DNA of 64,000 nt, taken from the NCBI RefSeq assembly GCF_007830265.1, contig NZ_VLKE01000001.1, positions 2,356,001 through 2,420,000 on the forward strand. The letters are read 5' to 3'. Origin of the DNA: Micromonospora olivasterospora. GTDB lineage: Bacteria > Actinomycetota > Actinomycetes > Mycobacteriales > Micromonosporaceae. Shown here in pieces: positions 1 to 64,000 of the stretch; within the stretch, counting starts at the first letter, position 1; each line of letters begins with the position of its first letter. Below the pieces are notes generated by a model that saw nothing but the letters and a program-made list of their open reading frames with translations, had not been told where the DNA came from and did no database searches. A program made the translations under genes and the position numbers.

Positions 1-591
1 GCCAGCTTCTCGGTCAGCGGCTGCCCGTCAGGTGGGTGCGGCACCTGCACGACATGCAGCGAGGGGTGCCTCGACTGCCCTGCCTGCGATAGCGGTGAAT
101 GCGATACCTGCATGGCGCCCGTAATCACGCCGCGGACCGCGCTGCTGCTGCACGCCACAGCGGAGATCTTCAGCGACGAGGTCCGCATGACCGCGAAGGA
201 CCCCGACGGCTGGTATGACTTCCCGCCGTTCGTCCAGCACCTGTCCCCCGAGGCGGCGAACCGGTTCCGGACCGCGTTTCTCAACCTGGCCGCTGACCTC
301 GCCCACGGCATCGAGCCCCACCCACGCACCAACGCCGAAGAGATCGCACTGCACCTAATGACCGACCGCGCCAACGTCATACTCGAACTCGGCACCTTCG
401 ACGACGAACTGGAGCGGCTGCCCGAATCGACCGCCGACTACGACTGGGAGGGCATCCTGGATGTGCTCTTCCAAGACGACGACTACGCCGGGCTGATGGC
501 CCACCGGGGCAAGCTGCCCGCCAAGACGGTCGTCAGCATGTTCGAACGGTTCGACAACATGCCCGAGCGTCCGCACGCGGCGGCGCCGTGA
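1..591 (+). CDS. Cysteine-rich protein of unknown function, 5'-truncated by the window edge
   Basis: The reading frame is open from base 1, so the first ATG at 112 is probably internal and the gene starts outside the window. The visible part is about 196 residues. Its first 37 residues hold nine cysteines spaced mostly as CxxC (for example CGTCTTC and CLDCPAC), suggesting a metal-binding region. After this comes a roughly 150-residue acidic alpha-helical segment with TPRTALLL, EEIALHLM and DYDWEGILDVLFQDDD. The same landmarks occur in the same order in the gene at 45746-46678 (TPRTAAVLW, EEMAFHLML, DYDWDMVSEVLLQDDD), so the two are paralogues. I do not recognise the family and assign no function. 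A metal-binding role for the cysteines is inference. Confidence 0.75.
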   Translation, partial: ASFSVSGCPSGGCGTCTTCSEGCLDCPACDSGECDTCMAPVITPRTALLLHATAEIFSDEVRMTAKDPDGWYDFPPFVQHLSPEAANRFRTAFLNLAADLAHGIEPHPRTNAEEIALHLMTDRANVILELGTFDDELERLPESTADYDWEGILDVLFQDDDYAGLMAHRGKLPAKTVVSMFERFDNMPERPHAAAP

Positions 592-790
592 CGGCCCCCA
601 GTAGGGGTCCTGCACTGGCGCGGTGTACCAGGGGCACGATGCGCTGCCTCCTCGAACTGGTCGGCCCGCAATGCGGCTGGGCCGGCAGACGCGCCAGGAC
701 CTTACATACAGTTCGTGCGGCGCCGACGCCGACGTCCCAGCGCCGATCTTCGTCGTTGTACCAGCCTTCTACATACTGGAAGATCGCCTA

Positions 791-1672
791 GCTAAAGGAT
801 GTCTCGTAACTGGGTGAAGGCGTTGCCTGGCAACGGTGCCGGTGTCACCCGGCGAGGATGATGTTGTGGAGATGGGCGATGCCGGAAGCGGTGTCGGCCA
901 ATGTGTTGGCGGCGCGGCGGTAGTCGCGCAGGATCTTGAACGTCTTCATGCGGGCCAGGGCGTGTTCGACCTGGGCGCGGACGGTGCGGTGTTGCTTGTT
1001 CAGGTCGGTCTTCCAGTCGGGTAGCTCGCTGCCGTCGGTGGGTTTGCGGTACGGGATGATCACCTCGGGGTTGCCGCGGTAGGCGCCGTCAGCCGTGACC
1101 GGCCGTCCGGCCAGTTCCTGGTCGATGCCGCTGGTGCGGTAGACGATGGTGTCGTTGCGGTTGCCGGGTTGAGGGTCGCCGAGGGCGACGACGAGGCGGG
1201 TGTGGGCGTCGATGGCGACCTGCAGGTTGGTGCTGTAGCGGTAGTTCTTGCTCGGGGGGGGCGATGGTCCCGGGTCGGGACCAGAGTGCCGTCGACGATG
1301 GTGATCTGGTCGACCCGACGCCGGCGTCCCGGCGTCAGAGCGAGCAGGGGGCCGACGGTGTCGATGACCCGATGCGCGACGGAGTGCGACACCCCGAACA
1401 GCGGGCCGATCTGCCGCATCGTCAGGTTCGTACGCCAGTACGCGGCCGCCAGCAGCACACGGTCGGCGAGGTCGAGCGACCACTGCCGTCCCGGCCGACC
1501 GTCGGCGATGGCGTCACCGCCACGCTCGGCGACCAGCCGGACCAGCCTGCGGAACTGGACGGGCTGCAGCCCGGTAAACGGGAAGATCCACTCCGGGCGG
1601 GCCGCTGAGATCACCTGCACCCCGACATGATCCACCATGGACCTGGCACCGAGTTACGAGACGTCCTTTAGC
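791..1672 (-). mobile_element. IS5-family insertion sequence with a frameshifted transposase
   Basis: An element of about 880 bp is bounded by imperfect inverted repeats of about 24 bp that begin GCTAAAGGAYGTCTCGTAAC at both ends (791 onward, and ending at 1672 on the other strand). No convincing target duplication is seen. It carries one transposase reading frame on the minus strand. Its right end abuts an IS3-type remnant. Confidence 0.8.
845..1638 (-). pseudogene. IS5-family transposase, interrupted by a frameshift
   Basis: The protein would be about 260 residues. The first part (from ATG 1638) has the helix-turn-helix-like region LTMRQIGPLFGVSHSVAHRV and the first catalytic block QITIVDGTLVPTRD. 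The second part, in another frame down to 845, has NYRYSTNLQVAIDA, ADGAYRGN and the terminal VEHALARMKTFKILRDYRRA, typical of IS5-type DDE transposases of the DDE_4 group. The two frames join at a run of eight G on the plus strand (1254-1261). This may be a lost or gained base, a sequencing error, or programmed slippage. I call it broken because the shift lies between catalytic blocks. Confidence 0.8.
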
Positions 1673-1900
1673 GGGCGGGCACGGATGGTCAGGGCTGCCG
1701 GTTCAGCAGTTCGATCTTGAGAGTGGCGAAGAACGACTCGACGACGGTGTTGTCCCAGCGCTGCTCGCGCCGGCTCAGCGACAGTCGGATACTGCGGCGA
1801 TTGGCGAGGCGGGATTACTGGGTGCTGGTCTTGACAGCCGCGATCGGAATGGAGGATCAGCCCCAGGCGGGTCGGCGGGGCGGCGATGGTGACGGTTCGC
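1673..1900 (-). pseudogene. Remnant of an IS3-family transposase (orfB 3' end)
   Basis: Minus-strand translation gives LILHSDRGCQ and, after a gap and frame change, WDNTVVESFFATLKIELLNR. These are the last two catalytic blocks of the rve integrase core of IS3-family OrfB (usually HSDRGSQY and CWDNAxxESFFxTLK). Everything upstream is missing and the segment between the blocks is scrambled, so it is non-functional. The IS5-type element at 791-1672 lies directly against its 3' end. Confidence 0.7.
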
Positions 1901-2093
1901 CGCGTGCGTGGGCAGATGCCGCGCAATCCCGGCAGTACGCATCAGCCGGGCACCGCGTTTGCGGCCGCGGCGGACTCTGCTGCCGAATTCGTGACACGCC
2001 GTCGGGATCGTTCTGGCTGGCTGGTTCTGGGGTGATGATCTCTGTTCGCGGTCGTGTTCTCCTCGTTGGCGGCCGCGGGATGGGGGTGTACGG

Positions 2094-2600
2094 GTGTCGA
2101 TGCAGCCGCGGTCGCGGGTGGAGATTCCGGAGCAGACGGTGCTGGTGGCCCGGGCGGCGTTCCCGCAGGGCAGCGTGGCGATGTTTGCCCGTGACGAGCT
2201 GGGTGAGGTGTTCGCCGATGAACAGTTCGCTGCCGCGTTCGGCGTTCGGGGCGCCCCAGCCGAGTCCCCGGGTGTGCTGGCGTTAGTGACCGCCCTGCAG
2301 TACGCGGAGAACCTGACCGACCGGCAAGCCGCGCAGATGGTGGCCCGGGGCCATCGACTGGAAGTACGCCCTCGCGCTGGAACTGACCGATCCCGGGTTC
2401 GATGCCAGCGTGTTGAGCAAGTTCCGGGCCCGGCTGGTCGAACACGGCCTGGAGGAACAGGTCTTCATCAGGATGCTCGCGGTGCTGGCCGACAAGGGCC
2501 TGGTCAGTGCCGGCGGTAAGCAGCGCACCGATTCCACCCACGTGATCAGCGCGGTCCGCGACCTCAACCGTCTGGAACTGGCCGGCGAGTCGGTACCTCA
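2094..2600 (+). pseudogene. IS1182-family transposase, N-terminal fragment with a frameshift
   Basis: From GTG 2094 the frame reads SMQPRSRVEIPEQTVLVARA, the usual start of actinobacterial IS1182 transposases, then RDELGEVFAD and LTDRQAAQM. Near 2345-2355 the frame changes, and the match continues as IDWKYALALELTDPGFDASV and QRTDSTHVISAVRDLNRLEL. Similarity stops at about 2600. The family is normally over 450 residues, so most of the DDE domain is gone. A decayed fragment. Confidence 0.8.
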
Positions 2601-2918
2601 ACCCATCTGGGAGGAACGAACGTGTCGCCTCGATCGAAGCTGTCTCTCTTGCGGGGGAACATCTGAGCAGTAATCAGAGGGTCGAGCCGACCGGGTCTCC
2701 TCCAGTGCGCAACAAGCCAAGGCCGCCACCTGCGGAAACAGGTGCACCGCCTTCTTGGCTTTCCATTTTTCGCATCCATGGGTCCCATCTGATGGGATTG
2801 GCTGCTCCGTGGCTGCTCGGCTGTCGGAAGTCGCCCGAGGGGTGCGACTGCAGGGAAAACCGCCCCTGACCTGCGCAAACGTGGGCCACAACCGTGACCC
2901 ACACGTGACCCAGGCGAA
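2601..2918. other. Gene-free stretch
   Basis: I see no credible coding sequence here. Short open frames on both strands match no family and have no ribosome-binding sites. It lies between the IS1182 fragment and the att-like region. Confidence 0.5.
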
Positions 2919-2954
2919 AGCAGGGAACATAGCCGGTTGGCTATATTCCCTGCT
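2919..2954. repeat. Hairpin just left of the tRNA-Arg fragment
   Basis: AGCAGGGAACATAGCC (2919-2934) is followed by a 4-base loop and then its inverted copy ending at 2954, with one C/T mismatch in 16 bp. There is no T tract on either side, so it is not a textbook terminator. It sits 6 bp from the att-like tRNA fragment and may belong to the recombination region. Confidence 0.6.
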
Positions 2955-2960
2955 CAAGTG

Positions 2961-3002
2961 GTGCGCCCGAAGGACTCGAACCCCTAACCTTCTGATCCGT
3001 AG
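2961..3002 (-). other. tRNA-Arg(ACG) 3' fragment, att-like copy 1
   Basis: Read on the minus strand this is the 3' half of an actinobacterial tRNA-Arg: the anticodon loop with ACG, the 3' side of the anticodon stem, variable loop, T arm and acceptor strand. The 5' half is absent. One C of the T stem is missing relative to the copy at 23557-23599, so this copy is decayed. A 3' tRNA fragment without its 5' half is typical of an attachment site of an element that integrates into a tRNA gene. Confidence 0.75.
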
Positions 3003-3026
3003 TCACATGTTTCAATGTGACTACGG
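2997..3026. repeat. Perfect 12-bp palindrome overlapping the tRNA fragment
   Basis: CCGTAGTCACAT (2997-3008), a 6-base loop, then its exact inverted copy (3015-3026). The left arm includes the anticodon-loop end of the tRNA-Arg fragment. It is absent at the second fragment. Confidence 0.8.
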
Positions 3027-3087
3027 AGAAGGTCTCCATTCGTCCGAACCCGTCCAACAGAGTCCGGCCGCAACCTGCCAAGTCCTA

Positions 3088-3264
3088 GCAGGTCCGGGCG
3101 CTATATCGCTCATGGTGGATTTCCAAGAGCCTTTGTGAGTAAGAGCTTCGTACGGGGCAGTCCCTACACGTCGGCGACAGTTCGCCGGCGTCCGAGCAGC
3201 CACGGAGCAACCATCATGACATACCCCGGCGACTTCCACCACCAGAGATGGCAACACGATCAAC
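3088..3264. repeat. 177-bp direct repeat, copy 1
   Basis: Bases 3088-3264 are repeated at 23601-23777 in the same orientation with one mismatch noticed. In copy 2 the repeat directly follows the tRNA-Arg fragment; here 85 bp separates them. It ends at the IS6-type terminal repeat at 3265. No convincing gene lies within it. Confidence 0.9.
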
Positions 3265-3490
3265 GGCGCTGTTGCGTTGGCGGCTCGGTGGACACGCCGA
3301 GCCGCGTCACCGGGCACTGTCGGATGGCTCGGGCCAGTTCCGTAAACGCGGCGGCCACCCGCAGACCGGGCTGGACGTCAGCGGCGAGTTCGTAGTGTCC
3401 GCGTCGGAGGTTCTGAACGAAGGCATGGCCGGCGATGATCGTCTGCGCGGTGCGGTCGGTGCGGAGTCCGCGCATCGGTCTGAAGCCTGT
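3265..3490 (-). pseudogene. IS6-family element, one end only (transposase C-terminus)
   Basis: It begins with the IS6-type terminal sequence GGCGCTGTTGCGTTGGCGG and encodes on the minus strand the C-terminal part of the transposase (LRTDRTAQTIIAGHAFVQNL, then VAAAFTELARAI). Similarity to the neighbouring copy at 3890-4723 stops at about 3490. This is an isolated end fragment. Confidence 0.8.
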
Positions 3491-3889
3491 GGCACCTGCC
3501 GAGACCTCACCGGGTTCCTGTCGCAGCAGGGGCCCAGAAGCAGGGGGCAGCCTGATCCGGGAGGTGCCGGTGAGGGCGGGAGCAGCCCCGACGATGTAGC
3601 GGGGGCGTGGTACTGCCAGACGCGTCGGCCGCGCTAGCGAGGTGGAAAGGGATAGCGATCGCGAACGAAGGTCTGATCCCCCGTGATTCGAAAACGACCC
3701 TGAACCTGGCGGATGTGGGTCGATGCAGTGCTGGGCGGGCTTCAGTTGGTGGCCCGTCCGCTTCCTGGCCGTCCAGTCTGTGCGGTCAGGGAGACCACGA
3801 GGAAGGCCTGCGGCGTACTCGTGGTGATGCTGCCGGGGTAAAGCTCGATCCCGACCCCACCCAACGGTGGCCAGTGAACGTGGGAAGCG
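3491..3889. other. Gene-free stretch between two IS6 copies
   Basis: No credible gene. The sequence is GC-rich with short unmatched frames. It has some look of a structured RNA or intron remnant, but I cannot support a specific identity. Confidence 0.4.
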
Positions 3890-4723
3890 GGCGCTGTTGC
3901 GTTGGCGGATCGGTGGGCACGCCGAGCCGCGTCACCGGGCACTGTCAGATGGCTCGGGCCAGTTCCGTAAACGCGGCGGCCACCCACAGACCGGGCGGGA
4001 CGTCAGCGGCGAGTTCGTTGTGTCCTCGTCGGAGGTTCTGAACGAAGGCATGGCCGGCGATGACGTTTGCGCGGTGCGGTCGGTGCGGAGTCCGCGTATC
4101 GGTCTGAGCCTGTGCTTGAGCTGGCTGTGGTCGGCCTCGATCGGATTGTTGGCGTGTCGTTCGATGTGGTGCCACGCCGACGGGACCAGGTCGTCGCGCA
4201 CCCTCGGATAGACCGGGTTCGCGTCGGTGACAACCTCGCCGGGCGTGACCTTCAGCGTGGTCGGCGCCCGGTGAAAACCGCCGGGCCGCTGCGGCGTCCC
4301 GACGGGCCGAGACGAGCAGGTCGATGACCTGACCATGCTGGTCCACGGTTGTACGCGTACCGCCACACCCCGTTGACCTTGACGTTGGTCTCGTCCACGA
4401 ACCAACGGTCACCAGGTGAGTGACGAGCGAAGCGAGCGGCGTCGGCCAACAGCGGGGTGAACCGCCGCACCCGCCGGTAGACCGTAACGTGATCCACCTC
4501 GACACCCCGCTCGACCAGTAACTCCTCCACATCCCGGTACGAGAGGTCGAACCGCAGATACCAACGGACCGCCAGCACGATCACCTCGGGCGGGAACCGG
4601 AACCCGACGAACGCCGACGCAGGCGGAGACCAGGACCGGACACGAGTCGACGACCTCACCGGCCCAGCAGACCACACCCGGCAAGCCGGAGTCGATCATG
4701 CTTTCGCCCAATGCAACAGATCC
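3890..4723 (-). mobile_element. IS6-family element with a decayed transposase
   Basis: About 834 bp bounded by imperfect terminal repeats: GGCGCTGTTGCGTTGGCGG at 3890 and, inverted, GGATCTGTTGCATTGGGCG ending at 4723. The flanking 8-mers differ, so no target duplication is visible. The minus-strand transposase is split over several frames (about 4677 to 3945): FPPEVIVLAVRWYLRF, VDHVTVYRRVRRFTPL, GDRWFVDETNVKVNGVWRYA, VVTDANPVYP and IEADHSQLKHRLRPIRGL are recognisable IS6 blocks including the DDE residues, but at least two frameshifts separate them. Non-functional as read. Confidence 0.8.
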
Positions 4724-4764
4724 CTGCCGGTGGAAGGCGTGTAGCGCGTTCGGCGCCGAGTTGA

Positions 4765-6138
4765 TCATTCGGAGACATGTCGACCCCAGCGGGCCTTCGC
4801 CTGATCGGGGAAGGACGGCTGTGGGGTCGGGTCGGTTCCGGTCACCACCGCATCGAAGCCTGGCAGGAAGCTCGTCTTGCGGCCGTGCTGCGCATACACC
4901 TCATCGACGACCTGCTGCCACTGGTCTGGCTGGTCTGCCTGCTGGTAGCAGCGCTTGGCGTGGTCGAAGTACCGCAGCGCGGCGCCGTAGTACTTGCTCG
5001 TGCCGGCCTCCAGGATACGCATGCCCGCGGCCCGCCAGATCCGGGCGGCCTCACCGGGGTGGCCCGGTTCCAGCGCGGTACCGGCCTGTTCTGCCGCGTG
5101 GTGGCCGACGCCCTCCCATGAGCTGTCGGAGGTGCGGGCGGCCAGTTGCCCGAGGCGTCCAGTCTCGTCGGTGTGCAGCAGCAGCTCGATCACCGCGGGC
5201 AGGTAGCGGTCGCCGTCCAGCGCCTCGGTGATGGCTCGGTCGTGCCAGCCGGGGCGCTCAGCGTGCGGGACGAACGTCATCAGGTGGTCGTAGGAGTACC
5301 GGTCGGGGTGCTTGCGGTAGTCGGCCCAGGCCGTCTCCAGCGCCTGATCGCCGTGACCCAGGTCGGCCAGGAGCCGCGGCTTGAGCTCGGTGAGGCTGTG
5401 CGCGGCGAAGGACGGGTACGGCCGCTCGGCGTCGAGTTGCAGGCCACGCTCCACCCAGGCCAGCGCCTGGGCCGGGTCGCCCCGGGAGACCAGCAGGTTC
5501 GCGACCGTGAGGCAGTCGTCGGCGGTCAGGCCCGTGCGTTCGGCGAGTTCGACGTACGCGTCGAGGTCTCCTCCGGCGGCATACAGCGACCGCAGCACCT
5601 CGGCCCACCGTGTCGTCTCGGCCCGTCGCCGGCGCGCGTCCCGGTCGGCTTGGTCCGACCCGACGGAGGCCGGAGTTGCCTGATCGGCGGCCTCGAACCG
5701 GCTGCGGATCTGGTCGATGAACGCCGCGAGGCCGGCCTCGTCGAAGACGGTGGCGATCTGGTGTTCCAGCCGGTGGCAGAAGCCGTACTGGTCGTCGTCC
5801 ATCCAGGCCAGCAGCCGGGCCGTAGTCTGCTGCGGGGACGCCTGCGCGGCCTGGCGGGCGGTGATCCAGCCGCTGATCAGGCTCTGGGCGAACATGCCGA
5901 AGCTGCCGCTGGAGTCGTCGACCTCCTCGGCCTTCTCGTAGCACCCGGCCAGGAACGTCTCGTACAGGGTGGCAGCCCGTTCGGCATCGTCGGCGACGAG
6001 CTGGCCGACGGTCGCCGTGACCTGTTCGAGGCCGTCGACGAACCGGAAGCAGCCGCGGTCGGACACGAACCGGCCCGGGTCGAGGGCGTGTTCGATCTCG
6101 GCTTCCACGGGATCCGGGTGGTTGCTCTTGGTGCTCAC
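4765..6138 (-). CDS. Conserved actinobacterial protein with TPR-like helical repeats, unknown function
   Basis: A 457-residue cytosolic protein with no signal peptide or membrane segment. GTG 6138 is chosen because GGAGG lies just upstream and the GTGA overlaps the stop of the preceding gene; the longer open frame is an artefact. Residues from about 150 on are paired helices with TPR character (LTVANLLVSRGDPAQALAWV, LLADLGHGDQALETAWADYR). A central block (LLAWMDDDQYGFCHRL) resembles the region I associate with DUF6880/SWIM-type proteins, from memory and weakly. No catalytic motif was seen. It is the last gene of a three-gene coupled operon starting at 7717, so the three probably act together. 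Confidence 0.7.
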   Translation of the reverse strand: MSTKSNHPDPVEAEIEHALDPGRFVSDRGCFRFVDGLEQVTATVGQLVADDAERAATLYETFLAGCYEKAEEVDDSSGSFGMFAQSLISGWITARQAAQASPQQTTARLLAWMDDDQYGFCHRLEHQIATVFDEAGLAAFIDQIRSRFEAADQATPASVGSDQADRDARRRRAETTRWAEVLRSLYAAGGDLDAYVELAERTGLTADDCLTVANLLVSRGDPAQALAWVERGLQLDAERPYPSFAAHSLTELKPRLLADLGHGDQALETAWADYRKHPDRYSYDHLMTFVPHAERPGWHDRAITEALDGDRYLPAVIELLLHTDETGRLGQLAARTSDSSWEGVGHHAAEQAGTALEPGHPGEAARIWRAAGMRILEAGTSKYYGAALRYFDHAKRCYQQADQPDQWQQVVDEVYAQHGRKTSFLPGFDAVVTGTDPTPQPSFPDQAKARWGRHVSE

Positions 6139-6509
6139 CGGGACCTCCGGCGGGAACGGGTGCTGGCCGGCTCGGGTTCGGCGCGGGCCGCGTGGAAGCC
6201 CGAGTCGTCGCCGAGGTGGAAGAAGATCCGCCCGTCGAGCGTGCCGTCGTCGGCGAGGCTTGCCCAGCCACGACCGGTGACCTGGTCGCCCTCGTCGCTG
6301 CCCTCCCAGGTGAACTCGACGCAGGGCCGCCCGTCGCGGGTCGTCTCGCGGCAGTCCATCCACCCATCGACGACGATGAACCCGAACCGCCCGGTCCGGT
6401 CGCGGTCGAACTCGATGAACGCGGGCGCCACCAGGTCGATGGCGTCGGTGTCCCACAACTCCATCGATACGATCCGCCACCGGCCGGTGAAGTCCGCCAT
6501 GCTCGTCAT
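6135..6509 (-). CDS. Small conserved protein of unknown function
   Basis: A 124-residue soluble protein. ATG 6509 is preferred: GGAGGG lies about 6 bases upstream, and the ATGA overlaps the stop of the 403-residue gene. The core reads TGRWRIVSMELWDTDAIDLV, then FIEFDRDRTGRFGFIVVDGW and FTWEGSDEGDQVTGRGWASL, suggesting an all-beta, lipocalin- or calycin-like fold. That is a guess from the alternating pattern and the recurring TG-G and W residues. The arginine-rich end is not conserved-looking. It sits in the middle of a three-gene operon, overlapping both neighbours by 4 bp. Confidence 0.65.
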   Translation of the reverse strand: MTSMADFTGRWRIVSMELWDTDAIDLVAPAFIEFDRDRTGRFGFIVVDGWMDCRETTRDGRPCVEFTWEGSDEGDQVTGRGWASLADDGTLDGRIFFHLGDDSGFHAARAEPEPASTRSRRRSR

Positions 6510-7717
6510 CCGAGTCCCTCCACGTCGCTGCGAGGTCGTAGGAATGCCCGTTGACGGTTGCTCAGCGGGGTGACGCCGGGTAGCGGAGTTCGGTCGAAGA
6601 AACCCGCCTTGTACCGCCGCAGCAGCGCCTCGCCGTCGCGCTGCCAGGTGAAGCGGGGCTTGCCCAACAGCCGGGCGAAGACCCGGCCGGCCCGGTCGGG
6701 ATCCTGCTCGGCCAGCCTGCGTAGCGCGATCGGGGGAAGGGTCTGGCTCTTGAGGTACCCGCTGACCGCCTCCCGGTAGCGGCGACCGGTGATCAGGGCT
6801 GGGTCGGCGAACACCTCCTGTATGAGCCGGTACTCCGGCAGGAACCACAGCCCGTCGACCTCGTCGAACATGACGCCGACGGTCTCGGCCTGTTCAAGAT
6901 CGGGTGATATCGACATCCGGGGTACCGAGGGTGGCTGCTCTTCGTCGGGGGCGTCCTGGGACGCCGGTCTGTGGAGAGCACTGATCCGGGTGGCGTGGTG
7001 GTTCCAGAACCCGGCCATCCGGTCGGCGAGTTCGTGCCCGGTGACGATGGCCAGGTCGGCACCGAAGAACTCGATGAAGTGCCCGCGGAGCCGGTGGTGA
7101 AGCTCCCAGCCGAGGGCGATCTTGTCCGGGTTGCGGAACACCGCGGCCGGGCAGGTGTTGGCCATCTCGGCCGCGGCCCGGCACATCTCGCGGCGAGCTT
7201 CGAGCGGTGCGGCGTTGAGCGCCCCGGACAGCAGCCAGTCCTCGCCGAGCGGCACCAATCTGGCCCACAGGATCGTTTCGGGGGTGAGCTGTTCGAGCAA
7301 CTGCGGACCCGCGTTGGAGCGAACCCGGTAGGTGAGTTCGTCGGCCAGGTTGACCATGACGGCGGCGTCGCCGTCATGACGTTCGACCTCGAAGATGCCC
7401 TCCACGACCGTCACCCAGCAGCGAAGCATGGCGCGTTCGGCCTCCGGCAGGTCGGGCCGGGACGCGATGAACTGTTCCACGACCGTACGGCCGTCGCCGG
7501 AACGGTGTTCCAGCACGAAGCGGTCCAGGAAGTTGATGTAGTCGACCTGGTTGCCGGGCTTGGCTGTGCCGAACCGGTTGGCGTAGGCCGAACGGAACTC
7601 GCCGGTGAAGCGTTGGCTCTGCCCGAAGGCGACGAGTGCCGCCTTCAACGGCGCGCTGCGGTGGAGCAGATCGTCGGCGGCTGCGGTGACGGAGGGGCCC
7701 GGGATGCCCTGGTTCAC
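6506..7717 (-). CDS. Conserved actinobacterial protein of unknown function, first gene of a coupled operon
   Basis: A 403-residue, mostly helical soluble protein with no signal peptide or transmembrane segment. It starts at ATG 7717, 76 bp from the divergent gene at 7794, so the promoters must be compact. Its stop overlaps the next start (ATGA). I recognise no domain or catalytic motif; its second half has conserved-looking aromatic blocks (VDGLWFLPEYRLIQEVFADP, LLGKPRFTWQRDGEALLRRY). Three genes of unknown function joined by 4-bp overlaps imply a complex or pathway, but nothing in the sequence says which. Confidence 0.65.
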   Translation of the reverse strand: MNQGIPGPSVTAAADDLLHRSAPLKAALVAFGQSQRFTGEFRSAYANRFGTAKPGNQVDYINFLDRFVLEHRSGDGRTVVEQFIASRPDLPEAERAMLRCWVTVVEGIFEVERHDGDAAVMVNLADELTYRVRSNAGPQLLEQLTPETILWARLVPLGEDWLLSGALNAAPLEARREMCRAAAEMANTCPAAVFRNPDKIALGWELHHRLRGHFIEFFGADLAIVTGHELADRMAGFWNHHATRISALHRPASQDAPDEEQPPSVPRMSISPDLEQAETVGVMFDEVDGLWFLPEYRLIQEVFADPALITGRRYREAVSGYLKSQTLPPIALRRLAEQDPDRAGRVFARLLGKPRFTWQRDGEALLRRYKAGFFDRTPLPGVTPLSNRQRAFLRPRSDVEGLG

Positions 7718-7793
7718 CTGGCGATTCTGTCAGAGCGCTCGATGTGTCCTCGTGGCCGGTGGGTCGGCTGCCGGTCGCGGCGCGCCGCATGGC

Positions 7794-9527
7794 ATGCTCG
7801 CCCGGATGGGCGGACGAGAGGGCAGCCGACGTGCCAGCCGCCGAGGGCTGCCGGCGCAGCGCCCCGGTCGGGGTAGCCCCGGCAGGCGGCTGCGCGTTCC
7901 CGAGGCGCGCGCGGCGTACGCCGCCGCGATTGCCGACAGCGCCGCGTTGCTGGCGGCTGCGGACGCGTTGGACGCCGAGGTCTGGGTGGCTTCCAACATC
8001 TCGGCGATGCGCAGCGATGTGCCGACCGACGAGGTGTTCACCGTGCTGCTGCTGGACCTCATCGACGAGGCCGAGCGAGACGGCCGTGCCGGCTGCGCGG
8101 TCCTGCTGACGGCGATCGCGGCGGTGGGTCCCCGCGAGGTCGCCGGGGCAGCTGGTGCGGCGGCCGGCCGGGTGACCGGCCGGGCCGGCAGGCGTCATGG
8201 CGCCACCGCCGCGGCCGAGGCGCCGCTGCCGCCCTGGACCGGCCTGCTGGGCAAAGCCACGGTCGGGCAGTGCTGGCTGTGGACCGACGAGTTCGGCGAG
8301 TGCAGCCAGGTGTTCTGCGAGTTCGCGCACGCGGACGGCCACCGCAGGCACGGGCTCACCGTCACGATCGACCTGGCATTCCACGGCGTGGTGTCGGCGA
8401 TCGCCATGGTGTCCCAGCCGGCCAACCTCGATCGGACCATCGCGGATCTGCGACGCGGGAAGCCCGGCCGTGGCCGGGTCGAGTCGATCGGCGCGCAGCG
8501 GGCCCGCAGCCTGGTCCTGGCGGCGATCGAGACATCGCGTGCCCGAGAACGCCCGACGCTGCGCAGCGGGCCGGAGCCGGACGAACTGTGCTACGCCTAC
8601 CTGCCGCTGCTGACCTGCCGGATGCTCGGCATTTCCGCCGGCGAGCCGGCGTCCCAGGCACCGTCGGCGCAGGCGGCACCCGCCACGCTGGCCGAAGCGT
8701 GGCCGGCCAGCCGCCGTACCGAGCTGGTCGAGGCATTCCTTGCCGCGCACCCGCACGGGTGGAGCCACCCGGCGACGGACCGAATGTTCGTCGAACGCGT
8801 CGTGGACGCGAGCGTCGAGGTGCTCGGGTTTCCACCCGACCGGATCGGGCCGATCACCGCCACCAGGCTGTTCGGCGAGGTCCTACCGCGTACCTTGATC
8901 GCCCCGAAGGTGGTCCTGCGCAGCGCCCGGAGGGTGGCCAAGGCGTGGGTCGCCTGGGTTGCCGCGTCCGGGGAGCTGTCGTGGCGGGCCCGGCTGCGCC
9001 TGCGGCGGCGGATGGTCCTGGTTCAGGTGATGTTCGAGCGGATAAGCAGCGACCGGCGGGTCAACCCGCACTTCCCCTATGTGGCTGATCTACCGGCTCA
9101 CCGGGCGGGTGGCGACGACATCCAGACGACGCTGGACCGGCGCTGGTTCGCGGTACCAGAACCCGGGCACCGCGGTGGGATCACGTTCGAGCGCCCCGGC
9201 CCCAGGCGACGCGGGTCGTCGACCACGATCGACGTCGACGACTACGACGCGGCCGACCCCTCGCACCGCAAGGCACTCACGACGATCGAACAGGCGTTGC
9301 ACGGCACCGGGCCGGACGTCATGCCAGCCTGCGTCACAGTCGTCGAGCAACTGTGGGCCGACGAGCCGGCTCAGGTCTGGCAGGCCGCCGGACGGTTGAG
9401 CGCGACCGGGGTACCCCGGCAGCAGGTGATCAGGCGGCTGGCGCAAGTGTGGCAACACTGCGACGCCGCGGACCCGGCAGCGTACGCCGCCGCCCTGGAA
9501 TCCGTCGGCCGGCCGGTCACCCGGTGA
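7794..9527 (+). CDS. Large conserved protein of unknown function
   Basis: About 577 residues, divergent from the operon at 7717. The start is uncertain: ATG 7794 and ATG 7806 are both in frame and neither has a strong ribosome-binding site. The open frame extends back to 7605 but would overlap the divergent gene. The N-terminal 40 residues are basic, followed by helical regions (RAAYAAAIADSAALLAAADA) and a beta-rich block (QVFCEFAHADGHRRHGLTVT). A long central segment has SARRVAKAWVAWVAASGELS. No membrane segment or known catalytic motif was seen. It is followed by the gene at 9600 after 72 bp, probably co-transcribed. Confidence 0.6.
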   Translation: MLARMGGREGSRRASRRGLPAQRPGRGSPGRRLRVPEARAAYAAAIADSAALLAAADALDAEVWVASNISAMRSDVPTDEVFTVLLLDLIDEAERDGRAGCAVLLTAIAAVGPREVAGAAGAAAGRVTGRAGRRHGATAAAEAPLPPWTGLLGKATVGQCWLWTDEFGECSQVFCEFAHADGHRRHGLTVTIDLAFHGVVSAIAMVSQPANLDRTIADLRRGKPGRGRVESIGAQRARSLVLAAIETSRARERPTLRSGPEPDELCYAYLPLLTCRMLGISAGEPASQAPSAQAAPATLAEAWPASRRTELVEAFLAAHPHGWSHPATDRMFVERVVDASVEVLGFPPDRIGPITATRLFGEVLPRTLIAPKVVLRSARRVAKAWVAWVAASGELSWRARLRLRRRMVLVQVMFERISSDRRVNPHFPYVADLPAHRAGGDDIQTTLDRRWFAVPEPGHRGGITFERPGPRRRGSSTTIDVDDYDAADPSHRKALTTIEQALHGTGPDVMPACVTVVEQLWADEPAQVWQAAGRLSATGVPRQQVIRRLAQVWQHCDAADPAAYAAALESVGRPVTR

Positions 9528-9599
9528 CGCCACAGCGAACATCACCGCCTGCCCTTCCTGGACCGAAGCGGACGTACCCGTGAACTGGATGGGAGCCCG

Positions 9600-10193
9600 A
9601 TGTCCGACGACCTGACCCTGTTCGACCTGCCCGCGCCGCAGCCGTCGCCAGCCGCCAGCCGCTCCGATCGGGGCCGGGCCGGATACCGGTACGCCCGGAG
9701 CGTGACCGCCGAGGTGACGGTGCAGCGCATCCCGCTCCTGCTCGACACCGCCGTCCAAGCGTTCGACGACGGCACGATGATCGACATCGGCGAAGTCGAC
9801 GCCGACGACGAGGCGCCGGACACCCGGGAACAGATCGGCAGTGACCCGGCCGCGGCACTGGGCTGGCTGCTCGACCCGACCGACGGGATGTGGCCGCTAC
9901 TGGAGACCGGCTCCGCCACGGTGCGCGAGGTCGACATCGACACCTCCGAGGTGTCACCCGCGCGGTACCAGGTGCGCTGGACGGTGACGATCCAACTCCG
10001 CGACGTTGTCGCGTTCCGCCGGGTCGCGACGGACGCCTGCCCGGCCGAGGACATCGCGGCACGTGCCGAGATCGCGGAGAGCCTGGCGGCGGCGTGGCAG
10101 CGGGCCGCCCCACCGTTCGCCCCGCTGCACCGCATTCCCGGCATCACCTGGTCACCGGTCGAAGCGATCGTCGCGCACGTGCCCGCCCGCTGA
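9600..10193 (+). CDS. Conserved protein of unknown function
   Basis: A 197-residue acidic soluble protein. ATG 9600 has GGGAG about 7 bases upstream. A low-complexity N-terminus is followed by alternating beta-type segments (ARYQVRWTVTIQLRDVVAFR) and a C-terminal helix (DIAARAEIAESLAAAWQRAA). No family is recognised. It lies 72 bp after the larger unknown gene on the same strand and is probably in one transcript with it. Confidence 0.6.
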   Translation: MSDDLTLFDLPAPQPSPAASRSDRGRAGYRYARSVTAEVTVQRIPLLLDTAVQAFDDGTMIDIGEVDADDEAPDTREQIGSDPAAALGWLLDPTDGMWPLLETGSATVREVDIDTSEVSPARYQVRWTVTIQLRDVVAFRRVATDACPAEDIAARAEIAESLAAAWQRAAPPFAPLHRIPGITWSPVEAIVAHVPAR

Positions 10194-10238
10194 GGCCGGG
10201 CCCCCCGGTAGGCCGCTGTGGGGCCCACGGCGTCCGAG

Positions 10239-10961
10239 TCAGACCTCACCAGCAGGAGGGCCGCGGCGCGTCCCAGTGGGGTCAGCGCCTCCACGTACAC
10301 ATCCGGCGGGCCGCCGAGGCGCAGCGGCCGAAGCGGACCAACACGCCGACGGCGGCGCGGACATCCCGGTCGTTGCACGGCCGCCAGGTGTCCCGGTGGG
10401 CGGCCGAGACGTCGGCGACCCGAACGCCGCGGCTGACCGCGTGCCAACCCCACCGGCACACCCGGTCCGATCCGGCCGGGCAGTCGTGCCCGGAGAGTCC
10501 ATGCAACATCGCCCGGATGCCGTCGGCGAAGTGGACGCGCAACAGCGACTCACCCCACGTGGGCGGGCAGGCAGAGCGCCGGCCCGAGCGCCCGAGCGTG
10601 GCGACATCCGCTCCCACAGCGACACCGGTCGCTCCAGCAGCACGGCGTTCTTCTGCACGGCGACCAGCTTGCCGCCGGTGAACCGCACCAGCCGCGCCGC
10701 CTTGGCCCACGCGCAGGTGGTGTTCAGCTCGGGCAGCTCCTCGGTGCTGGTGGTGCGGTGCACCCGACCATGGACCACCGGATCGATGACGTCACCGGTG
10801 TCCAGCGCCGGCACGAACTCGCGGGCCTGCGCCAGGGTCAGCCGCCCGGTCTGGGTCACCTGGCGTCCCGGGCCGACCCTGCGGGTGAACGCCGCCACCC
10901 GGGTCGCCCACTGGGAGACCGCGGCGTCGCCCGTATCCGTCCCCGGGTGGGGGACGGCCAT
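10239..10961 (-). pseudogene. Frameshifted member of an actinobacterial hypothetical-protein family
   Basis: A strong start is present (GGAGAAGGAGC before ATG 10961). The first about 115 residues look conserved: TQTGRLTLAQAREFVPALDT, ELPELNTTCAWAKAARLVRF and VQKNAVLLERPVSLWE. The continuation is in another frame (TWGESLLRVHFADGIRAMLH, ending with NDRDVRAAVGVLVRFGRC). The shift lies around 10600-10640. This arrangement matches an actinomycete hypothetical family that I recall but cannot name. As read, the C-terminal half is lost. Confidence 0.55.
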
Positions 10962-11132
10962 GCTCCTTCTCCTCGTGTCACCCGAACCGGTCCACCGCGC
11001 CCGACCTGCGGCAGCGGTACCTCGTTGCCCTCGGCTGCCTGCGCGGCACCACCGCGGGCAGCGCCGTCCGTGCCGACTTCGCCTCCGAAGCCGCCAGGCA
11101 CTCGCTGCACGAGACCAGGAACCGCACTGAAC

Positions 11133-11372
11133 TCAGCGCCGTCGGCGCGGAAGATTCTCGGGAGGCTCGCCGCCGCGAGGGAGCCGGTTGTCCTCGCCAC
11201 GACTCCGACGCGACCACCAGATCAGCTGCAAGACCCGGAAAGCAGCATCACGACGCGACGGACGCTTGGACAGCGCGGAGATCAACGCCAGAACGGCGAC
11301 CAGCAACAAGTACCCGCCGGGAAGGACCAGCGCCCACCCGGTAACGCCGGGCAGAGAGGCCAGGAACGCCAC
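11133..11372 (-). CDS. Small single-pass membrane protein
   Basis: A 79-residue protein starting at GTG 11372 with GGAG five bases upstream. Residues about 12-34 form one hydrophobic helix (WALVLPGGYLLLVAVLALIS), followed by a basic stretch (KRPSRRDAAFRVLQLIWW) and an arginine-rich tail, so the C-terminus should be cytoplasmic. No known function. Codon use and composition are like the neighbours. It ends 170 bp from the frameshifted gene. Confidence 0.5.
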   Translation of the reverse strand: MAFLASLPGVTGWALVLPGGYLLLVAVLALISALSKRPSRRDAAFRVLQLIWWSRRSRGEDNRLPRGGEPPENLPRRRR

Positions 11373-11465
11373 GACAACTCCGTCAGCTGCTCAAACTCCT
11401 CCGCACTGACGGGGCGGCTCACCGCAGACATGGACGAACAGGATCGCCCGGCCATTAAGGCCAGT

Positions 11466-12426
11466 TAGGGCGTGTCTAGTGGATCTTCGGGGCGGGTTTT
11501 GGTAGATAGATTGGCGTGTCTCGACGGCATGAGTTGACCGATGACGAGTGGGCGCTTCTGGCGCCGTTGCTGCCAGCGGATCCGCCGCGTGGGGGCCGAT
11601 GGCGTGACCATCGGACGACGGTCTCGGGGATCTTGTACCGGGAACGTACCGGGATTCCGTGGCGTGACCTGCCGGAGCGGTTCGGTCCGTGGAAGACGGT
11701 CTACCAGCGCAAACGCAGGTGGGCGATGGACGGCACCTGGTCGCGGATCTGCGCGGCGTTGCGGATCGACTGCGACGCGGAGGAAGGCGACGAGTGGACG
11801 GTCGGAGTGGACACCTCCTCGATCCGGGCACACCAGCACGCGGCGGGTGCGCGGCACGCCCCGGCGGCGGATCACCCGAAAAGGGGGAAGCCGCAAGGGA
11901 CGAAAAGGGCGGAAGGGAAGCCCTCGGCCGGTCCCGTGGCGGGTTGACCACCAAGCTGCACCTGGCCGCTGACCGGCGTTGCCGTCCGATCGCCCGGCAC
12001 ACCACGTGCGGGCAGCGGGCCGACTGTACCGGCTTCACGCAGGTCATGGCCGCCATCCGGATCCCGCGTCGGGTCGGCCGGCCGCGTACCCGTCCCGGGC
12101 ATGTCCTGGCTGACAAGGCGTACAGCTCGAAGGCTATCCGTTCTCACTTACGCCGCCGCGGCATCAAGGCCACGATCCCGATCAAGGCCGATCAGGCGGC
12201 CAACCGTCGCGAGAAGGGATCCCGCGGCGGCCGGCCACCGAACTTCGACCGGGAGCGCTACAAGCAGCGCAACACCGCTGAGCGGGCGTTCAACAAGCTC
12301 AAGCAGTTCCGGGCGGTCGCGACCAGGTACGACAAGCGCGACTACATGTACCAGGCCACCGTCGACATCGCCACGATGAAGATCTGGCTACGTGACCTCA
12401 CCCGAGATCGATGAGACACGGCCTAG
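11466..12426 (+). mobile_element. IS5-family (IS427-type) element, copy 1
   Basis: A 961-bp element with imperfect inverted ends (TAGGGCGTGTCTAGTGGATC at the left; CTAGGCCGTGTCTCATCGATC-type at the right). TAG is present at both ends in both copies and may be a target duplication or part of the ends. A nearly identical copy lies in the same orientation at 24832-25792. Confidence 0.85.
11516..12414 (+). CDS. IS5-family transposase in two overlapping frames (orfA/orfB)
   Basis: orfA (11516-11947, 143 aa) carries the N-terminal DUF4096-like region: LTDDEWALLAPLLPADPPRG and RTGIPWRDLPERFGPWKTVY. orfB lies in the -1 frame and ends at 12414, with GLTTKLHLAADRRCRPIA, VLADKAYSSKAIRSHLRRRG and RNTAERAFNKLKQFRAVATR, the DDE core. 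The frames overlap, and A/G-rich slippery tracts near 11877-11890 and 11905-11912 fit the programmed -1 frameshift known for this IS group. The element may therefore be active. Slippage at a particular tract is inference. Confidence 0.85.
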
Positions 12427-12717
12427 TCCTATTCAGTTAGGCCCGGCTTCTCGGCTACCGGATGCCATCCATATCTGCGTGCCGTGCCGCGGCCACGAAC
12501 CGCGCGCCGGCCTCGAAGCCGGAACAGGCGAACACGACCATGATGCCAGCCACAGACCGGCACCTGCCACCTCTCCCACCCGCCGGACACCCACCGCCAT
12601 CGGCATCCGCGAATACCCAGGCGAAGGACAGTCCGCAAGGATCACCCCGCAGAGTGACTGCCAACGGCGGCGCGAGCCTCTGGCCAGCCTGCACCTGACG
12701 CTTGAGCCAGGCATGGG
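12427..12717. other. Gene-free stretch
   Basis: No credible gene between the IS5 copy and the nifU-like gene. Short frames on both strands match nothing. Confidence 0.5.
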
Positions 12718-13254
12718 TCAGCGGCGGTGCGGGTCAGCGGTGACTGCGCGCAGCTGAGGGTGGCTGCGACGAAGCCGGTCTTCCAGCCCCTGGCGCAGGG
12801 TGGTGCGGGCGGCGGGGCAGCCGTGGCAGGCGCCGGCGAGCGTGACGGTGACGGTGCCGTCGCGCACGTCGACGAGCTCGATGTGCCCACCGTGGGAGCG
12901 AGCGAGGTCGCCGACGGGCCCGTCGAGCAACTCCTGGGCGGCGACTCGCAGCGGCCCGTCGTCCGGCTCGCCGCGGACGTCGGCCGGGGTCCAGCCGGAC
13001 GGGTCGGCGAGAGCAGTGTGCAGCGCCGTACGGACGCGGGCGCCGTCGCGGGACCACTGCCGACCGGGGTGCAGTGTGGTGACGATCGCCGTGGGATCGA
13101 CGCGGACCTTAGCGAGGGTGCCGTCCTCGCGTAACGCTGCGAGTGGAGCCGGCAGGGCGGCGGCGACGCCGGTGAAGGGCAGCACCCCGGCCGGGGTGAT
13201 CCAGCGCAGCTGCTCGGGGTGATCTGCGACGGGCTGGGGGTGGATGGGGATCAT
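12718..13254 (-). CDS. NifU-like Fe-S scaffold domain protein
   Basis: A 178-residue protein whose last about 80 residues form a NifU C-terminal (Nfu) domain. GGHIELVDVRDGTVTVTL precedes the cluster-binding pair C143 and C146 in GACHGCPAA. Nfu proteins bind a 4Fe-4S cluster as a dimer and hand it to target enzymes. The N-terminal about 95 residues are not recognised. The gene starts 4 bp after the feoB stop, as the last gene of feoA-feoB-nfu, which links ferrous iron uptake to cluster assembly. Expression is probably controlled by the iron box upstream of feoA. Confidence 0.85.
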   Translation of the reverse strand: MIPIHPQPVADHPEQLRWITPAGVLPFTGVAAALPAPLAALREDGTLAKVRVDPTAIVTTLHPGRQWSRDGARVRTALHTALADPSGWTPADVRGEPDDGPLRVAAQELLDGPVGDLARSHGGHIELVDVRDGTVTVTLAGACHGCPAARTTLRQGLEDRLRRSHPQLRAVTADPHRR

Positions 13255-13258
13255 GACC

Positions 13259-15211
13259 TCAGCCCGCCAGGAGTGCGGTGATGGTCCTGGCGACGTACGC
13301 CATGATCCAGGCCAGCGCGGTCAGGTAGCCGAACGCGATCAGGGGCCACTTCCAGCCGCCGGTCTCCCGGCGGATGATGCCGACCGTGGCCATGCACTGC
13401 AACGCGAAGGCGAAGTAGACCAGCAGCGCCGCGATGGTCGGGGCGGTGAACAGCGGTTGCCCGGCGTGCGGCCCGTGGGTGTATTTCATCGCCTTGAGGG
13501 CCTTGGCCGGTTCGTCGGGGTTCTCCGCGGCAGCGACCTGGCCGAGGGTGGCGACGAAGGTCTCCCGGGCCGACTGCGCCGACAGCACGCCGATGTTGAT
13601 CCGCCAGTCGAAGCCGAGGGGGTCGAAGACCGGCGCGACGAGGTGGCCCAGGCCGGCGGCGTAGCTGTGGTCGGCGACGTAGGCGGAGACCGCCGTGTCG
13701 TTGCCCGGGTCCACGCCGTGAGCGCGCAGGTCGGCGCTCGAGTGCAGGGGCAGGTTCAGCAGCAGCCACAGGCTGACGGTGGTAACCGCGATGATCGTGG
13801 TGCACTTGCGCAGGAACGACCTGGCCGAGTCGCCGACCGCGATCAGCACCGAGCGGGCCGAGGGGATCCGGTACGGGGGCATCTCCATGTAGAACGGCAG
13901 CAGCGGGCCGCTGCGGTCGCCGAGTTTCTTGAACACCCAGGCGGCGGTCATGGCCGAGACCGCGCCGAGCAGGTACATGCCGAACATGACCAGCCCCTGC
14001 GCTCCGAACGGCCCCCACCGGGCGGACGGGTCAACCAGCAGGCCGATCAGCAGCACGTACACCGGCAGCCGCGCGGAGCAGGTCATCAGCGGCGCCGCCA
14101 TCATGGTGGCCAGGCGGTCCTTGGCCGACGGCAGGGTGCGGGTGGCCATGATGCCCGGGATCGCGCAGGCGAACGAGGACAGCAGCGCCACGAACGCGCG
14201 CCCCTCCAGGCCGGCGCGGGCCATCACCCGGTCCATCAGGAACGCGGCGCGCGACATGTAGCCGACGCCCTCGAGCAGGGAGATCAGCAGGAACAGCAGC
14301 ATGATCTGCGGCACGAAGACGAGCACCGCGCCGACGCCGCCGATGACGGCGTCGCCGAGCAGTCCGGCCAGCCAGGGGTTGCTGATGTGGGTGGTCACCA
14401 GCCCGGACAGCCACCCGAAGAACGTCTCCACGTAGCCCTGCAGGGGCGCGGCGAGAGTGAACACCGTCTGGAAGAAGGCCACCATCACGGCGAGGAACAC
14501 GATCGTGCCCCACAGCGGGTGCAGCAGCACCGCGTCGACGCGCTGGGTGACGCGGTGACGTTCCGGGGCCCGGTAACGGGCGAAGCTCAACACCGACTCC
14601 GCCCAGGCGTCCGCCTCGGCCGGGTCGTCAGGTGGCGGCAGGGCCGGCGTCGGCCACGTCGGCCACCGCACGATCTGCTCGCGCAGCTCGTCGATGCCCT
14701 GCCCGCGGTTACCGAGCACCCGCACCACCGGCACACCCAGCGCCTGCTGCAACGCCGACAGGTCCACCTGGCCCTGCCGTACGGTCATCTCGTCGGTGAA
14801 GGTCACCACCAGGCAGGTGGGCAGGCCGCGGCGCAGCACCTGCGCGACGAACCGCAGGGACCGGCGCAGCGTGGTGGCGTCCACCACGACCAGCAGCGCA
14901 TCCGGCGGCGCCTCGCCGTCGAGGCGGCCGTCGAGCACGTCGACCATGATCTGCTCGTCCGGGCTGATCGGGTCAAGGCTGTAGGTGCCCGGCAGATCCT
15001 CGATCAGGTACCGCCGGTCGCCCGCCTGCAGGGTGCCGACGAATCGGGACACCGTCACACCGGGGTAGTTGCCCGTCTTGGCGTGCAGACCGGTCAGCGC
15101 GTTGAAGATGCTTGTCTTACCGGCGTTCGGGCTGCCCGCCAGGGCCAGGCGGGGCAGAGCCGTGTCAACGGCGCCACCCCCGGCCCCGGTGTGGCAACCG
15201 GCGTCCGTCAC
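13259..15211 (-). CDS. feoB: Ferrous iron transporter FeoB
   Basis: A 650-residue inner-membrane Fe(II) transporter. GTG 15211 is chosen because GTGA overlaps the feoA stop. The N-terminal G domain has G1 GSPNAGKT (residues 26-33) and G3 DLPG (72-75). The usual G4 NxxD appears as TFTDE, so nucleotide specificity or hydrolysis may differ. The membrane part contains the two Gate regions, with the conserved AIPGIMATRTLPSAKDRLAT and MEMPPYRIPSARSVL, and about eight membrane helices, normal for the family. Downstream is nfu, upstream feoA. Confidence 0.95.
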   Translation of the reverse strand: MTDAGCHTGAGGGAVDTALPRLALAGSPNAGKTSIFNALTGLHAKTGNYPGVTVSRFVGTLQAGDRRYLIEDLPGTYSLDPISPDEQIMVDVLDGRLDGEAPPDALLVVVDATTLRRSLRFVAQVLRRGLPTCLVVTFTDEMTVRQGQVDLSALQQALGVPVVRVLGNRGQGIDELREQIVRWPTWPTPALPPPDDPAEADAWAESVLSFARYRAPERHRVTQRVDAVLLHPLWGTIVFLAVMVAFFQTVFTLAAPLQGYVETFFGWLSGLVTTHISNPWLAGLLGDAVIGGVGAVLVFVPQIMLLFLLISLLEGVGYMSRAAFLMDRVMARAGLEGRAFVALLSSFACAIPGIMATRTLPSAKDRLATMMAAPLMTCSARLPVYVLLIGLLVDPSARWGPFGAQGLVMFGMYLLGAVSAMTAAWVFKKLGDRSGPLLPFYMEMPPYRIPSARSVLIAVGDSARSFLRKCTTIIAVTTVSLWLLLNLPLHSSADLRAHGVDPGNDTAVSAYVADHSYAAGLGHLVAPVFDPLGFDWRINIGVLSAQSARETFVATLGQVAAAENPDEPAKALKAMKYTHGPHAGQPLFTAPTIAALLVYFAFALQCMATVGIIRRETGGWKWPLIAFGYLTALAWIMAYVARTITALLAG

Positions 15212-15516
15212 CGTGCGTCCCGGATCAGCACGTGCGCGGCCTGCGCGCGGCGCAGGCACAGGTCATAGTCCTTGACCCGATACACCACCGGATCCCGCAG
15301 CGGCGCGCGACGCACGACCTGCACCAGCGTGCCGGCGGTGAACCCGAGGTCCGCGAGCCGGTGGGCCGTCGAAGGCGGCGCCCCATCGGCCAGGCCCACG
15401 ATCGTGGCCCCGCTACCCGGGGGCAGGTCGGACAGCCGACCCGCTGACCCGGTGGACGCCGCGGCGTCACTGACCACGGCCTCGGGCTGGGCGAGCGCAG
15501 GAGTTCTCACTGACAC
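15208..15516 (-). CDS. feoA: FeoA-domain protein
   Basis: About 102 residues; starts at GTG 15516 or GTG 15510 are both possible, and both lie within 20 bp of the iron box. The C-terminal about 75 residues are the SH3-like FeoA domain (GRLSDLPPGSGATIVGLADG, HRLADLGFTAGTLVQVVRRA, DPVVYRVKDYDLCLRRAQA). FeoA is a small cytosolic partner needed for FeoB transport. The stop overlaps the feoB start by 4 bp, so the two are translationally coupled. The N-terminal extension is low-complexity. Confidence 0.9.
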   Translation of the reverse strand: MSVRTPALAQPEAVVSDAAASTGSAGRLSDLPPGSGATIVGLADGAPPSTAHRLADLGFTAGTLVQVVRRAPLRDPVVYRVKDYDLCLRRAQAAHVLIRDAR

Positions 15517-15526
15517 ATGCTCACCA

Positions 15527-15545
15527 TAAGGTAAGGCTCGCCTCA
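15527..15545 (-). promoter_or_regulatory. IdeR/DtxR-type iron box upstream of feoA
   Basis: TAAGGTAAGGCTCGCCTCA matches the actinobacterial DtxR/IdeR/DmdR consensus (TTAGGTTAGGCTAACCTAA) at 14 of 19 positions and is imperfectly palindromic. It lies 11-17 bp upstream of the feoA start, where a bound repressor would block initiation. Iron-loaded repressor binding is inferred from the consensus. Confidence 0.75.
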
Positions 15546-15984
15546 CCTGCTACCGGGCGTTGCGGGCAGGGTAAACGGAGGCGACGACGGGTTCGGCGAT
15601 CATCCTGCCGCCGAGCGAGGGTGTTCGCCGCCGGCACGGCGATGATCAGCGATAGCGCGCAACCCCTGCGGCGGCCACCGCCTCAGCCTCTTCTCCGCTC
15701 GGGGCAACCACCCTTCGGCCATGACCTCTCCCATCGGGCTGGGCCTGGATGTGATCGGCACCCCAGCCGCGCCCTCCCCCTGGCGGTTGCGCTTGTCGCG
15801 TGGCTGCGGGCCCGCCGGTGTGTACCTTGGCCGTCCCGGTCGGCGGCCGTCGTAGTCGGCGTCGTCCCGGGCGGACGGGGCTGCCGCGGTGACACCGTCC
15901 TCCTCTGGCACGGCTCGCGCTGACCCACCTGTCCGCGTCATCATCGAGGGCGACGCGCCCACGACGCTGGACGCGGAGGATGAG
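15546..15984. other. Gene-free stretch between divergent feoA and the response regulator
   Basis: No credible gene. It must contain the feoA promoter (with the iron box at its left edge) and the promoter of the two-component system. Confidence 0.5.
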
Positions 15985-16683
15985 ATGCCGGAGGGGGTGG
16001 GCGGGGTGCGGGTGCTGGTCGTCGAGGACGAGGCCGCCCTGGCGCAGGTGCTGCGCGCCGGCCTGACGGACGAGGGTTTCGCCGTGGATGTGCAGCACAC
16101 CGGGACCGACGGGCTGTGGGCGGCCACCGAGAACCCGTACGACGTGATCGTGCTGGACATCATGCTGCCGGGCCTGAACGGCTACGAGGTGTGCCGGCGG
16201 CTGCGGTCGGCGGGCGTGTGGACGCCGGTGTTGATGTTGACCGCGAAGGACGGGGAGTACGACCAGGCGGACGCCTTCGACCTCGGGGCCGACGACTACC
16301 TGGTCAAGCCGTTCTCGTTCGTGGTGCTGGTGGCCCGGCTGCGGGCTCTGGTGCGCCGGGGCGCGCCGGCCCGGCCGGTCGTGCTGACCGCCGGGGACCT
16401 GACCGTGGATCCGGCCCGACGGCTGGTCAGCCGGGCCGGCCAGGCCGTCCGGGTCACCGCCCGGGAGTTCGCGCTGCTGGAGTTCCTGATGCGCCACCGC
16501 GGTGACGTGGTGTCCAAACGGCAGATCATCGACAACGTCTGGGACGCCCACTTCGACGGCGACCCCAACATCGTCGAGGTGTACGTCGGCTACCTCCGCC
16601 GCAAGATCGACCAGCCGTTCGGGCGCCGGGCGATCCAGACCGAGCGGGGCATGGGCTACCGCCTGGCAGCCGACGGCGGATGA
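15985..16683 (+). CDS. OmpR/PhoB-family response regulator
   Basis: A 232-residue protein. ATG 15985 is chosen over the longer frame because GGAGGA lies five bases upstream and the receiver domain starts within ten residues. The receiver has the acidic pair E14/D15, phospho-acceptor D58 (in VLDIMLPG), T86 and K108 (DDYLVKPFS). The C-terminal winged helix has [20 protein letters not shown] and [17 protein letters not shown]. It should bind DNA as a phosphorylated dimer. The stop overlaps the kinase start (ATGA). Its target is unknown; the PAP2 and DedA genes just downstream suggest envelope control. Confidence 0.93.
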
Positions 16684-18062
16684 CCATGCTCGTCCGGTGG
16701 GCCAGACGGCACCTGGGGGTACGGCTGCGGTCGGCGCTGGCCGCCGCCGTTGTCGTGGGGGCAGCCTTCGCCGTCGGCGCGGTGGCGTTCGTCTACCTCG
16801 CCCGCGTGGATCTCGCCGGCAACATGGATGCCGCGGCGAGGCAACGGGCGGCCGAGGTGGTCGCGGCGGTGGCCGCCGGCGACCAGGAGGCGCTCGGCCA
16901 GACGCTGAAGCCCAGCCCGGGAGAACAGACGTTGGTGCAGGTCCTCGACCCCTCGGGGCGGGTCGAGGCGGCCTCGGCCGTGCTGGGCGACGCCGCGCCC
17001 TTGTCGCCGCTGCGGCCCCGGCCCGGTCAGCTGCTGGGCGAGCAGCGGCTGCTGCCGTTCGCCGACGAGGACCCCTTCCGGATCGCGGCCGTTGGGGTGG
17101 CCACCGGCTCGGGCACCCGCACGGTGCTGGTGGCGCAGTCGCTGCGGCCGGTCAACGAGAGCACCGAGGCGGTCGCGGCGATCCTGGCCGCCGGACTGGC
17201 GCCCATGCTGCTGGTGGTCGGCGCGGCCGTCTTCTGGTTCGTCGGACGATCCCTGCGCCCGGTCGAGGCGATCCGCCGGCGGGTCGCCGGCATCACCGCC
17301 CGTGACCTGCACGCCCGGGTGCCCGTGCCGGCCGCCCGAGATGAGGTCGCGGCGCTCGCCGAGACGATGAACCGGATGCTCGAGCGCCTGGAGACCGCCG
17401 CGGCGAGCCAGCGCCGCTTCGTCGCCGACGCCAGCCACGAACTGCGCAGCCCTCTGGCCACCCTGCGCGCCGGCCTCGACCGCCTGGCGCTGACACGCCC
17501 GCCCGACGTCCACCACGACCTGGTCGAGCTGCTGCGCCGCGAGACCAGCCGGCTCGGCGACCTCGTCGCCGACCTGCTCCTGCTCGCCCGCATCGACGAG
17601 CGCGGCGCCGCCCGCCGCTGCGACGACGTCGACCTCGACGATCTCGCCTACACCGAGCAGGAACGGCTCGCCGCGCACCACCCGGAGCTGGCCGTCCGGG
17701 CCGACCTCGCCCCGGTTCGGGTGACCGGAGACGCCCACGATCTGGGTCGGGCGTTGCGGAATCTGGCGGACAACGCCGCCCGGCACGCCCGTACCCGGGT
17801 GATCCTGCGCGTGTCGGTGCGTGACGGCTGGGGGTGCGTCGAGGTCACCGACGACGGACCCGGCGTCCCGGAGGCTGACCGGGAGCGCATCTTCGACCGG
17901 TTCGTCCGTCTGGACGACAGCCGCGCGCGCTCTGAAGGCGGCAGCGGCCTGGGCCTCGCCATTACCCGGGAGGTGATCGCGGCGCACGGCGGGCGCGTGG
18001 AGGTCATGCCTGGTCCTGACATGACCGTCCGGATCCTCCTGCCCCGCAACGGCGACGTCTGA
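16680..18062 (+). CDS. Sensor histidine kinase
   Basis: A 460-residue membrane kinase paired with the preceding regulator. TM1 is at about 18-40 and TM2 at about 164-187, enclosing an extracytoplasmic sensor of about 120 residues, then HAMP (about 188-240). The HisKA box has H253 ([14 protein letters not shown]). The ATPase domain has the N box [10 protein letters not shown] (361-370), G1 DDGPGVP (391-397) and G2 GGSGLGLAI (420-428). All catalytic residues are present. The signal is unknown. Confidence 0.93.
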
Positions 18063-18067
18063 CACGA

Positions 18068-18093
18068 CTGAAGCCCCGCTCCGGCCGCTTCAG
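18068..18093 (+). terminator. Possible terminator after the two-component operon
   Basis: CTGAAGC (18068-18074) and its inverted copy GCTTCAG (18087-18093) with a GC-rich loop directly follow the kinase stop. There is no clear T tract, so termination is only likely. Confidence 0.4.
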
Positions 18094-18166
18094 GCTCCTC
18101 TCAGGTGGCGGGCGGCAGCCTGACACCAGGCGGGTCCGAAGGGCGGCCGGCTGTCACGGGGGAGCC

Positions 18167-18706
18167 ATGAACTATCACCTGTTCCAGATTGTCAACGACA
18201 CAGCCGGCCGCAGTGACCTCGTCGACGACGTCTTCGAATGGTCGGCGGTGTGGCTGATCTACGTGCTCGCCGCCACCGCGGCCGTCCCGGTCCTGGCTCA
18301 CCTGCGGCACGGGCGCGCCGCCCTGGTGCGCGTCGTGGCGTCTCTCGGGCTGGCCTTCGCCGTCGGGCAGGCCGTCGCCGCGCTCAGCACCGAGGTGCGG
18401 CCCTTCCAGACCCATGCCGTGCATCAGTTGATCCCGCATGCCGCCGGAGCGTCGTTGCCCAGCGACCATGCCACCGCGGCGTTCGCGGTGGCGTTCGCCG
18501 TCGGGGCGTTGCTGTCCCGTCGATGGGGGGTAGCGCTGAGCGTGCTGGCCACCATCATCGGCTTCGCCCGCGTCTGGACCGGCGTGCACTATCCCGGCGA
18601 CATCCTTGCCGGCGCGCTCATCGCCGCCGCGGCAGTCGCCACCATCGGCATCGTCGGCCGCGTCTACGACCGCCGTACCCGCCGCCGCCTCGACACCACC
18701 GCCTGA
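18167..18706 (+). CDS. PAP2-superfamily phosphatase (undecaprenyl-diphosphatase-like)
   Basis: A 179-residue membrane protein with about five hydrophobic helices. ATG 18167 has GGGGAG just upstream. The PAP2 phosphatase signature is complete: KxxxxxxRP as VRPFQTH, PSDHATAAF (PSGH-like, with D in place of G) and GFARVWTGVHYPGDI with the SRxxxxxHxxxD pattern. Such proteins dephosphorylate lipid pyrophosphates such as undecaprenyl diphosphate at the outer face of the membrane. Position after a two-component system and before a DedA protein supports an envelope-lipid role; the exact substrate is inference. Confidence 0.88.
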   Translation: MNYHLFQIVNDTAGRSDLVDDVFEWSAVWLIYVLAATAAVPVLAHLRHGRAALVRVVASLGLAFAVGQAVAALSTEVRPFQTHAVHQLIPHAAGASLPSDHATAAFAVAFAVGALLSRRWGVALSVLATIIGFARVWTGVHYPGDILAGALIAAAAVATIGIVGRVYDRRTRRRLDTTA

Positions 18707-18736
18707 GCACACCCCGCCCCCTCGGAGGTTCCCGCC

Positions 18737-19423
18737 ATGTCCACGCCTCAAGCGCTGCTCGCCGCCGGCCCCAGCTTCATCGACCCGGAATGGCTGATCT
18801 CCACCTTCGGGCTGATCGGGATCCTCGCGATCGTCTTCGCCGAGTCCGGGGTGCTCATCGGGTTGTTCCTGCCCGGCGACTCGCTGCTGTTCACCGCCGG
18901 CCTGCTCGTCGCCGACGGCCGCTACCTGCATCAGCCGCTCTGGCTGGTCTGCCTCCTCGTCGCCGTCGCCGCCGTGGTTGGCGACCAGGTCGGCTACCTG
19001 TTCGGCAAACGGGTCGGCCCGAGCCTGTTCCGTCGCCCCAACTCTCGGCTGTTCAAGCAGGAGAACGTGCACCGGGCCAACGCCTTCTTCGCCCGCTACG
19101 GCGCCCGCTCGATCGTGCTGGCCCGCTTCGTGCCGGTCGTGCGGACCTTCACGCCCGTCATCGCCGGGGTGAGCCGAATGCACTATCGCACCTTCGTCAC
19201 CTACAACATTATCGGTGGCGTTCTCTGGGGCACCGGCGTCACCGTGCTCGGCTACTTCCTCGGACAGATCAGCTTCGTCAAAACGAACATCGAGCTCATC
19301 CTGATCGCCATCGTGCTCATCTCCGTCGTGCCGATCGGCATCCAGTTCCTGCGCTCTCGCCGCCGTTCGGCAACCACCGCCGCCGACGCGACGGCGTCCA
19401 ACAGCGCATCCGGCACCAACTGA
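18737..19423 (+). CDS. DedA-family membrane protein
   Basis: A 228-residue protein with GGAGG upstream of ATG 18737. DedA/SNARE-associated family landmarks are IVFAESGVLIGLFLPGDSLL, VVGDQVGYLFGKRVG and a conserved arginine in VLARFVPVVRTFTPVIAGVS. It has four to five membrane segments and a hydrophilic C-terminus. DedA proteins are implicated in flipping polyprenyl phosphate or phospholipids and in envelope integrity, which fits the upstream PAP2 gene 31 bp away. Confidence 0.92.
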   Translation: MSTPQALLAAGPSFIDPEWLISTFGLIGILAIVFAESGVLIGLFLPGDSLLFTAGLLVADGRYLHQPLWLVCLLVAVAAVVGDQVGYLFGKRVGPSLFRRPNSRLFKQENVHRANAFFARYGARSIVLARFVPVVRTFTPVIAGVSRMHYRTFVTYNIIGGVLWGTGVTVLGYFLGQISFVKTNIELILIAIVLISVVPIGIQFLRSRRRSATTAADATASNSASGTN

Positions 19424-19456
19424 ACAACCCGTCGGCGCCGAGGCGACACTGGCCGG

Positions 19457-20206
19457 GTGACCTCGACGATGCTGGTGCTCGGGCCGAAACTCGCCGTCGC
19501 GCTCGTGCTGCTGACCGCCGCCGCAGCCGCCGTCGCCACCGTCGGACGGCTCGGGCACGGCCGGCAGATCGCAATCGCCGCCGGCCGCGCCGCGCTGCAA
19601 CTGGCCGCCGTGTCACTGGTGATCACCGCGATCGTCGGCTCGCTGTGGGCCACCGGGGCGTTCGTCCTGCTCATGTGCGCGGTCGCCGCCGGCACCTCCG
19701 GTCGACGGATCACCGGCGGCCCGTACGGCTGGTGGGCGGGAGTCCCGATCGCCACCGCCAGCCTGAGCGTCGTCGCCGCGCTGCTCCTGGCAGGTCTGGT
19801 GCCCCTACGCGGCATCGCGATCATCCCGATCGCCGGCATCCTGACCGGCGGCGCCATGACCGCCACCAGCCTGGCCGGGCGGCGCTTCAACGACGACCTC
19901 CGCGACCGGCGCGGCGAGGTCCAAGCCGCCCTCGCGCTGGGCCTGCTGCCCCGCGACGCCGCGCTGCTCGTCTGCCGCCCCGCCGCGAGCCAGGCACTCG
20001 TCCCCGCCCTGGACCAGACCCGCACCGTCGGCCTGGTCACCCTCCCCGGCACCTTCGTGGGCGTCCTCCTCGGCGGCGCCAGTCCCCTTACGGCGGGGAT
20101 AACCCAACTGTTCGTTCTCGTCGGTCTCCTCACTGTCGAAGCCACCGCCATCGTCGTCACCATCGAGGTGATGGCCCGGGGACGTCTACGCCCGCGATCA
20201 CCGTGA
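19457..20206 (+). CDS. UPF0014 (FetB-like) ABC-type membrane protein
   Basis: A 249-residue protein starting at GTG 19457, with about seven hydrophobic helices. The family signature is visible in IIPIAGILTGGAMTATSLAG and in TVGLVTLPGTFVGVLLGGAS with the following PLTAGITQLFVL. E. coli FetB, of the same family, works with the ATPase FetA in iron export; no ATPase gene is next to this one, so the partner must lie elsewhere. Its presence in a region with feoAB adds to the iron theme, but other substrates are possible. Confidence 0.85.
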   Translation: MTSTMLVLGPKLAVALVLLTAAAAAVATVGRLGHGRQIAIAAGRAALQLAAVSLVITAIVGSLWATGAFVLLMCAVAAGTSGRRITGGPYGWWAGVPIATASLSVVAALLLAGLVPLRGIAIIPIAGILTGGAMTATSLAGRRFNDDLRDRRGEVQAALALGLLPRDAALLVCRPAASQALVPALDQTRTVGLVTLPGTFVGVLLGGASPLTAGITQLFVLVGLLTVEATAIVVTIEVMARGRLRPRSP

Positions 20207-20407
20207 ACCCAGCGAAACGCTCGGCCTTACGCCTGCCCCGCACCCGCATTCGCGGCAGCGACGGTGACGGCGACCTGTCCTGATTCCCACCCCGGTCGGT
20301 ACCGCTTGACGCTCGGCTCCCGCGCGTCACTGCCGACCAGGTCGCTCGGATCCACCTACACCGCCTCGCCCCTGGCCGCCAGCTCAACAGTCGAGCCGGG
20401 ATGGGAG

Positions 20408-21676
20408 TCAGCTGATGCCGTCGAACTGATTCAGGGTCGTCATCAGGGTGTCCACCGCCGAGGCGCAGTCGCCCCGCACCGGACGCGACGCCCGCAGAGC
20501 CGTCAGGACCGCATCGATCTGGTCGTCGAGTTGGTGCCATCTCGCCGAATCGCGCGGCTTGAGCCCCGCCTCGGCGTCGTCCCAGGCCACCTCGAGATCC
20601 TTCGCCCGGGCCTTCCCGCCCACCAGGTCGTTCTTGGCGACCTTCTCCTTGATGTCGGTGACGATCACCGTGAACTCGCCCAGGTTGCCCAGCTTCGTGG
20701 TCGGATGAGCTTTCCGCGGGAGGGCGGCGTGGGCGCTGGCCGGGGCGCCGGCCTGTGCGGTCGCCACGGGCGCAGGCTCGGCGGTCGGCGTCGTGTCCGC
20801 GGCCGGCCGCAGCACCCACCCGAGCAGCGCGACAGCGACCACGGCCCCGCCGGCCCACAGGTAGTCCTGCCGGTAGCCGCCCAGCGGCCCCCCACCCTTT
20901 ACCGCCACCCCATGACGCGTGACCAGAACCTGTTCACGGATGACGAGGACCACGATCGTGCCGAAGAACAGCCCACTGGTCACGCTCGCACCCAGCCCCA
21001 GACCGCCGAATTCCTTGTCCTGCGTCAACAGGTCACCGAGCGAGGCGCCGAGCGGGCGGGTGAGCACGTAGGCGATCCAGAACGTCAGCACCTGTCCGGC
21101 GCCCAGCCGGTAGGCAACCCACGTCGCCAGAATCAGGCCCCCGAAGATCAGCACCCCGTTGCGGAACCCCAGGCTGAGTGCCTCGGTGGCGAGGTCACCG
21201 GCGGCGGTACCGAGCGCGAACGTGGTGAGGATCGCGCCCCAATAGAACGCCTCTCGGCGCGGAGTGTCGATGGAGGTGATGGCGAGAGTGCGCTCCTGGC
21301 GATACCAGACGGCGAACACGACCGCGAGGATCACCATGAAGACGGCGGTGCTCAGATACAGGCTCACGCCCAGCGCATCGGTGAAGAAGTCCGTTAGCTG
21401 CGTGCCGACGATGCTCACCAACACCACACACAACCAATAGATCCACGGCGTGCATGCGCGGGTGCGGAACTGGATGACAAGCGCGACGACGAGCACCGCG
21501 ATCATGACCGCGTCGGTAACGGCAGGTCCGAGACCGACGTTCACGGTCAGATAGTCCGCGAACGTCTCTCCGATCGTCGTCGACAACACCTTGATGACCC
21601 AGAACGTCGCAGTGATCGCCGGGACTTTCGTCAACCACCCGCGCGTAGCTCGTGACCGGTCGATGGCAATGGACAC
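20408..21676 (-). CDS. COG4705-like membrane protein
   Basis: A 422-residue protein. GTG 21676 is chosen because AAGGGGAGAG precedes it; the longer frame upstream is arginine-rich shadow. Eight or more membrane helices occupy about residues 15-260 with the repeated pattern KVLSTTIGETFADYL, TQLTDFFTDALGVSLYL and VLTRPLGASLGDLLTQ, the paired-repeat landmarks of COG4705 membrane-anchored proteins. A periplasmic or cytosolic C-terminal tail of about 130 residues has an Ala/Pro linker and a helical end (FTVIVTDIKEKVAKNDLVGG). The function of the family is unknown to me. Confidence 0.8.
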   Translation of the reverse strand: MSIAIDRSRATRGWLTKVPAITATFWVIKVLSTTIGETFADYLTVNVGLGPAVTDAVMIAVLVVALVIQFRTRACTPWIYWLCVVLVSIVGTQLTDFFTDALGVSLYLSTAVFMVILAVVFAVWYRQERTLAITSIDTPRREAFYWGAILTTFALGTAAGDLATEALSLGFRNGVLIFGGLILATWVAYRLGAGQVLTFWIAYVLTRPLGASLGDLLTQDKEFGGLGLGASVTSGLFFGTIVVLVIREQVLVTRHGVAVKGGGPLGGYRQDYLWAGGAVVAVALLGWVLRPAADTTPTAEPAPVATAQAGAPASAHAALPRKAHPTTKLGNLGEFTVIVTDIKEKVAKNDLVGGKARAKDLEVAWDDAEAGLKPRDSARWHQLDDQIDAVLTALRASRPVRGDCASAVDTLMTTLNQFDGIS

Positions 21677-22038
21677 AACTCTCCCCTTCGTCGAGGACTG
21701 CGGCGAGCAGCATCGGCCACCGGCCCTGAGACCACGCTGAAAGGCTCCTCGAGCGATCCGTCCACCGCGGCCTCTGCGTTCGCGGCGACCGGGCCGGCAG
21801 GTTCGACCAGCCGGCACCCGCCATCCGACGCGACAGCGCGATGATCGCGACGGAGCCGGGATGTCCGAGACGGGCACTGCCGGCAACACGGCCCGCTGAT
21901 TCGGCTCGTCGACGGTCGAGTGCGTCGTGTCCGGCCGATCGCCCGTCCCACCGTTGAGCGCTGTCAACCTCACCTGGTCCTTGGCACGGGCGTCACCGGC
22001 TCGCACACTCAGGCCAAAGACCGTGAGGGGGACATGTC
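21677..22038. other. Gene-free stretch before the integrase
   Basis: No credible gene. It holds the promoter of the minus-strand membrane protein and that of the integrase; GAGGGGG lies 6-12 bases before the integrase ATG. No excisionase-like small frame is seen. Confidence 0.5.
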
Positions 22039-23397
22039 ATGGCCGGTACGGGCAAGATCTATAAGCGGTGCGGCTGCCGCGACGCCGTCAGCAGCAAACG
22101 GCTCGAGCAGCACTGCCCGCGCCTGTCGGAGCGCGGGCACGGCAGCTGGTACTTCGACTGCTCCGCCGCCGACGCGTTCGGCGGCCCGGCGCGCGCACGC
22201 CGCGGCGGCTTCCCGTCGAAGGCCGCCGCGGGCCGGGCCCGGGACGAATGGCTGACCCGCACCGGCGAAGCGCGCACCGCGCGGGGATGGACCCTGGAGC
22301 GGTGGCTGCGGTACTGGCTGTCCACCCGCACAAAGATCCGGCCAACCACCAAGGCCGCGTACACCCGCGACGTCGAACAGTTCCTCATCCCCCACCTGGG
22401 CAGGATCACGCTCGAGGACCTCAACATCCGCCGCATCCGCAAGGGCTTCGACGAGATCGCGCAGAGCACCAACGGCCGGGGCCAGCCGCAGACCCCCTCG
22501 TGCCTGCACCACCTGCGCACCACCCTGCGGGCAGCGCTCAACCTCGCCGTCCGTGACGGACTGCTCGAGGCCAACCCGATCCGCCACCTCGAACTGCCGT
22601 CCTACCGCAAGCCCCACGCCCAGGTCTGGACCCCGGCGCGCGTCGCGGAGTGGCGGGCAACCGGCCGGCACCCGGCGGTCGCGGTGTGGACAGCGCCGTA
22701 CCTCGCCGCGTTCCTCGACGCGGTCACCGCCGACCGGCTGTTCGCCCTGTGGTGGCTCATCGCCCTGCGCGGCCTGCGCCGCGGCGAAGCGTGCGGCCTG
22801 CGCTGGTCCGACATCGACCTCGACCACGGCGTGCTGTTCATCGTCCGCAACCGCGCCACCGTCGGCTACCACGTCATCGAAGGCGAACCGAAGTCCGCCG
22901 CCGGCATGCGCGCCGTCGCCCTCGACAAGCACACCGTGGCCGTGCTCCGCGAGCACCTGCGCCGCCAACACCTCAACCAGGCCGCCCGCACGGTTGCGGG
23001 CAAACCCTGCTACGACAGCGGCTACGTGTTCATCCGCCCCGACGGCAGGCCCCTGCACCCCCAGTACGCCACCCGACACTTCGCCCGACTCGTCAAACGA
23101 GCCGACCTGCCACCGATCCGGCTGCACGACCTGCGCCACGGCGCGGCGTCCCTCGCCCACGAAGCCGGCGCCGACCTCAAAACCGTGCAAGACCTCCTCG
23201 GCCACGCCAGCATCCTCACCACCGCCGACACCTACACCACCGTCTTGCCGCCTGCCCAGCGCCACTGCGCCGAAGCCACCGCCCGACTCGTCCTAGCCGC
23301 AGCCCGACGCACCCGCGAGAGAATCAGGAAGACAGCCGGCCGCAACCGCCCTGCCCGGCGCCCACACAACAAGCGCCGCACCGCGAAGAAGCGGTAG
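22039..23397 (+). CDS. Tyrosine recombinase (site-specific integrase)
   Basis: A 452-residue integrase with GAGGGGG before ATG 22039. The N-terminus has an unusual Cys/His-bearing stretch (CGCRDAVSS, QHCPRLSERGHGSWYFDC) common in actinobacterial integrases. The SAM-like core-binding domain is at about 85-180 and the catalytic domain follows, with R247 (ALRGLRRGE), K285 (GEPKSAAGMR), H363-x-x-R366 (LHDLRHGAAS), H389 (LLGHAS) and Y399 (TADTYTTV). All catalytic residues are intact. The gene ends 160 bp from the tRNA-Arg 3' fragment at 23557, the usual place for an integrase relative to its att site. The C-terminus is very basic. Confidence 0.93.
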   Translation: MAGTGKIYKRCGCRDAVSSKRLEQHCPRLSERGHGSWYFDCSAADAFGGPARARRGGFPSKAAAGRARDEWLTRTGEARTARGWTLERWLRYWLSTRTKIRPTTKAAYTRDVEQFLIPHLGRITLEDLNIRRIRKGFDEIAQSTNGRGQPQTPSCLHHLRTTLRAALNLAVRDGLLEANPIRHLELPSYRKPHAQVWTPARVAEWRATGRHPAVAVWTAPYLAAFLDAVTADRLFALWWLIALRGLRRGEACGLRWSDIDLDHGVLFIVRNRATVGYHVIEGEPKSAAGMRAVALDKHTVAVLREHLRRQHLNQAARTVAGKPCYDSGYVFIRPDGRPLHPQYATRHFARLVKRADLPPIRLHDLRHGAASLAHEAGADLKTVQDLLGHASILTTADTYTTVLPPAQRHCAEATARLVLAAARRTRERIRKTAGRNRPARRPHNKRRTAKKR

Positions 23398-23509
23398 CTC
23401 ACCCACAAAACGGCAGGTCAACGAGCCACGTCTACCAGTTCGATTACAGAGAGTGACGGTGCATTCATGACACCCGCGCGACACCCACCATCCAGATGGG
23501 ACGATCAAC

Positions 23510-23544
23510 AAAAAACGCCTGACCGCGTTTCCGCAGGCCAGACG
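23510..23544. terminator. Probable terminator hairpin between integrase and att fragment
   Basis: CGCCTGACCGCG, a 4-base loop, and CGCAGGCCAGACG form an imperfect stem. Six A lie to the left (T tract for minus-strand transcripts) and CTTTCT to the right, so it may work in both directions. Confidence 0.6.
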
Positions 23545-23556
23545 CTTTCTGATCTT

Positions 23557-23599
23557 GTGCGCCCGAAGGGACTCGAACCCCTAACCTTCTGATCCGTAG
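23557..23599 (-). other. tRNA-Arg(ACG) 3' fragment, att-like copy 2
   Basis: The same 3' half of tRNA-Arg(ACG) as at 2961-3002 but with an intact T stem. The 5' half is not present to its right, so the site is an att-type fragment rather than a working tRNA. It lies 160 bp from the integrase stop and directly abuts the 177-bp repeat. Confidence 0.8.
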
Positions 23600-23600
23600 C

Positions 23601-23777
23601 GCAGGTCCGGGCGCTATATCGCTCATGGTGGATTTCCAAGAGCCTTTGTGAGTAAGAGCTTCGTACGGGGCAGTCCCTACACGTCGGCGACAGTTCGCCG
23701 GCGTCCGAGCAGCCACGGAGCAACCATCATGACATACCCCGGCGACTTCCACTACCAGAGATGGCAACACGATCAAC
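23601..23777. repeat. 177-bp direct repeat, copy 2
   Basis: Direct repeat of 3088-3264 with one mismatch noticed. Together with the tRNA fragment it makes a composite repeat at both ends of a 20.6-kb segment. Confidence 0.9.
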
Positions 23778-23873
23778 TCACGCTGCTGCCATTCGATGAG
23801 CGGTTACTGTAGCGACCCGACTCGTATCCTAACCTCATCGGCCAAGCCCAGCCGGCCTTCCCCGCCTCGCAAC

Positions 23874-24777
23874 TGAGGGCTGTACCTGGCTCCCTCGATC
23901 AACAGAAGCCGAGGGTGCTCAGCCAGCCACCGTTTGGTGATGCCACTGTGGTGGGTGGTGCCGTTATCGCAGATCACCGCCACGATCGGAGCCTCGGGGT
24001 AGGCCGCCAGCAGCATGTCGAGGAAGTAGCAGAACACCACCGACACGTTCTTGACCGAAACATGGTAGTGCCAGGCCCCGGTGGCCAGGTTGACCGCGCC
24101 GTGCAGGGTGCGACGCAGGTTGGTGCCGGGGGTCAGGACGTGGTGGCGGATACCTCGGGGCATCCAACAGGCACGCACCCGGGCGAGCAGGTCGAGGTGC
24201 GTCTCGTCCTCAGCGAGGACGACCGCCCCGGCGGGCAGGGCCTCGATCTGCGCACGGATGTCCGCGCAGATCGTGTCGTGGTGGGGATCGCCACGGGCGA
24301 TCAGGCGGGGTCGGCACCAGCGTGCCTGTTCACGGAGCCGGCGATAGACGGTGCGCAGGCTCAGCGGTGGGCGGCCCAACGCCCGCCAGATCCGGGCGGT
24401 GGTCCACGCCTTCGGCGTGCCAAGCAGGGAACGGATGCGGGCACCGAGACCGGGACTACCCAGCCGAGGCCGCCCGGAGCGGGGCCGGTCGGCAGCCCAT
24501 CGAGTCCTTCCAGATCGTGGCGGATGATCCATCGCCGGACGGTGGCCGGGTCGTAGTGCAGCAGGGCGCCGATCTCGCTGGCGGGCATCCCACCAGCGGA
24601 CAGCAGGATCATCACCGCGCGGGTGGCGACCCGCCACTGCCGGTGCAGGGCGTCCACGATTTGGTGGTACTGCTCGTCGGGCAGGTTGGCGTACACGTGC
24701 GGGGGGCGCATACTGGCGAAGACCTCGTCGGGCTGATCTTGTGTGGAAACTCGATCAAACCCCCGACGAGTCTTCAT
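23874..24777 (-). pseudogene. IS630-family transposase, frameshifted and 3'-truncated
   Basis: The N-terminal HTH part (from ATG 24777; VATRAVMILLSAGGMPASEI, DPATVRRWIIRHDLEGLDGL) and the catalytic part (RSGRPRLGSPGLGARI, VVLAEDETHLDLLARVRACW, VICDNGTTHHSGITKRWLAE) are in different frames joined near 24483 at a C-rich tract. At about 23874, after GARYSPQ, the homology stops, so the final DNPVE block with the catalytic Glu is missing. The element cannot transpose itself. Confidence 0.8.
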
Positions 24778-24831
24778 GTTGGTACCACGCCAACTCGGGC
24801 GAGTTACGGACAAAACTTCCGGCAACCCGCT

Positions 24832-25792
24832 TAGGGCGTGTCTCGTGGATCTTCGGGGCGGGTTTTGCTAGATAGATTGGCGTGTCTCGACGACATGAGC
24901 TGACCGATGACGAGTGGGCGCTTCTGGCGCCGTTGCTGCCAGCGGATCCGCCACGTGGGGGCCGGTGGCGTGACCATCGGACGACGGTCTCGGGGATCTT
25001 GTATCGGGAACGTACCGGGATTCCGTGGCGTGACCTGCCGGAGCGGTTCGGTCCGTGGAAGACGGTCTACCAGCGCAAACGCAGGTGGGCGATGGACGGG
25101 ACCTGGTCGCGGATCTGCGCGGCGTTGCGGATCGACTGCGACGCCGAGGAAGGCGACGAGTGGACGGTCGGGGTGGACACCTCCTCGATCCGGGCGCACC
25201 AGCACGCGGCGGGTGCTCGGCACGCCCCGGCGGCTGATCACCCGAAAAGGGGGAAGCCGCAAGGGACGAAAAGGGCGGAAGGGAAGCCCTCGGCCGGTCC
25301 CGTGGCGGATTGACCACCAAGCTGCACCTGGCCGCTGACCGTCGTTGCCGTCCGATCGCCCGGCACACCACGTGCGGGCAGCGGGCCGACTGCACCGGCT
25401 TCACGCAGGTCATGGCCGCTATCCGGATTCCCCGCCGGGTCGGCCGGCCGCGTACCCGTCCCGGGCATGTCCTGGCTGACAAGGCGTACAGCTCGAAGGC
25501 CATCCGTTCTCACCTACGCCGCCGCGGCATCAAGGCCACGATCCCGATCAAGGCCGATCAGGCGGCCAACCGCCGCAAGAAGGGATCCCGCGGCGGCCGG
25601 CCACCGACCTTCGACCGGGAGCGCTACAAGCAGCGCAACACCGCCGAGCGGGCGTTCAACAAGCTCAAGCAGTTCCGGGCGGTCGCGACCAGGTACGACA
25701 AGCGCGACTACATGTACCAGGCCACCGTCGACATCGCCACGATGAAGATCTGGCTACGCGACCTCGCCCAAGATCGACGAGACACGGCCTAG
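24832..25792 (+). mobile_element. IS5-family (IS427-type) element, copy 2
   Basis: 961 bp, nearly identical to 11466-12426 and in the same orientation, with TAG at both ends. The two copies bracket about 12.4 kb of chromosome-like genes. Confidence 0.85.
24882..25792 (+). CDS. IS5-family transposase in two frames (orfA/orfB), copy 2
   Basis: orfA is 24882-25313 and orfB the -1 frame ending at 25792, with the same domains as the first copy. Here the -1 frame has a stop at about 25237, so slippage must happen after that point, which narrows the site to the A/G-rich tracts at 25244-25285. The last codons differ from copy 1: the stop is the TAG of the right end rather than an earlier TGA, adding four residues. 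Confidence 0.85.
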
Positions 25793-26168
25793 CACCTGAC
25801 CACTGACACGATCAGACGTCGCGGAGCGCCGAACCGAAGCGCTAGACCACCGGTCTCTTCCTGCCGGTGGTCTTCGCTTGTGACGACCTCCAACTCGGAC
25901 TGCGAAGCTCGCCCCCATCGCTAGACGCCCGCAGGCGTCAGCCTGAGGACAGGATCGCGGTGGTTGGTCGCGCTGCGCATGGTGCGCAGGAGCGCCAGCA
26001 GGCCGTCGGCCAAGCGGCCTATGTCACGGCAGAGCTGAACAGGCAGAACGAATCGTGAGGTCGGCAGGAGTGGGTCGACCTCCGACTGACAAGAACCCGA
26101 CAGTAGGCGTTCGTAAGATCCTCTACTCTGAGCGTTCGCCTGCACTCGGACAGCGACGGGGGTAACCG
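25793..26168. other. Gene-free stretch with a hairpin, before the GHKL ATPase gene
   Basis: A perfect 10-bp inverted repeat, AGACCACCGG (25844-25853) and CCGGTGGTCT (25864-25873), may be a terminator, though the T tract is weak. The rest has no credible gene and holds the promoter of the gene at 26169. Base composition drops in GC towards that gene. Confidence 0.5.
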
Positions 26169-28121
26169 ATGGCAGAGATTCTTCTTTCAGTCGGTGAGCC
26201 CAAGATTAGGCAGTTCCAAAACAAGAAGCAGATCGCCGCGATAGCCGAACTTGTTTGGAATGCGCTGGATGCCAACGCGACGTATGTGGAAGTTGAACTC
26301 GAACGCACCTTGACTGGTGCGGTCGATCGAATTTTGGTTAGCGACAACGGCGAAGGCATCACCCCTGAGCAGGCTCAGGAATCCTTCCGTGAATACGGCG
26401 ACACCTGGAAGTCGAGTCGCACTCACACTAGCGGACATCAACGCATTCTCCACGGACAGAATGGCGAGGGGCGTCTGTACGCCTTTTCGCTGGGAGAGCA
26501 TCTCACGTGGACTTCGATAGCGAAGGTCGATGGCCGCAATGTGCAAACCCGTATCACCGTCAGCCGCAACCGGCCAACGGTCTGGAACATTGGTGATCCG
26601 GTCGAGACAACCGAAAGCACAGGGACCAAGGTCGCCATTACCGTGCCTCAGGGTAAGCGGCACCGGGCTCTAGAAAGCTCAGAAGCGCCGGACAATCTGG
26701 CTGCAAGGCTTGCGTTCTACCTGAGGGCGTACCCCGGGATCAAGGTCGTGTACGACGGAGTGATCCTCGATCCGGAAAACATCATTCAGGACATCGTTGA
26801 CCTCCGTCTAGACCTGCCTCCGGAGTATGTTTCCGAAGCGCCACCGATCGTGACATTTGTAGAGTGGAAGACTCGCATAACCGATCGGAAGATGCTCATC
26901 TGCAATGCGGAGGGGATTGCGCTCGCTGAGTACGGGGAAGACTGGCATGACGCTGTAGTTTCTTTCACTCCTTACCTGCGTTGGCGCGGCTTCAGCGACA
27001 TGACCGCTGACGGCATTCATATGTTAACTATGAGCCACGCACCTTTGCTGTACGCCGCTGAGCAGGCAGTTCGAAAGCATGTATCAAGGCGGCGGAGCGA
27101 GATTTCTAGTCAGGTCGTCGAGCAGTTGAAGACCGAGGGTCTGTACCCGTACGACTTGACGGAAACGAGTCCTACTCAGATGGTCGAGCGCCAAACGTTC
27201 GACCTCGTCGTTACGGTGGCACGTACCGCTCTGCCGCCACGTGGGGCGCCCCGCCAGCTCTCCGTTAACCTGATTCAGGCTGCACTCGAACGAGATCCCA
27301 GCGATCTTCATGGCATCCTTGATCGTGTTCTATCCCTAAGTCCTGAAGAGCGATCGCATCTAGGCCGTCTCATTGACGACACCCAACTGTCGAGCATCAT
27401 CAGCGCGACGAACACGATCATCGACCGGCTCAATTTCATCGGAGGGTTGCGCAAGCTGCTCGCAGATCCGCAACTTCGCCGTGAGTTGAGGGAGGTCGAC
27501 CAACTCCATCCGATGATCGCCAAGAACTTGTGGCTCTTCGGCGAAGAGTGGACACTTGCTCGCACGGAGGTTGGGTTGACCTCGGTGCTTCGAGAGTATC
27601 TCCACAACCTAGGTGAAGCGGTTACCCTCGAAAACGAACTTGAAAGAGTGGCGCGTGAAGATGGGCGCAGCGGTCGGGTCGATATTCTGCTATTTCGAGG
27701 CATAGGCGACGAGCGACACAACGAACGGCTTGTTGTGGAACTCAAGCGCCCAACGGTCAAGGTGGGTCGGACCGAGCTGGATCAGGTGAAGTCGTACGCT
27801 AGAGCGATTGTGGATGACCCGCAGTATCGCGGTGTAAAGTGTAAGTGGAAGTTCATTCTCGCAACTTATGACTACGACGAAGCGATTAACCGCGATATCC
27901 GCCAGCGCGACAAACCTCCGGGACTAGCTGACGACCAGGAGGAGTACGAGCTGTGGGTCTATAGCTGGGGTGAACTACTGGACGCCGCGGAGCGCAAGCT
28001 GTTCTTCTTCCGCAAACAGCTTGAATACGAGGCCACCGATGAGCGTGTGACGCGCTATCTCCGGGAGAGTTATCAGGAGTACATTCCTGAAACGCTCCAT
28101 GCGCCGTCCGCCCAGGAGTAG
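26169..28121 (+). CDS. GHKL (MutL/MORC/Hsp90-type) ATPase fused to a PD-(D/E)XK-like nuclease, candidate defence gene
   Basis: A 650-residue soluble protein. The N-terminal ATPase has the Bergerat-fold motifs: N box with N31 and D34 (AELVWNALDANA), G1 SDNGEGI (58-64), G2 HGQNGEGRLYAF (95-106) and a TGTKVAI segment (about 155). A middle region of about 300 residues is not recognised. Near the C-terminus, D505 (GRVDILLF) and E524-x-K526 (LVVELKRP) form the D...ExK core of a restriction-type nuclease, followed by a QVKSYA helix. The gene is less GC-rich and uses more A/T-ending codons than its neighbours, a sign of transfer, and is bracketed by an IS5 copy and an IS6 remnant. GHKL ATPases tied to nucleases occur in R-M-associated MutL/MORC systems; a stand-alone antiphage role is inference. 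Confidence 0.75.
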   Translation: MAEILLSVGEPKIRQFQNKKQIAAIAELVWNALDANATYVEVELERTLTGAVDRILVSDNGEGITPEQAQESFREYGDTWKSSRTHTSGHQRILHGQNGEGRLYAFSLGEHLTWTSIAKVDGRNVQTRITVSRNRPTVWNIGDPVETTESTGTKVAITVPQGKRHRALESSEAPDNLAARLAFYLRAYPGIKVVYDGVILDPENIIQDIVDLRLDLPPEYVSEAPPIVTFVEWKTRITDRKMLICNAEGIALAEYGEDWHDAVVSFTPYLRWRGFSDMTADGIHMLTMSHAPLLYAAEQAVRKHVSRRRSEISSQVVEQLKTEGLYPYDLTETSPTQMVERQTFDLVVTVARTALPPRGAPRQLSVNLIQAALERDPSDLHGILDRVLSLSPEERSHLGRLIDDTQLSSIISATNTIIDRLNFIGGLRKLLADPQLRRELREVDQLHPMIAKNLWLFGEEWTLARTEVGLTSVLREYLHNLGEAVTLENELERVAREDGRSGRVDILLFRGIGDERHNERLVVELKRPTVKVGRTELDQVKSYARAIVDDPQYRGVKCKWKFILATYDYDEAINRDIRQRDKPPGLADDQEEYELWVYSWGELLDAAERKLFFFRKQLEYEATDERVTRYLRESYQEYIPETLHAPSAQE

Positions 28122-28162
28122 GTCGAGGGCCCCCGCGCCCAGTACCGAGCACCCGCAGACGA

Positions 28163-28180
28163 CCCCCCCCCCCCCCCCCC
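28163..28180. repeat. Run of 18 consecutive C
   Basis: An 18-base C homopolymer lies between the GHKL gene stop and the start of the IS6 remnant, where the left end of that element should be. Confidence 0.9.
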
Positions 28181-28198
28181 TCGGGGTGGAGGGAGTGC

Positions 28199-28898
28199 GT
28201 GTCGCAGGCTCGTGCTGGCGGTCCGTTGGTATCTGCGGTTCGACCTCTCGTACCGGGATGTAAAGGAGTTGCTGGTCGAGCGGGGGTCGAGGTGGATCAC
28301 GTAACGGTCTACCGGCGGGTGCAGCGGTTCACCCCGCTGTGGGCCGACGCCGCTCGCTTCGCTCGTCACTCACCTGGCGACCGTTGGTTCGTGGACGAAA
28401 CCTACGTCAAGGTCAACGGGATGTGGCGGTACGTGTACCGAACCGTGGACCAGCATGGTCAGGTCATCGACGTGCTCGTCTCGGCCCGTCGGGACGCCGC
28501 AGCGGCCCGGCGGTACTTCCACCGGGCGCTGACCACGCGGAAGGTCACGCCCCGGCGAGGTTGTCACCGACGCGAACCCGGTCTGTCCGAGGGTGCTCGA
28601 CGACCTGGTCCCGTCGGCGTGGCACCACATCGAACGACACGCCGACAATCCGATCGAGGCCGACCACAGCCAGCTCAAGCACAGGCTCCGACCGATGCGC
28701 GGACTCCGCACCGACCGCACCGCGGAAACGATCATCGCCGGCCACGCCTTCGTTCAGAACCTCCGACGCGTACCCTACGAACTCGCCGCCCGCCCGGTCT
28801 GCGGGTGGCCGCCGCGTTCACAGAACTGGCCCGAGCCATCTGACAGTGCCCGGTGACGCGGCTCGGCGTGCCCACCGATCCGCCAACGCAACAGCGCC
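28199..28898 (+). pseudogene. IS6-family transposase remnant, third copy
   Basis: Plus-strand translation in three frames gives VLAVRWYLRFDLSYRDVKEL, VDHVTVYRRVQRFTPLWADA, GDRWFVDETYVKVNGMWRYV, VVTDANPV and IEADHSQLKHRLRPMRGLRT. One G is missing near 28290 and an extra C is present near 28553 compared with the copy at 3890. The C-terminal region has a further deletion. The right terminal repeat is kept (28875-28898) but the left one is replaced by the C run. It is oriented opposite to the first two IS6 copies. Confidence 0.8.
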
Positions 28899-28935
28899 AG
28901 CCCACGTGTGCGGGGAGGCACTTCGCGACCTCGAG

Positions 28936-30045
28936 CTACGCCTCGACTATGACTCGCGGAGCAGCTTCCGAGCCTGCGGACAGGACTACCTGGAGCAGGT
29001 CGGCTGACATGCCGGCCTGCCGCGCTACGGAGGTCAGAGTGTGCTGCTGTTCAGCGAGAACAGCAGCTGCCTTGCCTAAGAGTGAGGGCTGTTCGCGGGG
29101 GCCCAGTTCTGCGGGCTCCGGGTAGCCCCACTCGGCGAGCTTGTTCATGGCGCGCCGGTATGTGTAGTCGCTGTAGACGCCCATGGCGTGGCCTCGGTAC
29201 ACGAGCGCCTTGAGCGAGAGGCCCCAACGGCGTTTGGTCTTCCGGAGCTGCTCGAAGTCGAGTCGGGCGGGAAGCTCGTCTCGGAGCTGGCTGTCTGGCG
29301 CGAGGATCTGGGAGCCGAAGGCTGTCGCTTCCCGTTCGAGGATCTGGGAGCCGGGTTCGGCGTCGTGGTGCAGCAGCAGGTGAGCCAGCTCGTGGGCCGC
29401 GTCCATGCGGGAGCGAGCCTTGTCGTTCTTGCTCGGGTTGAGGAATACGAACGGTCGCGTTCCGTACCAGTGGGAGAAGGCGTCAACCTGTTCCGAGACG
29501 TCCGGCAGCGTGAGCACGACGACTCCGGTCGCCTCAAGCAGGCGGACCATGTGAGGCACAGGTTCGTCGCCCAGACCGAGGGCGTGGCGGGTGGCCACTG
29601 CTGCCGTTTCGAGGTCGCGGCTGCAGGCGTCCTCCGGGAGATCAATCGATGGCAGACGAAGTACCGGTAGCTCTAGGTGCTGTTCGATGGCGTCAACGAC
29701 GCGCCACGCGATTTGACCGAATGCAAGGGCTTGATCCCGCTCAGCCTGCGTAGTGGTGCGCAGGCTGCGGAAGTGCGGGTGTCCTGCTGTGGCCGGGGCG
29801 GGTATGCCGGTGGCGAAGAACCGGACCGGGACGGCGAGGGCGAGGGCGAGGCGGGCCAGCGTCGCGGGTGCCGGGCGGGACTGCGCCAGCTCGTACTGGC
29901 TCACTGCAGCAGCAGTGACACCCACTTGGCGGGCCAACTCCTTCTTGCGGATCCGTCGCCACTGCCGCGCGAGCGTCAGCGCGTGCGGCTGAAATGCCGC
30001 TGCTGCCAGCGCCGGCGCTTCTGCCCGCTCGCGGGCGGCCGTCAC
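28936..30045 (-). CDS. XRE-family regulator with ImmA/IrrE metallopeptidase domain
   Basis: A 369-residue protein. GTG 30045 is chosen because GTGA overlaps the upstream stop. Residues about 25-80 are a Cro/C1-type HTH (KKELARQVGVTAAAVSQYEL). Residues about 140-260 are an ImmA/IrrE-type zinc peptidase with HExxH in AAHELAHLLLHH and a downstream acidic residue (EREATAF, the third zinc ligand). Such fusions cleave or replace a repressor in phages, ICEs and stress regulons. The long C-terminal part is helical. It forms an operon with the 236-residue gene and faces the five-gene methylase operon, so it is a likely controller of that island. Confidence 0.88.
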   Translation of the reverse strand: MTAARERAEAPALAAAAFQPHALTLARQWRRIRKKELARQVGVTAAAVSQYELAQSRPAPATLARLALALAVPVRFFATGIPAPATAGHPHFRSLRTTTQAERDQALAFGQIAWRVVDAIEQHLELPVLRLPSIDLPEDACSRDLETAAVATRHALGLGDEPVPHMVRLLEATGVVVLTLPDVSEQVDAFSHWYGTRPFVFLNPSKNDKARSRMDAAHELAHLLLHHDAEPGSQILEREATAFGSQILAPDSQLRDELPARLDFEQLRKTKRRWGLSLKALVYRGHAMGVYSDYTYRRAMNKLAEWGYPEPAELGPREQPSLLGKAAAVLAEQQHTLTSVARQAGMSADLLQVVLSAGSEAAPRVIVEA

Positions 30046-30752
30046 GCGAGCGCTGACAGCGGGACGCCGTCGCCGCGTCGCTTCGGGCGGACCAGTATGT
30101 CGAGGTCCGGGATCGGCACTTCGCCGGGAAGTGCAGGGTCTGGGACGGTCGGGCCGTCGCCGGCCTGTGCAAGCACCGAGTGAGCCGGCTGGCCGAGCCA
30201 GAGCTGCACTTGGAACCAGGGCGATCCGCCGTCGCGGTTGTCGCGCGGCAGCCCGAGATATGCCAGCGCTTCGCCGGTGTCGATATCGCCGGCGTGCGCG
30301 ATGCGCACGTGGCGCCTGCGGGGAACTACTCCGGTGAAAGCCTCGGGGAACTGCTCCTCGTCGTCGAGAGCAAGCTGGCCGCCTCGGCTGTTCTCCACGG
30401 CCCCGCCTAGCCGTGCTTCGCTGCCCTCCCAGCGGATCGACTCGACGCTCGCGCCGGCACCGCCCTGCAGGGAGTACAACCGCACGATGTAGCCGGCGCA
30501 GAGGATCTCCAACGAGTTGTCTTCGATCCGGGCGTCCACGCCCGGGAGCCCGGCGAACTGCGCGGCTCCCAGGTTCGTCAGGTTGCGCCAGACCGTGGTC
30601 CCGAAGCTCATGGCATCGTCGCCCAGGTCTGGCTCGTGCCGGTCCGCTGCCCTCCAGTACACCTGCCGGATTAGGTCTGCCAGGGGAGCGAGGACACCGT
30701 TCTTGCCGAGGGTCGCGACGGCTTCGCTCAGGTGGTCCACGGACGGAAACAT
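30042..30752 (-). CDS. Unknown protein upstream of the XRE/ImmA gene
   Basis: A 236-residue soluble protein. ATG 30752 has GGAG eight bases upstream. No family is recognised; it is a beta-rich protein with MSFGTTVWRNLTNLGAAQ and SLEILCAGYIVRLYSLQGG, ending in a proline-rich tail that overlaps the next start by 4 bp. It is divergent from the methyltransferase operon across 276 bp. Linked expression with the XRE/ImmA protein suggests it is its partner, for example a toxin, anti-repressor or sensor, but the sequence does not show which. Confidence 0.7.
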   Translation of the reverse strand: MFPSVDHLSEAVATLGKNGVLAPLADLIRQVYWRAADRHEPDLGDDAMSFGTTVWRNLTNLGAAQFAGLPGVDARIEDNSLEILCAGYIVRLYSLQGGAGASVESIRWEGSEARLGGAVENSRGGQLALDDEEQFPEAFTGVVPRRRHVRIAHAGDIDTGEALAYLGLPRDNRDGGSPWFQVQLWLGQPAHSVLAQAGDGPTVPDPALPGEVPIPDLDILVRPKRRGDGVPLSALA

Positions 30753-31028
30753 AGCAGGTGCTCCAGTTGATGTTGCGGAAGTAAAGTCCGCGGCATGCCA
30801 AGCCGAGTCCGTCAGGGGCTCTCTGCGGCCCGTTCCTGGTCGCTGCACAGAGGACGGTCGCAGCGCGTAGACTGCGTGCGGGCCGGCCCGCCTTCTGTCG
30901 GAGGCTGCCGATATGGTGCACCCCATGCTCAGGAAGACCCCGCAATACGCGACCTCTATGTTCGTCGACAGATACCGATGGACTGCTGCAGGCAGTGGGC
31001 GCTCCGTTGGGTCGGGCGGCTGGCTCTG
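30753..31028. promoter_or_regulatory. Divergent promoter region between the regulator operon and the methylase operon
   Basis: 276 bp separate the divergent starts at 30752 and 31029. No clear operator palindrome is picked out by eye. The region must carry both promoters and is the natural place for the XRE-type protein to bind. Confidence 0.4.
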
Positions 31029-32186
31029 ATGGCGCGGCCAACTGGTCGCTACGCTGCGGTTTCCATGTTCTCCGGCTGTGGCGGCATGGACCTCGGCGCC
31101 GAGCAAACCAAGCGCGTAGGCGTCGTCTGGGCCAATGACATCGAGCCATGGGCCGTGGAGACGTACAGGCGAAACCTGGGACGGCACATCGTTGCCGAGG
31201 ATATTGCCGAGCTCGACGTGCCGGAGGTGCCCTGCGACATCCTGCTCGCCGGGCCGCCGTGCCAGGACTACTCCACGCTGTGGAACCACGATGGGCTGAA
31301 GACCGCGCGGGGCAACCTGTTCCGCCACGTCGCGCGTTTCCTGGACGGGCTGCGTCCTGCGGCGTTCGTGCTCGAGAACGTGCCTGGCTTGCTCTCCGCC
31401 AACCACGGGGCGGCGTGGACTCTCGTCAGGCACGCCCTGCGTTCGCCGTCGAGCTTCGTGAGTGGCCCAAGGAACGGGCCAGGGGTGCGGTACGACCTGT
31501 CTGCGCAGGTTATCGACATGGCGGACCTGGGCGTTCCGCAGCACCGAGAGCGCCTCATTGTCGTGGGGGTGCGCCGGGACCTCAAGGTCCGCCCGCCGAT
31601 CATTCCGGACACGTATGCCGGGCGACACGTGACAGTCGCCGATGCGCTCGACAGAAGTCCGCTTCCCGACGACGCGCCGAACCACGAGCGCGGGCTCGAC
31701 GGCCCCGAGGTAATCAAGAGGCTCGAGCTCATTCCACCAGGGGCGAACTACGGCGTCATCCCGGAAGGGCACCCGTCTGCGGTCAAGGGGCTGATCAGCC
31801 ACGTTTACCGGCGGCTGGACCCGGACAAGCCGGCGTACACCATGATCGCGGGCGGCGGCGGGGGAACACACGGCTACCACCACGTCGAGCCGCGGCGGCT
31901 GAGCAACCGCGAGAAAGCGCGGCTGCAGGGTTTCCCCGACGACTTCGTCTTCGAACACGGGACTGTGCGCAACCGGGCGTCGGCGTACGCTCGCGTCCGC
32001 CGGCAGATCGGCAACGCGGTCCCGCCTCCGGCGGCCAGGGAGATCGTCGACGCGCTGACGCAAGTCCTGCTGTCGGCAGGCGTGCCGACGCGCAAGGCAG
32101 CCGAGCTGTCCGCAGCGCGCCGGCTGGCAAGCCGTACCACCCCCCATCGCGAGCGCCAAGCCGAGAGGAAGGCAGCCGGCCAGTGA
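31029..32186 (+). CDS. DNA (cytosine-5) methyltransferase
   Basis: A 385-residue Dcm-type enzyme that transfers a methyl group from S-adenosylmethionine to C5 of cytosine. Motif I is AVSMFSGCGGMDLG (residues 10-23), motif IV AGPPCQDYS with catalytic C78, motif VI LENV (115-118), motif VIII QHRERLIVVG, and motifs IX-X LSNREKARLQGFPDDF and QIGNAVPP. A complete, plausibly active enzyme. ATG 31029 fits the usual distance to motif I. The recognition sequence cannot be read from the protein. Its stop overlaps the next start (GTGA), so it is translationally coupled to the ATPase genes, which implies that methylation marks self DNA for the following restriction proteins. Confidence 0.95.
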   Translation: MARPTGRYAAVSMFSGCGGMDLGAEQTKRVGVVWANDIEPWAVETYRRNLGRHIVAEDIAELDVPEVPCDILLAGPPCQDYSTLWNHDGLKTARGNLFRHVARFLDGLRPAAFVLENVPGLLSANHGAAWTLVRHALRSPSSFVSGPRNGPGVRYDLSAQVIDMADLGVPQHRERLIVVGVRRDLKVRPPIIPDTYAGRHVTVADALDRSPLPDDAPNHERGLDGPEVIKRLELIPPGANYGVIPEGHPSAVKGLISHVYRRLDPDKPAYTMIAGGGGGTHGYHHVEPRRLSNREKARLQGFPDDFVFEHGTVRNRASAYARVRRQIGNAVPPPAAREIVDALTQVLLSAGVPTRKAAELSAARRLASRTTPHRERQAERKAAGQ

Positions 32187-34057
32187 CAGACCCCCGAGAC
32201 CTGCCGGACGAACTGCCCGTTGTCGCCGCCCTGAGGTCGCTGTCGGTTTTCAGCGCCGACCAGGCGGGTGCCTATCGTGAGCACTTCCAGCGCCTCGCCG
32301 AGGCGCTCGGTGCTGACGTGCCCACCCGCCTGGCGCAGCACGTTGCCGCGTGGGCCGAATCCGGGCAAGCTGGGGCCGTCGTGTTGACCGGCAACGCCGG
32401 CACGGGCAAAACTGCAGTGGCAGAGACGTACTGCCACGCTGTGGGTGGCGACCTTCCCGCAGGTGACGACCTGCATCAGGTCGCCGAGGGCCGCTGGGTG
32501 GTCAAGGACCTCTCAGGACTGCCGGACGACGCAGCGCGGCGCTCGACGCTCCAGGCGGTCCTCAACGGCCTGGAGACAGGATCGGACCAGTACCTGGTGT
32601 GCGCAAACGAGGGCGTCCTGCGCGACGCGCTCGACATCCTCGACCACGACGGCCTCGCCTCGGCCCTGGAGCAGGCGCTGCGCAGCGGGGCTGCCGAGGT
32701 CGGCAAGCTAGTGGTGGTCAACGTCAACCGCCAACGCCCGACAGCGCCCGGGCTGTGGGACGCCCTGCTGGACTTCCTCGTGCGCGAAGAGCTGTGGTCC
32801 GGCTGCGACGGCTGCCCGTTCGACCTCGGCATCTGCCCCATGCGCAGCAACGCCGACGCGCTGCGGAATCCGCGCGTGCGCGAGCAGCTGCGGACCCTGG
32901 TCCGCCTCGGCGCTGGCGAAGCCGTGCCGACGATCCGGGAGGTCTTGTCGGTGCTCGCCTGGGCGGTCGTCGGTGACCGGACTTGCAAGCACGTCAAGAC
33001 AGCGGCGCGGGACATGGAAAGGGCCGCCTTCACCGCCACCGACGGTTACTTCACCCGAGTGGTGGGCGGAGGGCTCACTCTCGAAGCGATCGAGCGCTCA
33101 CCGCTGATGTCGGGGATGCGCACCGCGCAGCTGGGGCACGTCAGCGACTTGGAAATCGACGGCTGGCTGCGGGACACCACCGGGTCACCCGACGAGGTTC
33201 GGCTGCTCGCCGGCGACCCTTCGCTGCTCGATGACGGGCCCGACGGCAGCCTCGCCCTGGCTGGGAGCCGCTCGCCGCTGGACAGGGTGCGGACGAAGCA
33301 AGGGACCATGACGTTCCACCACCTCGGTGAGCTCGTCAGTACCAGCGAAGACCCGACGAAGGTCGACGACGGGTTGGACGCGCTCGTGTCCGGAGACAGG
33401 GACAGCAACGCGCCCGCCCAGGTGCTGTGGCGCCAGCGCCTGTACTTCGAGGCGAGCCAGGCGTTGGGCAGCGCAGACGTCGCGTCGAGGCGGCTGCTGG
33501 GGTATCGCTACGTGGCAGACCTCGTCCGCTTGGCGCAGAAGGCCGCCCGCATCGAGGATGTCGTCCTCGAAATTTCAGAGCTGGTCCGTGGCCTCAACTT
33601 CCTCGTCACCGGGTTCTCCAGCCCGAACGAGGGGCTCGTCGTGCCGGACCCCGCGTGCCTGTTTGCCCGCGACCCCGGCTCCTTCCGGCCGGCGCGACCG
33701 TCGCTGGTGTACGGGCTCGTGCCGCTGGAGCGGCTGTCGGTGCGAGTCCCTGACCGCGGGCTCGTGGAGCGGCTGCTCGACGTCGACCACGTCGACGTCG
33801 AGCTTGCCATGAACGGTCGCGACGACCTGTCCTTGCGGATTCGGCCAAAAATGTACGAGGCCATCCGCGAGGCTGCCGACTTTCAGGGACCCGTCGGGCA
33901 GGGCGTCGCCGAGATGAACGACCTGCGCGGCTTCTACAGCCGCCTCGCCTCGGCGGAGGTCGCGGGCGATGCCATTCGAGTCGCCGACCCCGACTCCGAC
34001 CCGCCGGCCCTGGTCAAGGTCAACTTGCCGTACTTCGCGACTTCCCGGAGGGCGTAG
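32183..34057 (+). CDS. DptF-like P-loop ATPase
   Basis: A 624-residue protein starting at GTG 32183 in a GTGA overlap. Walker A is GNAGTGKT (residues 70-77). A cysteine group at about 208-220 (CDGCPFDLGICP) followed by MRSNADAL, VREQLRTLVR and TIREVLSVLAW resembles the arrangement I recall in DptF, the ATPase of the phosphorothioate-dependent restriction complex DptFGH. The similarity is from memory, not from a search. The C-terminal 300 residues are unrecognised. It sits second in the methylase operon, before the DptG-position and DptH-like genes, which supports the assignment by order. Confidence 0.7.
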   Translation: MTDPRDLPDELPVVAALRSLSVFSADQAGAYREHFQRLAEALGADVPTRLAQHVAAWAESGQAGAVVLTGNAGTGKTAVAETYCHAVGGDLPAGDDLHQVAEGRWVVKDLSGLPDDAARRSTLQAVLNGLETGSDQYLVCANEGVLRDALDILDHDGLASALEQALRSGAAEVGKLVVVNVNRQRPTAPGLWDALLDFLVREELWSGCDGCPFDLGICPMRSNADALRNPRVREQLRTLVRLGAGEAVPTIREVLSVLAWAVVGDRTCKHVKTAARDMERAAFTATDGYFTRVVGGGLTLEAIERSPLMSGMRTAQLGHVSDLEIDGWLRDTTGSPDEVRLLAGDPSLLDDGPDGSLALAGSRSPLDRVRTKQGTMTFHHLGELVSTSEDPTKVDDGLDALVSGDRDSNAPAQVLWRQRLYFEASQALGSADVASRRLLGYRYVADLVRLAQKAARIEDVVLEISELVRGLNFLVTGFSSPNEGLVVPDPACLFARDPGSFRPARPSLVYGLVPLERLSVRVPDRGLVERLLDVDHVDVELAMNGRDDLSLRIRPKMYEAIREAADFQGPVGQGVAEMNDLRGFYSRLASAEVAGDAIRVADPDSDPPALVKVNLPYFATSRRA

Positions 34058-35604
34058 TGCTCCTCGACAACCGGAACCTCACCCCCGGGCGGGTCGCACA
34101 AGTCTTGTTCGGCTTGGACCCCGACCGGGACGAGCGGGCTCCGCAGCTGTGTGCGGAGACCCTGCTCACCCTCGCCCAGAACCGATACCGCGCCCCGGCC
34201 CGCACCGACGATCTTCGCAGCCCCAAGCGGCAGCGATTCGCGCTCCGCAGCTTGGCGCTCGCCACCAACTTCCTGGCGGGCAGGGAGGGCCGCGCGGGCG
34301 AGGACAACATGACGCCGCACCTGTACGGCAAGATCCTCGCCTCGGGTTCCGACGTCCGCAACAGCGCGAACCTTGCGCTGGCCCAGAGCGCCCTGCAGGG
34401 TCTCGTCGACCCCGACACGCAGCGGGGCCAGCCGGGGGCATGGCTGCTGCGGCCCTTCCACGAGTCGCTGCTCTGGTACGACGCGCGCAAGGCGCCGAGC
34501 CGCCCAGACTGGACGGTGCGCAAGGTATACATGCGCGGCAGCGGGATCACTCTCGCTCGGCTGCTCCTCGCCCCGACGGACCCGAAGGCGGCCGAGCAGG
34601 GCGCGTCTGCGGTCTCCGCCATACAAGCGGCTCTGACGGGGCCGAGCCCGCTGGCAGACATCAGCCGTCGTCTGGAGTCGGCACTGCAGACCGACGTGCC
34701 GTTCACCACCAAGACGCCGGACACCGAAGACGACGAGAAAGCCGCCTGGGAGCGGGGCGAGGACGAGCTGCTGCAGCCCCTCGCGTCCAGCCTGTGCCGC
34801 CACGCCGAGGGGGTGATGTGCCAGGGCGGCGCCAGCGGGCCGGCCAAGCTGTGGCAGCTGCGCACGATCCTCGCGCTGGACCTGGCGGTGCACGCCCTGC
34901 GGGTGGCCTGGGACACCACCTCGACACCCGAGGAAGACCGTTTCCTCCTGCTGAGCTTCGGCGGGGGACCGCGTGCGCAGGACCGGATCCGGCAGCGGTC
35001 GGAGGAGTCGTACCGTCGGGCCCGGATCCGGCTCAACGAGGCAACCATCTCCACAGTCGCCCGCATCATGCGCCAGCTGGTCGAGAGGAAGACGGTCGTG
35101 TGGGCCGACGAGTTCGAAAATCGGCGCAACAAGCTTGACGGGGAGAAGGGCCCGGACGGGCTGCTGCACCAGCTCACCAAGCTGACTGCCCGCAGCTCCG
35201 ACGACGACTACCTGCGGCTGGCGCGCACGTCGGTGGAAAGCGCGAACTACGGACGGGCGGAAGACGGGTTCCGGGTCCTTCTGGAGTCGGTAGGGCTAGT
35301 CGCCGGCACCCGCTACCGCTACCTGACGGCTACCCCCGACCTGCTGGCTGCCCTCGTGGGCGCGCTGTCGAGCCGGATGCCCATGCCCAGCAACGAGTTC
35401 TTCGCAGCAGTGCGACAGGAGTGGGGACTGGTGATCAACCAAGAGTCAGCGGCGTCGACGAGCCTGCGCGGCCAGGTCGACGGCGCTGGCCTCGAACGCA
35501 ACGCCCGCCGCGCTGAGAGACTGATGACCGAGGCAGGACTGGCTCTCAGCCTGTCCGATCGCACCACCGTGGTGGGCGAACGCGCGCAGAGGCGGCCCAA
35601 GTGA
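34057..35604 (+). CDS. Unknown protein in the DptG position
   Basis: A 515-residue mostly helical soluble protein. It starts at GTG 34057 in a TAGTG overlap and ends in GTGA with the next gene. No motif is recognised. It contains several long helices (TISTVARIMRQLVERKTVVW) and a winged-helix-like end (PMPSNEFFAAVRQEWGLVIN). By order it occupies the place of DptG between the F- and H-like ATPases; sequence similarity to DptG is not claimed. Its overlaps on both sides make membership in the complex likely. Confidence 0.65.
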   Translation: MLLDNRNLTPGRVAQVLFGLDPDRDERAPQLCAETLLTLAQNRYRAPARTDDLRSPKRQRFALRSLALATNFLAGREGRAGEDNMTPHLYGKILASGSDVRNSANLALAQSALQGLVDPDTQRGQPGAWLLRPFHESLLWYDARKAPSRPDWTVRKVYMRGSGITLARLLLAPTDPKAAEQGASAVSAIQAALTGPSPLADISRRLESALQTDVPFTTKTPDTEDDEKAAWERGEDELLQPLASSLCRHAEGVMCQGGASGPAKLWQLRTILALDLAVHALRVAWDTTSTPEEDRFLLLSFGGGPRAQDRIRQRSEESYRRARIRLNEATISTVARIMRQLVERKTVVWADEFENRRNKLDGEKGPDGLLHQLTKLTARSSDDDYLRLARTSVESANYGRAEDGFRVLLESVGLVAGTRYRYLTATPDLLAALVGALSSRMPMPSNEFFAAVRQEWGLVINQESAASTSLRGQVDGAGLERNARRAERLMTEAGLALSLSDRTTVVGERAQRRPK

Positions 35605-38600
35605 GTCAGAGGCTCGGCGGCGCCTTGGCCGCCCACATCAGAGGCATGAGGGGCACCTCGAAGTTCGTCCTCGTCGAGGGCGTCCCGACCAGCCTCGCTC
35701 TAGGTATGGCTACGGCTTGGACCGAGGAGCTCCCGCCGCTGGCCGTGGTTTCCGACTCGCCCCGCCGCTTCGGCATCCACGCGCTGACGGGCTCCGGAAC
35801 GGGGCTGCGCAACCGTTACCCGCAGGGAATCGTGCTAGTCCTTTGCGAAGGGCTGCAGGTCCCGGACCGCAGCGGCCTTAACCTCTTCGAGAACGTGTCG
35901 CCCGGCGTGCTCCTGGAATCCCCCGAAGGTCTGGTCACGATAGCCCGCCAAGAACCGGCAGCAAGCCTCGACGGCCCGGTGCGAGCGGTGCGAGAAGCCA
36001 TCACCCGCGTGGGCAGCGCCCACAAGCCGAGTGCCGCCCAAGTGGCGGCATACTTCGACCGGGTCGCCGCTGGCGAGGACCCGCTGAAGTGCCTGCCCTA
36101 CCTGGGTGCCTTCGCTGACACCGCCACTGGCGACAGGGTCGACGCCGACCGGATCGGCGACAACCTCGCCCTGGCCGCCCGCCGCACCAGCGACGACGTC
36201 CTGCGGCCGACTGCCTACACCGAGATTCGGCGGCGCGCCGAGACGGTCCTGGGCCGGCGGCCCAGGCTGCGAAACGAGCCCTCGGAGGCTTCGGCCGCTG
36301 CAGCGGCGGTGATGACGATGCTGCAGTCTGGGAGCGAGCAACTGCTGCAGGAACTGGAGTTCGACGAGGCCCGCGAGATCCTCGAACAGCGCACTAAGGA
36401 CCTCGCGGACGTCGCACTGCAGGCGCTGGTCGACTACCAGCGGCGGCACGAGGACGAGCGGATTTCGCTGCTGCCTTGGCCTAGGTACCACTCGCGCACT
36501 GAGGAACTGCGCCGCTCAGCCCAGCAACGAGACGCCGCGCGGGACCTGCTCGACCTCGACGAAGCCCAGGCACACGGCATCTTCGACAGGCAGACCAGGA
36601 TCAAGCTCGAAAAGCTGCTGCGCGACAGGGCCATCAGCGGCAGCAACCCGTCTTGCCCCGAGAGCGCCCTGATCAGGGCGCTGCAGCAGCTCGGTGGGCC
36701 GTTAAAGCGCATCAGCCTCCTCAGCCCGAAGCCACCAGCAGAGAACGCGAAGGCGAACCGCAGCGGCGCGGTGCGGATCATCACCCTCGGCTGTGCACGG
36801 CTTCGGCTGGGCGGATTGATGCGCCGGCTCGAGAGCCGGGGGGTAGAGGTCGACGGCCTCCTCCTCCAGCCGGCTGACACCGACAAGACTATCGAGGCAT
36901 CGTTCCACGACGCTGACCTCGCGTCGGGAGAGCTCGCCCTGTTGCAGCTGCGGCTCTATGCCTCTGACGGCACTACCGTCCAGGTCGACTGGCGGCCCGA
37001 CCTCGACGACGCCGCGCTGCTGCGGGCCGCGCTGCTGTTCGCCGAGGAGACCGCCCTCACCTTGGCGACTTCAGAGGAACCGACCCTTTCGTCGTTCTGC
37101 AGCGACGAGGCACCGAGCGCGCAACCGGTATCGAGCGAGCTCAAGCCGCTCGCGCACGAGCTACGCGAGCTGGCACGGCTCTCGCTTCAGGAAGGGCTCA
37201 ACCCCCAGCCCCTGCGAAGGTGGGCTGCCAGCTGGGCCACCGCCAGCAACGAACGGGCGCCCGGCGTTGAGGCCGAGTCGGCGGAGGCACTCTCGCTGGC
37301 GGGCGCGGTCGCAGGCCGGGCCCACTGTGTGGCCCTCACCGGCTTCGCGCCCCTGAAGGCCGAGTGGCTCGCCCAGTACCTCGACGCGCTGTGGTCTCTG
37401 CTTGACGCCGCCGCTGGAACGGCTGAGGACAAGCCTGTGGCCGCGACAGCCGCCGGCATCGCCCGCGCGACGGCCACGCACCACCCCGCACACGTCCGTG
37501 CCTGCCTGCGGGACAAAGCCATGCTGCCCACCAGCGAGGGCCGGCTGTGGAGCCTCTACGGCGGAACCAACACCCGCGACGAAAGCGGTTACGCCGGCGC
37601 AGCGCTCACCTCGGTCGTCGTCCGGCTGCTCACGCTGCAGCCCGAGGCCGCCGGTCATCTGCGCTGCCTCGCCTACGGCCCAGGTGCAGCGGACCTCCTC
37701 GTCTCGCAGGCGGTCAAGCTCATCGGCCGCAGGACCGGCCGCGGCACGGTCGCAAAGATCGAGGTGTTCTGCATCGGAGAAGAGCCCAGCGACCGGCCAC
37801 ACTGGCGGACGCTCGCGCGCGCTGACGAGGAACTGCGCGACAGCCGCGACGTGCTGGAGCTGCGCTACCTCGACAGCCTCGCCCGTGCCCGGGATGTCCT
37901 GCAGCAGCCCGGGTCCCCGAACCCGGCGGTGCACCTCGCGCTGGTAACCGGCATCAGCGACGGCGGCAACCGGCTCCAGATCGAGTTTCCCGAGGTACCA
38001 GCTCCGCGAGAGGACTCTGAGGTCCTCTTTGCTCCCAGAACCTCCCAGCGGCCAGGCAAGGAACGGCGCATGCTCCTGATGCCGCCCGCGACGACGCAGG
38101 CCGGCATAACCTGGCTGAAGCTGCAGGCAGCCGTGGACGAATCCTGGCCGGAAGAAGGCGAGAAGATCCCGGTCCCGGAGGTCCGCACCGGAGCCATGGA
38201 CATCGCCGAGCAGCTGCGGAAGGTTCACGACCTCGCGCTCTGGGTGGCCACCCTCGACCGCTATGCCACCCGCGACAGTCTCGAGCAGGCCCTCGGTGCC
38301 GACCGCATCGCCATCCTGCACCAGGAGCGCCGCCTCGGTGGCGACAGCCCGCTGTCCCTGGTGCTGAGCCAGAAGTCGGGCGGCCCCGCCGACCGCGCCA
38401 TCGGCCGCAGCCTCCGGGCGGCCAACATCGTCGCCGACCGAGACGTTGCCTTCAGCGTCGGAACAGACCTCCGCAAGGTCGCCAGCCAAGGCTACGGAAT
38501 CCTGGCTCTCGAGGCCGCCACCAGCGGCACAGGCATCAACGAACTCGTCGGCCACGTCGTGGCCTTCTCGCTGCTCGCCCGCACCACCACGCCCTGGCCC

Positions 38601-40484
38601 CTGCCGCCCGGGTGCCGCGTCCTGCTCGTCAGCCTCGACGAGTACCGGCACTGGTTCCCCGGCCGCCGCGCGGACCTGCTCGCGATCGCACTCGACCCCT
38701 GCGAGGAAGGGGTCCACGTCGCGGCCATCGAGGTGAAGGCGAGGCGCAGCGACGAAGCCGACGCCGCTGCCGGCGCGCTCGACCAGCTCAACCAGACGCT
38801 CGCCGCCACGAGGTGGGCCGCCTACCCGGAGCCCGGCTCGATCCACAGCCGCCTGTGGCTCAACCGCATTGCGGAGGCCGCCTACTCGGTCGCCCGCGAG
38901 TCGCGCTTCAAGCTCGACGCGGGTGAACTGGCGGCGCTCGAAGCGTTCCGCACCGGCACCGGCACTCTCGAATGGGCGGGCGTGGGCCTGGTATTCGGTC
39001 CAAACGTGGAAGTGTCCGACAAGTACTACCCGAGGGAGGTGGCCAGCGACATCGTCCCAGTAGTGCTGCACAACATCAAACTCACCGAGGAACTGCTGCT
39101 CGAAGCCGCCCGGGTGCGTATCACGGACTTGAGGACCGTCGAGGCCGAGCGCCCGCCTCTCAAAGGCGGACGCACGCGACGCAGGCCCGAGGCCAAGCCC
39201 GCAGAGCAGGCGCAGCCAGCAACCGCCGCTAGCCCGGACGACGAACCGCCCCAGCCTGCCCGATCTGCGCCAGGCGAGACAGCGGCTGCCGTCGCGAGCG
39301 GCCAACCTACTGGCCCAGAGCAAACCAGCACTGCCGAGCCGGCCCTAGCCGAGGAACCCCACAAGCAGTCGCAGCCTGCAGCAGCTGCCGCAGAACCAGC
39401 TGCGTTCCGTGCCCCGATCCTGGGCTGGGACGCCACCACCGGCGAGGAAGTGCGCTGGCATCCGGCCGGCCCGGAGCAGGGTGTCCTGCAGAACGGCCAC
39501 ATGGAAGTCTGGGGCAGCTCGGGAATGGGCAAGACGCAGTTCACGATGAGCCTGCTCGCACAGCTCGCCCACCACAGCGGAAGCAAGTTCGGCATCGCCG
39601 ACTTCAAGAACGACTATAGCGACGAGACCGGCTTCCCCCATCTGGCCGGCGCGACGTTCCTCGACCTCTGGAACGACGGCGCCCCGTACAACCCCCTCGC
39701 GCTCGACGACTTCACCGACCGCTCGGTCGACACCGCCGTCATCGAGCTGCGAGACACCGTCGAAGTCGCCACCAAATCGTTCACCCGGATCGGCGTCAGG
39801 CAGCGCGGCAAGCTGGAGAAGGCGTTGCGAAGCGCCTATGCGACCGGCCGAAAGGAGGGCCGCTGGCCGACACTCCGGCTGCTAGACGACGAGCTCGACG
39901 ACGACCTGAAGGGGGTCATCGGCGACCTCACCCGCAACGAACTGTTCCGCGAGGGCCCCCCGCTCGGCGAGGTCATCGACCAGAACGTCGTCTTCGGGCT
40001 GAGCCGCATCCCAGGCAACGGTCAGACGACTGTCCTGGCCGCCGGGTTCATCCTCTCGGCCCTGCTCCTGCGAGTGCAGTCGCTGCCGCCCGTGCCAAAC
40101 TCCGTCCGCTATATCGCGGTGGTGGACGAAGCCCACCGGGTCGCCGCCTTCAAGGCCGTCGATACCATGATCCGGGAAGGCCGTTCGAAGGGGCTAGGCG
40201 TCGTGCTCGCCACTCAGCAGCCCGGAGACCTGCCCGATGTGGTCGCCACCAACGCCCAGACCAAGGTGTGCTTCCGCCTGCCAGACGCCACCGTCGCAGC
40301 CTCAGCAGCCCGCAAGCTCAACCCGAACGACACGCGGCTAGCCGAACAGATCCGCACACTGGGCAAAGGCGAGGCCCTGGTCAGCTTCGGCGGAACCAAG
40401 CCGCGCCTGCTGCGCATGGCACAGGCATACCGCGACCGCCGCGATCTTGAACTCCCCGACGAGGACGCCACAACCACGCGATGA
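35601..40484 (+). CDS. DptH-like giant protein: nuclease-like region plus C-terminal HerA/FtsK-type ATPase
   Basis: 1627 residues, GTG 35601 in a GTGA overlap. The N-terminal about 1000 residues are unrecognised. At about 1020-1045, RADLLAIALDP and HVAAIEVKARR give a D...ExK pair, typical of PD-(D/E)XK nucleases. A Pro/Ala/Glu-rich linker (about 1185-1270) leads to a HerA/FtsK-type ATPase: GSSGMGKTQ Walker A (about 1305), FGIADFKNDYSD, APYNPLALDD, Walker B YIAVVDEAHR (about 1504) and VVLATQQPGDLPD. The DFKxDYSD and PYNPL blocks are what I recall in DptH, the largest subunit of the phosphorothioate-dependent restriction complex. It likely moves along DNA and cuts DNA lacking the self mark. The stop overlaps vsr. 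Confidence 0.75.
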   Translation: MSQRLGGALAAHIRGMRGTSKFVLVEGVPTSLALGMATAWTEELPPLAVVSDSPRRFGIHALTGSGTGLRNRYPQGIVLVLCEGLQVPDRSGLNLFENVSPGVLLESPEGLVTIARQEPAASLDGPVRAVREAITRVGSAHKPSAAQVAAYFDRVAAGEDPLKCLPYLGAFADTATGDRVDADRIGDNLALAARRTSDDVLRPTAYTEIRRRAETVLGRRPRLRNEPSEASAAAAAVMTMLQSGSEQLLQELEFDEAREILEQRTKDLADVALQALVDYQRRHEDERISLLPWPRYHSRTEELRRSAQQRDAARDLLDLDEAQAHGIFDRQTRIKLEKLLRDRAISGSNPSCPESALIRALQQLGGPLKRISLLSPKPPAENAKANRSGAVRIITLGCARLRLGGLMRRLESRGVEVDGLLLQPADTDKTIEASFHDADLASGELALLQLRLYASDGTTVQVDWRPDLDDAALLRAALLFAEETALTLATSEEPTLSSFCSDEAPSAQPVSSELKPLAHELRELARLSLQEGLNPQPLRRWAASWATASNERAPGVEAESAEALSLAGAVAGRAHCVALTGFAPLKAEWLAQYLDALWSLLDAAAGTAEDKPVAATAAGIARATATHHPAHVRACLRDKAMLPTSEGRLWSLYGGTNTRDESGYAGAALTSVVVRLLTLQPEAAGHLRCLAYGPGAADLLVSQAVKLIGRRTGRGTVAKIEVFCIGEEPSDRPHWRTLARADEELRDSRDVLELRYLDSLARARDVLQQPGSPNPAVHLALVTGISDGGNRLQIEFPEVPAPREDSEVLFAPRTSQRPGKERRMLLMPPATTQAGITWLKLQAAVDESWPEEGEKIPVPEVRTGAMDIAEQLRKVHDLALWVATLDRYATRDSLEQALGADRIAILHQERRLGGDSPLSLVLSQKSGGPADRAIGRSLRAANIVADRDVAFSVGTDLRKVASQGYGILALEAATSGTGINELVGHVVAFSLLARTTTPWPLPPGCRVLLVSLDEYRHWFPGRRADLLAIALDPCEEGVHVAAIEVKARRSDEADAAAGALDQLNQTLAATRWAAYPEPGSIHSRLWLNRIAEAAYSVARESRFKLDAGELAALEAFRTGTGTLEWAGVGLVFGPNVEVSDKYYPREVASDIVPVVLHNIKLTEELLLEAARVRITDLRTVEAERPPLKGGRTRRRPEAKPAEQAQPATAASPDDEPPQPARSAPGETAAAVASGQPTGPEQTSTAEPALAEEPHKQSQPAAAAAEPAAFRAPILGWDATTGEEVRWHPAGPEQGVLQNGHMEVWGSSGMGKTQFTMSLLAQLAHHSGSKFGIADFKNDYSDETGFPHLAGATFLDLWNDGAPYNPLALDDFTDRSVDTAVIELRDTVEVATKSFTRIGVRQRGKLEKALRSAYATGRKEGRWPTLRLLDDELDDDLKGVIGDLTRNELFREGPPLGEVIDQNVVFGLSRIPGNGQTTVLAAGFILSALLLRVQSLPPVPNSVRYIAVVDEAHRVAAFKAVDTMIREGRSKGLGVVLATQQPGDLPDVVATNAQTKVCFRLPDATVAASAARKLNPNDTRLAEQIRTLGKGEALVSFGGTKPRLLRMAQAYRDRRDLELPDEDATTTR

Positions 40485-41017
40485 AACCGCGCCAAGGGCG
40501 TCCTGTCACCGCACGTCGAACACCGCGCAGCGACACGTCCGCGTACTCCTGGGCAAGCACCCCAGAAGTACGCGGACGGATGCAACGGCAGCAGACCCGC
40601 GACACTCAACCCGAACTCGCAATACGACGACTGCTACACGCGACCGGACTGCGGTACCGGGTCGATGCCGCCCCTGTGCCGGCGCTCCGTCGCCGAGCTG
40701 ACATCGTCTTTGGCCCAGCCCGTGTCGCCGTCTTCGTCGACGGGTGCTTCTGGCACGGGTGCCCGCACCACGGCAGCAGAAACACAAAGGCCAACACCGC
40801 CTACTGGTCCGACAAGATAGCGCGCAACCGGGCACGCGACGCTTCCACCGACGAGCTACTGACGAACGATGGTTGGCTCGCCATCCGCGTATGGGAACAT
40901 GAAGACCCGCAAGAGGCAGCAGAAGAGCAATGCTCGAAACCTGTGGATGAGCGCCGTGGGGGCGTACTCTTCCGGCGAGTTCCACGTCCAAGGAATCGAG
41001 TAGAGCCCGCGCGCTAA
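40481..41017 (+). CDS. vsr: Very-short-patch-repair (Vsr) endonuclease
   Basis: A 178-residue protein with ATGA overlap to the large gene. The Vsr core is complete: ELAIRRLLHATGLRYRVDA, RRADIVFGPARVAVFVDGCF with the catalytic Asp, WHGCPHH with zinc and active-site His/Cys, and YWSDKIARNRARD, WLAIRVWEHED. Vsr nicks at T:G mismatches made by deamination of 5-methylcytosine, which fits a methyltransferase in the same operon. The last about 25 residues do not look like Vsr and probably come from IS256 DNA fused at about 40928. The catalytic part is unaffected. Confidence 0.92.
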   Translation: MKPRQGRPVTARRTPRSDTSAYSWASTPEVRGRMQRQQTRDTQPELAIRRLLHATGLRYRVDAAPVPALRRRADIVFGPARVAVFVDGCFWHGCPHHGSRNTKANTAYWSDKIARNRARDASTDELLTNDGWLAIRVWEHEDPQEAAEEQCSKPVDERRGGVLFRRVPRPRNRVEPAR

Positions 41018-41023
41018 CGCGGG
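41006..41023 (+). terminator. Hairpin over the vsr stop codon
   Basis: CCCGCG (41006-41011) and CGCGGG (41018-41023) pair perfectly; the TAA stop of vsr lies in the loop. No T tract follows, so termination is uncertain. Confidence 0.4.
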
Positions 41024-41039
41024 TCGGGAAGGTACGCCC

Positions 41040-41262
41040 GTGCTTACCGTAGTCAACCCGGAAGAGCCCACGCCATCGGCGGTGCCGCAACTGGCCGCGC
41101 CCGGCGGGTCGTTGATCGACGAGATCGTGCGTGATGGTGCGCGACGGATGCTGGCCGCGGCGTTGGAGGCCGAGGTCGCCGCGTACATCGCCGCGCACGC
41201 CGACGAGCTCGACGCCGACGGCCGCAGGATGGTGGTACGCAACGGCCACGCCCGGCCGCGTC
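41040..41262 (+). pseudogene. IS256-family transposase, N-terminal fragment
   Basis: GTG 41040 follows GGAAGG. The translation (LIDEIVRDGARRMLAAALEA, then EVAAYIAAHADELDADG and RNGHARPR) is the N-terminus of IS256-type mutator transposases. The match ends at about 41262, leaving some 75 of about 400 residues. The upstream leader of this element seems to form the tail of vsr. Confidence 0.8.
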
Positions 41263-41673
41263 GTGTACCTGGGCGATAACGTCCGCGTTCTTGAGTGGTC
41301 CGTTGCAGACTGCAGCCCACGTGCAGGTGGCATCGGTCGAGCGGCGGGTGGCCGACCCGACGGATACCGCGTGAAAGAAGCGGACGAGCGCCTCGGCGAC
41401 GTGGTGCCGGAGAGCAAGTGCGTCGAGCGCACGCTGCCGTTCCCGGTCACGTCGACCAACCCGCATAACGCCCGATATGTCGCGGATCCCTAGGGCGGCG
41501 GCGAAGCCGGACTCGAGGTCTGACGTGGAATCGAGGGTGTCTGGCTGGGGTACCTCGAGGAGCGAGGCAATGCGGGAAACGAAGAATGCGAACGGTCGTG
41601 ACGTGAAGAAGTCGTCGTCCAAGGCGCGTGCCTGCTCGACAGTGAGGTGCGGCCCCTGAGGCTTAGTGAACAT
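41263..41673 (-). pseudogene. N-terminal part of a hypothetical gene cut by the IS256 fragment
   Basis: From ATG 41673 the protein reads LTVEQARALDDDFFTSRPFA, FFVSRIASLLEVPQPDTLDS, ISGVMRVGRRDRERQRALDA, LALRHHVAEALVRFFHAV and CTWAAVCNGPLKNADVIAQVH, which looks like a genuine conserved actinobacterial protein. At about 41263 it runs into IS256 sequence and the frame becomes meaningless. I recognise no function; the C-terminus is lost. Confidence 0.55.
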
Positions 41674-41806
41674 GTACCGAGTGTCACCTCAACCCGCCAG
41701 GAGGTACAGCGATTACCAGCGATCGAGGAAGTGTGCCTAAAAGTCGATCTGCCGCGCCACGAAGTGATCTGCCGCGACTACTCGGCCGAGCAACACCATG
41801 CATTCG

Positions 41807-44374
41807 TCAGTCAACGAGGTAGTGGGCTTCGATGTAGGCGACGGTGGAGTCATACGGCTCTCCCACCGGCTTCAACATGTACCGGCGGAAGACCGCGGCG
41901 GTGGCGCGGCGGACACCTCGGTTGCGGGCTTCTGCGTTGTCCCATGATTGGGCGAGGGTTCGGGTGACGACCTGATCGATCTCCTCGGCCAGGTTCCGCT
42001 CGGTGACGGTGAGGCCGGGCGGTGCGTGGTCGTGGATGATCCGCGACAGGACGCCCACGTGGTCGTCGTCGAGCACGACGATGGCTTCGTCGGGGTGCTT
42101 TTCGGCGTTCACGATGGCGCGGGCGATCCGGAGTGCTTCGGACAGGAAGTCCAGGGCGTCCTGGGCGTTCTGAATGATCCGGTCCCGCAGCAGCCTGATC
42201 CGTTCTGCGAGGGCGGTGTACTTCGCGGACCCTGGGTCGACGCCCTTCTCGAGGGCGGCCTTGATGCGGTCCAGGATCTCCGCCGCGGACGGCGGCGCCT
42301 TGTCCTCGCCGTCGTCCTTGTCGGGATTGGGGCGGACGAGGGTCATCAGCTCTTTGAGGATTGCGATGCCCTGGGCGTCCAGGACGAGGGGCTCTTCCTG
42401 GGAGGTGACGACGGTGAAGGAGTGGACGTGGGCGTTGATGATCTCAAGGACCATCGGTCCCAGCTCGGCCAGCCGTTCCTTCCTCTCCTCGTCGGAGGAC
42501 TTCTTGAACAGGGTGGTGTACACGGACCCGAACAGCCCGAACCCGTCCCGGTACTTGGCGATCCGCTTGTCGGTGTTGATGAGCGGGTACAGGCGGGCCA
42601 GGAGCCGGTAGTCCTTGGCGAACACCTCGGCGGCGCCGGGGTTGGCGTCCAGGAAGACGTTGATGGCCCGCACGGACTCGTATCCGTGGACCGTGAGGTC
42701 CAGGTCGTCCACGTCCGCGAGGAGGTCTTCGATGCGGGCGAAGGTGGTGCGGAACTCGGCGACCAGCTCGGACGGGTCGGTGACGAACCCGCCGCCCTTC
42801 TTGCCTGCCCCCTCCGAGGTGGGGTCGACGACGGCCCGCTGGACCTCTTCGGCCAGGCCGATGTAGTCCACGACCACGCCGGAGGTCTTCACGAATCCGG
42901 TCGGGGACACCCAGGTGCGGTTCGGGCGGGTGATCGTCTGGAACAGGGTGTGGGCCTTCAGTGGCTTGTCCAGGTAGAGAACGCCCTCGTTGGGGGCGTC
43001 GAACCCCACCATCAGTTTCGCGGTTACCACCAGGAAGCACAGCGGGTCGTCCGGGGTGAGGAACCGCCGCTTCTGCTCCTCCTCCTCGTTCTCCGAGAGC
43101 TGGAACGGCCGCATGGCGGGGTCTTCGTCCTTCGAGTTCGAGACGGAGATGTTCACCTCGGCGGTGATCCGGTCGTGCTTCCCGACCTCGGCGAGTACCT
43201 GTGACGCTTCGAAGCCGGCCAGCAGCTCGTTAATCTTGTCCGTGTATGCCACGGCCAGCTCGCGGTTGTAGGCGACGACCTGGGCTTTGAGGCCGTTGCG
43301 GTAGGCGCCGGCCAGGTAGTGGTCCACGATGTCTTGGCAGACCGTGTGGATGCGGTCGGGGTTGGCGAACACCGAGGTGAGGCGTCCGAACTTGCGGGAC
43401 AGGGTTTCACGATCGGGGTCGTCGAGGTCGAAGTCGTCGGCGAACTGGTCGAACTCGGCCTGCAACTCCTGGTCGTTCATTTCGAAGGAGACCGGGTGCG
43501 GGTCCAGCATGACTGGGACGGTTGCCTCGTCCCGCAGAGACCGGGACACCGAGTATCGGTGCAGCACCCTGCCCGGGTCGGTCTCCTCGCCGAAGAGGGC
43601 AAAGGTGTCGGTGGCGAGGTTCCTGATGGGGGTGCCGGTCATGCCGAAGAACTTCGCGTGCGGCAGTGCTGTGCGCATTTGCCCGGCCAGGGACTTTGAC
43701 TTGTCGGACTGGGTGCGGTGTGCCTCGTCGACCAGCACGATGATGTTGTCCCGGGTCGACAGGTTCTTGCCGGCGTCGGCGAACTTGTGGACGGTCGTGG
43801 AGATGACGCCGCGTACGTCGTTGGCCAGCAGGGAACGCAACTCCTGGCTGGTGGCGGGTTGATGGAAGTAGGCGTCTCCCATGGCGGAGGTGAACACGCC
43901 GGAGGTCTGGCGGACGAGCTGGGTTCGGTCCGAGAGCAGGATGATCGTGGGTGACTCGGTGCGGGTGTCGGCCAGCAGCAGTGAGGCGGCGAACACCATC
44001 AGCAGGGTCTTCCCGCTGCCTTGGTGGTGCCAGATCAGGCCCCTCTGGCCGCCGGTTAGGACGCGTTCGTGAATGAGGTGGGCGGCTTCCCTTTGGGGGT
44101 AGCGGGGCAGGTACTTCTTGTCCACCCCGCCTCCAGAGGTGTCGAAGAGGGCGAAGTTGGCGAGCATGTCCAGGACGGTTGCCGGGTTGAGCAGCAGCTG
44201 CACGGATCGCTGCACGTCGGCCTGGCCGGACAGGTTCTCGTCGTCGCCGGTGGACCGGAACGGCTGCCACAGGTTCAGGGGCGCGCCAACGGCGCCGAAT
44301 CGCAGCTTTAGCCCGTCGGAGGCGACCGCGAAGACGTTGGGGGTGAAGAACCACGGGTACTCGTTGGCGTACAC
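41807..44374 (-). pseudogene. hsdR: Type I restriction subunit HsdR, N-terminally truncated
   Basis: About 855 residues remain of roughly 1000. The helicase core is intact: Walker A HHQGSGKT, DEAH box VLVDEAHRTQSDKSK, GMTGTPI, and motif VI-type TRPNRTW. The C-terminal domain (ALDFLSEALRIARAIVNAEK, then the YDSTVAYIEAHYLVD end) is complete. The N-terminal PD-(D/E)XK nuclease region is missing: the sequence starts in YANEYPWFFTPNVFAVASDG, which normally follows it. GTG 44374 is arbitrary, because the frame runs back into the hsdM fusion point. Without the nuclease domain and without hsdS it cannot restrict. Confidence 0.85.
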
Positions 44375-44384
44375 GTCGTTGATC

Positions 44385-45440
44385 TCAGAGGACGCCGTTA
44401 GGCAGGACGACGCCAGCGCGCCCCTTCTTCGGGTCCATGCTGGCGATCATGTGCTGCACGAACGCCCAGTCCGCCGACGACTGCGGAGCGACACCGCCGA
44501 TGGCGCGAGGGTCCTTGGTCCAGGGCTTCCACTTCAGGCTGTAGGGCGGGTTGGCGACGATCACGTCGAATTGCGCGAGCGACCCGTCCGGCTTTTTGAA
44601 GCGCGGGTCCTTCAGGGTGTCGCCGACCTCGACCTGGAACTGGGTGAGGTTGTGCATGAAGAGGTTCATGCGTGCCACACCCGCGGTGTCCGCTACGGCC
44701 TCCTGCCCGTACAGGCGGAGCGTGTAGCCACGCCCGCCGTGGGCCTTCAGGAGGTTCGCGGAGGCGATGAGCATGCCGCCCGACCCGCAGGTCGGGTCGT
44801 ACACCGACTCGAAGCTCTTGGGGGCTAGAACTTCGACGATTAGCTCGACGACCTCGCGCGGGGTGAAGAACTGACCGGCGCGGGTGCCGGACCCGTCAGA
44901 GAACCGCTTCAGCAGGTACTCGTACGCCCCACCGAGCACGTCGTGGGACATGTTGCCCTCGTGCATCTTTGGGGTGCGGTCCATCGCCTGCATGACCGCC
45001 GCCAACACTTCCCCCGACAGCACCTCTTCAGAGGTCCAGGTCATGGACCCGAACAGGCGGGAGAACTTGTCAGGGTTGGCTGTCTCGATGGCTTGCAGGG
45101 AGGCACGGACCCGCTGGCCGAGGCCGGGCTGGGTGATGGTAGCGAGAATGGACGACCAGGAGGCACGACGCTGCTGGACGGTGCCGGGATGGATGAACGG
45201 GATCTCGAACGACTGGTAGTCGCGGTACTCGATCTCGTGGGCTTCCTCGGCGGAGAGGCCGCCCAGGCCCTCGTTGTCGGCCAGGAACTCCTGGTGGCGG
45301 TGCTCCCAGGTATCCGACAGGTACTTCCAGAACATCAGCGGGAAGACGACCGAGGAGTATTGCGCTTCAGGCATCGCCACGCGCAGCTCGTCGGCGGCGT
45401 CCCACAACCGGTTCTCGATCTCCTGCTGGGTCACTGCCAT
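44385..45440 (-). pseudogene. hsdM: Type I methyltransferase subunit HsdM, C-terminally truncated
   Basis: 351 residues remain of about 500. The N-terminal HsdM helical domain (LWDAADELRVAMPEAQYSSV), the AdoMet motif DPTCGSGGML and the catalytic IVANPPYSLKW are intact. After VVLPNGVL the frame hits TGA and runs into hsdR sequence. The C-terminal region and the whole of hsdS are absent, so specificity is lost. The first gene of a former hsdM-hsdS-hsdR operon. Confidence 0.85.
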
Positions 45441-45745
45441 CAGTCGTGGTGTCCTTGCTCGTCAAAGGGTGGCGACCCGAAGGCCGAAGTGTTCCTGCTG
45501 GCCAGCCTATTTCGGGCGTGCCCGACATGTACACGCCGGGCGTGTCCTGCCGGGTGAACACACGCGGCGCATTTTATCCCCGTGCGGACGACTCACCAAC
45601 GAGGCACCGAGCATCCGCCATCGCAGCAGGCGACCACTACCCCGCTGCCAAGATCTCGCTCAAGGCACCGGGAGCGGCACCGGGAACCGCGATGGCTCGT
45701 GTCCGATAGAGGCGGTTGGATCCGGGGCGTACTATCCTCCGTCGC
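45441..45745. other. Gene-free stretch between divergent hsdM and the gene at 45746
   Basis: No credible gene. It must carry both promoters. It may be one edge of the accessory region, because the next gene is a paralogue of the one at the window start. Confidence 0.5.
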
Positions 45746-46678
45746 ATGGCCCAGCAACCCCGCCGAGTCAAGGTAAGCGCCGATGTGATCGTCGAGGTCA
45801 CAGACGAGGCAGCCCTCGAAAGGGCGGTCCTGGACGACGTAGATGCCAGCGAATTCTCCGTTGAGCCGGGACAGAGCCTCGCGGACGTTCGCGCCGAGGT
45901 CCGGCGCGACATTCAGGGTGATCTGGCCGCTGCCGTCGAGTGGATCGCCGACCCCGCCGGCATCATTCTCGACAGGCCCGGCGTGCAGGTCGCCGTTTCG
46001 ACCCAGACCGCCGTCGAGGTTGACAAGTCCGGCTTCGAACTCGACACGAAGCCGGACTTCGCCAAGCTCTTCCCGCTGTGCCACTGCGGGCGGGATAGTT
46101 GTGACGCCTGCTCTGGGTTCCAGCTGACACCGCGGACCGCAGCGGTGCTTTGGACAGTCGCGCAGATCCTCGCCGACCACGGCTACGACGATGTGCAACT
46201 GCACGGTGATGAGCCGATTACCGACGGAGGCGAGTGGAGGGTCTTCGGGGATTACCCGCGGATCACGTGGCGGCAGGATGCGGTGTGGCGCAGGCAGGCC
46301 GCTCGGGCGTTCGACGACCTGGCCGAGGATCTCGAAGCTGGCAGAGAGCCTCAGCCCACGTGTCCGGGCGAGGAGATGGCCTTCCACCTGATGCTTCAGG
46401 CCGCGCAGGCGGCACTTGCCGACGGGTGGGGGCCGTCGGGCGATCTGCTGGCGCGGCTGCCGGAGCACGCGGACGACTACGACTGGGACATGGTCTCCGA
46501 GGTGCTTCTGCAGGACGACGACATTCTGCACCTGTTCGACGTGCACCTGGATGGCATCGAGGATCCGGAAACGGAGCAAAACCGGTATATGGGAATCGGT
46601 GACTACCGGCCTGATGCGTGGTTCCGCCCCTTCTTGAACGTGACGCCGCGGGACGGCCGCCGCGCCTTTCGAAGGTGA
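45746..46678 (+). CDS. Paralogue of the cysteine-motif protein at the window start
   Basis: A 310-residue protein. ATG 45746 is preferred over upstream starts because the conserved-looking beta region begins at once (RRVKVSADVIVEVTDEAALE). Residues about 65-105 form an alternating segment, followed by CHCGRDSCDAC (four Cys, about 112-122) and then the about 190-residue helical part shared with the gene at 1-591 (TPRTAAVLW, EEMAFHLML, DYDWDMVSEVLLQDDD). It has fewer cysteines than the paralogue and a C-terminal extension of about 50 residues. Function unknown. A metal-binding role for the cysteine group is inference. Confidence 0.75.
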   Translation: MAQQPRRVKVSADVIVEVTDEAALERAVLDDVDASEFSVEPGQSLADVRAEVRRDIQGDLAAAVEWIADPAGIILDRPGVQVAVSTQTAVEVDKSGFELDTKPDFAKLFPLCHCGRDSCDACSGFQLTPRTAAVLWTVAQILADHGYDDVQLHGDEPITDGGEWRVFGDYPRITWRQDAVWRRQAARAFDDLAEDLEAGREPQPTCPGEEMAFHLMLQAAQAALADGWGPSGDLLARLPEHADDYDWDMVSEVLLQDDDILHLFDVHLDGIEDPETEQNRYMGIGDYRPDAWFRPFLNVTPRDGRRAFRR

Positions 46679-46847
46679 GCGGATGCGGGCCGTCGCGTAA
46701 CGCCCGACAAAGCAAGGTCGGACTTGGTAGCGACCGGTGCGGCACATATGTATTCAACGGGTCGTGGTCGATGTGGCGGCCAGGGGACGTTTCCCTGCCG
46801 GATGTGAAGGCCTCGCCGTTGAGCAGGCCAACGTCGGGCGGGTGCTG

Positions 46848-47264
46848 TTACTCCGCAACAGTGGGCACATGAGGCGCCTCGCCTCCTGTCTTGAGATAGG
46901 TGGCTGCGATCTGTATGGCCGTTTCGGGCCGGATCCGCAGGTGCTCGGCGGGGTACTCGGTGGGTACGCCGCCGAGGTCGAAGCTGAGGCCCCCGCTCGG
47001 GGACTGGACTGTTGGATCGGTGAGGTAGCCGCCGTCGTCGGCGATGTGTACCGCGAAGGCGTGAGTGGGGTGGCCGAGCCCGATCTGCAGGCCTGGTGGC
47101 AGCTCATCAGGGTCGTCGGTCGTGTCGCTGAAGATGGTGATTGCGACGGGCTCGGCAGCCTCGTGGATCTCGTGGAGGAGTGCCTCTAGGGCGGCGGGGT
47201 CGGTCAGGTCGGCCTCGTGGTTGTCGCGGTGGTCGCCTCGGTCGTATGCCCACGTCACCTTCAT
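46848..47264 (-). CDS. Imm1-family immunity protein
   Basis: A 138-residue acidic protein, ATG 47264 in an ATGA overlap with the deaminase gene. Imm1 landmarks: LTDPAALEALLHEIHEAAEP, VAITIFSD, PGLQIGLGHPTHAFAVHI and a C-terminal IQIAATYLKTGG. Imm1 proteins are the cognate inhibitors of SCP1.201/DddA-type deaminase toxins, so the neighbour explains its job: it blocks the active site of the deaminase made by the same or a sister cell. Immunity is inferred from family and position. Confidence 0.85.
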   Translation of the reverse strand: MKVTWAYDRGDHRDNHEADLTDPAALEALLHEIHEAAEPVAITIFSDTTDDPDELPPGLQIGLGHPTHAFAVHIADDGGYLTDPTVQSPSGGLSFDLGGVPTEYPAEHLRIRPETAIQIAATYLKTGGEAPHVPTVAE

Positions 47265-47743
47265 GCGATTGCCTTTCCGTTGCCTGTGTAGGTACGCCAG
47301 AGACGTACCTGCCCGTCATCGTCGCGTACGTACACGGTCAGCTGCGCGCCGGCCGGTAGCAGCCGGGAGAGGATCTTCTCGCAGCCGTAGGGCTCGTAGT
47401 CGCACGGCGGGTTGTTGGTCAGCACGACCGCGTGCATGACCTGGTCGCGGCGCATCCGGGCGGCGAGCTTGGCCTCGAGGTGGTCGGTCGTGGTGGCGAT
47501 GAGCTTGTAGGCCGGCTTGAGGTCAGCGGCGGCGTCCGGGTCGCGGCCAGATCTCATTGGTATCCGCTCGCCGTTGATCAACGCCACGCCGGACGTGGGG
47601 TCCTTCGCTCGTCGTCGAGGCAGGTCGCGGGCGGCGTCCGCCAGCCAACTGGGGAGCTGCTCCGATGCGGCCGGTTCTTGGTTTGGGCTCGCGGTGGTGT
47701 CGCGCGTGGTGGGCGGTCGGCTGACGCCGCCGCCCGTGGTCAA
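47261..47743 (-). CDS. SCP1.201/DddA-like cytidine deaminase toxin
   Basis: 160 residues. The deaminase core lies in the C-terminal 85: H88-x-E90 (DHLEAKLAARMRRD) and the second zinc-binding pair C114/C121 in NNPPCDYEPYGCEKILSRLL, then a beta strand AQLTVYVRDDDG. This matches the HxE plus CxxC-type layout of DddA, which deaminates cytosine in double-stranded DNA; here the two cysteines are six residues apart rather than two, as in many SCP1.201 members. The TTG start at 47743 overlaps the upstream stop (TTGA). The short N-terminus has no signal peptide or WXG domain, so delivery must use the upstream protein or another route. Followed immediately by Imm1. Confidence 0.85.
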   Translation of the reverse strand: MTTGGGVSRPPTTRDTTASPNQEPAASEQLPSWLADAARDLPRRRAKDPTSGVALINGERIPMRSGRDPDAAADLKPAYKLIATTTDHLEAKLAARMRRDQVMHAVVLTNNPPCDYEPYGCEKILSRLLPAGAQLTVYVRDDDGQVRLWRTYTGNGKAIA

Positions 47744-48267
47744 TTTCCCAGCTCACCGACCTGCCGGGCCTGCGCCAGCGCCGCCTCTACATGCTGCCGT
47801 GCCTCGCCTCCCCGTGTCCTGATGGTCGCGAGGCTCTGGCCGAGTTGCTGCAGGCGGGCCAGTGTTGGGCCCGGCTGGCCTCCCTGCAGCGTCGCTGCGA
47901 CGAGCCGCCGGGCTTCCTCGATCCCGCCTGCCGCCGCCGAAAGTCCGCCATCGGCGGAGGAGAGGGCGGCCAGCAGTGGCGTGAGCGCGCTGATGATTTC
48001 CTGGGGTGACGGCTGCTGCGGCACCGCGGCGACCGAGCGTGACGCCTCGCCCAGGACTCCGCCGGCCGTCGTCAGCCGGGTGCGGACCTGCCCGACCAGC
48101 TCGCGTACCCCAGCCAGCCCCACCACGATGCCCGCGAAGCCCGCCGCGACAGCCCGGCCGGCGATCTGCTCGACGGCGTCGTCGACCCTGGCAGCTTCCT
48201 GCTGCGCCGCGCCCACACCCGCGGCCATCGCCTGCAGATCACCACGGATGCTGTCGGTCAGCAGCAC
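47740..48267 (-). CDS. Helical, WXG-like partner protein upstream of the deaminase
   Basis: About 175 residues. GTG 48267 is preferred because GAGGGA lies seven bases upstream; ATG 48282 is an alternative. The whole protein is Ala/Gln-rich helix with heptad-like spacing (LQAMAAGVGAAQQEAARVDD, LVGQVRTRLTTAGGVLGEAS, QLGQSLATIRTRGGEARQHV), like WXG100/LXG-type secretion partners and, loosely, the DUF6244 proteins that I recall beside SCP1.201 deaminases in Micromonospora. It overlaps the toxin start by 4 bp, so it probably delivers or chaperones the deaminase. The delivery role is inference. Confidence 0.65.
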   Translation of the reverse strand: MLLTDSIRGDLQAMAAGVGAAQQEAARVDDAVEQIAGRAVAAGFAGIVVGLAGVRELVGQVRTRLTTAGGVLGEASRSVAAVPQQPSPQEIISALTPLLAALSSADGGLSAAAGGIEEARRLVAATLQGGQPGPTLARLQQLGQSLATIRTRGGEARQHVEAALAQARQVGELGN

Positions 48268-48282
48268 GGACCCATCCCTCAC

Positions 48283-49044
48283 TCTGGCGGCTCTTACACC
48301 TCACGAACGGTGACAGCCTAAAGATCGCGCTCGATCCGGCACAACCGGCCGAGGCCCGCAGGAACGAGCCGCTCCTGGACGACGCTGTCTGCGCCGAGCC
48401 GACGTCCCCGTGGTGCCGGAGCCGACACACCAACAGCACCTGTCGGAGCCCGGCCAACCAACGGGTCTCGGCCACCGCCGGCCAGCATCCGCTTCAAGCC
48501 AAGAAAGCAGCCCAGCTCACCCAATCGGGCACGTCCAGGCCGCCCACTCGACCTGTTGCCGGCGAACCGACGCACCCATACAGTTACGGATCACCGGCCA
48601 GAGCGGCTCCCCCCGTGGTCGCTCTGACCGGCCTGGTCGGGCACCGGGCAAAAGCGCAGCAGCACCTGGCCGCGTAGCTCAGGATTGGTCCGCGTGGAAC
48701 CAGACCAGGCGGTTCTTCTCCGAAGACGCCTCTGCTCGGACGCTTCGCCCGTTCACTCAATCGATCCCGCACGGAACACCATCCATTGGGCACAGTCGTG
48801 CTTGGAGGGCCAAGTTCAGCCAATGCGGCGACGAGCATGGTGTCCCAGTCGCTGCCGACGTAGGCGAAGGGGTTCACGGTCCTCGTCATCCATGCGTCCG
48901 ACGGAGTCGACGATGACATCACGTAGCGCAGGTTGTCGGGTGCTGTCCCTCCGCGCGTCGGGCGCGACACGGCAGGCGGCTCACGGCGCCCGCGGAACTC
49001 GGCCGATTAGCACAAATGATCGAATCGCAGGGTATTGTGATGGA
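48283..49044. other. Gene-poor stretch before lexA
   Basis: About 760 bp with no convincing gene. A minus-strand frame at 48970-48584 begins plausibly (NLRYVMSSSTPSDAWMTRTV) but then loses all gene-like character; it may be a decayed gene. The lexA-like promoter must lie near the right end. Confidence 0.45.
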
Positions 49045-49695
49045 GTGACCGTGCCCAACGCGCTCCCCGATCCGCCTGCGTTGTCCTATCGGCAGCAGCA
49101 GATCCTCGCGATGATCCGAGAATGGGTCGAGCAGCATGGCTACCCGCCGACGGTGCGGGAGATCGGCAAGGCGGTTGGTCTCGGTTCTCCCTCGTCGGTC
49201 GCACATCAGCTGAAGGCCCTGGAACGACACGGTGTACTCCATCGGATACCGGGCGGCCCACGTGCCGTCGACGCCCGCCCGCTGGCCACTGGCGACACAC
49301 CACCCAGCTCCGACGCCCACCGCGGGACACCGGTCCCCCTGCTGGGAGCCATCGCCGCCGGCACACCGATCCTCGCCGAGGAGCACGTCGAGGAGGTCCT
49401 TTCCCTGCCCGTCGAGTTGGTCGGCCGGGGCACCCTGTTCGCGCTGCGTGTGCGCGGGGACTCGATGATCGAGGCAGGCATCGCGCACGGGGATGTCATC
49501 GTCGTGCGCCAACAGTCGGTGGCCGACAACGGCAACATCGTGGCCGCCATGATCGATGGGGAGGCCACCGTGAAGGAGTACCGAATGCACGACGGCCTTG
49601 TCGAGCTCGTCCCTCGCAACCCGGCCTATCCGGTGATCACTAGCAACGATGCAACGATCCTCGGCAAGGTCGTGTGCGTGCTTCATCGCCTGTGA
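49045..49695 (+). CDS. LexA-like repressor
   Basis: 216 residues, starting at GTG 49045 or the second GTG at 49051. The N-terminal wHTH has SYRQQQILAMIREWVEQHGY and PTVREIGKAVGLGSPSSVAH. The self-cleavage site is A105-G106 (GAIAAGTPILAEE) and the Ser-Lys dyad is S140 (RVRGDSMIEAGI) and K177 (GEATVKEY). It should repress DNA-damage genes and cleave itself with RecA filaments. It is shorter than typical actinobacterial LexA, and I see no perfect SOS box upstream, so it may be an accessory-region paralogue rather than the host master copy. Confidence 0.9.
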   Translation: MTVPNALPDPPALSYRQQQILAMIREWVEQHGYPPTVREIGKAVGLGSPSSVAHQLKALERHGVLHRIPGGPRAVDARPLATGDTPPSSDAHRGTPVPLLGAIAAGTPILAEEHVEEVLSLPVELVGRGTLFALRVRGDSMIEAGIAHGDVIVVRQQSVADNGNIVAAMIDGEATVKEYRMHDGLVELVPRNPAYPVITSNDATILGKVVCVLHRL

Positions 49696-50746
49696 GTGCC
49701 TCTTCTCCCTCAACGGCAAACGGCGGACCTGCGGATCCTCGCCAGCCTTGAAGTCGCCCTCGGCGCGAAGCTGATGGGCGTGGGCGTGTCGGCGGCTACG
49801 CACAACTTGACTCAGCCAACCCACGTCGCCGATAGCTGTCGGGGTACGGCCTGGAGTGCAGAGCTAAGTACAGCTGATCTTGCAGAGGTGCGCACTGTTT
49901 GTCCGTCGTCAGCGGGTGACTGAGGGTGAGGCTGCTCGGGTCGTGATCGGGCAGACGTGGGGCGGCTGGCGATGGGAGCGATGGATGAGCAGCGGTGGCT
50001 GGATGTGCGCCGGTTCCGGGCGTTGCACGAGGCTGGTGCGAGTGTCTCGGAGATCGCTCGTGAGACGGGCCTGAACTGGCGGACGGTGAAGAAGTACCTG
50101 GCTGCTGGTAGCGGCGAGGTGGTGCCGCCGGTTCGGGCGCGGCCGGCTCGGGGGCAGTTGATCGACGTGTTCGCGCACGTGGTCGATGCGTGGCTGCGGG
50201 CGGAGTTGCTGCTCAAGGGCACGGTGATCCATGAACGCCTTGTCGAGCAGTACGGGTTCACCGGCAACTATCAGCGGGTGAAGCTGTATCTGCAGCAGGC
50301 CCGGCCGCGGATCGCTGCGGAGTTGGGGATCAGTCCGGATCAGCTGGCCGGGCTGCACCGCCGGTTCGAGGTCGTTCCGGGCGCCCAGGCGCAGGTGGAC
50401 TGGGGCGACGAAGGCGGCATCCTGGCCCATGTCGGGATCCCGAAGGTGTACTCGTTTCACATGGTGCTGTCGTACTCGCGGGACCCGTTCTGCTGTTTCA
50501 CCACCAGCCGGGACCTGGCCGCGTTCTGGGAGTGTCACCGGCGGGCGTTCGCGCACTTCGGCGGGGTTCCCGGGGCGATCGTCTACGACCGGACCAAGAC
50601 CGTGGTCCGCCGGCATGTCGCCCCGGGCCAGGCGGTGCCGCTGCACCCGGAAGCGGTCGCGTTCGCCGGGCACTACGACTTCGACATCGATGTGCTGGCC
50701 GCCTATCGGCCGACCGGCAAAGGGCGGGTCGAACGGCAGGTCACCA

Positions 50747-52283
50747 CAACACCGTTGCGTTTAGCGCCGTGAGCGGGAGGCAAGCCCCTTTTCGAAGATT
50801 GTGATGTCGGCGTGGAAGGTGTAGGTCTGCGTGGTTGCGGGGTGCTGTCCGGCGTTCGGGCTGTACTTGCTGGTCGGGTTCTTGCGGGAGCGGGCCTTGA
50901 TTCGAGGGCGGCGCCAGGCGGGTAGGAGGTCGGCCAGCGCGGCGTGGCCTATCGTGCCGAGGAGGTCGGTTGAGCTGCCGGGAAGGATTCCGCTGGCGGT
51001 GGTGATCGTGTCGGCGGCGGCGTCGATGAGGACGGTGAAGCTGATCCGGTCCATGTCCAGGCCGGGCTGGGTGCAGGTGGCGTCTGCTGCCGCGCGGATG
51101 AGGGCCTGGTAGGCGGTGAGCAGGGCGTACACCTCCTGCTCGATCCCGGGGATGCTGCGGGAGCGCAGGACGCGGCCGTCGAGCATGGTCGCTTTGATCG
51201 AGAAATACGTGGTTTCGGCCTGCCAGCGTTCGTGGTAGAGGTCCACGAGTTCGTGGGCGGGGTAGCGGGTGTGGTCTGTCAGGCTGGTGATCAGCCGCCA
51301 CTGCTCGCGCCGCAGGCTGCCGTCGGCCAGTGTGACGGTGACCTGCGCTTCGATGACCCGCACCAGGATGAGAGCGGGTAGGCTGCCGTAGCCGATGCGG
51401 GCCAGGTAGGAGCCGTCGGGTAGGCGACGCTGGATGGTCGGGCAGCGGCGGGCGGATGAGCGGACCAGGAACTGCGCGCCGGTGGCGCCGACGTCGCGCA
51501 GGAATTCCGCGGCGTCGAAGCCGGCGTCGGCCAGCAGCAGCATCGTGCGGTCCAGGACGCCCAGAAGCCGCCGCGCGTAAGCCAGTTCGCCTTCTGTTTC
51601 GGGGCCGAAGGCCGCGGCGAGCAGGGCGCGGGTCCCACACTCGATCACCACGAGCAGCCGTAGCAGCGGGTAGCCGAACTCCAGCTTGTCTCCTACGCGT
51701 TTGGGGTAGCGCCAGGTGACCCGTTCCTCGTCGGGCACGTGCAGGTGGGTGCCGTCGATGGCCACGGTACGCAGGCCCCGGTAGAACACGCCGGGCTGGC
51801 CGAGCAGACCGACGGCACCGGCCAGGGTCTCGAACAGGCGCCGTAGCGGCGCTACTCCGACCCGGCGGCGAGCGCGTGACAGTGAGGAGATACTCGGCCG
51901 CGTCAGGCACAAGCCGGCCAGGGCCGCGGTCAGCTTCCCCCACGTCGCTCGGTAGGAACAGCGGTCGAGCAGGGCGAGTGCGAGGACGAAGTACACCACG
52001 ACCCGAGACGGCAGCAGCCGCAGCCGCTTCTCGCGTGTCCCGGTTTCTTCCAGCACCGCGTCGACCAGGTCGAAGTCGATGATCTGGGTCAACTCGCCCA
52101 GATGTCCGGGCGCGTGCACACCCCCGGCTACCTCGATCGACCGGGTGATGACAGACTTCTCCTGCAACGGGACTCCTGAGGCATGATCTTCTTGCTCGAC
52201 ACAAGTTGATCTATCAGAAGTCCCGTTCGCGTCTTCAAAGTCCCCCTTGACTCATCCGCCGATCGCCAAACGCAACGGCGTTG
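50747..52283 (-). mobile_element. IS4-family element with 10-bp target duplication
   Basis: 1537 bp with inverted ends CAACRCCGTTGCGTTTRGCG. The target CAGGTCACCA is repeated exactly at 50737-50746 and 52284-52293. Insertion is recent, because the duplication is perfect. Confidence 0.93.
50761..52167 (-). CDS. IS4-family transposase
   Basis: A 468-residue intact DDE transposase from ATG 52167. The N-terminal IS4 domain (about 20-130) has TQIIDFDLVDAVLEETGTRE and CSYRATWGKLTAALAGLC. The catalytic residues are the Asp of TVAIDGTHLHVPD, the Asp of LLLADAGFDAAEFL, and the Glu of the Y-2-R-3-E-6-K signature in YHERWQAETTYFSIK. Normal length for the family and no frameshift, so it is probably active. 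The element has cut istA. Confidence 0.95.
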   Translation of the reverse strand: MQEKSVITRSIEVAGGVHAPGHLGELTQIIDFDLVDAVLEETGTREKRLRLLPSRVVVYFVLALALLDRCSYRATWGKLTAALAGLCLTRPSISSLSRARRRVGVAPLRRLFETLAGAVGLLGQPGVFYRGLRTVAIDGTHLHVPDEERVTWRYPKRVGDKLEFGYPLLRLLVVIECGTRALLAAAFGPETEGELAYARRLLGVLDRTMLLLADAGFDAAEFLRDVGATGAQFLVRSSARRCPTIQRRLPDGSYLARIGYGSLPALILVRVIEAQVTVTLADGSLRREQWRLITSLTDHTRYPAHELVDLYHERWQAETTYFSIKATMLDGRVLRSRSIPGIEQEVYALLTAYQALIRAAADATCTQPGLDMDRISFTVLIDAAADTITTASGILPGSSTDLLGTIGHAALADLLPAWRRPRIKARSRKNPTSKYSPNAGQHPATTQTYTFHADITIFEKGLASRSRR

Positions 52284-52942
52284 CAGGTCACCATCATCCG
52301 CGATCATGTCCTGGCCGGGCGGGCGTTCTCGTCGCTGGCCGAACTCGACGCCACGTTCATGGCCTGGGTGCCACAGCGGCGGGCCGTAAGGCATCGCACC
52401 CACGGCGAGATCATCGGCGTGCGGGCGGTCCGCGACCACGCCGCGCTGCGACCGATCCCCGCCCGGCCGTATGTGGTCGCCGACCGGCATCTGCGGCACG
52501 TCGGCAAGGACTGCCTGGTCGCCTACGCCGGCAACCTCTACTCCGTGCCGGCCCGACGGGTCCGCCACCGCCAACTCGTGGAGATTCGGGCGACCGCCGC
52601 CACGATCACTATTCACGCCATCGTGCCCGGTCTGGACGGCACCACGCTGCTGGCCACGCACCAGCGGGCCGTGGGCCGCGGCGCCCGCGTGGTCGACGAG
52701 AGCCACTGGGACGGTCTGCCCGACGGACACACCCGGGCCGTCACCATCGGCGACCCCGACAGCGGGCAGTCGACCGCACGCCGACCGGCCCGTCACGACG
52801 GCGGCCAGGGGCCGCTGCAAGCCCTGCTCAACCGGGCCGCCGCCGCCCAGATCGCCGTCGAGGCCCGGCCGCTGTCGGTCTATGAGCAGATCGCTGCGGC
52901 CAGCCCGTTCACCAACCGCCCACACCTGAAGGACGTCTCGAA

Positions 52943-53704
52943 GTGAGTGAGCTGGTCACCAACCGCATCCACGCCAGCGCCACCAAACTCGGCCTGCCTC
53001 ACCTGGCCAAGACGCTGCGGGAACTCACCGGCCGGGCCGACACCGAAGCCATGGGCTACCTGGAGTTCCTCGACCTCGTCCTGGAAGAGGAACTCGCCGT
53101 CCGCGACGAACGCCGCTTCCGCGCCGGGCTACGCCTGTCGAAGCTGCCGCACCACAAGACCCTCGACGACTACGACTTCAGCTTCCAACCCGACCTGGAC
53201 CCCCGCAAGGTCCGTGACCTCGCGACCCTCGCATTCGTGCAGGCCAAGGCCAACGTCGCTCTCCTCGGCCCACCCGGCGTCGGCAAGACCCACATCGCCG
53301 TGTCCCTCGCGGTCGCCGCCTGCCGAGCCGGATTCACCGTCTACTTCACCACCCTCGACGACATGGTCCGCCACCTCACCGCCGCCGACGCGATCGGCCG
53401 CCTGGCCCGCAAGCTGCAAACCTACCTACGCCCCACCGTCCTGGTCATCGACGAAGTGGGCTACCAACCCCTCGAACGACCCGAGGCCAACCTCGTCTTC
53501 CAAGTGATCTCGAAACGCTACGAGAAGGGCTCCACCCTGCTGACCTCGAACAAAGGCTTCGGCGAATGGGGCCAAGTCTTCGGCGACGAGGTCCTGGCCA
53601 CCGCCATCCTCGACCGGCTCCTGCACCACTGCGACGTCGTCCCCATCAACGGCCCCAGCTACCGACTCAAGAACCGCCTCACCGCCATCGAGAACGTCGC
53701 CTGA
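52943..53704 (+). CDS. istB: IstB-type AAA+ ATPase of IS21
   Basis: 253 residues, ATG 52943 in an overlap with the istA stop (AAGTGAGTGAG context). Walker A is GPPGVGKT and Walker B VLVIDEVGYQPL; the C-terminal sensor region is SNKGFGEWGQVFGDEVLATA and the arginine finger lies in IINGPSYRLK-type sequence. IstB marks target DNA and activates IstA. Complete. Confidence 0.95.
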   Translation: MSELVTNRIHASATKLGLPHLAKTLRELTGRADTEAMGYLEFLDLVLEEELAVRDERRFRAGLRLSKLPHHKTLDDYDFSFQPDLDPRKVRDLATLAFVQAKANVALLGPPGVGKTHIAVSLAVAACRAGFTVYFTTLDDMVRHLTAADAIGRLARKLQTYLRPTVLVIDEVGYQPLERPEANLVFQVISKRYEKGSTLLTSNKGFGEWGQVFGDEVLATAILDRLLHHCDVVPINGPSYRLKNRLTAIENVA

Positions 53705-53964
53705 TGCCCACCCCGGCCACCCCGGACGACCCCGCAGCCACCAGCGACACCAACCGCGGCGACCTGCTGCAACTCCTGCTCCAGATCTGCGAGGACTTCC
53801 TCGCCCGCACCACTCCGGCGACCCACCACGAGGTCGACACCCTCCTACGCGCCCGCGGCATCACCGGCGGACCCGGATGGCTGATCGACATGCTCGGCCT
53901 CACCCGCCTGCGCCTGCAAGACGCAACCCACCGTGACGAACAAGGCGCCCACCGCGACACCTGA
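53704..53964 (+). CDS. Small third gene inside the IS21 element
   Basis: 86 residues, with the ATG sharing a base with the istB stop (TGATG). It ends at the inner edge of the right terminal repeat. Helical, with LLQLLLQICEDFLARTTPAT and a HEVDTLLRARGITGGPGW segment; no known domain. Translational coupling and position inside the terminal repeats make it part of the element. Function unknown. Confidence 0.6.
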   Translation: MPTPATPDDPAATSDTNRGDLLQLLLQICEDFLARTTPATHHEVDTLLRARGITGGPGWLIDMLGLTRLRLQDATHRDEQGAHRDT

Positions 53965-54095
53965 CCTCTGCAAGATCAGCCGTACTCACCTCTGCACTCC
54001 AACGAGTACCCCGACAATAGCGGGCGAGCCTGCTTGAGTGACGGGCCGCCGGTGGAGGCTGCGTGACGCTCCAGACCCCGGGAGCAAGGCATCAT

Positions 54096-55542
54096 GGCTC
54101 TTCGAAGTTAGACGGGGTTGAGGTGTCCGCGGTGGCGGCGGGTGGTGGCGGCACGGGTGCGTAGGCGCTGGTTTTCGGGGTTGCGGAAGCCGTAGGCGTC
54201 GCGGGCGATCGTCTTGATGACGCGGTTGGTGCCCTCGCTGCCAGCGTTGGTGATTCCGGTATGCAGGAAGGCGAGGATTTGCGGCCACCAGGTCTCGATG
54301 GTGGTGGCGAGGCGCTGCAGTTCGGGCAGGTCCGTGGTGGCGCAGCGGGTGTAAAAGCGGTGCAGCAGTCGGCTGATGGCTTCCCGGTCGGGGTGGGTGC
54401 GGGCGGTCGCGAGCAGGTCGAGCAGGTCTTCTTTGGCGTTCCATGCGGCCAGGATCGGTGCGCCGATGCGGGTGGGTAGGGCGGTGAGGGTGTCGACCAG
54501 ACGGTCGACGTGCCGGGCATGCATCCGGGCCGCTGAGCGGGTCAGGCGGTTGCGCAGCTGCCATTCGGGGTCGCTGGCCCGGCCACGGCGGCCCCGATGG
54601 GTAGCGGTCATCCGGCGGCGGACCTCGGTGACGGCCCGGTTGGCCAGTTGCACGACGTGGAAGTGGTCCACCACCAGGATCGCGTGGGGCAGGGCCTCGC
54701 GGACGGCGGCCTTGAACACGGTGCACATGTCGATCGCGACCGCCTCGATCTGTTTGCGCCAGGCGGCGGGACGTTGCCGCAGCCAGTCGGTCACCGCACT
54801 GCTGGTACGACCCTCGATCTGGGCGAGAAGCCCTTGCCCGTCGGTCAGATCACAGAACCCGACGTGCCACCGGTCGGCGGTCGTGGTCCACGACTGCGTG
54901 GCCTCGTCGAACGTCCACCGGGGCTTGCCGCGGCGGACCTCATCGATGCCCAGCACGGTGACGGGATCGGGCTCGTCCGGTAGCACCTGCTCGGCGTGGG
55001 CGGTGAACGCTGCCGCGACCACCGGCCAGGACAGGCCGTGATCGCGGGCGGCCTGCACGATCGTGCGGCCGGCGTCGGCGACGGCTGCCCCGGCGGCCTG
55101 CCGTAACCGTGCGGTCAGCCGGGCTCTTGCCGGAACCTGCGCCACGTGTTCGGTGAACGTCCGGCGCGGGCAGCCGGCCTGGTCACAGTGCCAGCGGCGT
55201 TTACGCCACCGCAACCGCGTCGCTCGGCCGGCCACGGGCAGGTCCCGTGGCCGGGTCGTCACCCATCCCTTGACCCGTTGTGCTCGCACACCGCAGTCCG
55301 GGCAGCATCGCGCCTGCTCATCGGCGGTAGACAAGCCGACCACCGGGACGCCGTCAGAATCCAGCTCGACCCGATCGGCAGCCAGCCCGTCCAGGCCCAG
55401 CAGCCGGGTCGTATCGTTGACCATGCTCGCAGCTCTTCACATGTGACCATCCGAACCAGACACTCAGATGATCACCGACGGGCTGCGAGCCCCTCACGCT
55501 CAGGTCGGCTCATCCGCGAACCCCGCTCAACTTCGAAGAGCC
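54096..55542 (-). mobile_element. ISL3-family element
   Basis: 1447 bp with inverted ends starting GGCTCTTCGAAGTT. The flanking 8-mers (GGCATCAT and GGTACTGG) differ, so the target duplication is lost or the flanks were rearranged. One intact transposase lies inside. It starts less than 100 bp from the IS21 end. Confidence 0.88.
54108..55424 (-). CDS. ISL3-family transposase
   Basis: 438 residues from ATG 55424. An N-terminal zinc-finger region (CCPDCGVRAQRVKGWV, WHCDQAGCPRRTF) is followed by the ISL3 DDE domain: VTVLGIDEVRRGKPRWTFD, EAVAIDMCTVFKAAV, LVVDHFHVVQLANRAV and GITNAGSEGTNRVIKTIAR with the final Glu. Full length without frameshift and probably active. Confidence 0.95.
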   Translation of the reverse strand: MVNDTTRLLGLDGLAADRVELDSDGVPVVGLSTADEQARCCPDCGVRAQRVKGWVTTRPRDLPVAGRATRLRWRKRRWHCDQAGCPRRTFTEHVAQVPARARLTARLRQAAGAAVADAGRTIVQAARDHGLSWPVVAAAFTAHAEQVLPDEPDPVTVLGIDEVRRGKPRWTFDEATQSWTTTADRWHVGFCDLTDGQGLLAQIEGRTSSAVTDWLRQRPAAWRKQIEAVAIDMCTVFKAAVREALPHAILVVDHFHVVQLANRAVTEVRRRMTATHRGRRGRASDPEWQLRNRLTRSAARMHARHVDRLVDTLTALPTRIGAPILAAWNAKEDLLDLLATARTHPDREAISRLLHRFYTRCATTDLPELQRLATTIETWWPQILAFLHTGITNAGSEGTNRVIKTIARDAYGFRNPENQRLRTRAATTRRHRGHLNPV

Positions 55543-55613
55543 GGTACTGGCCGGCGGTCTGGCGTCGGTAGCCGGAGTGGGCCGCCGACGCCAAGCCGCC
55601 GCGGGGCCTTGGG

Positions 55614-55800
55614 TCACTGGCCAACAACCATTACCGACAGCAGGGCACCGGCCAGCAGGTACGGGCCGAATGGGATGTCGGGCCGGCGGTTCAGCGCCAG
55701 GCGGGTCAGCGCTTCGGGAACGGCAAACGCGTAGGGCAGCAGAGCGCCCAGGAGCACCGCGGACCAGCCGAGAGGTCCCAGAGCCGCGCCGAGCAACGCG
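55614..55800 (-). pseudogene. Prepilin peptidase (A24), C-terminal remnant
   Basis: Minus-strand translation gives LGAALGPLGWSAVLLGALLP, YAFAVPEALTRLALNRRPDI and PFGPYLLAGALL. The last is the FGP motif near the end of type IV prepilin peptidases. Only about 60 residues remain; the upstream part is replaced by a resolvase fragment in another frame. Confidence 0.65.
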
Positions 55801-55971
55801 GCAGCGGGCCAGCTCCCGGAACCCGGCACGCTCCAGCGCCGGGATCTTGGACGAGGTGGCCGGGTCGCTGAACATCCGCGCCCCGGCCTCGGCGGTGAGC
55901 CCGGCCTCGTCAAGCAGGTGGGTCTGCCGCTGGGTGCTCTGCTCGTCGGTCGACACCCGCGTGTAGACCAA
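55800..55971 (-). pseudogene. Serine recombinase (resolvase), N-terminal remnant
   Basis: VYTRVSTDEQSTQRQTHLLD and RMFSDPATSSKIPALERAGF are the start of a resolvase/invertase catalytic domain, with the catalytic Ser in RVSTDEQ. The match ends at ELAR near 55800, where prepilin-peptidase sequence begins. A truncated, non-functional fragment. Confidence 0.7.
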
Positions 55972-56283
55972 CTCCGTCGTTGCCTGTCCTGTTCATCCGA
56001 TCGTCGCCGACACCGCTGATCCAACTGTCATCAAACGCTGTCGTCAACTCGGATCGGCCCGCATTGGATCGGCGGGTCGGATTCCCGTGGTCGGGAGTGA
56101 TCCATTGACTCCGTTCCGCACCTGTCGTCAAATGGTCCTCTGCCGACAGACACATCCGGGACGGATGCTGGGTGCTCGGCCAGACACTCAAACCGCCCGC
56201 CCTAAAGATCAACTACAGTAAATGATCTCCGGTGGCATGAGCGTTAGGAAACCCCTAAGGCCCGTGAAACTCAAGAACTAAAA
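55972..56283. other. Gene-free stretch
   Basis: No credible gene. It separates the fragments from the 3' end of the giant gene. An A-rich stretch just past the giant gene stop (about 56255-56310) is unusual here. Confidence 0.5.
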
Positions 56284-59200
56284 CTAAAGCAGAAGGTGTA
56301 AATCAAATGGCAACTCGAGACCTTGACCCGTTCCGGGTGGCGGTGGAGGGAGCGACGGCGCCGCCTCCCGCCAATATTTCCCGACCGATGTCTTGTCGAT
56401 CAGGTTGCCGGATAGTTCGGCTACCTCCGTCTGGGTGTAGGGGTGGCCGTCGGGGGCGGTCTTACCCTGCAGTCCCTGTGCCCAGGCTTTCACCCATGCG
56501 GCCATCCCCGGCCCCAGCCTCCCATTTCTGTCGGGGGTCAGGGATACCCGGTCGGGGAGTTCACCCTTTTCTTCCAGCGTCTTCAGGTATGCGCGGAGGG
56601 TGGCGGGCCCGTCCTTGCCGGGCCGCCATGTGACCACGTGATCTGGTGGTGGGGGCAGCGGCGGCGCCGCCTCCCGCCAATATTTCCCGACCGATGTCTT
56701 GTCGATCATTTTGCCGGATAGTTCGGCTACCGCATCCTGGGTGTAGGGGTGGCCGTCGGGGGTGGTCTTACCCTGTAGTCCCTGTGCCCAGGCTTTCACC
56801 CATGCGGCCATCCCCGGCCCCAGCCTCCCATTTCTGTCGGGGGTCAGGGATACCCGGTCGGGGAGTTCACCCTTTTCTTCCATCGTCTTCAGGTATGCGC
56901 GGAGGGTGGCGGGCCCATCCGTGCCGGGCCGCCAAGTGACCACGTGATCTGGCGGTGGGGGCAGCGACGGCGCCGCCTCCCGCCAACATTTCCCGACCAA
57001 TGTCTTGTCGATCAGGTTGCCGGATAGTTCGGCTACCTCATCCAGGGTGTAGGGGTGGCCGTCGGGGGCGGGCTTACCCTGCAGTCCCTGTGCCCAGGCT
57101 TTCACCCATGCGGCCATCCCCGGCCCCAGCCTCCCCTGCCTGTCGGGGGTCAGGGATACCCGGTCGGGGAGTTCACCCTTTTCTTCCAGCGTCTTCAGGT
57201 ATGCGCGGAGATTGGCGGGCCCGCCCTTGCTGGGCCGCCAAGTGACCACGTGATCTGGTGGTGGGGGCAGCGACGGCGCCGCCTCCCGCCAATATTTCCC
57301 GACCGATGTCTTGTCGATCAGGTTGCCGGATAGTTCGGCTACCTTCTTATGGGTGTAGGGGTGGCCGTTGGGGGTGGTCTTACCCTGTAGTCCCTGTGCC
57401 CAGGCTTTCACCCATGCGGCCATCCCCGGCCCCAGCCTCCCCTTTCTGTCGGGGGTCAGGGATACCCGGTCGGGTAGTTCACCCTTTTCTTCCAGCGTCT
57501 TCAGGTATGCGTGGAGAGTGGCGGGCCCGTCCTTGCCGGGCCGCCATGTGACCACGTGATCTGGTGGTGGGGGCAACGGCGCCGCCGCCTCCCGCCAATA
57601 ATTCCCGACCGATTCTTGGGCGATCAGTTTGCCGGATAGTTCGGCTACTTCCCTCTGGGTGTAGGGGTGGCCGTCGGGGGCGGTCTTACCCTGCAGTCCC
57701 TGTGCCCAGGCTTTCACCCATGCGGCCATCCCCGGCCCCGACTTCCCATTTTTCTTCTTGGGCAGGGATACCCCGTCGGGGAGTTCACCCTTTTCTTCCA
57801 GCCCCTTCAGGTATTCGCGGAGGGTGGCGGGCCCATCCTTGCCGGGCCGCCAAGTGACCACGTGATCTGGTGGTGGGGGCAACGGCGCCGCCGCCTCCCG
57901 CCAATAATTCCAGACCGATACATGGTTGATCAGTTTGCCGGATAGTTCGGCTACTTCCCTCTGGGTGTAGGGGTGGCCGTCGGGGGCGGTCTTACCCTGC
58001 AGTCCCTGTGCCCAGGCTTTCACCCATGCGGCCATCCCCGGCCCCAACTTCCCATTCTTCTTCTTGGGCAGGGATACCCCGTCGGGGAGTTCACCCTTTT
58101 CTTCCAGCCCCTTCAGGTATTCGCGGAGGGTGGCGGGCCCATCCTTGCCGGGCCGCCAAGTGACCACGTGATCTGGTGGTGGGGGCAGCGACGGCGCCGC
58201 CTCCCGCCAATATTTCCCGACCGATGCCTGGTTGATCAGTTTGTCGGATAGTTCGGCTACCTCCGTCTGGGTGTAGGGGTGGCCGTCGGGGGCGGTCTTA
58301 CCCTGCAGTCCCTGTGCCCAGGCTTTCACCCAAACGGCCATCCCGGGCCCCAGCTTCCCCTGTTTGTCGGGGGTCAGGGATACCCGGTCGGGGAGTTCAC
58401 CCTTTTCTTCCAGCGTCTTCAGGTATTCGCGGAGGGTGGCGGGCCCGTCCTTGCCGGGCCGCCAAGTGACCACGTGATCTGGTGGTGGGGGCAGCGACGG
58501 CGCCGCCTCCCGCCAATAATTCCCGACCGATTCATGGGTGATCAGGTTGCCGGATAGTTCGGCTACCGCATCCTGGGTGTAGGGGTGGCCGTCGGGGGCG
58601 GTCTTACCCTGCAGTCCCTGTGCCCAGGATTTCACCCATGCGGCCATCCCCCGCCCCAACTTTTTCTTTTTGGGCAGGGATACCCCGTCGGGGAGTTTAC
58701 CCTTTTCTTCCAGCTCCGCCATGTAATCGCGGAAGGTTTGAGGCCCGTCCTCGCCGGGCCGCCACGTGACCACGTGATCTGGCGGTTCTGGTAGTGGCGC
58801 CTTGGTGGTGGAGGCCGCTGGGGGCGGCTGTGGTGTGGGGTGCGAGGTTGCCGATTGGCCGGTACGGATCGGTATGGATCGCGTGTGCGGAGATGCCGGG
58901 CCGGACGTGATCCGAGTGTCGGGGTGGCCCAGTGCGACCATCCTGGGATACCCGGGTGCGAAACCATAGTTGTCGTGGAACCCCGACGCGGCCGAGGCCA
59001 GGGTGATGTTGACCTCGTACACCTCGGACATCAGGCGTAGCAGCGCCCCCTTGAGGTGGGGAACGGACGTCCCGCGCGTGTCCAGGGCCTGCCGCAGCGT
59101 CGCCACGTCCGCCGGGGACAGGCCGTTCTCCTCAGCGAAGTCGGTTCTGTCGATGATGAGGCCGAACTCCGCCTGCAGACTACGGCGCACATCCTCAGCT

Positions 59201-62200
59201 CCTGGCAGCCCCATCACGCCGGAGAATCGCGTGAACAACTCGTCCCACTCGTCTGACCGCGGCAGCTCGGCCGGCGCGGACGGTAACGGGACAGCAGCGG
59301 GAACAGCGGCGTTGTAGTGGTTGTAGTGGGTGGGGTTCGCCGGGTCGGCCGCAACGTAGTACAGGTCGACCCGCCGGCCGTCCAGCGGCCCGAACACCGC
59401 CACCGGGCTCACCCCCCGCCCCGTGCGCTGCCAAACGGTGATCCGGCTACCGGTGGCGTGGGCCAGCAACGGCAGCAGGAACTCCCCACCCGGCCCGGCC
59501 CACCGGCGGTCCCAGTTGGCCACCGTGTCGACGACCTCGGCAAACTCGTCAGCCTCGAGCGGCCCGTCGGACGTGCTCAGCACCTGGACCAGATAGTCAC
59601 GGGCCCGATCCGGCGCCAACAACGCCACCTGAAAACCCCGGCCACGCCCGTTGACGAAGTCCAACTGCTCCTGCGGCACATCCGTCACCGGACCGGGATC
59701 GAGCCACAACCCGATCAACTCCGCACGCGCCTCGTCATACCGCTGCCCGATCCGCCCCGCATCCAGGAAAGCCGCCTCGGTGACAACACCGCCCGCCGAG
59801 ACGCCCTGGTCGCCGACACGTTCCATCAGCCGCGCCAACACCTGCCCATCGCTGAGCTCCCGCACCTGCCGCCACGGCTGCCCCTGCGGCAGATGCCGCC
59901 GCTGCATCACCACATCGGCCGGCAACCCCCCGAAACGGGTGTCCAGGTACGACAGGACATGGGCCTGCAACAACTCGTTCACCCGCGCCAACTCAGACCC
60001 GGCCGGCACCGCACCAGCCATCCGCCCCACACTGACGCGCACCCCGTCAGCAGAGGAGAGCCACTCATACAGATCCGCCGGCAGCACCCCTGCCTGCGCC
60101 AATACGTCCCGCACCCACACCGGATCAGCGACAACGACCGCCGACAACACGCAATACCCATCAGCCGGCACCGGGAACTCCAACACCGGCCGGCCAACCC
60201 CATCCACACCATCCAGATCCAGAACCAGATCCGGGTCCAGAACCAGGTCCAGGTCCGGGTCCAGAACAAGATCCGGGTCCAGATCCGCATCCGGGTCCGG
60301 GCCCGGGGCCGGGTCCGGCATCGATAGATCCTGGGTGAATGCCGGGTTAAGAAGCGCCGGGTCAAGAGAAGACAGGTTGTGATCTTCCGTATCCCGATCG
60401 TCCGGCGCGGTCACGTCGTCCCCCACCACCGACGGCGCCCACGCGACATCCACCTCCGGCACCCCAGACGGCGGGTACAAAGAATCGACCTGTTCGGTGC
60501 CGTCCGGTGGCGTCCACCCCCAGCCGGGCGGCAGCGCCGACAGTTCCACCCCTCCCGGACCTAGACCCACACCCAGGTCCGGGTCCAGGTCCAGGTCCAG
60601 GTACGGCATCCACAGATCCTCCACGAATGCCGGGTCAAGAAGTCTCGGGTCAAGATGAAACGGGTCGTGGTCTCCCGCATCCCGCTGTTGCGGGACCGCC
60701 ACGGTCGCGTTGTCCCCCACACCCAACGGCACCCACGCGACATCCACCCCTGGCATTCCGGACAGCGGGGACTGGACCTGTTCGATGTCCTGCAGCGGCC
60801 CCCACTCAACGAGCTCTGGTGTGTCCAGATCCATCCCATCCAGATCCGGGTCCCATACGTTCAGGAATTCCTGATCACCAGACGCCAGGCCAGGACCAGG
60901 CGGATCGCCGTTGCCCGCTGGACCGGATGGCAGTCCGCCTGGAGAGTCGGCCGGGCCGGTGGAGGTGGTGAACATCGCGTGGGACGGGCCGCGTGGCGGG
61001 CTGGTGGAGGCGAGCAGGAACGCGCTGGTGTCGGTGCCGGTGTCGGTCGTGGTTGTCGGTTGCGGATGGCCGGTGGTCTGGCCGAGCAGGTCGGTGATGG
61101 TGGCGGGCCGACCGTTCCCGTCGAACGCGGCCACCCGGGTGCTGGATGCGAACAGGTGCCGCAGCCACGGATCACGTATCGGATCGTCCGGCTCGGGCCG
61201 GTCGACGGCGCCGGGCAGCAGAGGGTCCCGCACCCGGATCCTCGGCGGCCCGGATCTTTGTGGCTGGCTGTGGAGGGCGAACACGTGCTGCGGTTCGTTC
61301 GGTGGCGCGGCCCTGACCACCACCATCGACCCCGGCACCGCCCGCAACGCGGCCAGCACGTCCCCTCCCGCGACCCCGTCCGGGTGGGGGGCGACACGCT
61401 CGGGCACCGCGTCGAGGACCTCCAACAGTTGCGGCCAGCCCATGGTGGGCGCGAGCCGGCCGTCCGGTCCGATGATCCGGTCGTCGAACACCGCCCGGTT
61501 GCCCAACCGCTTGTACACGGTGTGGAACACATCGAGAGTGGCCGCCACGCACCACCACAGGTCACCGCTGCCGGGACGCACCTGCTCCGCAGCGGCCCAG
61601 TTAGCGACCCGCTGCCCGGACTCGAACATCCCGACGGCCTGCCCGGTTGCCGCAACGGCCTGCCCGGTTGCCGCAACGGCCTGCCCGGTTGCCGCGACAG
61701 CCGGCTCGCCGTGTCTGCCGGGGCCGCCACTGACCGGTTCATCCCGCGACGAAGCCGCGTCGCTGAGACCGTGCTTACCCGGCACCCCACCAAGCGACTC
61801 GTCCGGCGAGGACACGTCACTGATCGACATTGTGTCGCTGGTGTCGAGGTTGCTGAACACGTCATCGCTGGCGACAGACATGCCACTGTCACGGCCGCTG
61901 TCACTGTCGTTGGCGGTGGCGTTGTGGTGGATCGGCGTGTCATCGGCGCGGGAGGCAGCGCCAGCCGGCACCGTGCTACGGGCGCTGGCCGCCTCCGGCG
62001 TCCCAGCCGTGCCGGGCGTGCCGGGGGTGCCGGGGGTGGCGCTGCCGGCGGCCTGGGCGAGGACCTGGTGGTATCCGTTGACCCAGTCCCGTTGGAAGGA
62101 TTCGGCGAGGCGGTCGTGGCGGGCCGGCTTGACGCCGTACTGGTGGGCCAGGCCGGTGAACTGCTCTACTGCCTGGCTGGTCGCTGCTGCGGTGTGCTGC

Positions 62201-64000
62201 TCGGGCGTTATCGGCACGGTCGGCGCGCCGACGCGCCCGCTTTCTGCAACGCCGACGGTAGCCCAGTTGGCGGCCGGTGCGGGGGCGCCGGGGATGGCCG
62301 CGGCCGAGAAACGGGCGGGCAGGTCGACGACCGCCTGCCGGACCACGTTCGCCACGGCACTCACCTGCGCGGCGTCGGGACCGGCCACCACAGCGGGCAG
62401 CACGGCCGGCAGGACGGCGGGGGCACCGAGGATCGCATTGAGGCTTCGGTCCACCCGGTCCCGCACGGCGCTCTTGACCGCCTCGATCGCGGCGGCGGAC
62501 GGCACCGCCGCCCCGGCACCTGCCGGCACGCCGGCACCTGTCGGCGTGCCAACGGCCCACGACGTGCCAGCGGCCGTCGGTAGGCCGGCGGCGAGGTACC
62601 GGCCGATGTGGTGTTCGGCGGCCAGGTGCGCGATCGCGCGCAACGCCTGCCGGTCGAACGCCGCCGGCAGCCCGGCGACAACCTGCTGCGCCCGCACCTC
62701 GGCCGGGATCTGCTCACCCGCGGACGCCAACGCCTCGGCCATCCGGGCCACCGCCCGCTGCCGGACACCCGTCAGATACCCCTCGGTCAGCGCGGCAGCG
62801 GGCAGACCGACCGCGGACAGGAAACCCGCAACAACCCGATCACCCCGCCGGGCGTCGACCCACCCGGCGAAAACCCCCTCGACCGGCACGGCAAGCGCGG
62901 CCATGCTCTTGCCCGCCCGAGCCACCCCGGCCAGCAACCCACCGTAGCGGTCCACCAGATCCTGCTGGAACTGTTGCCACCGCTCGACCACCGGCCCACC
63001 GGCTGCCACGACCCACTGCGGCGCAGGCGCGGCCGGCACCGACAGGCTCGGCACCGACCACGACGGCACCGACAGGTCCAGGCGCGGCGTGGGCAGGTCC
63101 AGACTCGACGTGGGCATGTTCGAAGCCGGCAGCGGCGGCGCGGGCGGCGGCGGGGCCTGCCCGCCGGTCACCACAGGCTTCGGATCGTCGACCCCAGGCT
63201 GGTACGCCGTGAATGTGTCTCCACCAACCGGTGTCGACGCCACCGGCAGGACCGGCTTACCGTCGGGCGTGAAGTCGGTGCGAGGCATCTGCACCCGGGG
63301 CCCATTCATGGCGCGACTCACGACGAGCCCGAGCCCGCTCGCGGCCGACCCGCCCGCCCCCGACAGCGCCCCGGACAGAAGATCGGCACCGAGATTGCTC
63401 GGGTCCCAGTACCCATCGACCATCAAGCTGGCACCAATACCGAACAGCCCCTCCGTGCCGGTCTCCAACACCGGCCGCGTCAACAGATCGGTCAACAAAA
63501 TCTTGGTCGTGTCCGACAGGCCGAGTTTGCTGACCGCGCCGGCGACAGCGCCAGCGGCCCTGCCCAACGCCGGCCCGCCCACCGTGCCCAGCAACGCCAC
63601 CGCCCCCGCGTACGCCGCCTGCTTACCGACCGCCGACCAGTTCACCCCCGACTGCAAACCATCGGTCATCATCGACACCTGCGCCAACAACGCAGAACCC
63701 GGCATGAACAACATCTGCATCGCCGTGCCACTCGCCGCCGAACGCACCAACGCCGAACGCAGGACCACCTGAATGATCGTCCGCGCCTCCGCCAGGTGCG
63801 CCGCCGCCCCCACCGGATTCCAGAACCACATCGCGGCCGCGGCGGCGAACTCGGCCTGCATGAAGGAGAACATCGCCACCGTCGTACGCTTGCCGGTCTC
63901 CGTCTCCAGGAAGAACTTCTTCTCCGCCTCCACCACGGCGAGCATCAGATCGGCCGTCTCGGCCATCTTCCCCACGAACGGAACGGTCTGCGCCACGAAC
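56284..64000 (-). CDS. Giant WXG100-like toxin-type protein with papain-like and OTU-like segments and eight C-terminal repeats (N-terminus outside the window)
   Basis: At least 2571 residues; the frame stays open to the window edge, so the apparent GTG at 63996 is not the start. The N-terminal 250 residues (64000 to about 63300) are the WXG100-like helical region of CpnT-type exported toxins (FFLETETGKRTTVAMFSF, then a Gly/Ala-rich membrane-active segment). Pro-rich and Ala-rich linkers follow. Near 61560-61230 is a papain-fold segment with Cys in WWCVAATLDVF, His in QHVFALH and Asp in VRDPL. Asp/Leu repeats (about 60600 and 60330-60190) come next. Near 60160-59310 is an OTU-like cysteine-protease segment with DGYCVLSAVV and a late THYNHYN. 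The C-terminus (58788-56344) is eight repeats, then a short tail. Secretion by a type VII route and action on other cells or host ubiquitin-like targets are inference; no immunity gene is in view. Confidence 0.8.
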   Translation of the reverse strand, partial: FVAQTVPFVGKMAETADLMLAVVEAEKKFFLETETGKRTTVAMFSFMQAEFAAAAAMWFWNPVGAAAHLAEARTIIQVVLRSALVRSAASGTAMQMLFMPGSALLAQVSMMTDGLQSGVNWSAVGKQAAYAGAVALLGTVGGPALGRAAGAVAGAVSKLGLSDTTKILLTDLLTRPVLETGTEGLFGIGASLMVDGYWDPSNLGADLLSGALSGAGGSAASGLGLVVSRAMNGPRVQMPRTDFTPDGKPVLPVASTPVGGDTFTAYQPGVDDPKPVVTGGQAPPPPAPPLPASNMPTSSLDLPTPRLDLSVPSWSVPSLSVPAAPAPQWVVAAGGPVVERWQQFQQDLVDRYGGLLAGVARAGKSMAALAVPVEGVFAGWVDARRGDRVVAGFLSAVGLPAAALTEGYLTGVRQRAVARMAEALASAGEQIPAEVRAQQVVAGLPAAFDRQALRAIAHLAAEHHIGRYLAAGLPTAAGTSWAVGTPTGAGVPAGAGAAVPSAAAIEAVKSAVRDRVDRSLNAILGAPAVLPAVLPAVVAGPDAAQVSAVANVVRQAVVDLPARFSAAAIPGAPAPAANWATVGVAESGRVGAPTVPITPEQHTAAATSQAVEQFTGLAHQYGVKPARHDRLAESFQRDWVNGYHQVLAQAAGSATPGTPGTPGTAGTPEAASARSTVPAGAASRADDTPIHHNATANDSDSGRDSGMSVASDDVFSNLDTSDTMSISDVSSPDESLGGVPGKHGLSDAASSRDEPVSGGPGRHGEPAVAATGQAVAATGQAVAATGQAVGMFESGQRVANWAAAEQVRPGSGDLWWCVAATLDVFHTVYKRLGNRAVFDDRIIGPDGRLAPTMGWPQLLEVLDAVPERVAPHPDGVAGGDVLAALRAVPGSMVVVRAAPPNEPQHVFALHSQPQRSGPPRIRVRDPLLPGAVDRPEPDDPIRDPWLRHLFASSTRVAAFDGNGRPATITDLLGQTTGHPQPTTTTDTGTDTSAFLLASTSPPRGPSHAMFTTSTGPADSPGGLPSGPAGNGDPPGPGLASGDQEFLNVWDPDLDGMDLDTPELVEWGPLQDIEQVQSPLSGMPGVDVAWVPLGVGDNATVAVPQQRDAGDHDPFHLDPRLLDPAFVEDLWMPYLDLDLDPDLGVGLGPGGVELSALPPGWGWTPPDGTEQVDSLYPPSGVPEVDVAWAPSVVGDDVTAPDDRDTEDHNLSSLDPALLNPAFTQDLSMPDPAPGPDPDADLDPDLVLDPDLDLVLDPDLVLDLDGVDGVGRPVLEFPVPADGYCVLSAVVVADPVWVRDVLAQAGVLPADLYEWLSSADGVRVSVGRMAGAVPAGSELARVNELLQAHVLSYLDTRFGGLPADVVMQRRHLPQGQPWRQVRELSDGQVLARLMERVGDQGVSAGGVVTEAAFLDAGRIGQRYDEARAELIGLWLDPGPVTDVPQEQLDFVNGRGRGFQVALLAPDRARDYLVQVLSTSDGPLEADEFAEVVDTVANWDRRWAGPGGEFLLPLLAHATGSRITVWQRTGRGVSPVAVFGPLDGRRVDLYYVAADPANPTHYNHYNAAVPAAVPLPSAPAELPRSDEWDELFTRFSGVMGLPGAEDVRRSLQAEFGLIIDRTDFAEENGLSPADVATLRQALDTRGTSVPHLKGALLRLMSEVYEVNITLASAASGFHDNYGFAPGYPRMVALGHPDTRITSGPASPHTRSIPIRTGQSATSHPTPQPPPAASTTKAPLPEPPDHVVTWRPGEDGPQTFRDYMAELEEKGKLPDGVSLPKKKKLGRGMAAWVKSWAQGLQGKTAPDGHPYTQDAVAELSGNLITHESVGNYWREAAPSLPPPPDHVVTWRPGKDGPATLREYLKTLEEKGELPDRVSLTPDKQGKLGPGMAVWVKAWAQGLQGKTAPDGHPYTQTEVAELSDKLINQASVGKYWREAAPSLPPPPDHVVTWRPGKDGPATLREYLKGLEEKGELPDGVSLPKKKNGKLGPGMAAWVKAWAQGLQGKTAPDGHPYTQREVAELSGKLINHVSVWNYWREAAAPLPPPPDHVVTWRPGKDGPATLREYLKGLEEKGELPDGVSLPKKKNGKSGPGMAAWVKAWAQGLQGKTAPDGHPYTQREVAELSGKLIAQESVGNYWREAAAPLPPPPDHVVTWRPGKDGPATLHAYLKTLEEKGELPDRVSLTPDRKGRLGPGMAAWVKAWAQGLQGKTTPNGHPYTHKKVAELSGNLIDKTSVGKYWREAAPSLPPPPDHVVTWRPSKGGPANLRAYLKTLEEKGELPDRVSLTPDRQGRLGPGMAAWVKAWAQGLQGKPAPDGHPYTLDEVAELSGNLIDKTLVGKCWREAAPSLPPPPDHVVTWRPGTDGPATLRAYLKTMEEKGELPDRVSLTPDRNGRLGPGMAAWVKAWAQGLQGKTTPDGHPYTQDAVAELSGKMIDKTSVGKYWREAAPPLPPPPDHVVTWRPGKDGPATLRAYLKTLEEKGELPDRVSLTPDRNGRLGPGMAAWVKAWAQGLQGKTAPDGHPYTQTEVAELSGNLIDKTSVGKYWREAAPSLPPPPPGTGQGLELPFDLHLLL
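56344..58788 (-). repeat. Eight tandem 306-bp repeats encoding 102-residue units
   Basis: Eight units of 306 bp (the most upstream one is 303 bp) each encode DHVVTWRPGKDGPATLREYL, KTLEEKGELPDRVSL, GMAAWVKAWAQGLQGKT, PDGHPYTQxxVAELSG and SVGKYWREAA. The last two blocks look like a helix-turn-helix. Units differ at scattered positions, with two types of central segment (LTPDRNGR and LPKKKNGK), so exchange between units has occurred. Confidence 0.93.
60190..60330 (-). repeat. Asp/Leu/Pro micro-repeat inside the giant gene
   Basis: A 6-base motif CCGGGT/CCAGGT-type array encodes DPDLVLDPDLDLVLDPDL-like sequence; a shorter array lies near 60560-60610. It is probably a flexible, highly acidic, possibly calcium-binding linker. 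Confidence 0.8.
61636..61700 (-). repeat. Three 21-bp repeats inside the giant gene
   Basis: The 21-bp unit beginning GGCCTGCCCGGTTGCCGCAAC is repeated three times and encodes AATGQAV in tandem, within a linker upstream of the papain-like segment. Confidence 0.9.

Follow-up and report, generated by a model that had tools for sequence, protein, structure and literature searches.

Which mark would distinguish self from foreign DNA when genes resembling the restriction half of a phosphorothioate (PT) system adjoin a cytosine C5-methyltransferase and a Vsr gene in place of PT genes? This question is raised by an operon from Micromonospora olivasterospora. The window, that is, the whole stretch of DNA analyzed, comprises 64,000 nt (GCF_007830265.1, contig NZ_VLKE01000001.1, positions 2,356,001–2,420,000, forward strand). 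Five plus-strand ORFs within positions 31029–41017 encode, in this order, a C5-methyltransferase, three proteins referred to here as F, G, and H, and a Vsr endonuclease.

Organization of the operon

The original prediction of one five-gene operon with overlaps of 1 to 4 bp was confirmed by reading each junction from the sequence: GTGA between the methyltransferase and F (4 bp), TAGTG between F and G (1 bp), GTGA between G and H (4 bp), and ATGA between H and Vsr (4 bp). An identical five-gene order was found in a congener (78–97% identity) and in a genome from another family (60–72% identity), so the set is not a chance assembly. Profile searches of 31029–41017 detected neither an N6 methyltransferase nor a specificity subunit or a kinase. 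Two neighboring genes were rejected as parts of the operon: among the 56 related loci described below, L078 alone has an RmrA-like gene, which lies 5 kb from F on its upstream side, and no locus matches the HATPase profile (0/56). RmrA also adjoins the operon in G475.

Features of the encoded proteins

The methyltransferase gene (31029–32186, plus strand) likely starts at the ATG at 31029 and stops at 32186; its frame is open from 30795, and the family match starts only at residue 88 of the longer ORF. The product, which we predict to be the self-marking enzyme, scored above the cut-off for the dcm model TIGR00675 and matched PF00145 over positions 3–322 of 324 (2.4e-57), indicating a complete C5-methylase. 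A complete Dcm-type enzyme had been predicted; the closest solved relative is M.HaeIII and not E. coli Dcm. It is the sole PF00145 match in the 7.07-Mb host genome, and a single, FGH-linked match was likewise found in six of the seven clade genomes checked. In G096, a relative with 72% identity is also the first gene of the same operon.

F (624 aa; 32183–34057, plus strand) is an SspF/DndF-like P-loop NTPase that matched the PADLOC SspF model with 1.8e-28, and in hhalign a four-sequence F profile aligned with nine PT-linked SspF proteins over 323 columns (99.9%, E 9.6e-36). No match to F was found in phage records or viral contigs. G (515 aa; 34057–35604, plus strand) is a DndG/SspG-like protein that was also matched to its PT-linked relatives by hhalign. 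DndG was absent among the 50 Foldseek matches listed for the G model; a second look by VIA-align found it, and the predicted model, which matches the DndG structure 7exx, has a DndG fold.

H (1627 aa; 35601–40484, plus strand) is an SspH/DndH-like nuclease-translocase. It matched the PADLOC models SspH (1.2e-23), DndH (4.6e-19), and MAD8 (6.6e-19), the last from MADS, reportedly a methylation-associated defense system, and its C-terminal ATPase part matched the DptH structure 7es4 (4.3e-10). Three plus-strand features were assigned: a methyltransferase-like Rossmann domain (residues 654–927; 37560–38381), at the place where DndH is described as having an inactive methylase domain; a PD-(D/E)xK nuclease motif (W1018, R1023, D1025, E1044, K1046; 38652–38744); and a HerA/FtsK-type ATPase domain (Walker A K1311, sensor Q1539; 39408–40400), supported by HerA_C (2.8e-8) and the DptH C-terminal structure. 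The predicted ExK pair and HerA-type ATPase with its DFK block are thus both present, as E1044-x-K1046 with D1025 and as DFKNDYS at residues 1334–1340. The structure matches listed for the middle region are mostly methyltransferase folds and show no nuclease fold, so the nuclease assignment rests on the conserved motif. Its D, E, and K are invariant in the H proteins of the window and the F scan (55/55), of PT-linked loci (9/9), and of MADS loci (4/4), and W and R are not; K1311 and Q1539 are invariant in all 68 H proteins of these three sets. This domain set, with a methyltransferase-like domain, a nuclease whose catalytic residues are intact by motif, and a C-terminal HerA/FtsK ATPase, is that of SspFGH/DndFGH.

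The middle genes had been read as DptF-DptG-DptH. The match is indeed to the SspFGH/DndFGH module, in F-G-H order, and not to a different named system, but the nearest branch is another one: the PADLOC SspF/G/H models fit best, with DndH second for H, and F and G matched no PADLOC DndF or DndG model. Among the NCBIfam matches of F, G, and H up to E 0.1, none was to a model named for Dpt or Dnd, which that library may lack. Canonical Dpt/Dnd membership by sequence was therefore rejected.

The last gene (40481–41017, plus strand; 178 aa) encodes a Vsr-type endonuclease, as predicted, matching TIGR00632 above its cut-off (1.4e-33) and the E. coli Vsr structure 1cw0 (1.1e-12). E45, D74, and H92 are invariant in all 37 aligned Vsr proteins.

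Recurrence of the methyltransferase–FGH pairing

We scanned genomes with an alignment of F, using four F proteins from C5-methyltransferase loci as seeds, and obtained 56 loci. These sample one FGH branch and not all FGH because every seed had a linked C5-methyltransferase. The methyltransferase was present in 51/56 loci, in 50 of them within 1.5 kb, and in 47/52 when the three seeds and one duplicate were left out; the census comprises this seeded scan and one class-level sample. By chance, a methyltransferase within 1.5 kb would be expected in 0.26 of 43 loci, whereas 41 were observed. G and H were each present in 55/56 loci; in the exception, L082, the contig ends directly after F. The pairing spans five phyla according to the tree labels (50 distinct loci) and is kept whichever of 14 arrangements the methyltransferase and Vsr adopt relative to F-G-H; three of these arrangements have no Vsr. 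In clade A, the methyltransferase, F, G, and H stand head to tail on one strand. When the 833 ORFs of 55 loci were clustered, no other family was present in at least six loci.

SspD/DndC profiles matched none of the 56 loci, the SspD profile having been applied to loci only. DndC scored above the cut-off in one of the 50 genomes bearing these loci, and two more gave weak partial matches below it. PF01507 matches were found in 32/34 genomes, most of them strong, with weak or partial ones in G791, G796, G801, G803, G808, and G810; the two PAPS-reductase matches of the host genome are CysH and CysD, judged by their neighbors. The make-up recurs without recognized PT genes (methyltransferase 51/56, Vsr 36/56, SspD/DndC 0/56), and, judged by these profiles, dndBCDE does not accompany homologous loci in most relatives.

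If FGH acted against invaders on its own, which is how Rakesh et al. 2024 view DndFGH, the methyltransferase and Vsr would be an independent defense-island neighbor. The sections of that paper considered here argue that DndFGH needs no built-in modification module (PMC10853773), and FGH does occur without a recognized linked modification gene. The Nocardia loci L067 and L068 contain an intact F-G-H but lack a methyltransferase within 10 kb, each genome having one PF00145 match elsewhere. Among seven FGH loci from gammaproteobacteria, two (G894 and G1025b) showed no recognized modification gene in the part of their neighbors scanned, the upstream side of G1025b being lost to a contig end. A pairing far above chance, kept across five phyla, 14 arrangements, and about ten changes of methyltransferase (see below), with no other recurring family and a head-to-tail order in clade A, nevertheless argues against independence, and we regard this explanation as unlikely.

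Vsr, an accessory part of the system, occurred in 36/56 loci, always alongside the methyltransferase. A small restriction–modification (RM) or maintenance unit that restricts by means of the Vsr-type nuclease, with FGH assisting or in reserve, would accord with the intact active site in 37/37 Vsr proteins and with the PADLOC class "Type II nicking endonuclease." Vsr was, however, not found in 15/51 methyltransferase-bearing loci, whereas G and H are each nearly constant, which makes such a unit very unlikely.

Exchange of the methyltransferase beside a conserved FGH

The methyltransferases of FGH loci are not one family but fall into ten sequence classes when the identity threshold is set at 45%. 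The C5-methylase motifs were recovered by pattern in nearly all of the 51 enzymes: PCQ in 50, EN[VLI] in 51, QxRxR in 51, and GN[AS][VI] in 49. FGH with approximately 90% identity adjoins C5-methyltransferases that are only approximately 30% identical to each other, and about ten methyltransferase changes occurred across the loci with the pairing retained. Mantel tests on 50 loci gave 0.994 for F-H, 0.991 for F-G, and 0.714 for F-methyltransferase, values reached by 0/500 shuffles; the F, G, and H distances are nearly collinear, and the methyltransferase distances follow.

We compared ten class-0 loci with L066, L076, L084, and L050 plus L057, using L065 numbering. Segments F 81–120, G 161–200, H 521–600, and the linker H 1241–1360 were flagged, and none clearly tracked the methyltransferase class; because the flagged segments are also variable or only mildly lower, we name no recognition domain. 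The H tree separates clades A and B, and a single clade was not rejected (p-AU 0.892, with a better likelihood when constrained together). On the F tree, the 5mC label requires six changes, five of them forced; loci without a methyltransferase were scored separately. The H ATPase-domain tree splits the PT rows and is poorly resolved, 17/65 inner branches being starred.

A reverse logic, in which 5mC or altered methylation triggers FGH (type IV-like or suicidal) and the methyltransferase labels invaders or guards against its own loss, could appeal to an FGH that does not clearly track methyltransferase identity and to a suggestion in the sections of Rakesh et al. considered here that DndF senses phage-derived modified nucleotides (PMC10853773), but the resident methyltransferase would then lay the chromosome open to attack, and SspFGH, in some cases DndFGH, is reported in the sources as considered here to be toxic without its mark and not with it, so we regard this idea as very unlikely.

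Proposed mechanism and implications

The operon is probably an RM-like defense, in which the C5-methyltransferase marks host DNA and the SspFGH/DndFGH-type complex attacks unmarked DNA. What the analysis shows directly is which genes are present and that they recur together, that catalytic residues are conserved, that G has the predicted fold, and that recognized PT genes are absent. The methyltransferase would write 5mC at its own site across the chromosome, and G, together with F, would inspect DNA. On unmarked DNA, the H ATPase would translocate and its PD-(D/E)xK nuclease would cut or nick. Vsr may nick T:G mismatches arising from deaminated 5mC and thereby maintain the marked sites. We infer all three roles, protection by 5mC, cutting of unmethylated DNA by FGH, and repair by Vsr; the predicted replacement of phosphorothioate by 5mC is the best-supported reading of the self mark (C5-methyltransferase in 51/56 loci, SspD/DndC in none).

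A C5-methyltransferase is present in 51 of the 56 scanned loci, and in none of the four PT-linked or the four MADS loci that have FGH (0/4 each). FGH therefore appears to be a module common to systems with different marks, namely PT, adenine-type, and, in our operon, 5mC. It would be odd for very similar FGH complexes to adjoin very different methyltransferases if FGH read the methyltransferase's own site, because no clear matching change was seen in F, G, or H. A more tentative reading, somewhat less likely than not, is that FGH is a mark-exchangeable engine coupled in evolution to PT, adenine-type, and 5mC writers, the methyltransferase site in the 5mC branch not being read via a co-varying recognition domain. 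FGH may sense missing 5mC generally, or a site common to very different enzymes, which would allow about ten replacements of the methyltransferase with little change in FGH. What FGH senses is directly testable because very similar complexes adjoin such different enzymes.

According to PMC10853773, DndFGH is often not coupled to the PT marks it supposedly reads. A 5mC-coupled branch beside PT and adenine-type branches would be a simple answer, namely a restriction module reused with different self marks. The FGH machine, known so far from sulfur-marking systems, appears able to work with various self marks; PADLOC SspF/G/H matches should thus not be taken to imply phosphorothioation. If the mark-exchangeable reading is true, many "orphan" FGH modules would be coupled to overlooked base methylation.

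Comparison with known systems

Within the titles and abstracts surveyed, no system of C5-methyltransferase, FGH, and Vsr was described; the original prediction likewise knew of no named system with this make-up. DISARM (DrmA, DrmB, and DrmC with DrmMII) was ruled out, because F, G, and H matched no Drm model at E 0.1; the best DrmMII score of the methyltransferase (9.6e-32) is far weaker than that of the best MTase_II model (1.3e-88).

MADS likewise has base methylation beside F-, G-, and H-like genes. At the MADS locus G673, one protein is a fusion of a MAD6-like kinase with an SspF domain; the protein after it matches MAD7 and has an SspG match at its end, and H then follows. The MADS loci examined carry an HsdM-like N6 methyltransferase, an HsdS-like subunit, and this kinase-F fusion, whereas the window has one C5-methyltransferase, Vsr, and no kinase; the HsdM/HsdS-type methylation genes and MAD6 kinase that define a MADS operon are thus absent. 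In the CxC-ATPase/DndE systems, as described in the sections of PMC10853773 considered here, a cytosine methylase replaces PT genes in a Dnd-related system, as in our operon; those systems are built on DndE, an ABC ATPase, and other nucleases, whereas ours is made up of the methyltransferase, F, G, H, and Vsr.

Dcm-Vsr and M/Vsr pairs form a class within type II RM systems. They share the C5-methyltransferase and Vsr with our operon, in which the Vsr active site is intact. Apart from the H nuclease and Vsr, profile searches recognized no type II endonuclease beside the methyltransferase, and the place of the restriction enzyme is taken by F, G, and H, 2766 residues in total.

The operon also resembles the PT systems but, having no recognized DndC/SspD-type sulfur-transfer gene, is not a complete Dnd or Ssp system. 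The G model resembles DndG 7exx, and the H ATPase resembles DptH 7es4 and the DndH profiles, as in DndABCDE-DndFGH (Dpt), whose dnd modification genes are missing here and whose PADLOC DndF and DndG models fit neither F nor G. According to the parts of PMC8092258 considered here, SspFGH has no sequence homology with DndFGH, so the case for a common origin of the two is built on the matches reported here and on subsequent papers. The same parts report, as a precedent for our proposed mechanism, that SspFGH damages the DNA of cells without its PT mark and that its PT genes keep it in check. SspABCD-SspFGH of Vibrio anguillarum FF-93 (PMC8092258) shares the F, G, H order and the H catalytic residues with our operon; its self mark is phosphorothioation by SspBCD/IscS, where ours has a C5-methyltransferase with Vsr.

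The methyltransferase–FGH–Vsr operon and its flanking genes

The operon (31029–41017, + strand) comprises five genes, and reading the junctions directly gave successive overlaps of 4, 1, 4, and 4 bases. Its first gene encodes a complete C5-cytosine methyltransferase (PF00145, 2.4e-57), which is the single PF00145 match in the 7.07-Mb genome and has M.HaeIII as its closest solved relative; the last encodes a Vsr endonuclease. The second to fourth genes (hereafter F, G, and H, together the putative restriction module FGH) matched PADLOC SspF (1.8e-28), SspG (1.6e-13), and SspH (1.2e-23, with DndH second at 4.6e-19), respectively, and none of their NCBIfam hits was named for Dpt or Dnd proteins. 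A tRNA-Cys called by ARAGORN antisense within G (34629–34715, − strand) is probably a false positive.

Divergent from the operon, with about 1 kb and no clear gene between them, lies a gene for an RmrA-like protein with HTH and M78 peptidase regions (28936–30042, − strand; PADLOC RmrA, 1.2e-185). This gene also adjoins the operon in the congener G475 (80%) and was not found at loci L040–L048 of clade A, the window's clade of FGH loci. A MutL/Hsp90-type ATPase (26169–28121, + strand) has a weak HSDR_N-like C-terminus, with weak likeness to the BbrUII/HgiDII restriction family; GC is 0.57 in the 2-kb bin 26001–28000 versus about 0.67–0.68 on both sides. A type I restriction–modification remnant (41807–45440, − strand) consists of a 351-aa HsdM with an early stop and an HsdR that aligns to its model only from model position 159 onward, and only 10 bases separate the two, so no HsdS lies between them.

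Recurrence of the gene set

F matches were present in 18 of the 397 genomes of the window's order. All five genes occur in G475 (78–97% identity to the window's) and in G096, from another family (60–72%), and G554 and G671 carry F–G–H and Vsr in differing orientations with C5-methyltransferases just 27–28% identical to the window's. Scanning a genome collection with F alignment A1 yielded 56 loci, and profile searches of their six-frame ORFs detected G in 55 and H in 55. A C5-methyltransferase was detected in 51 of them (within 1.5 kb in 50) and Vsr in 36, all of which have the methyltransferase. The scan samples one branch because its seeds (G096, G554, and G671, that is, L043, L058, and L050) were picked from F hits with a C5-methyltransferase at the locus; after removal of these three and one duplicate (L060, of L059), the methyltransferase was present in 47 of 52 loci. 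A PF00145 match within 1.5 kb was observed at 41 of 43 loci versus 0.26 of 43 expected by chance from PF00145 density (134 rows in 271.6 Mb). Of seven clade-A genomes examined, six (L040–L043, L045, and L048, not L047) have no PF00145 match besides the linked methyltransferase.

Five scan loci had no methyltransferase. In L049, L051, and L095, F starts about 0.5 kb or less from the contig end, and the upstream side is therefore missing; in L067 and L068 the gene is truly absent within 10 kb, and each genome has one PF00145 match elsewhere. At L067, a Nocardia locus, the gene next to F (5349–9422, − strand) encodes a 1357-aa AAA helicase that carries an MTES_1575 nuclease domain. The methyltransferase and Vsr are placed around F–G–H in 14 arrangements, three of which lack Vsr, and no further partner family was shared by at least six loci among 833 ORFs from 55 loci.

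Phosphorothioate and MADS loci

SspD and DndC profiles matched none of the 56 related loci. The SspF model found seven loci in six genomes among 321 gammaproteobacteria, one being of the 5-methylcytosine (5mC) kind (L079 in G818); the two profiles matched four of the other six. SspD stood at four loci, SspB and SspC were present in both of two checked, and no modification gene was recognized at the loci of G894 and G1025b (upstream side cut). Eight plasmid records carried F relatives, and the five opened share the order cysteine desulfurase, DUF4007, at least one large unnamed protein, PAPS reductase, F, G, and H.

In the window's genome we recognized no gene for phosphorothioation. Of its two PAPS-reductase matches, one adjoins a sulfite-reductase-like ORF and the other a CysN-like ORF; from this context, with neighbors named by recognition, we take them to be CysH and CysD. 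Searching 34 genomes behind related loci with PF01507 gave mostly strong matches, as in 14 control genomes, plus a few weak unclassified ones. DndC (TIGR03183) exceeded the cut-off in one of 50 such genomes, Nocardia albiluteola G797; in two more, weak and partial matches fell short of that threshold. The full DndC of G797 lies at L096, outside its FGH locus L068, where no methyltransferase is linked; this possibly reflects a return to phosphorothioate (PT) marks or the genome's single C5-methylase acting in trans.

Four genomes of the window's order (G429, G565, G673, and G691) encode an N6-methyltransferase, an HsdS-like subunit, and an F-fused MAD6-like kinase, followed by G and H. By gene content, judged with profiles built mostly from G673 (itself compared with PADLOC), these loci are like the methylation-associated defense system (MADS). 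At L030 (G673, 4557–20000) and L031, an SspF-like domain is fused to the MAD6-like kinase and a MAD7-like protein ends SspG-like; the FGH module thus appears to be part of MADS. A C5-methyltransferase was found at none of four PT and none of four MADS loci. The 5mC, PT, and MADS loci thus have an F–G–H core common to three kinds of writer.

Evolution of FGH and the methyltransferase

In a tree built from the middle region of H, clade A (10 rows), the larger clade B (45), PT (9), and MADS (4) each formed one side of a branch, with a support of just 59 for PT; clades A and B as one group were not rejected (p-AU 0.892). The tree of the H ATPase domain alone was poorly resolved and split the PT rows. 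Over 50 loci, distances were nearly collinear for F–H (0.994) and F–G (0.991), and the F–methyltransferase correlation was 0.714, matched by none of 500 shuffles. Yet methyltransferases were below 35% identity in 59 of the 144 pairs with F above 70%; L065 and L084 share 92% (F), 91% (G), and 91% (H) identity with methyltransferases at 30%. The ten methyltransferase classes (cut at 45% identity) require ten changes on the H tree.

A scan with 40-residue windows dipped most strongly in the H linker (1241–1360 in L065) and mildly at H 521–600, F 81–120, and G 161–200. As candidates for a recognition domain tracking the methyltransferase, these stretches also vary inside one class, and none was clear.

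Proposed mechanism

PMC8092258 describes host DNA damage by SspFGH without its PT genes, which restrain it, and PMC12707154 reports DndFGH toxicity without modification in some cases. In the operon studied here, 5mC would most likely protect self DNA and FGH would attack DNA without it, because the C5-methyltransferase is the only linked writer. FGH being near-constant beside changing methyltransferases suggests a shared site, or a 5mC check independent of any one enzyme's site. Vsr, whose E. coli counterpart acts in mismatch repair of deaminated 5mC, would have that repair role here; its E45, D74, and H92 are intact in 37 of 37 sequences, and, at 36 of 56 loci, it is an accessory part.

Comparison with known systems

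Rakesh et al. 2024 (PMC10853773) describe cytosine methylases accompanying CxC/DndE systems and regard DndFGH as standalone, "lacking an inbuilt modification module"; outside its supplement, the word "Vsr" has 0 occurrences. Full-text literature searches listed no paper that describes, in its title or abstract, a C5-methyltransferase–FGH–Vsr system, which is widespread and testable. Whereas MADS-like loci combine an N6-methyltransferase, an HsdS-like subunit, and a kinase–F fusion, the window operon has a C5-methyltransferase with Vsr.
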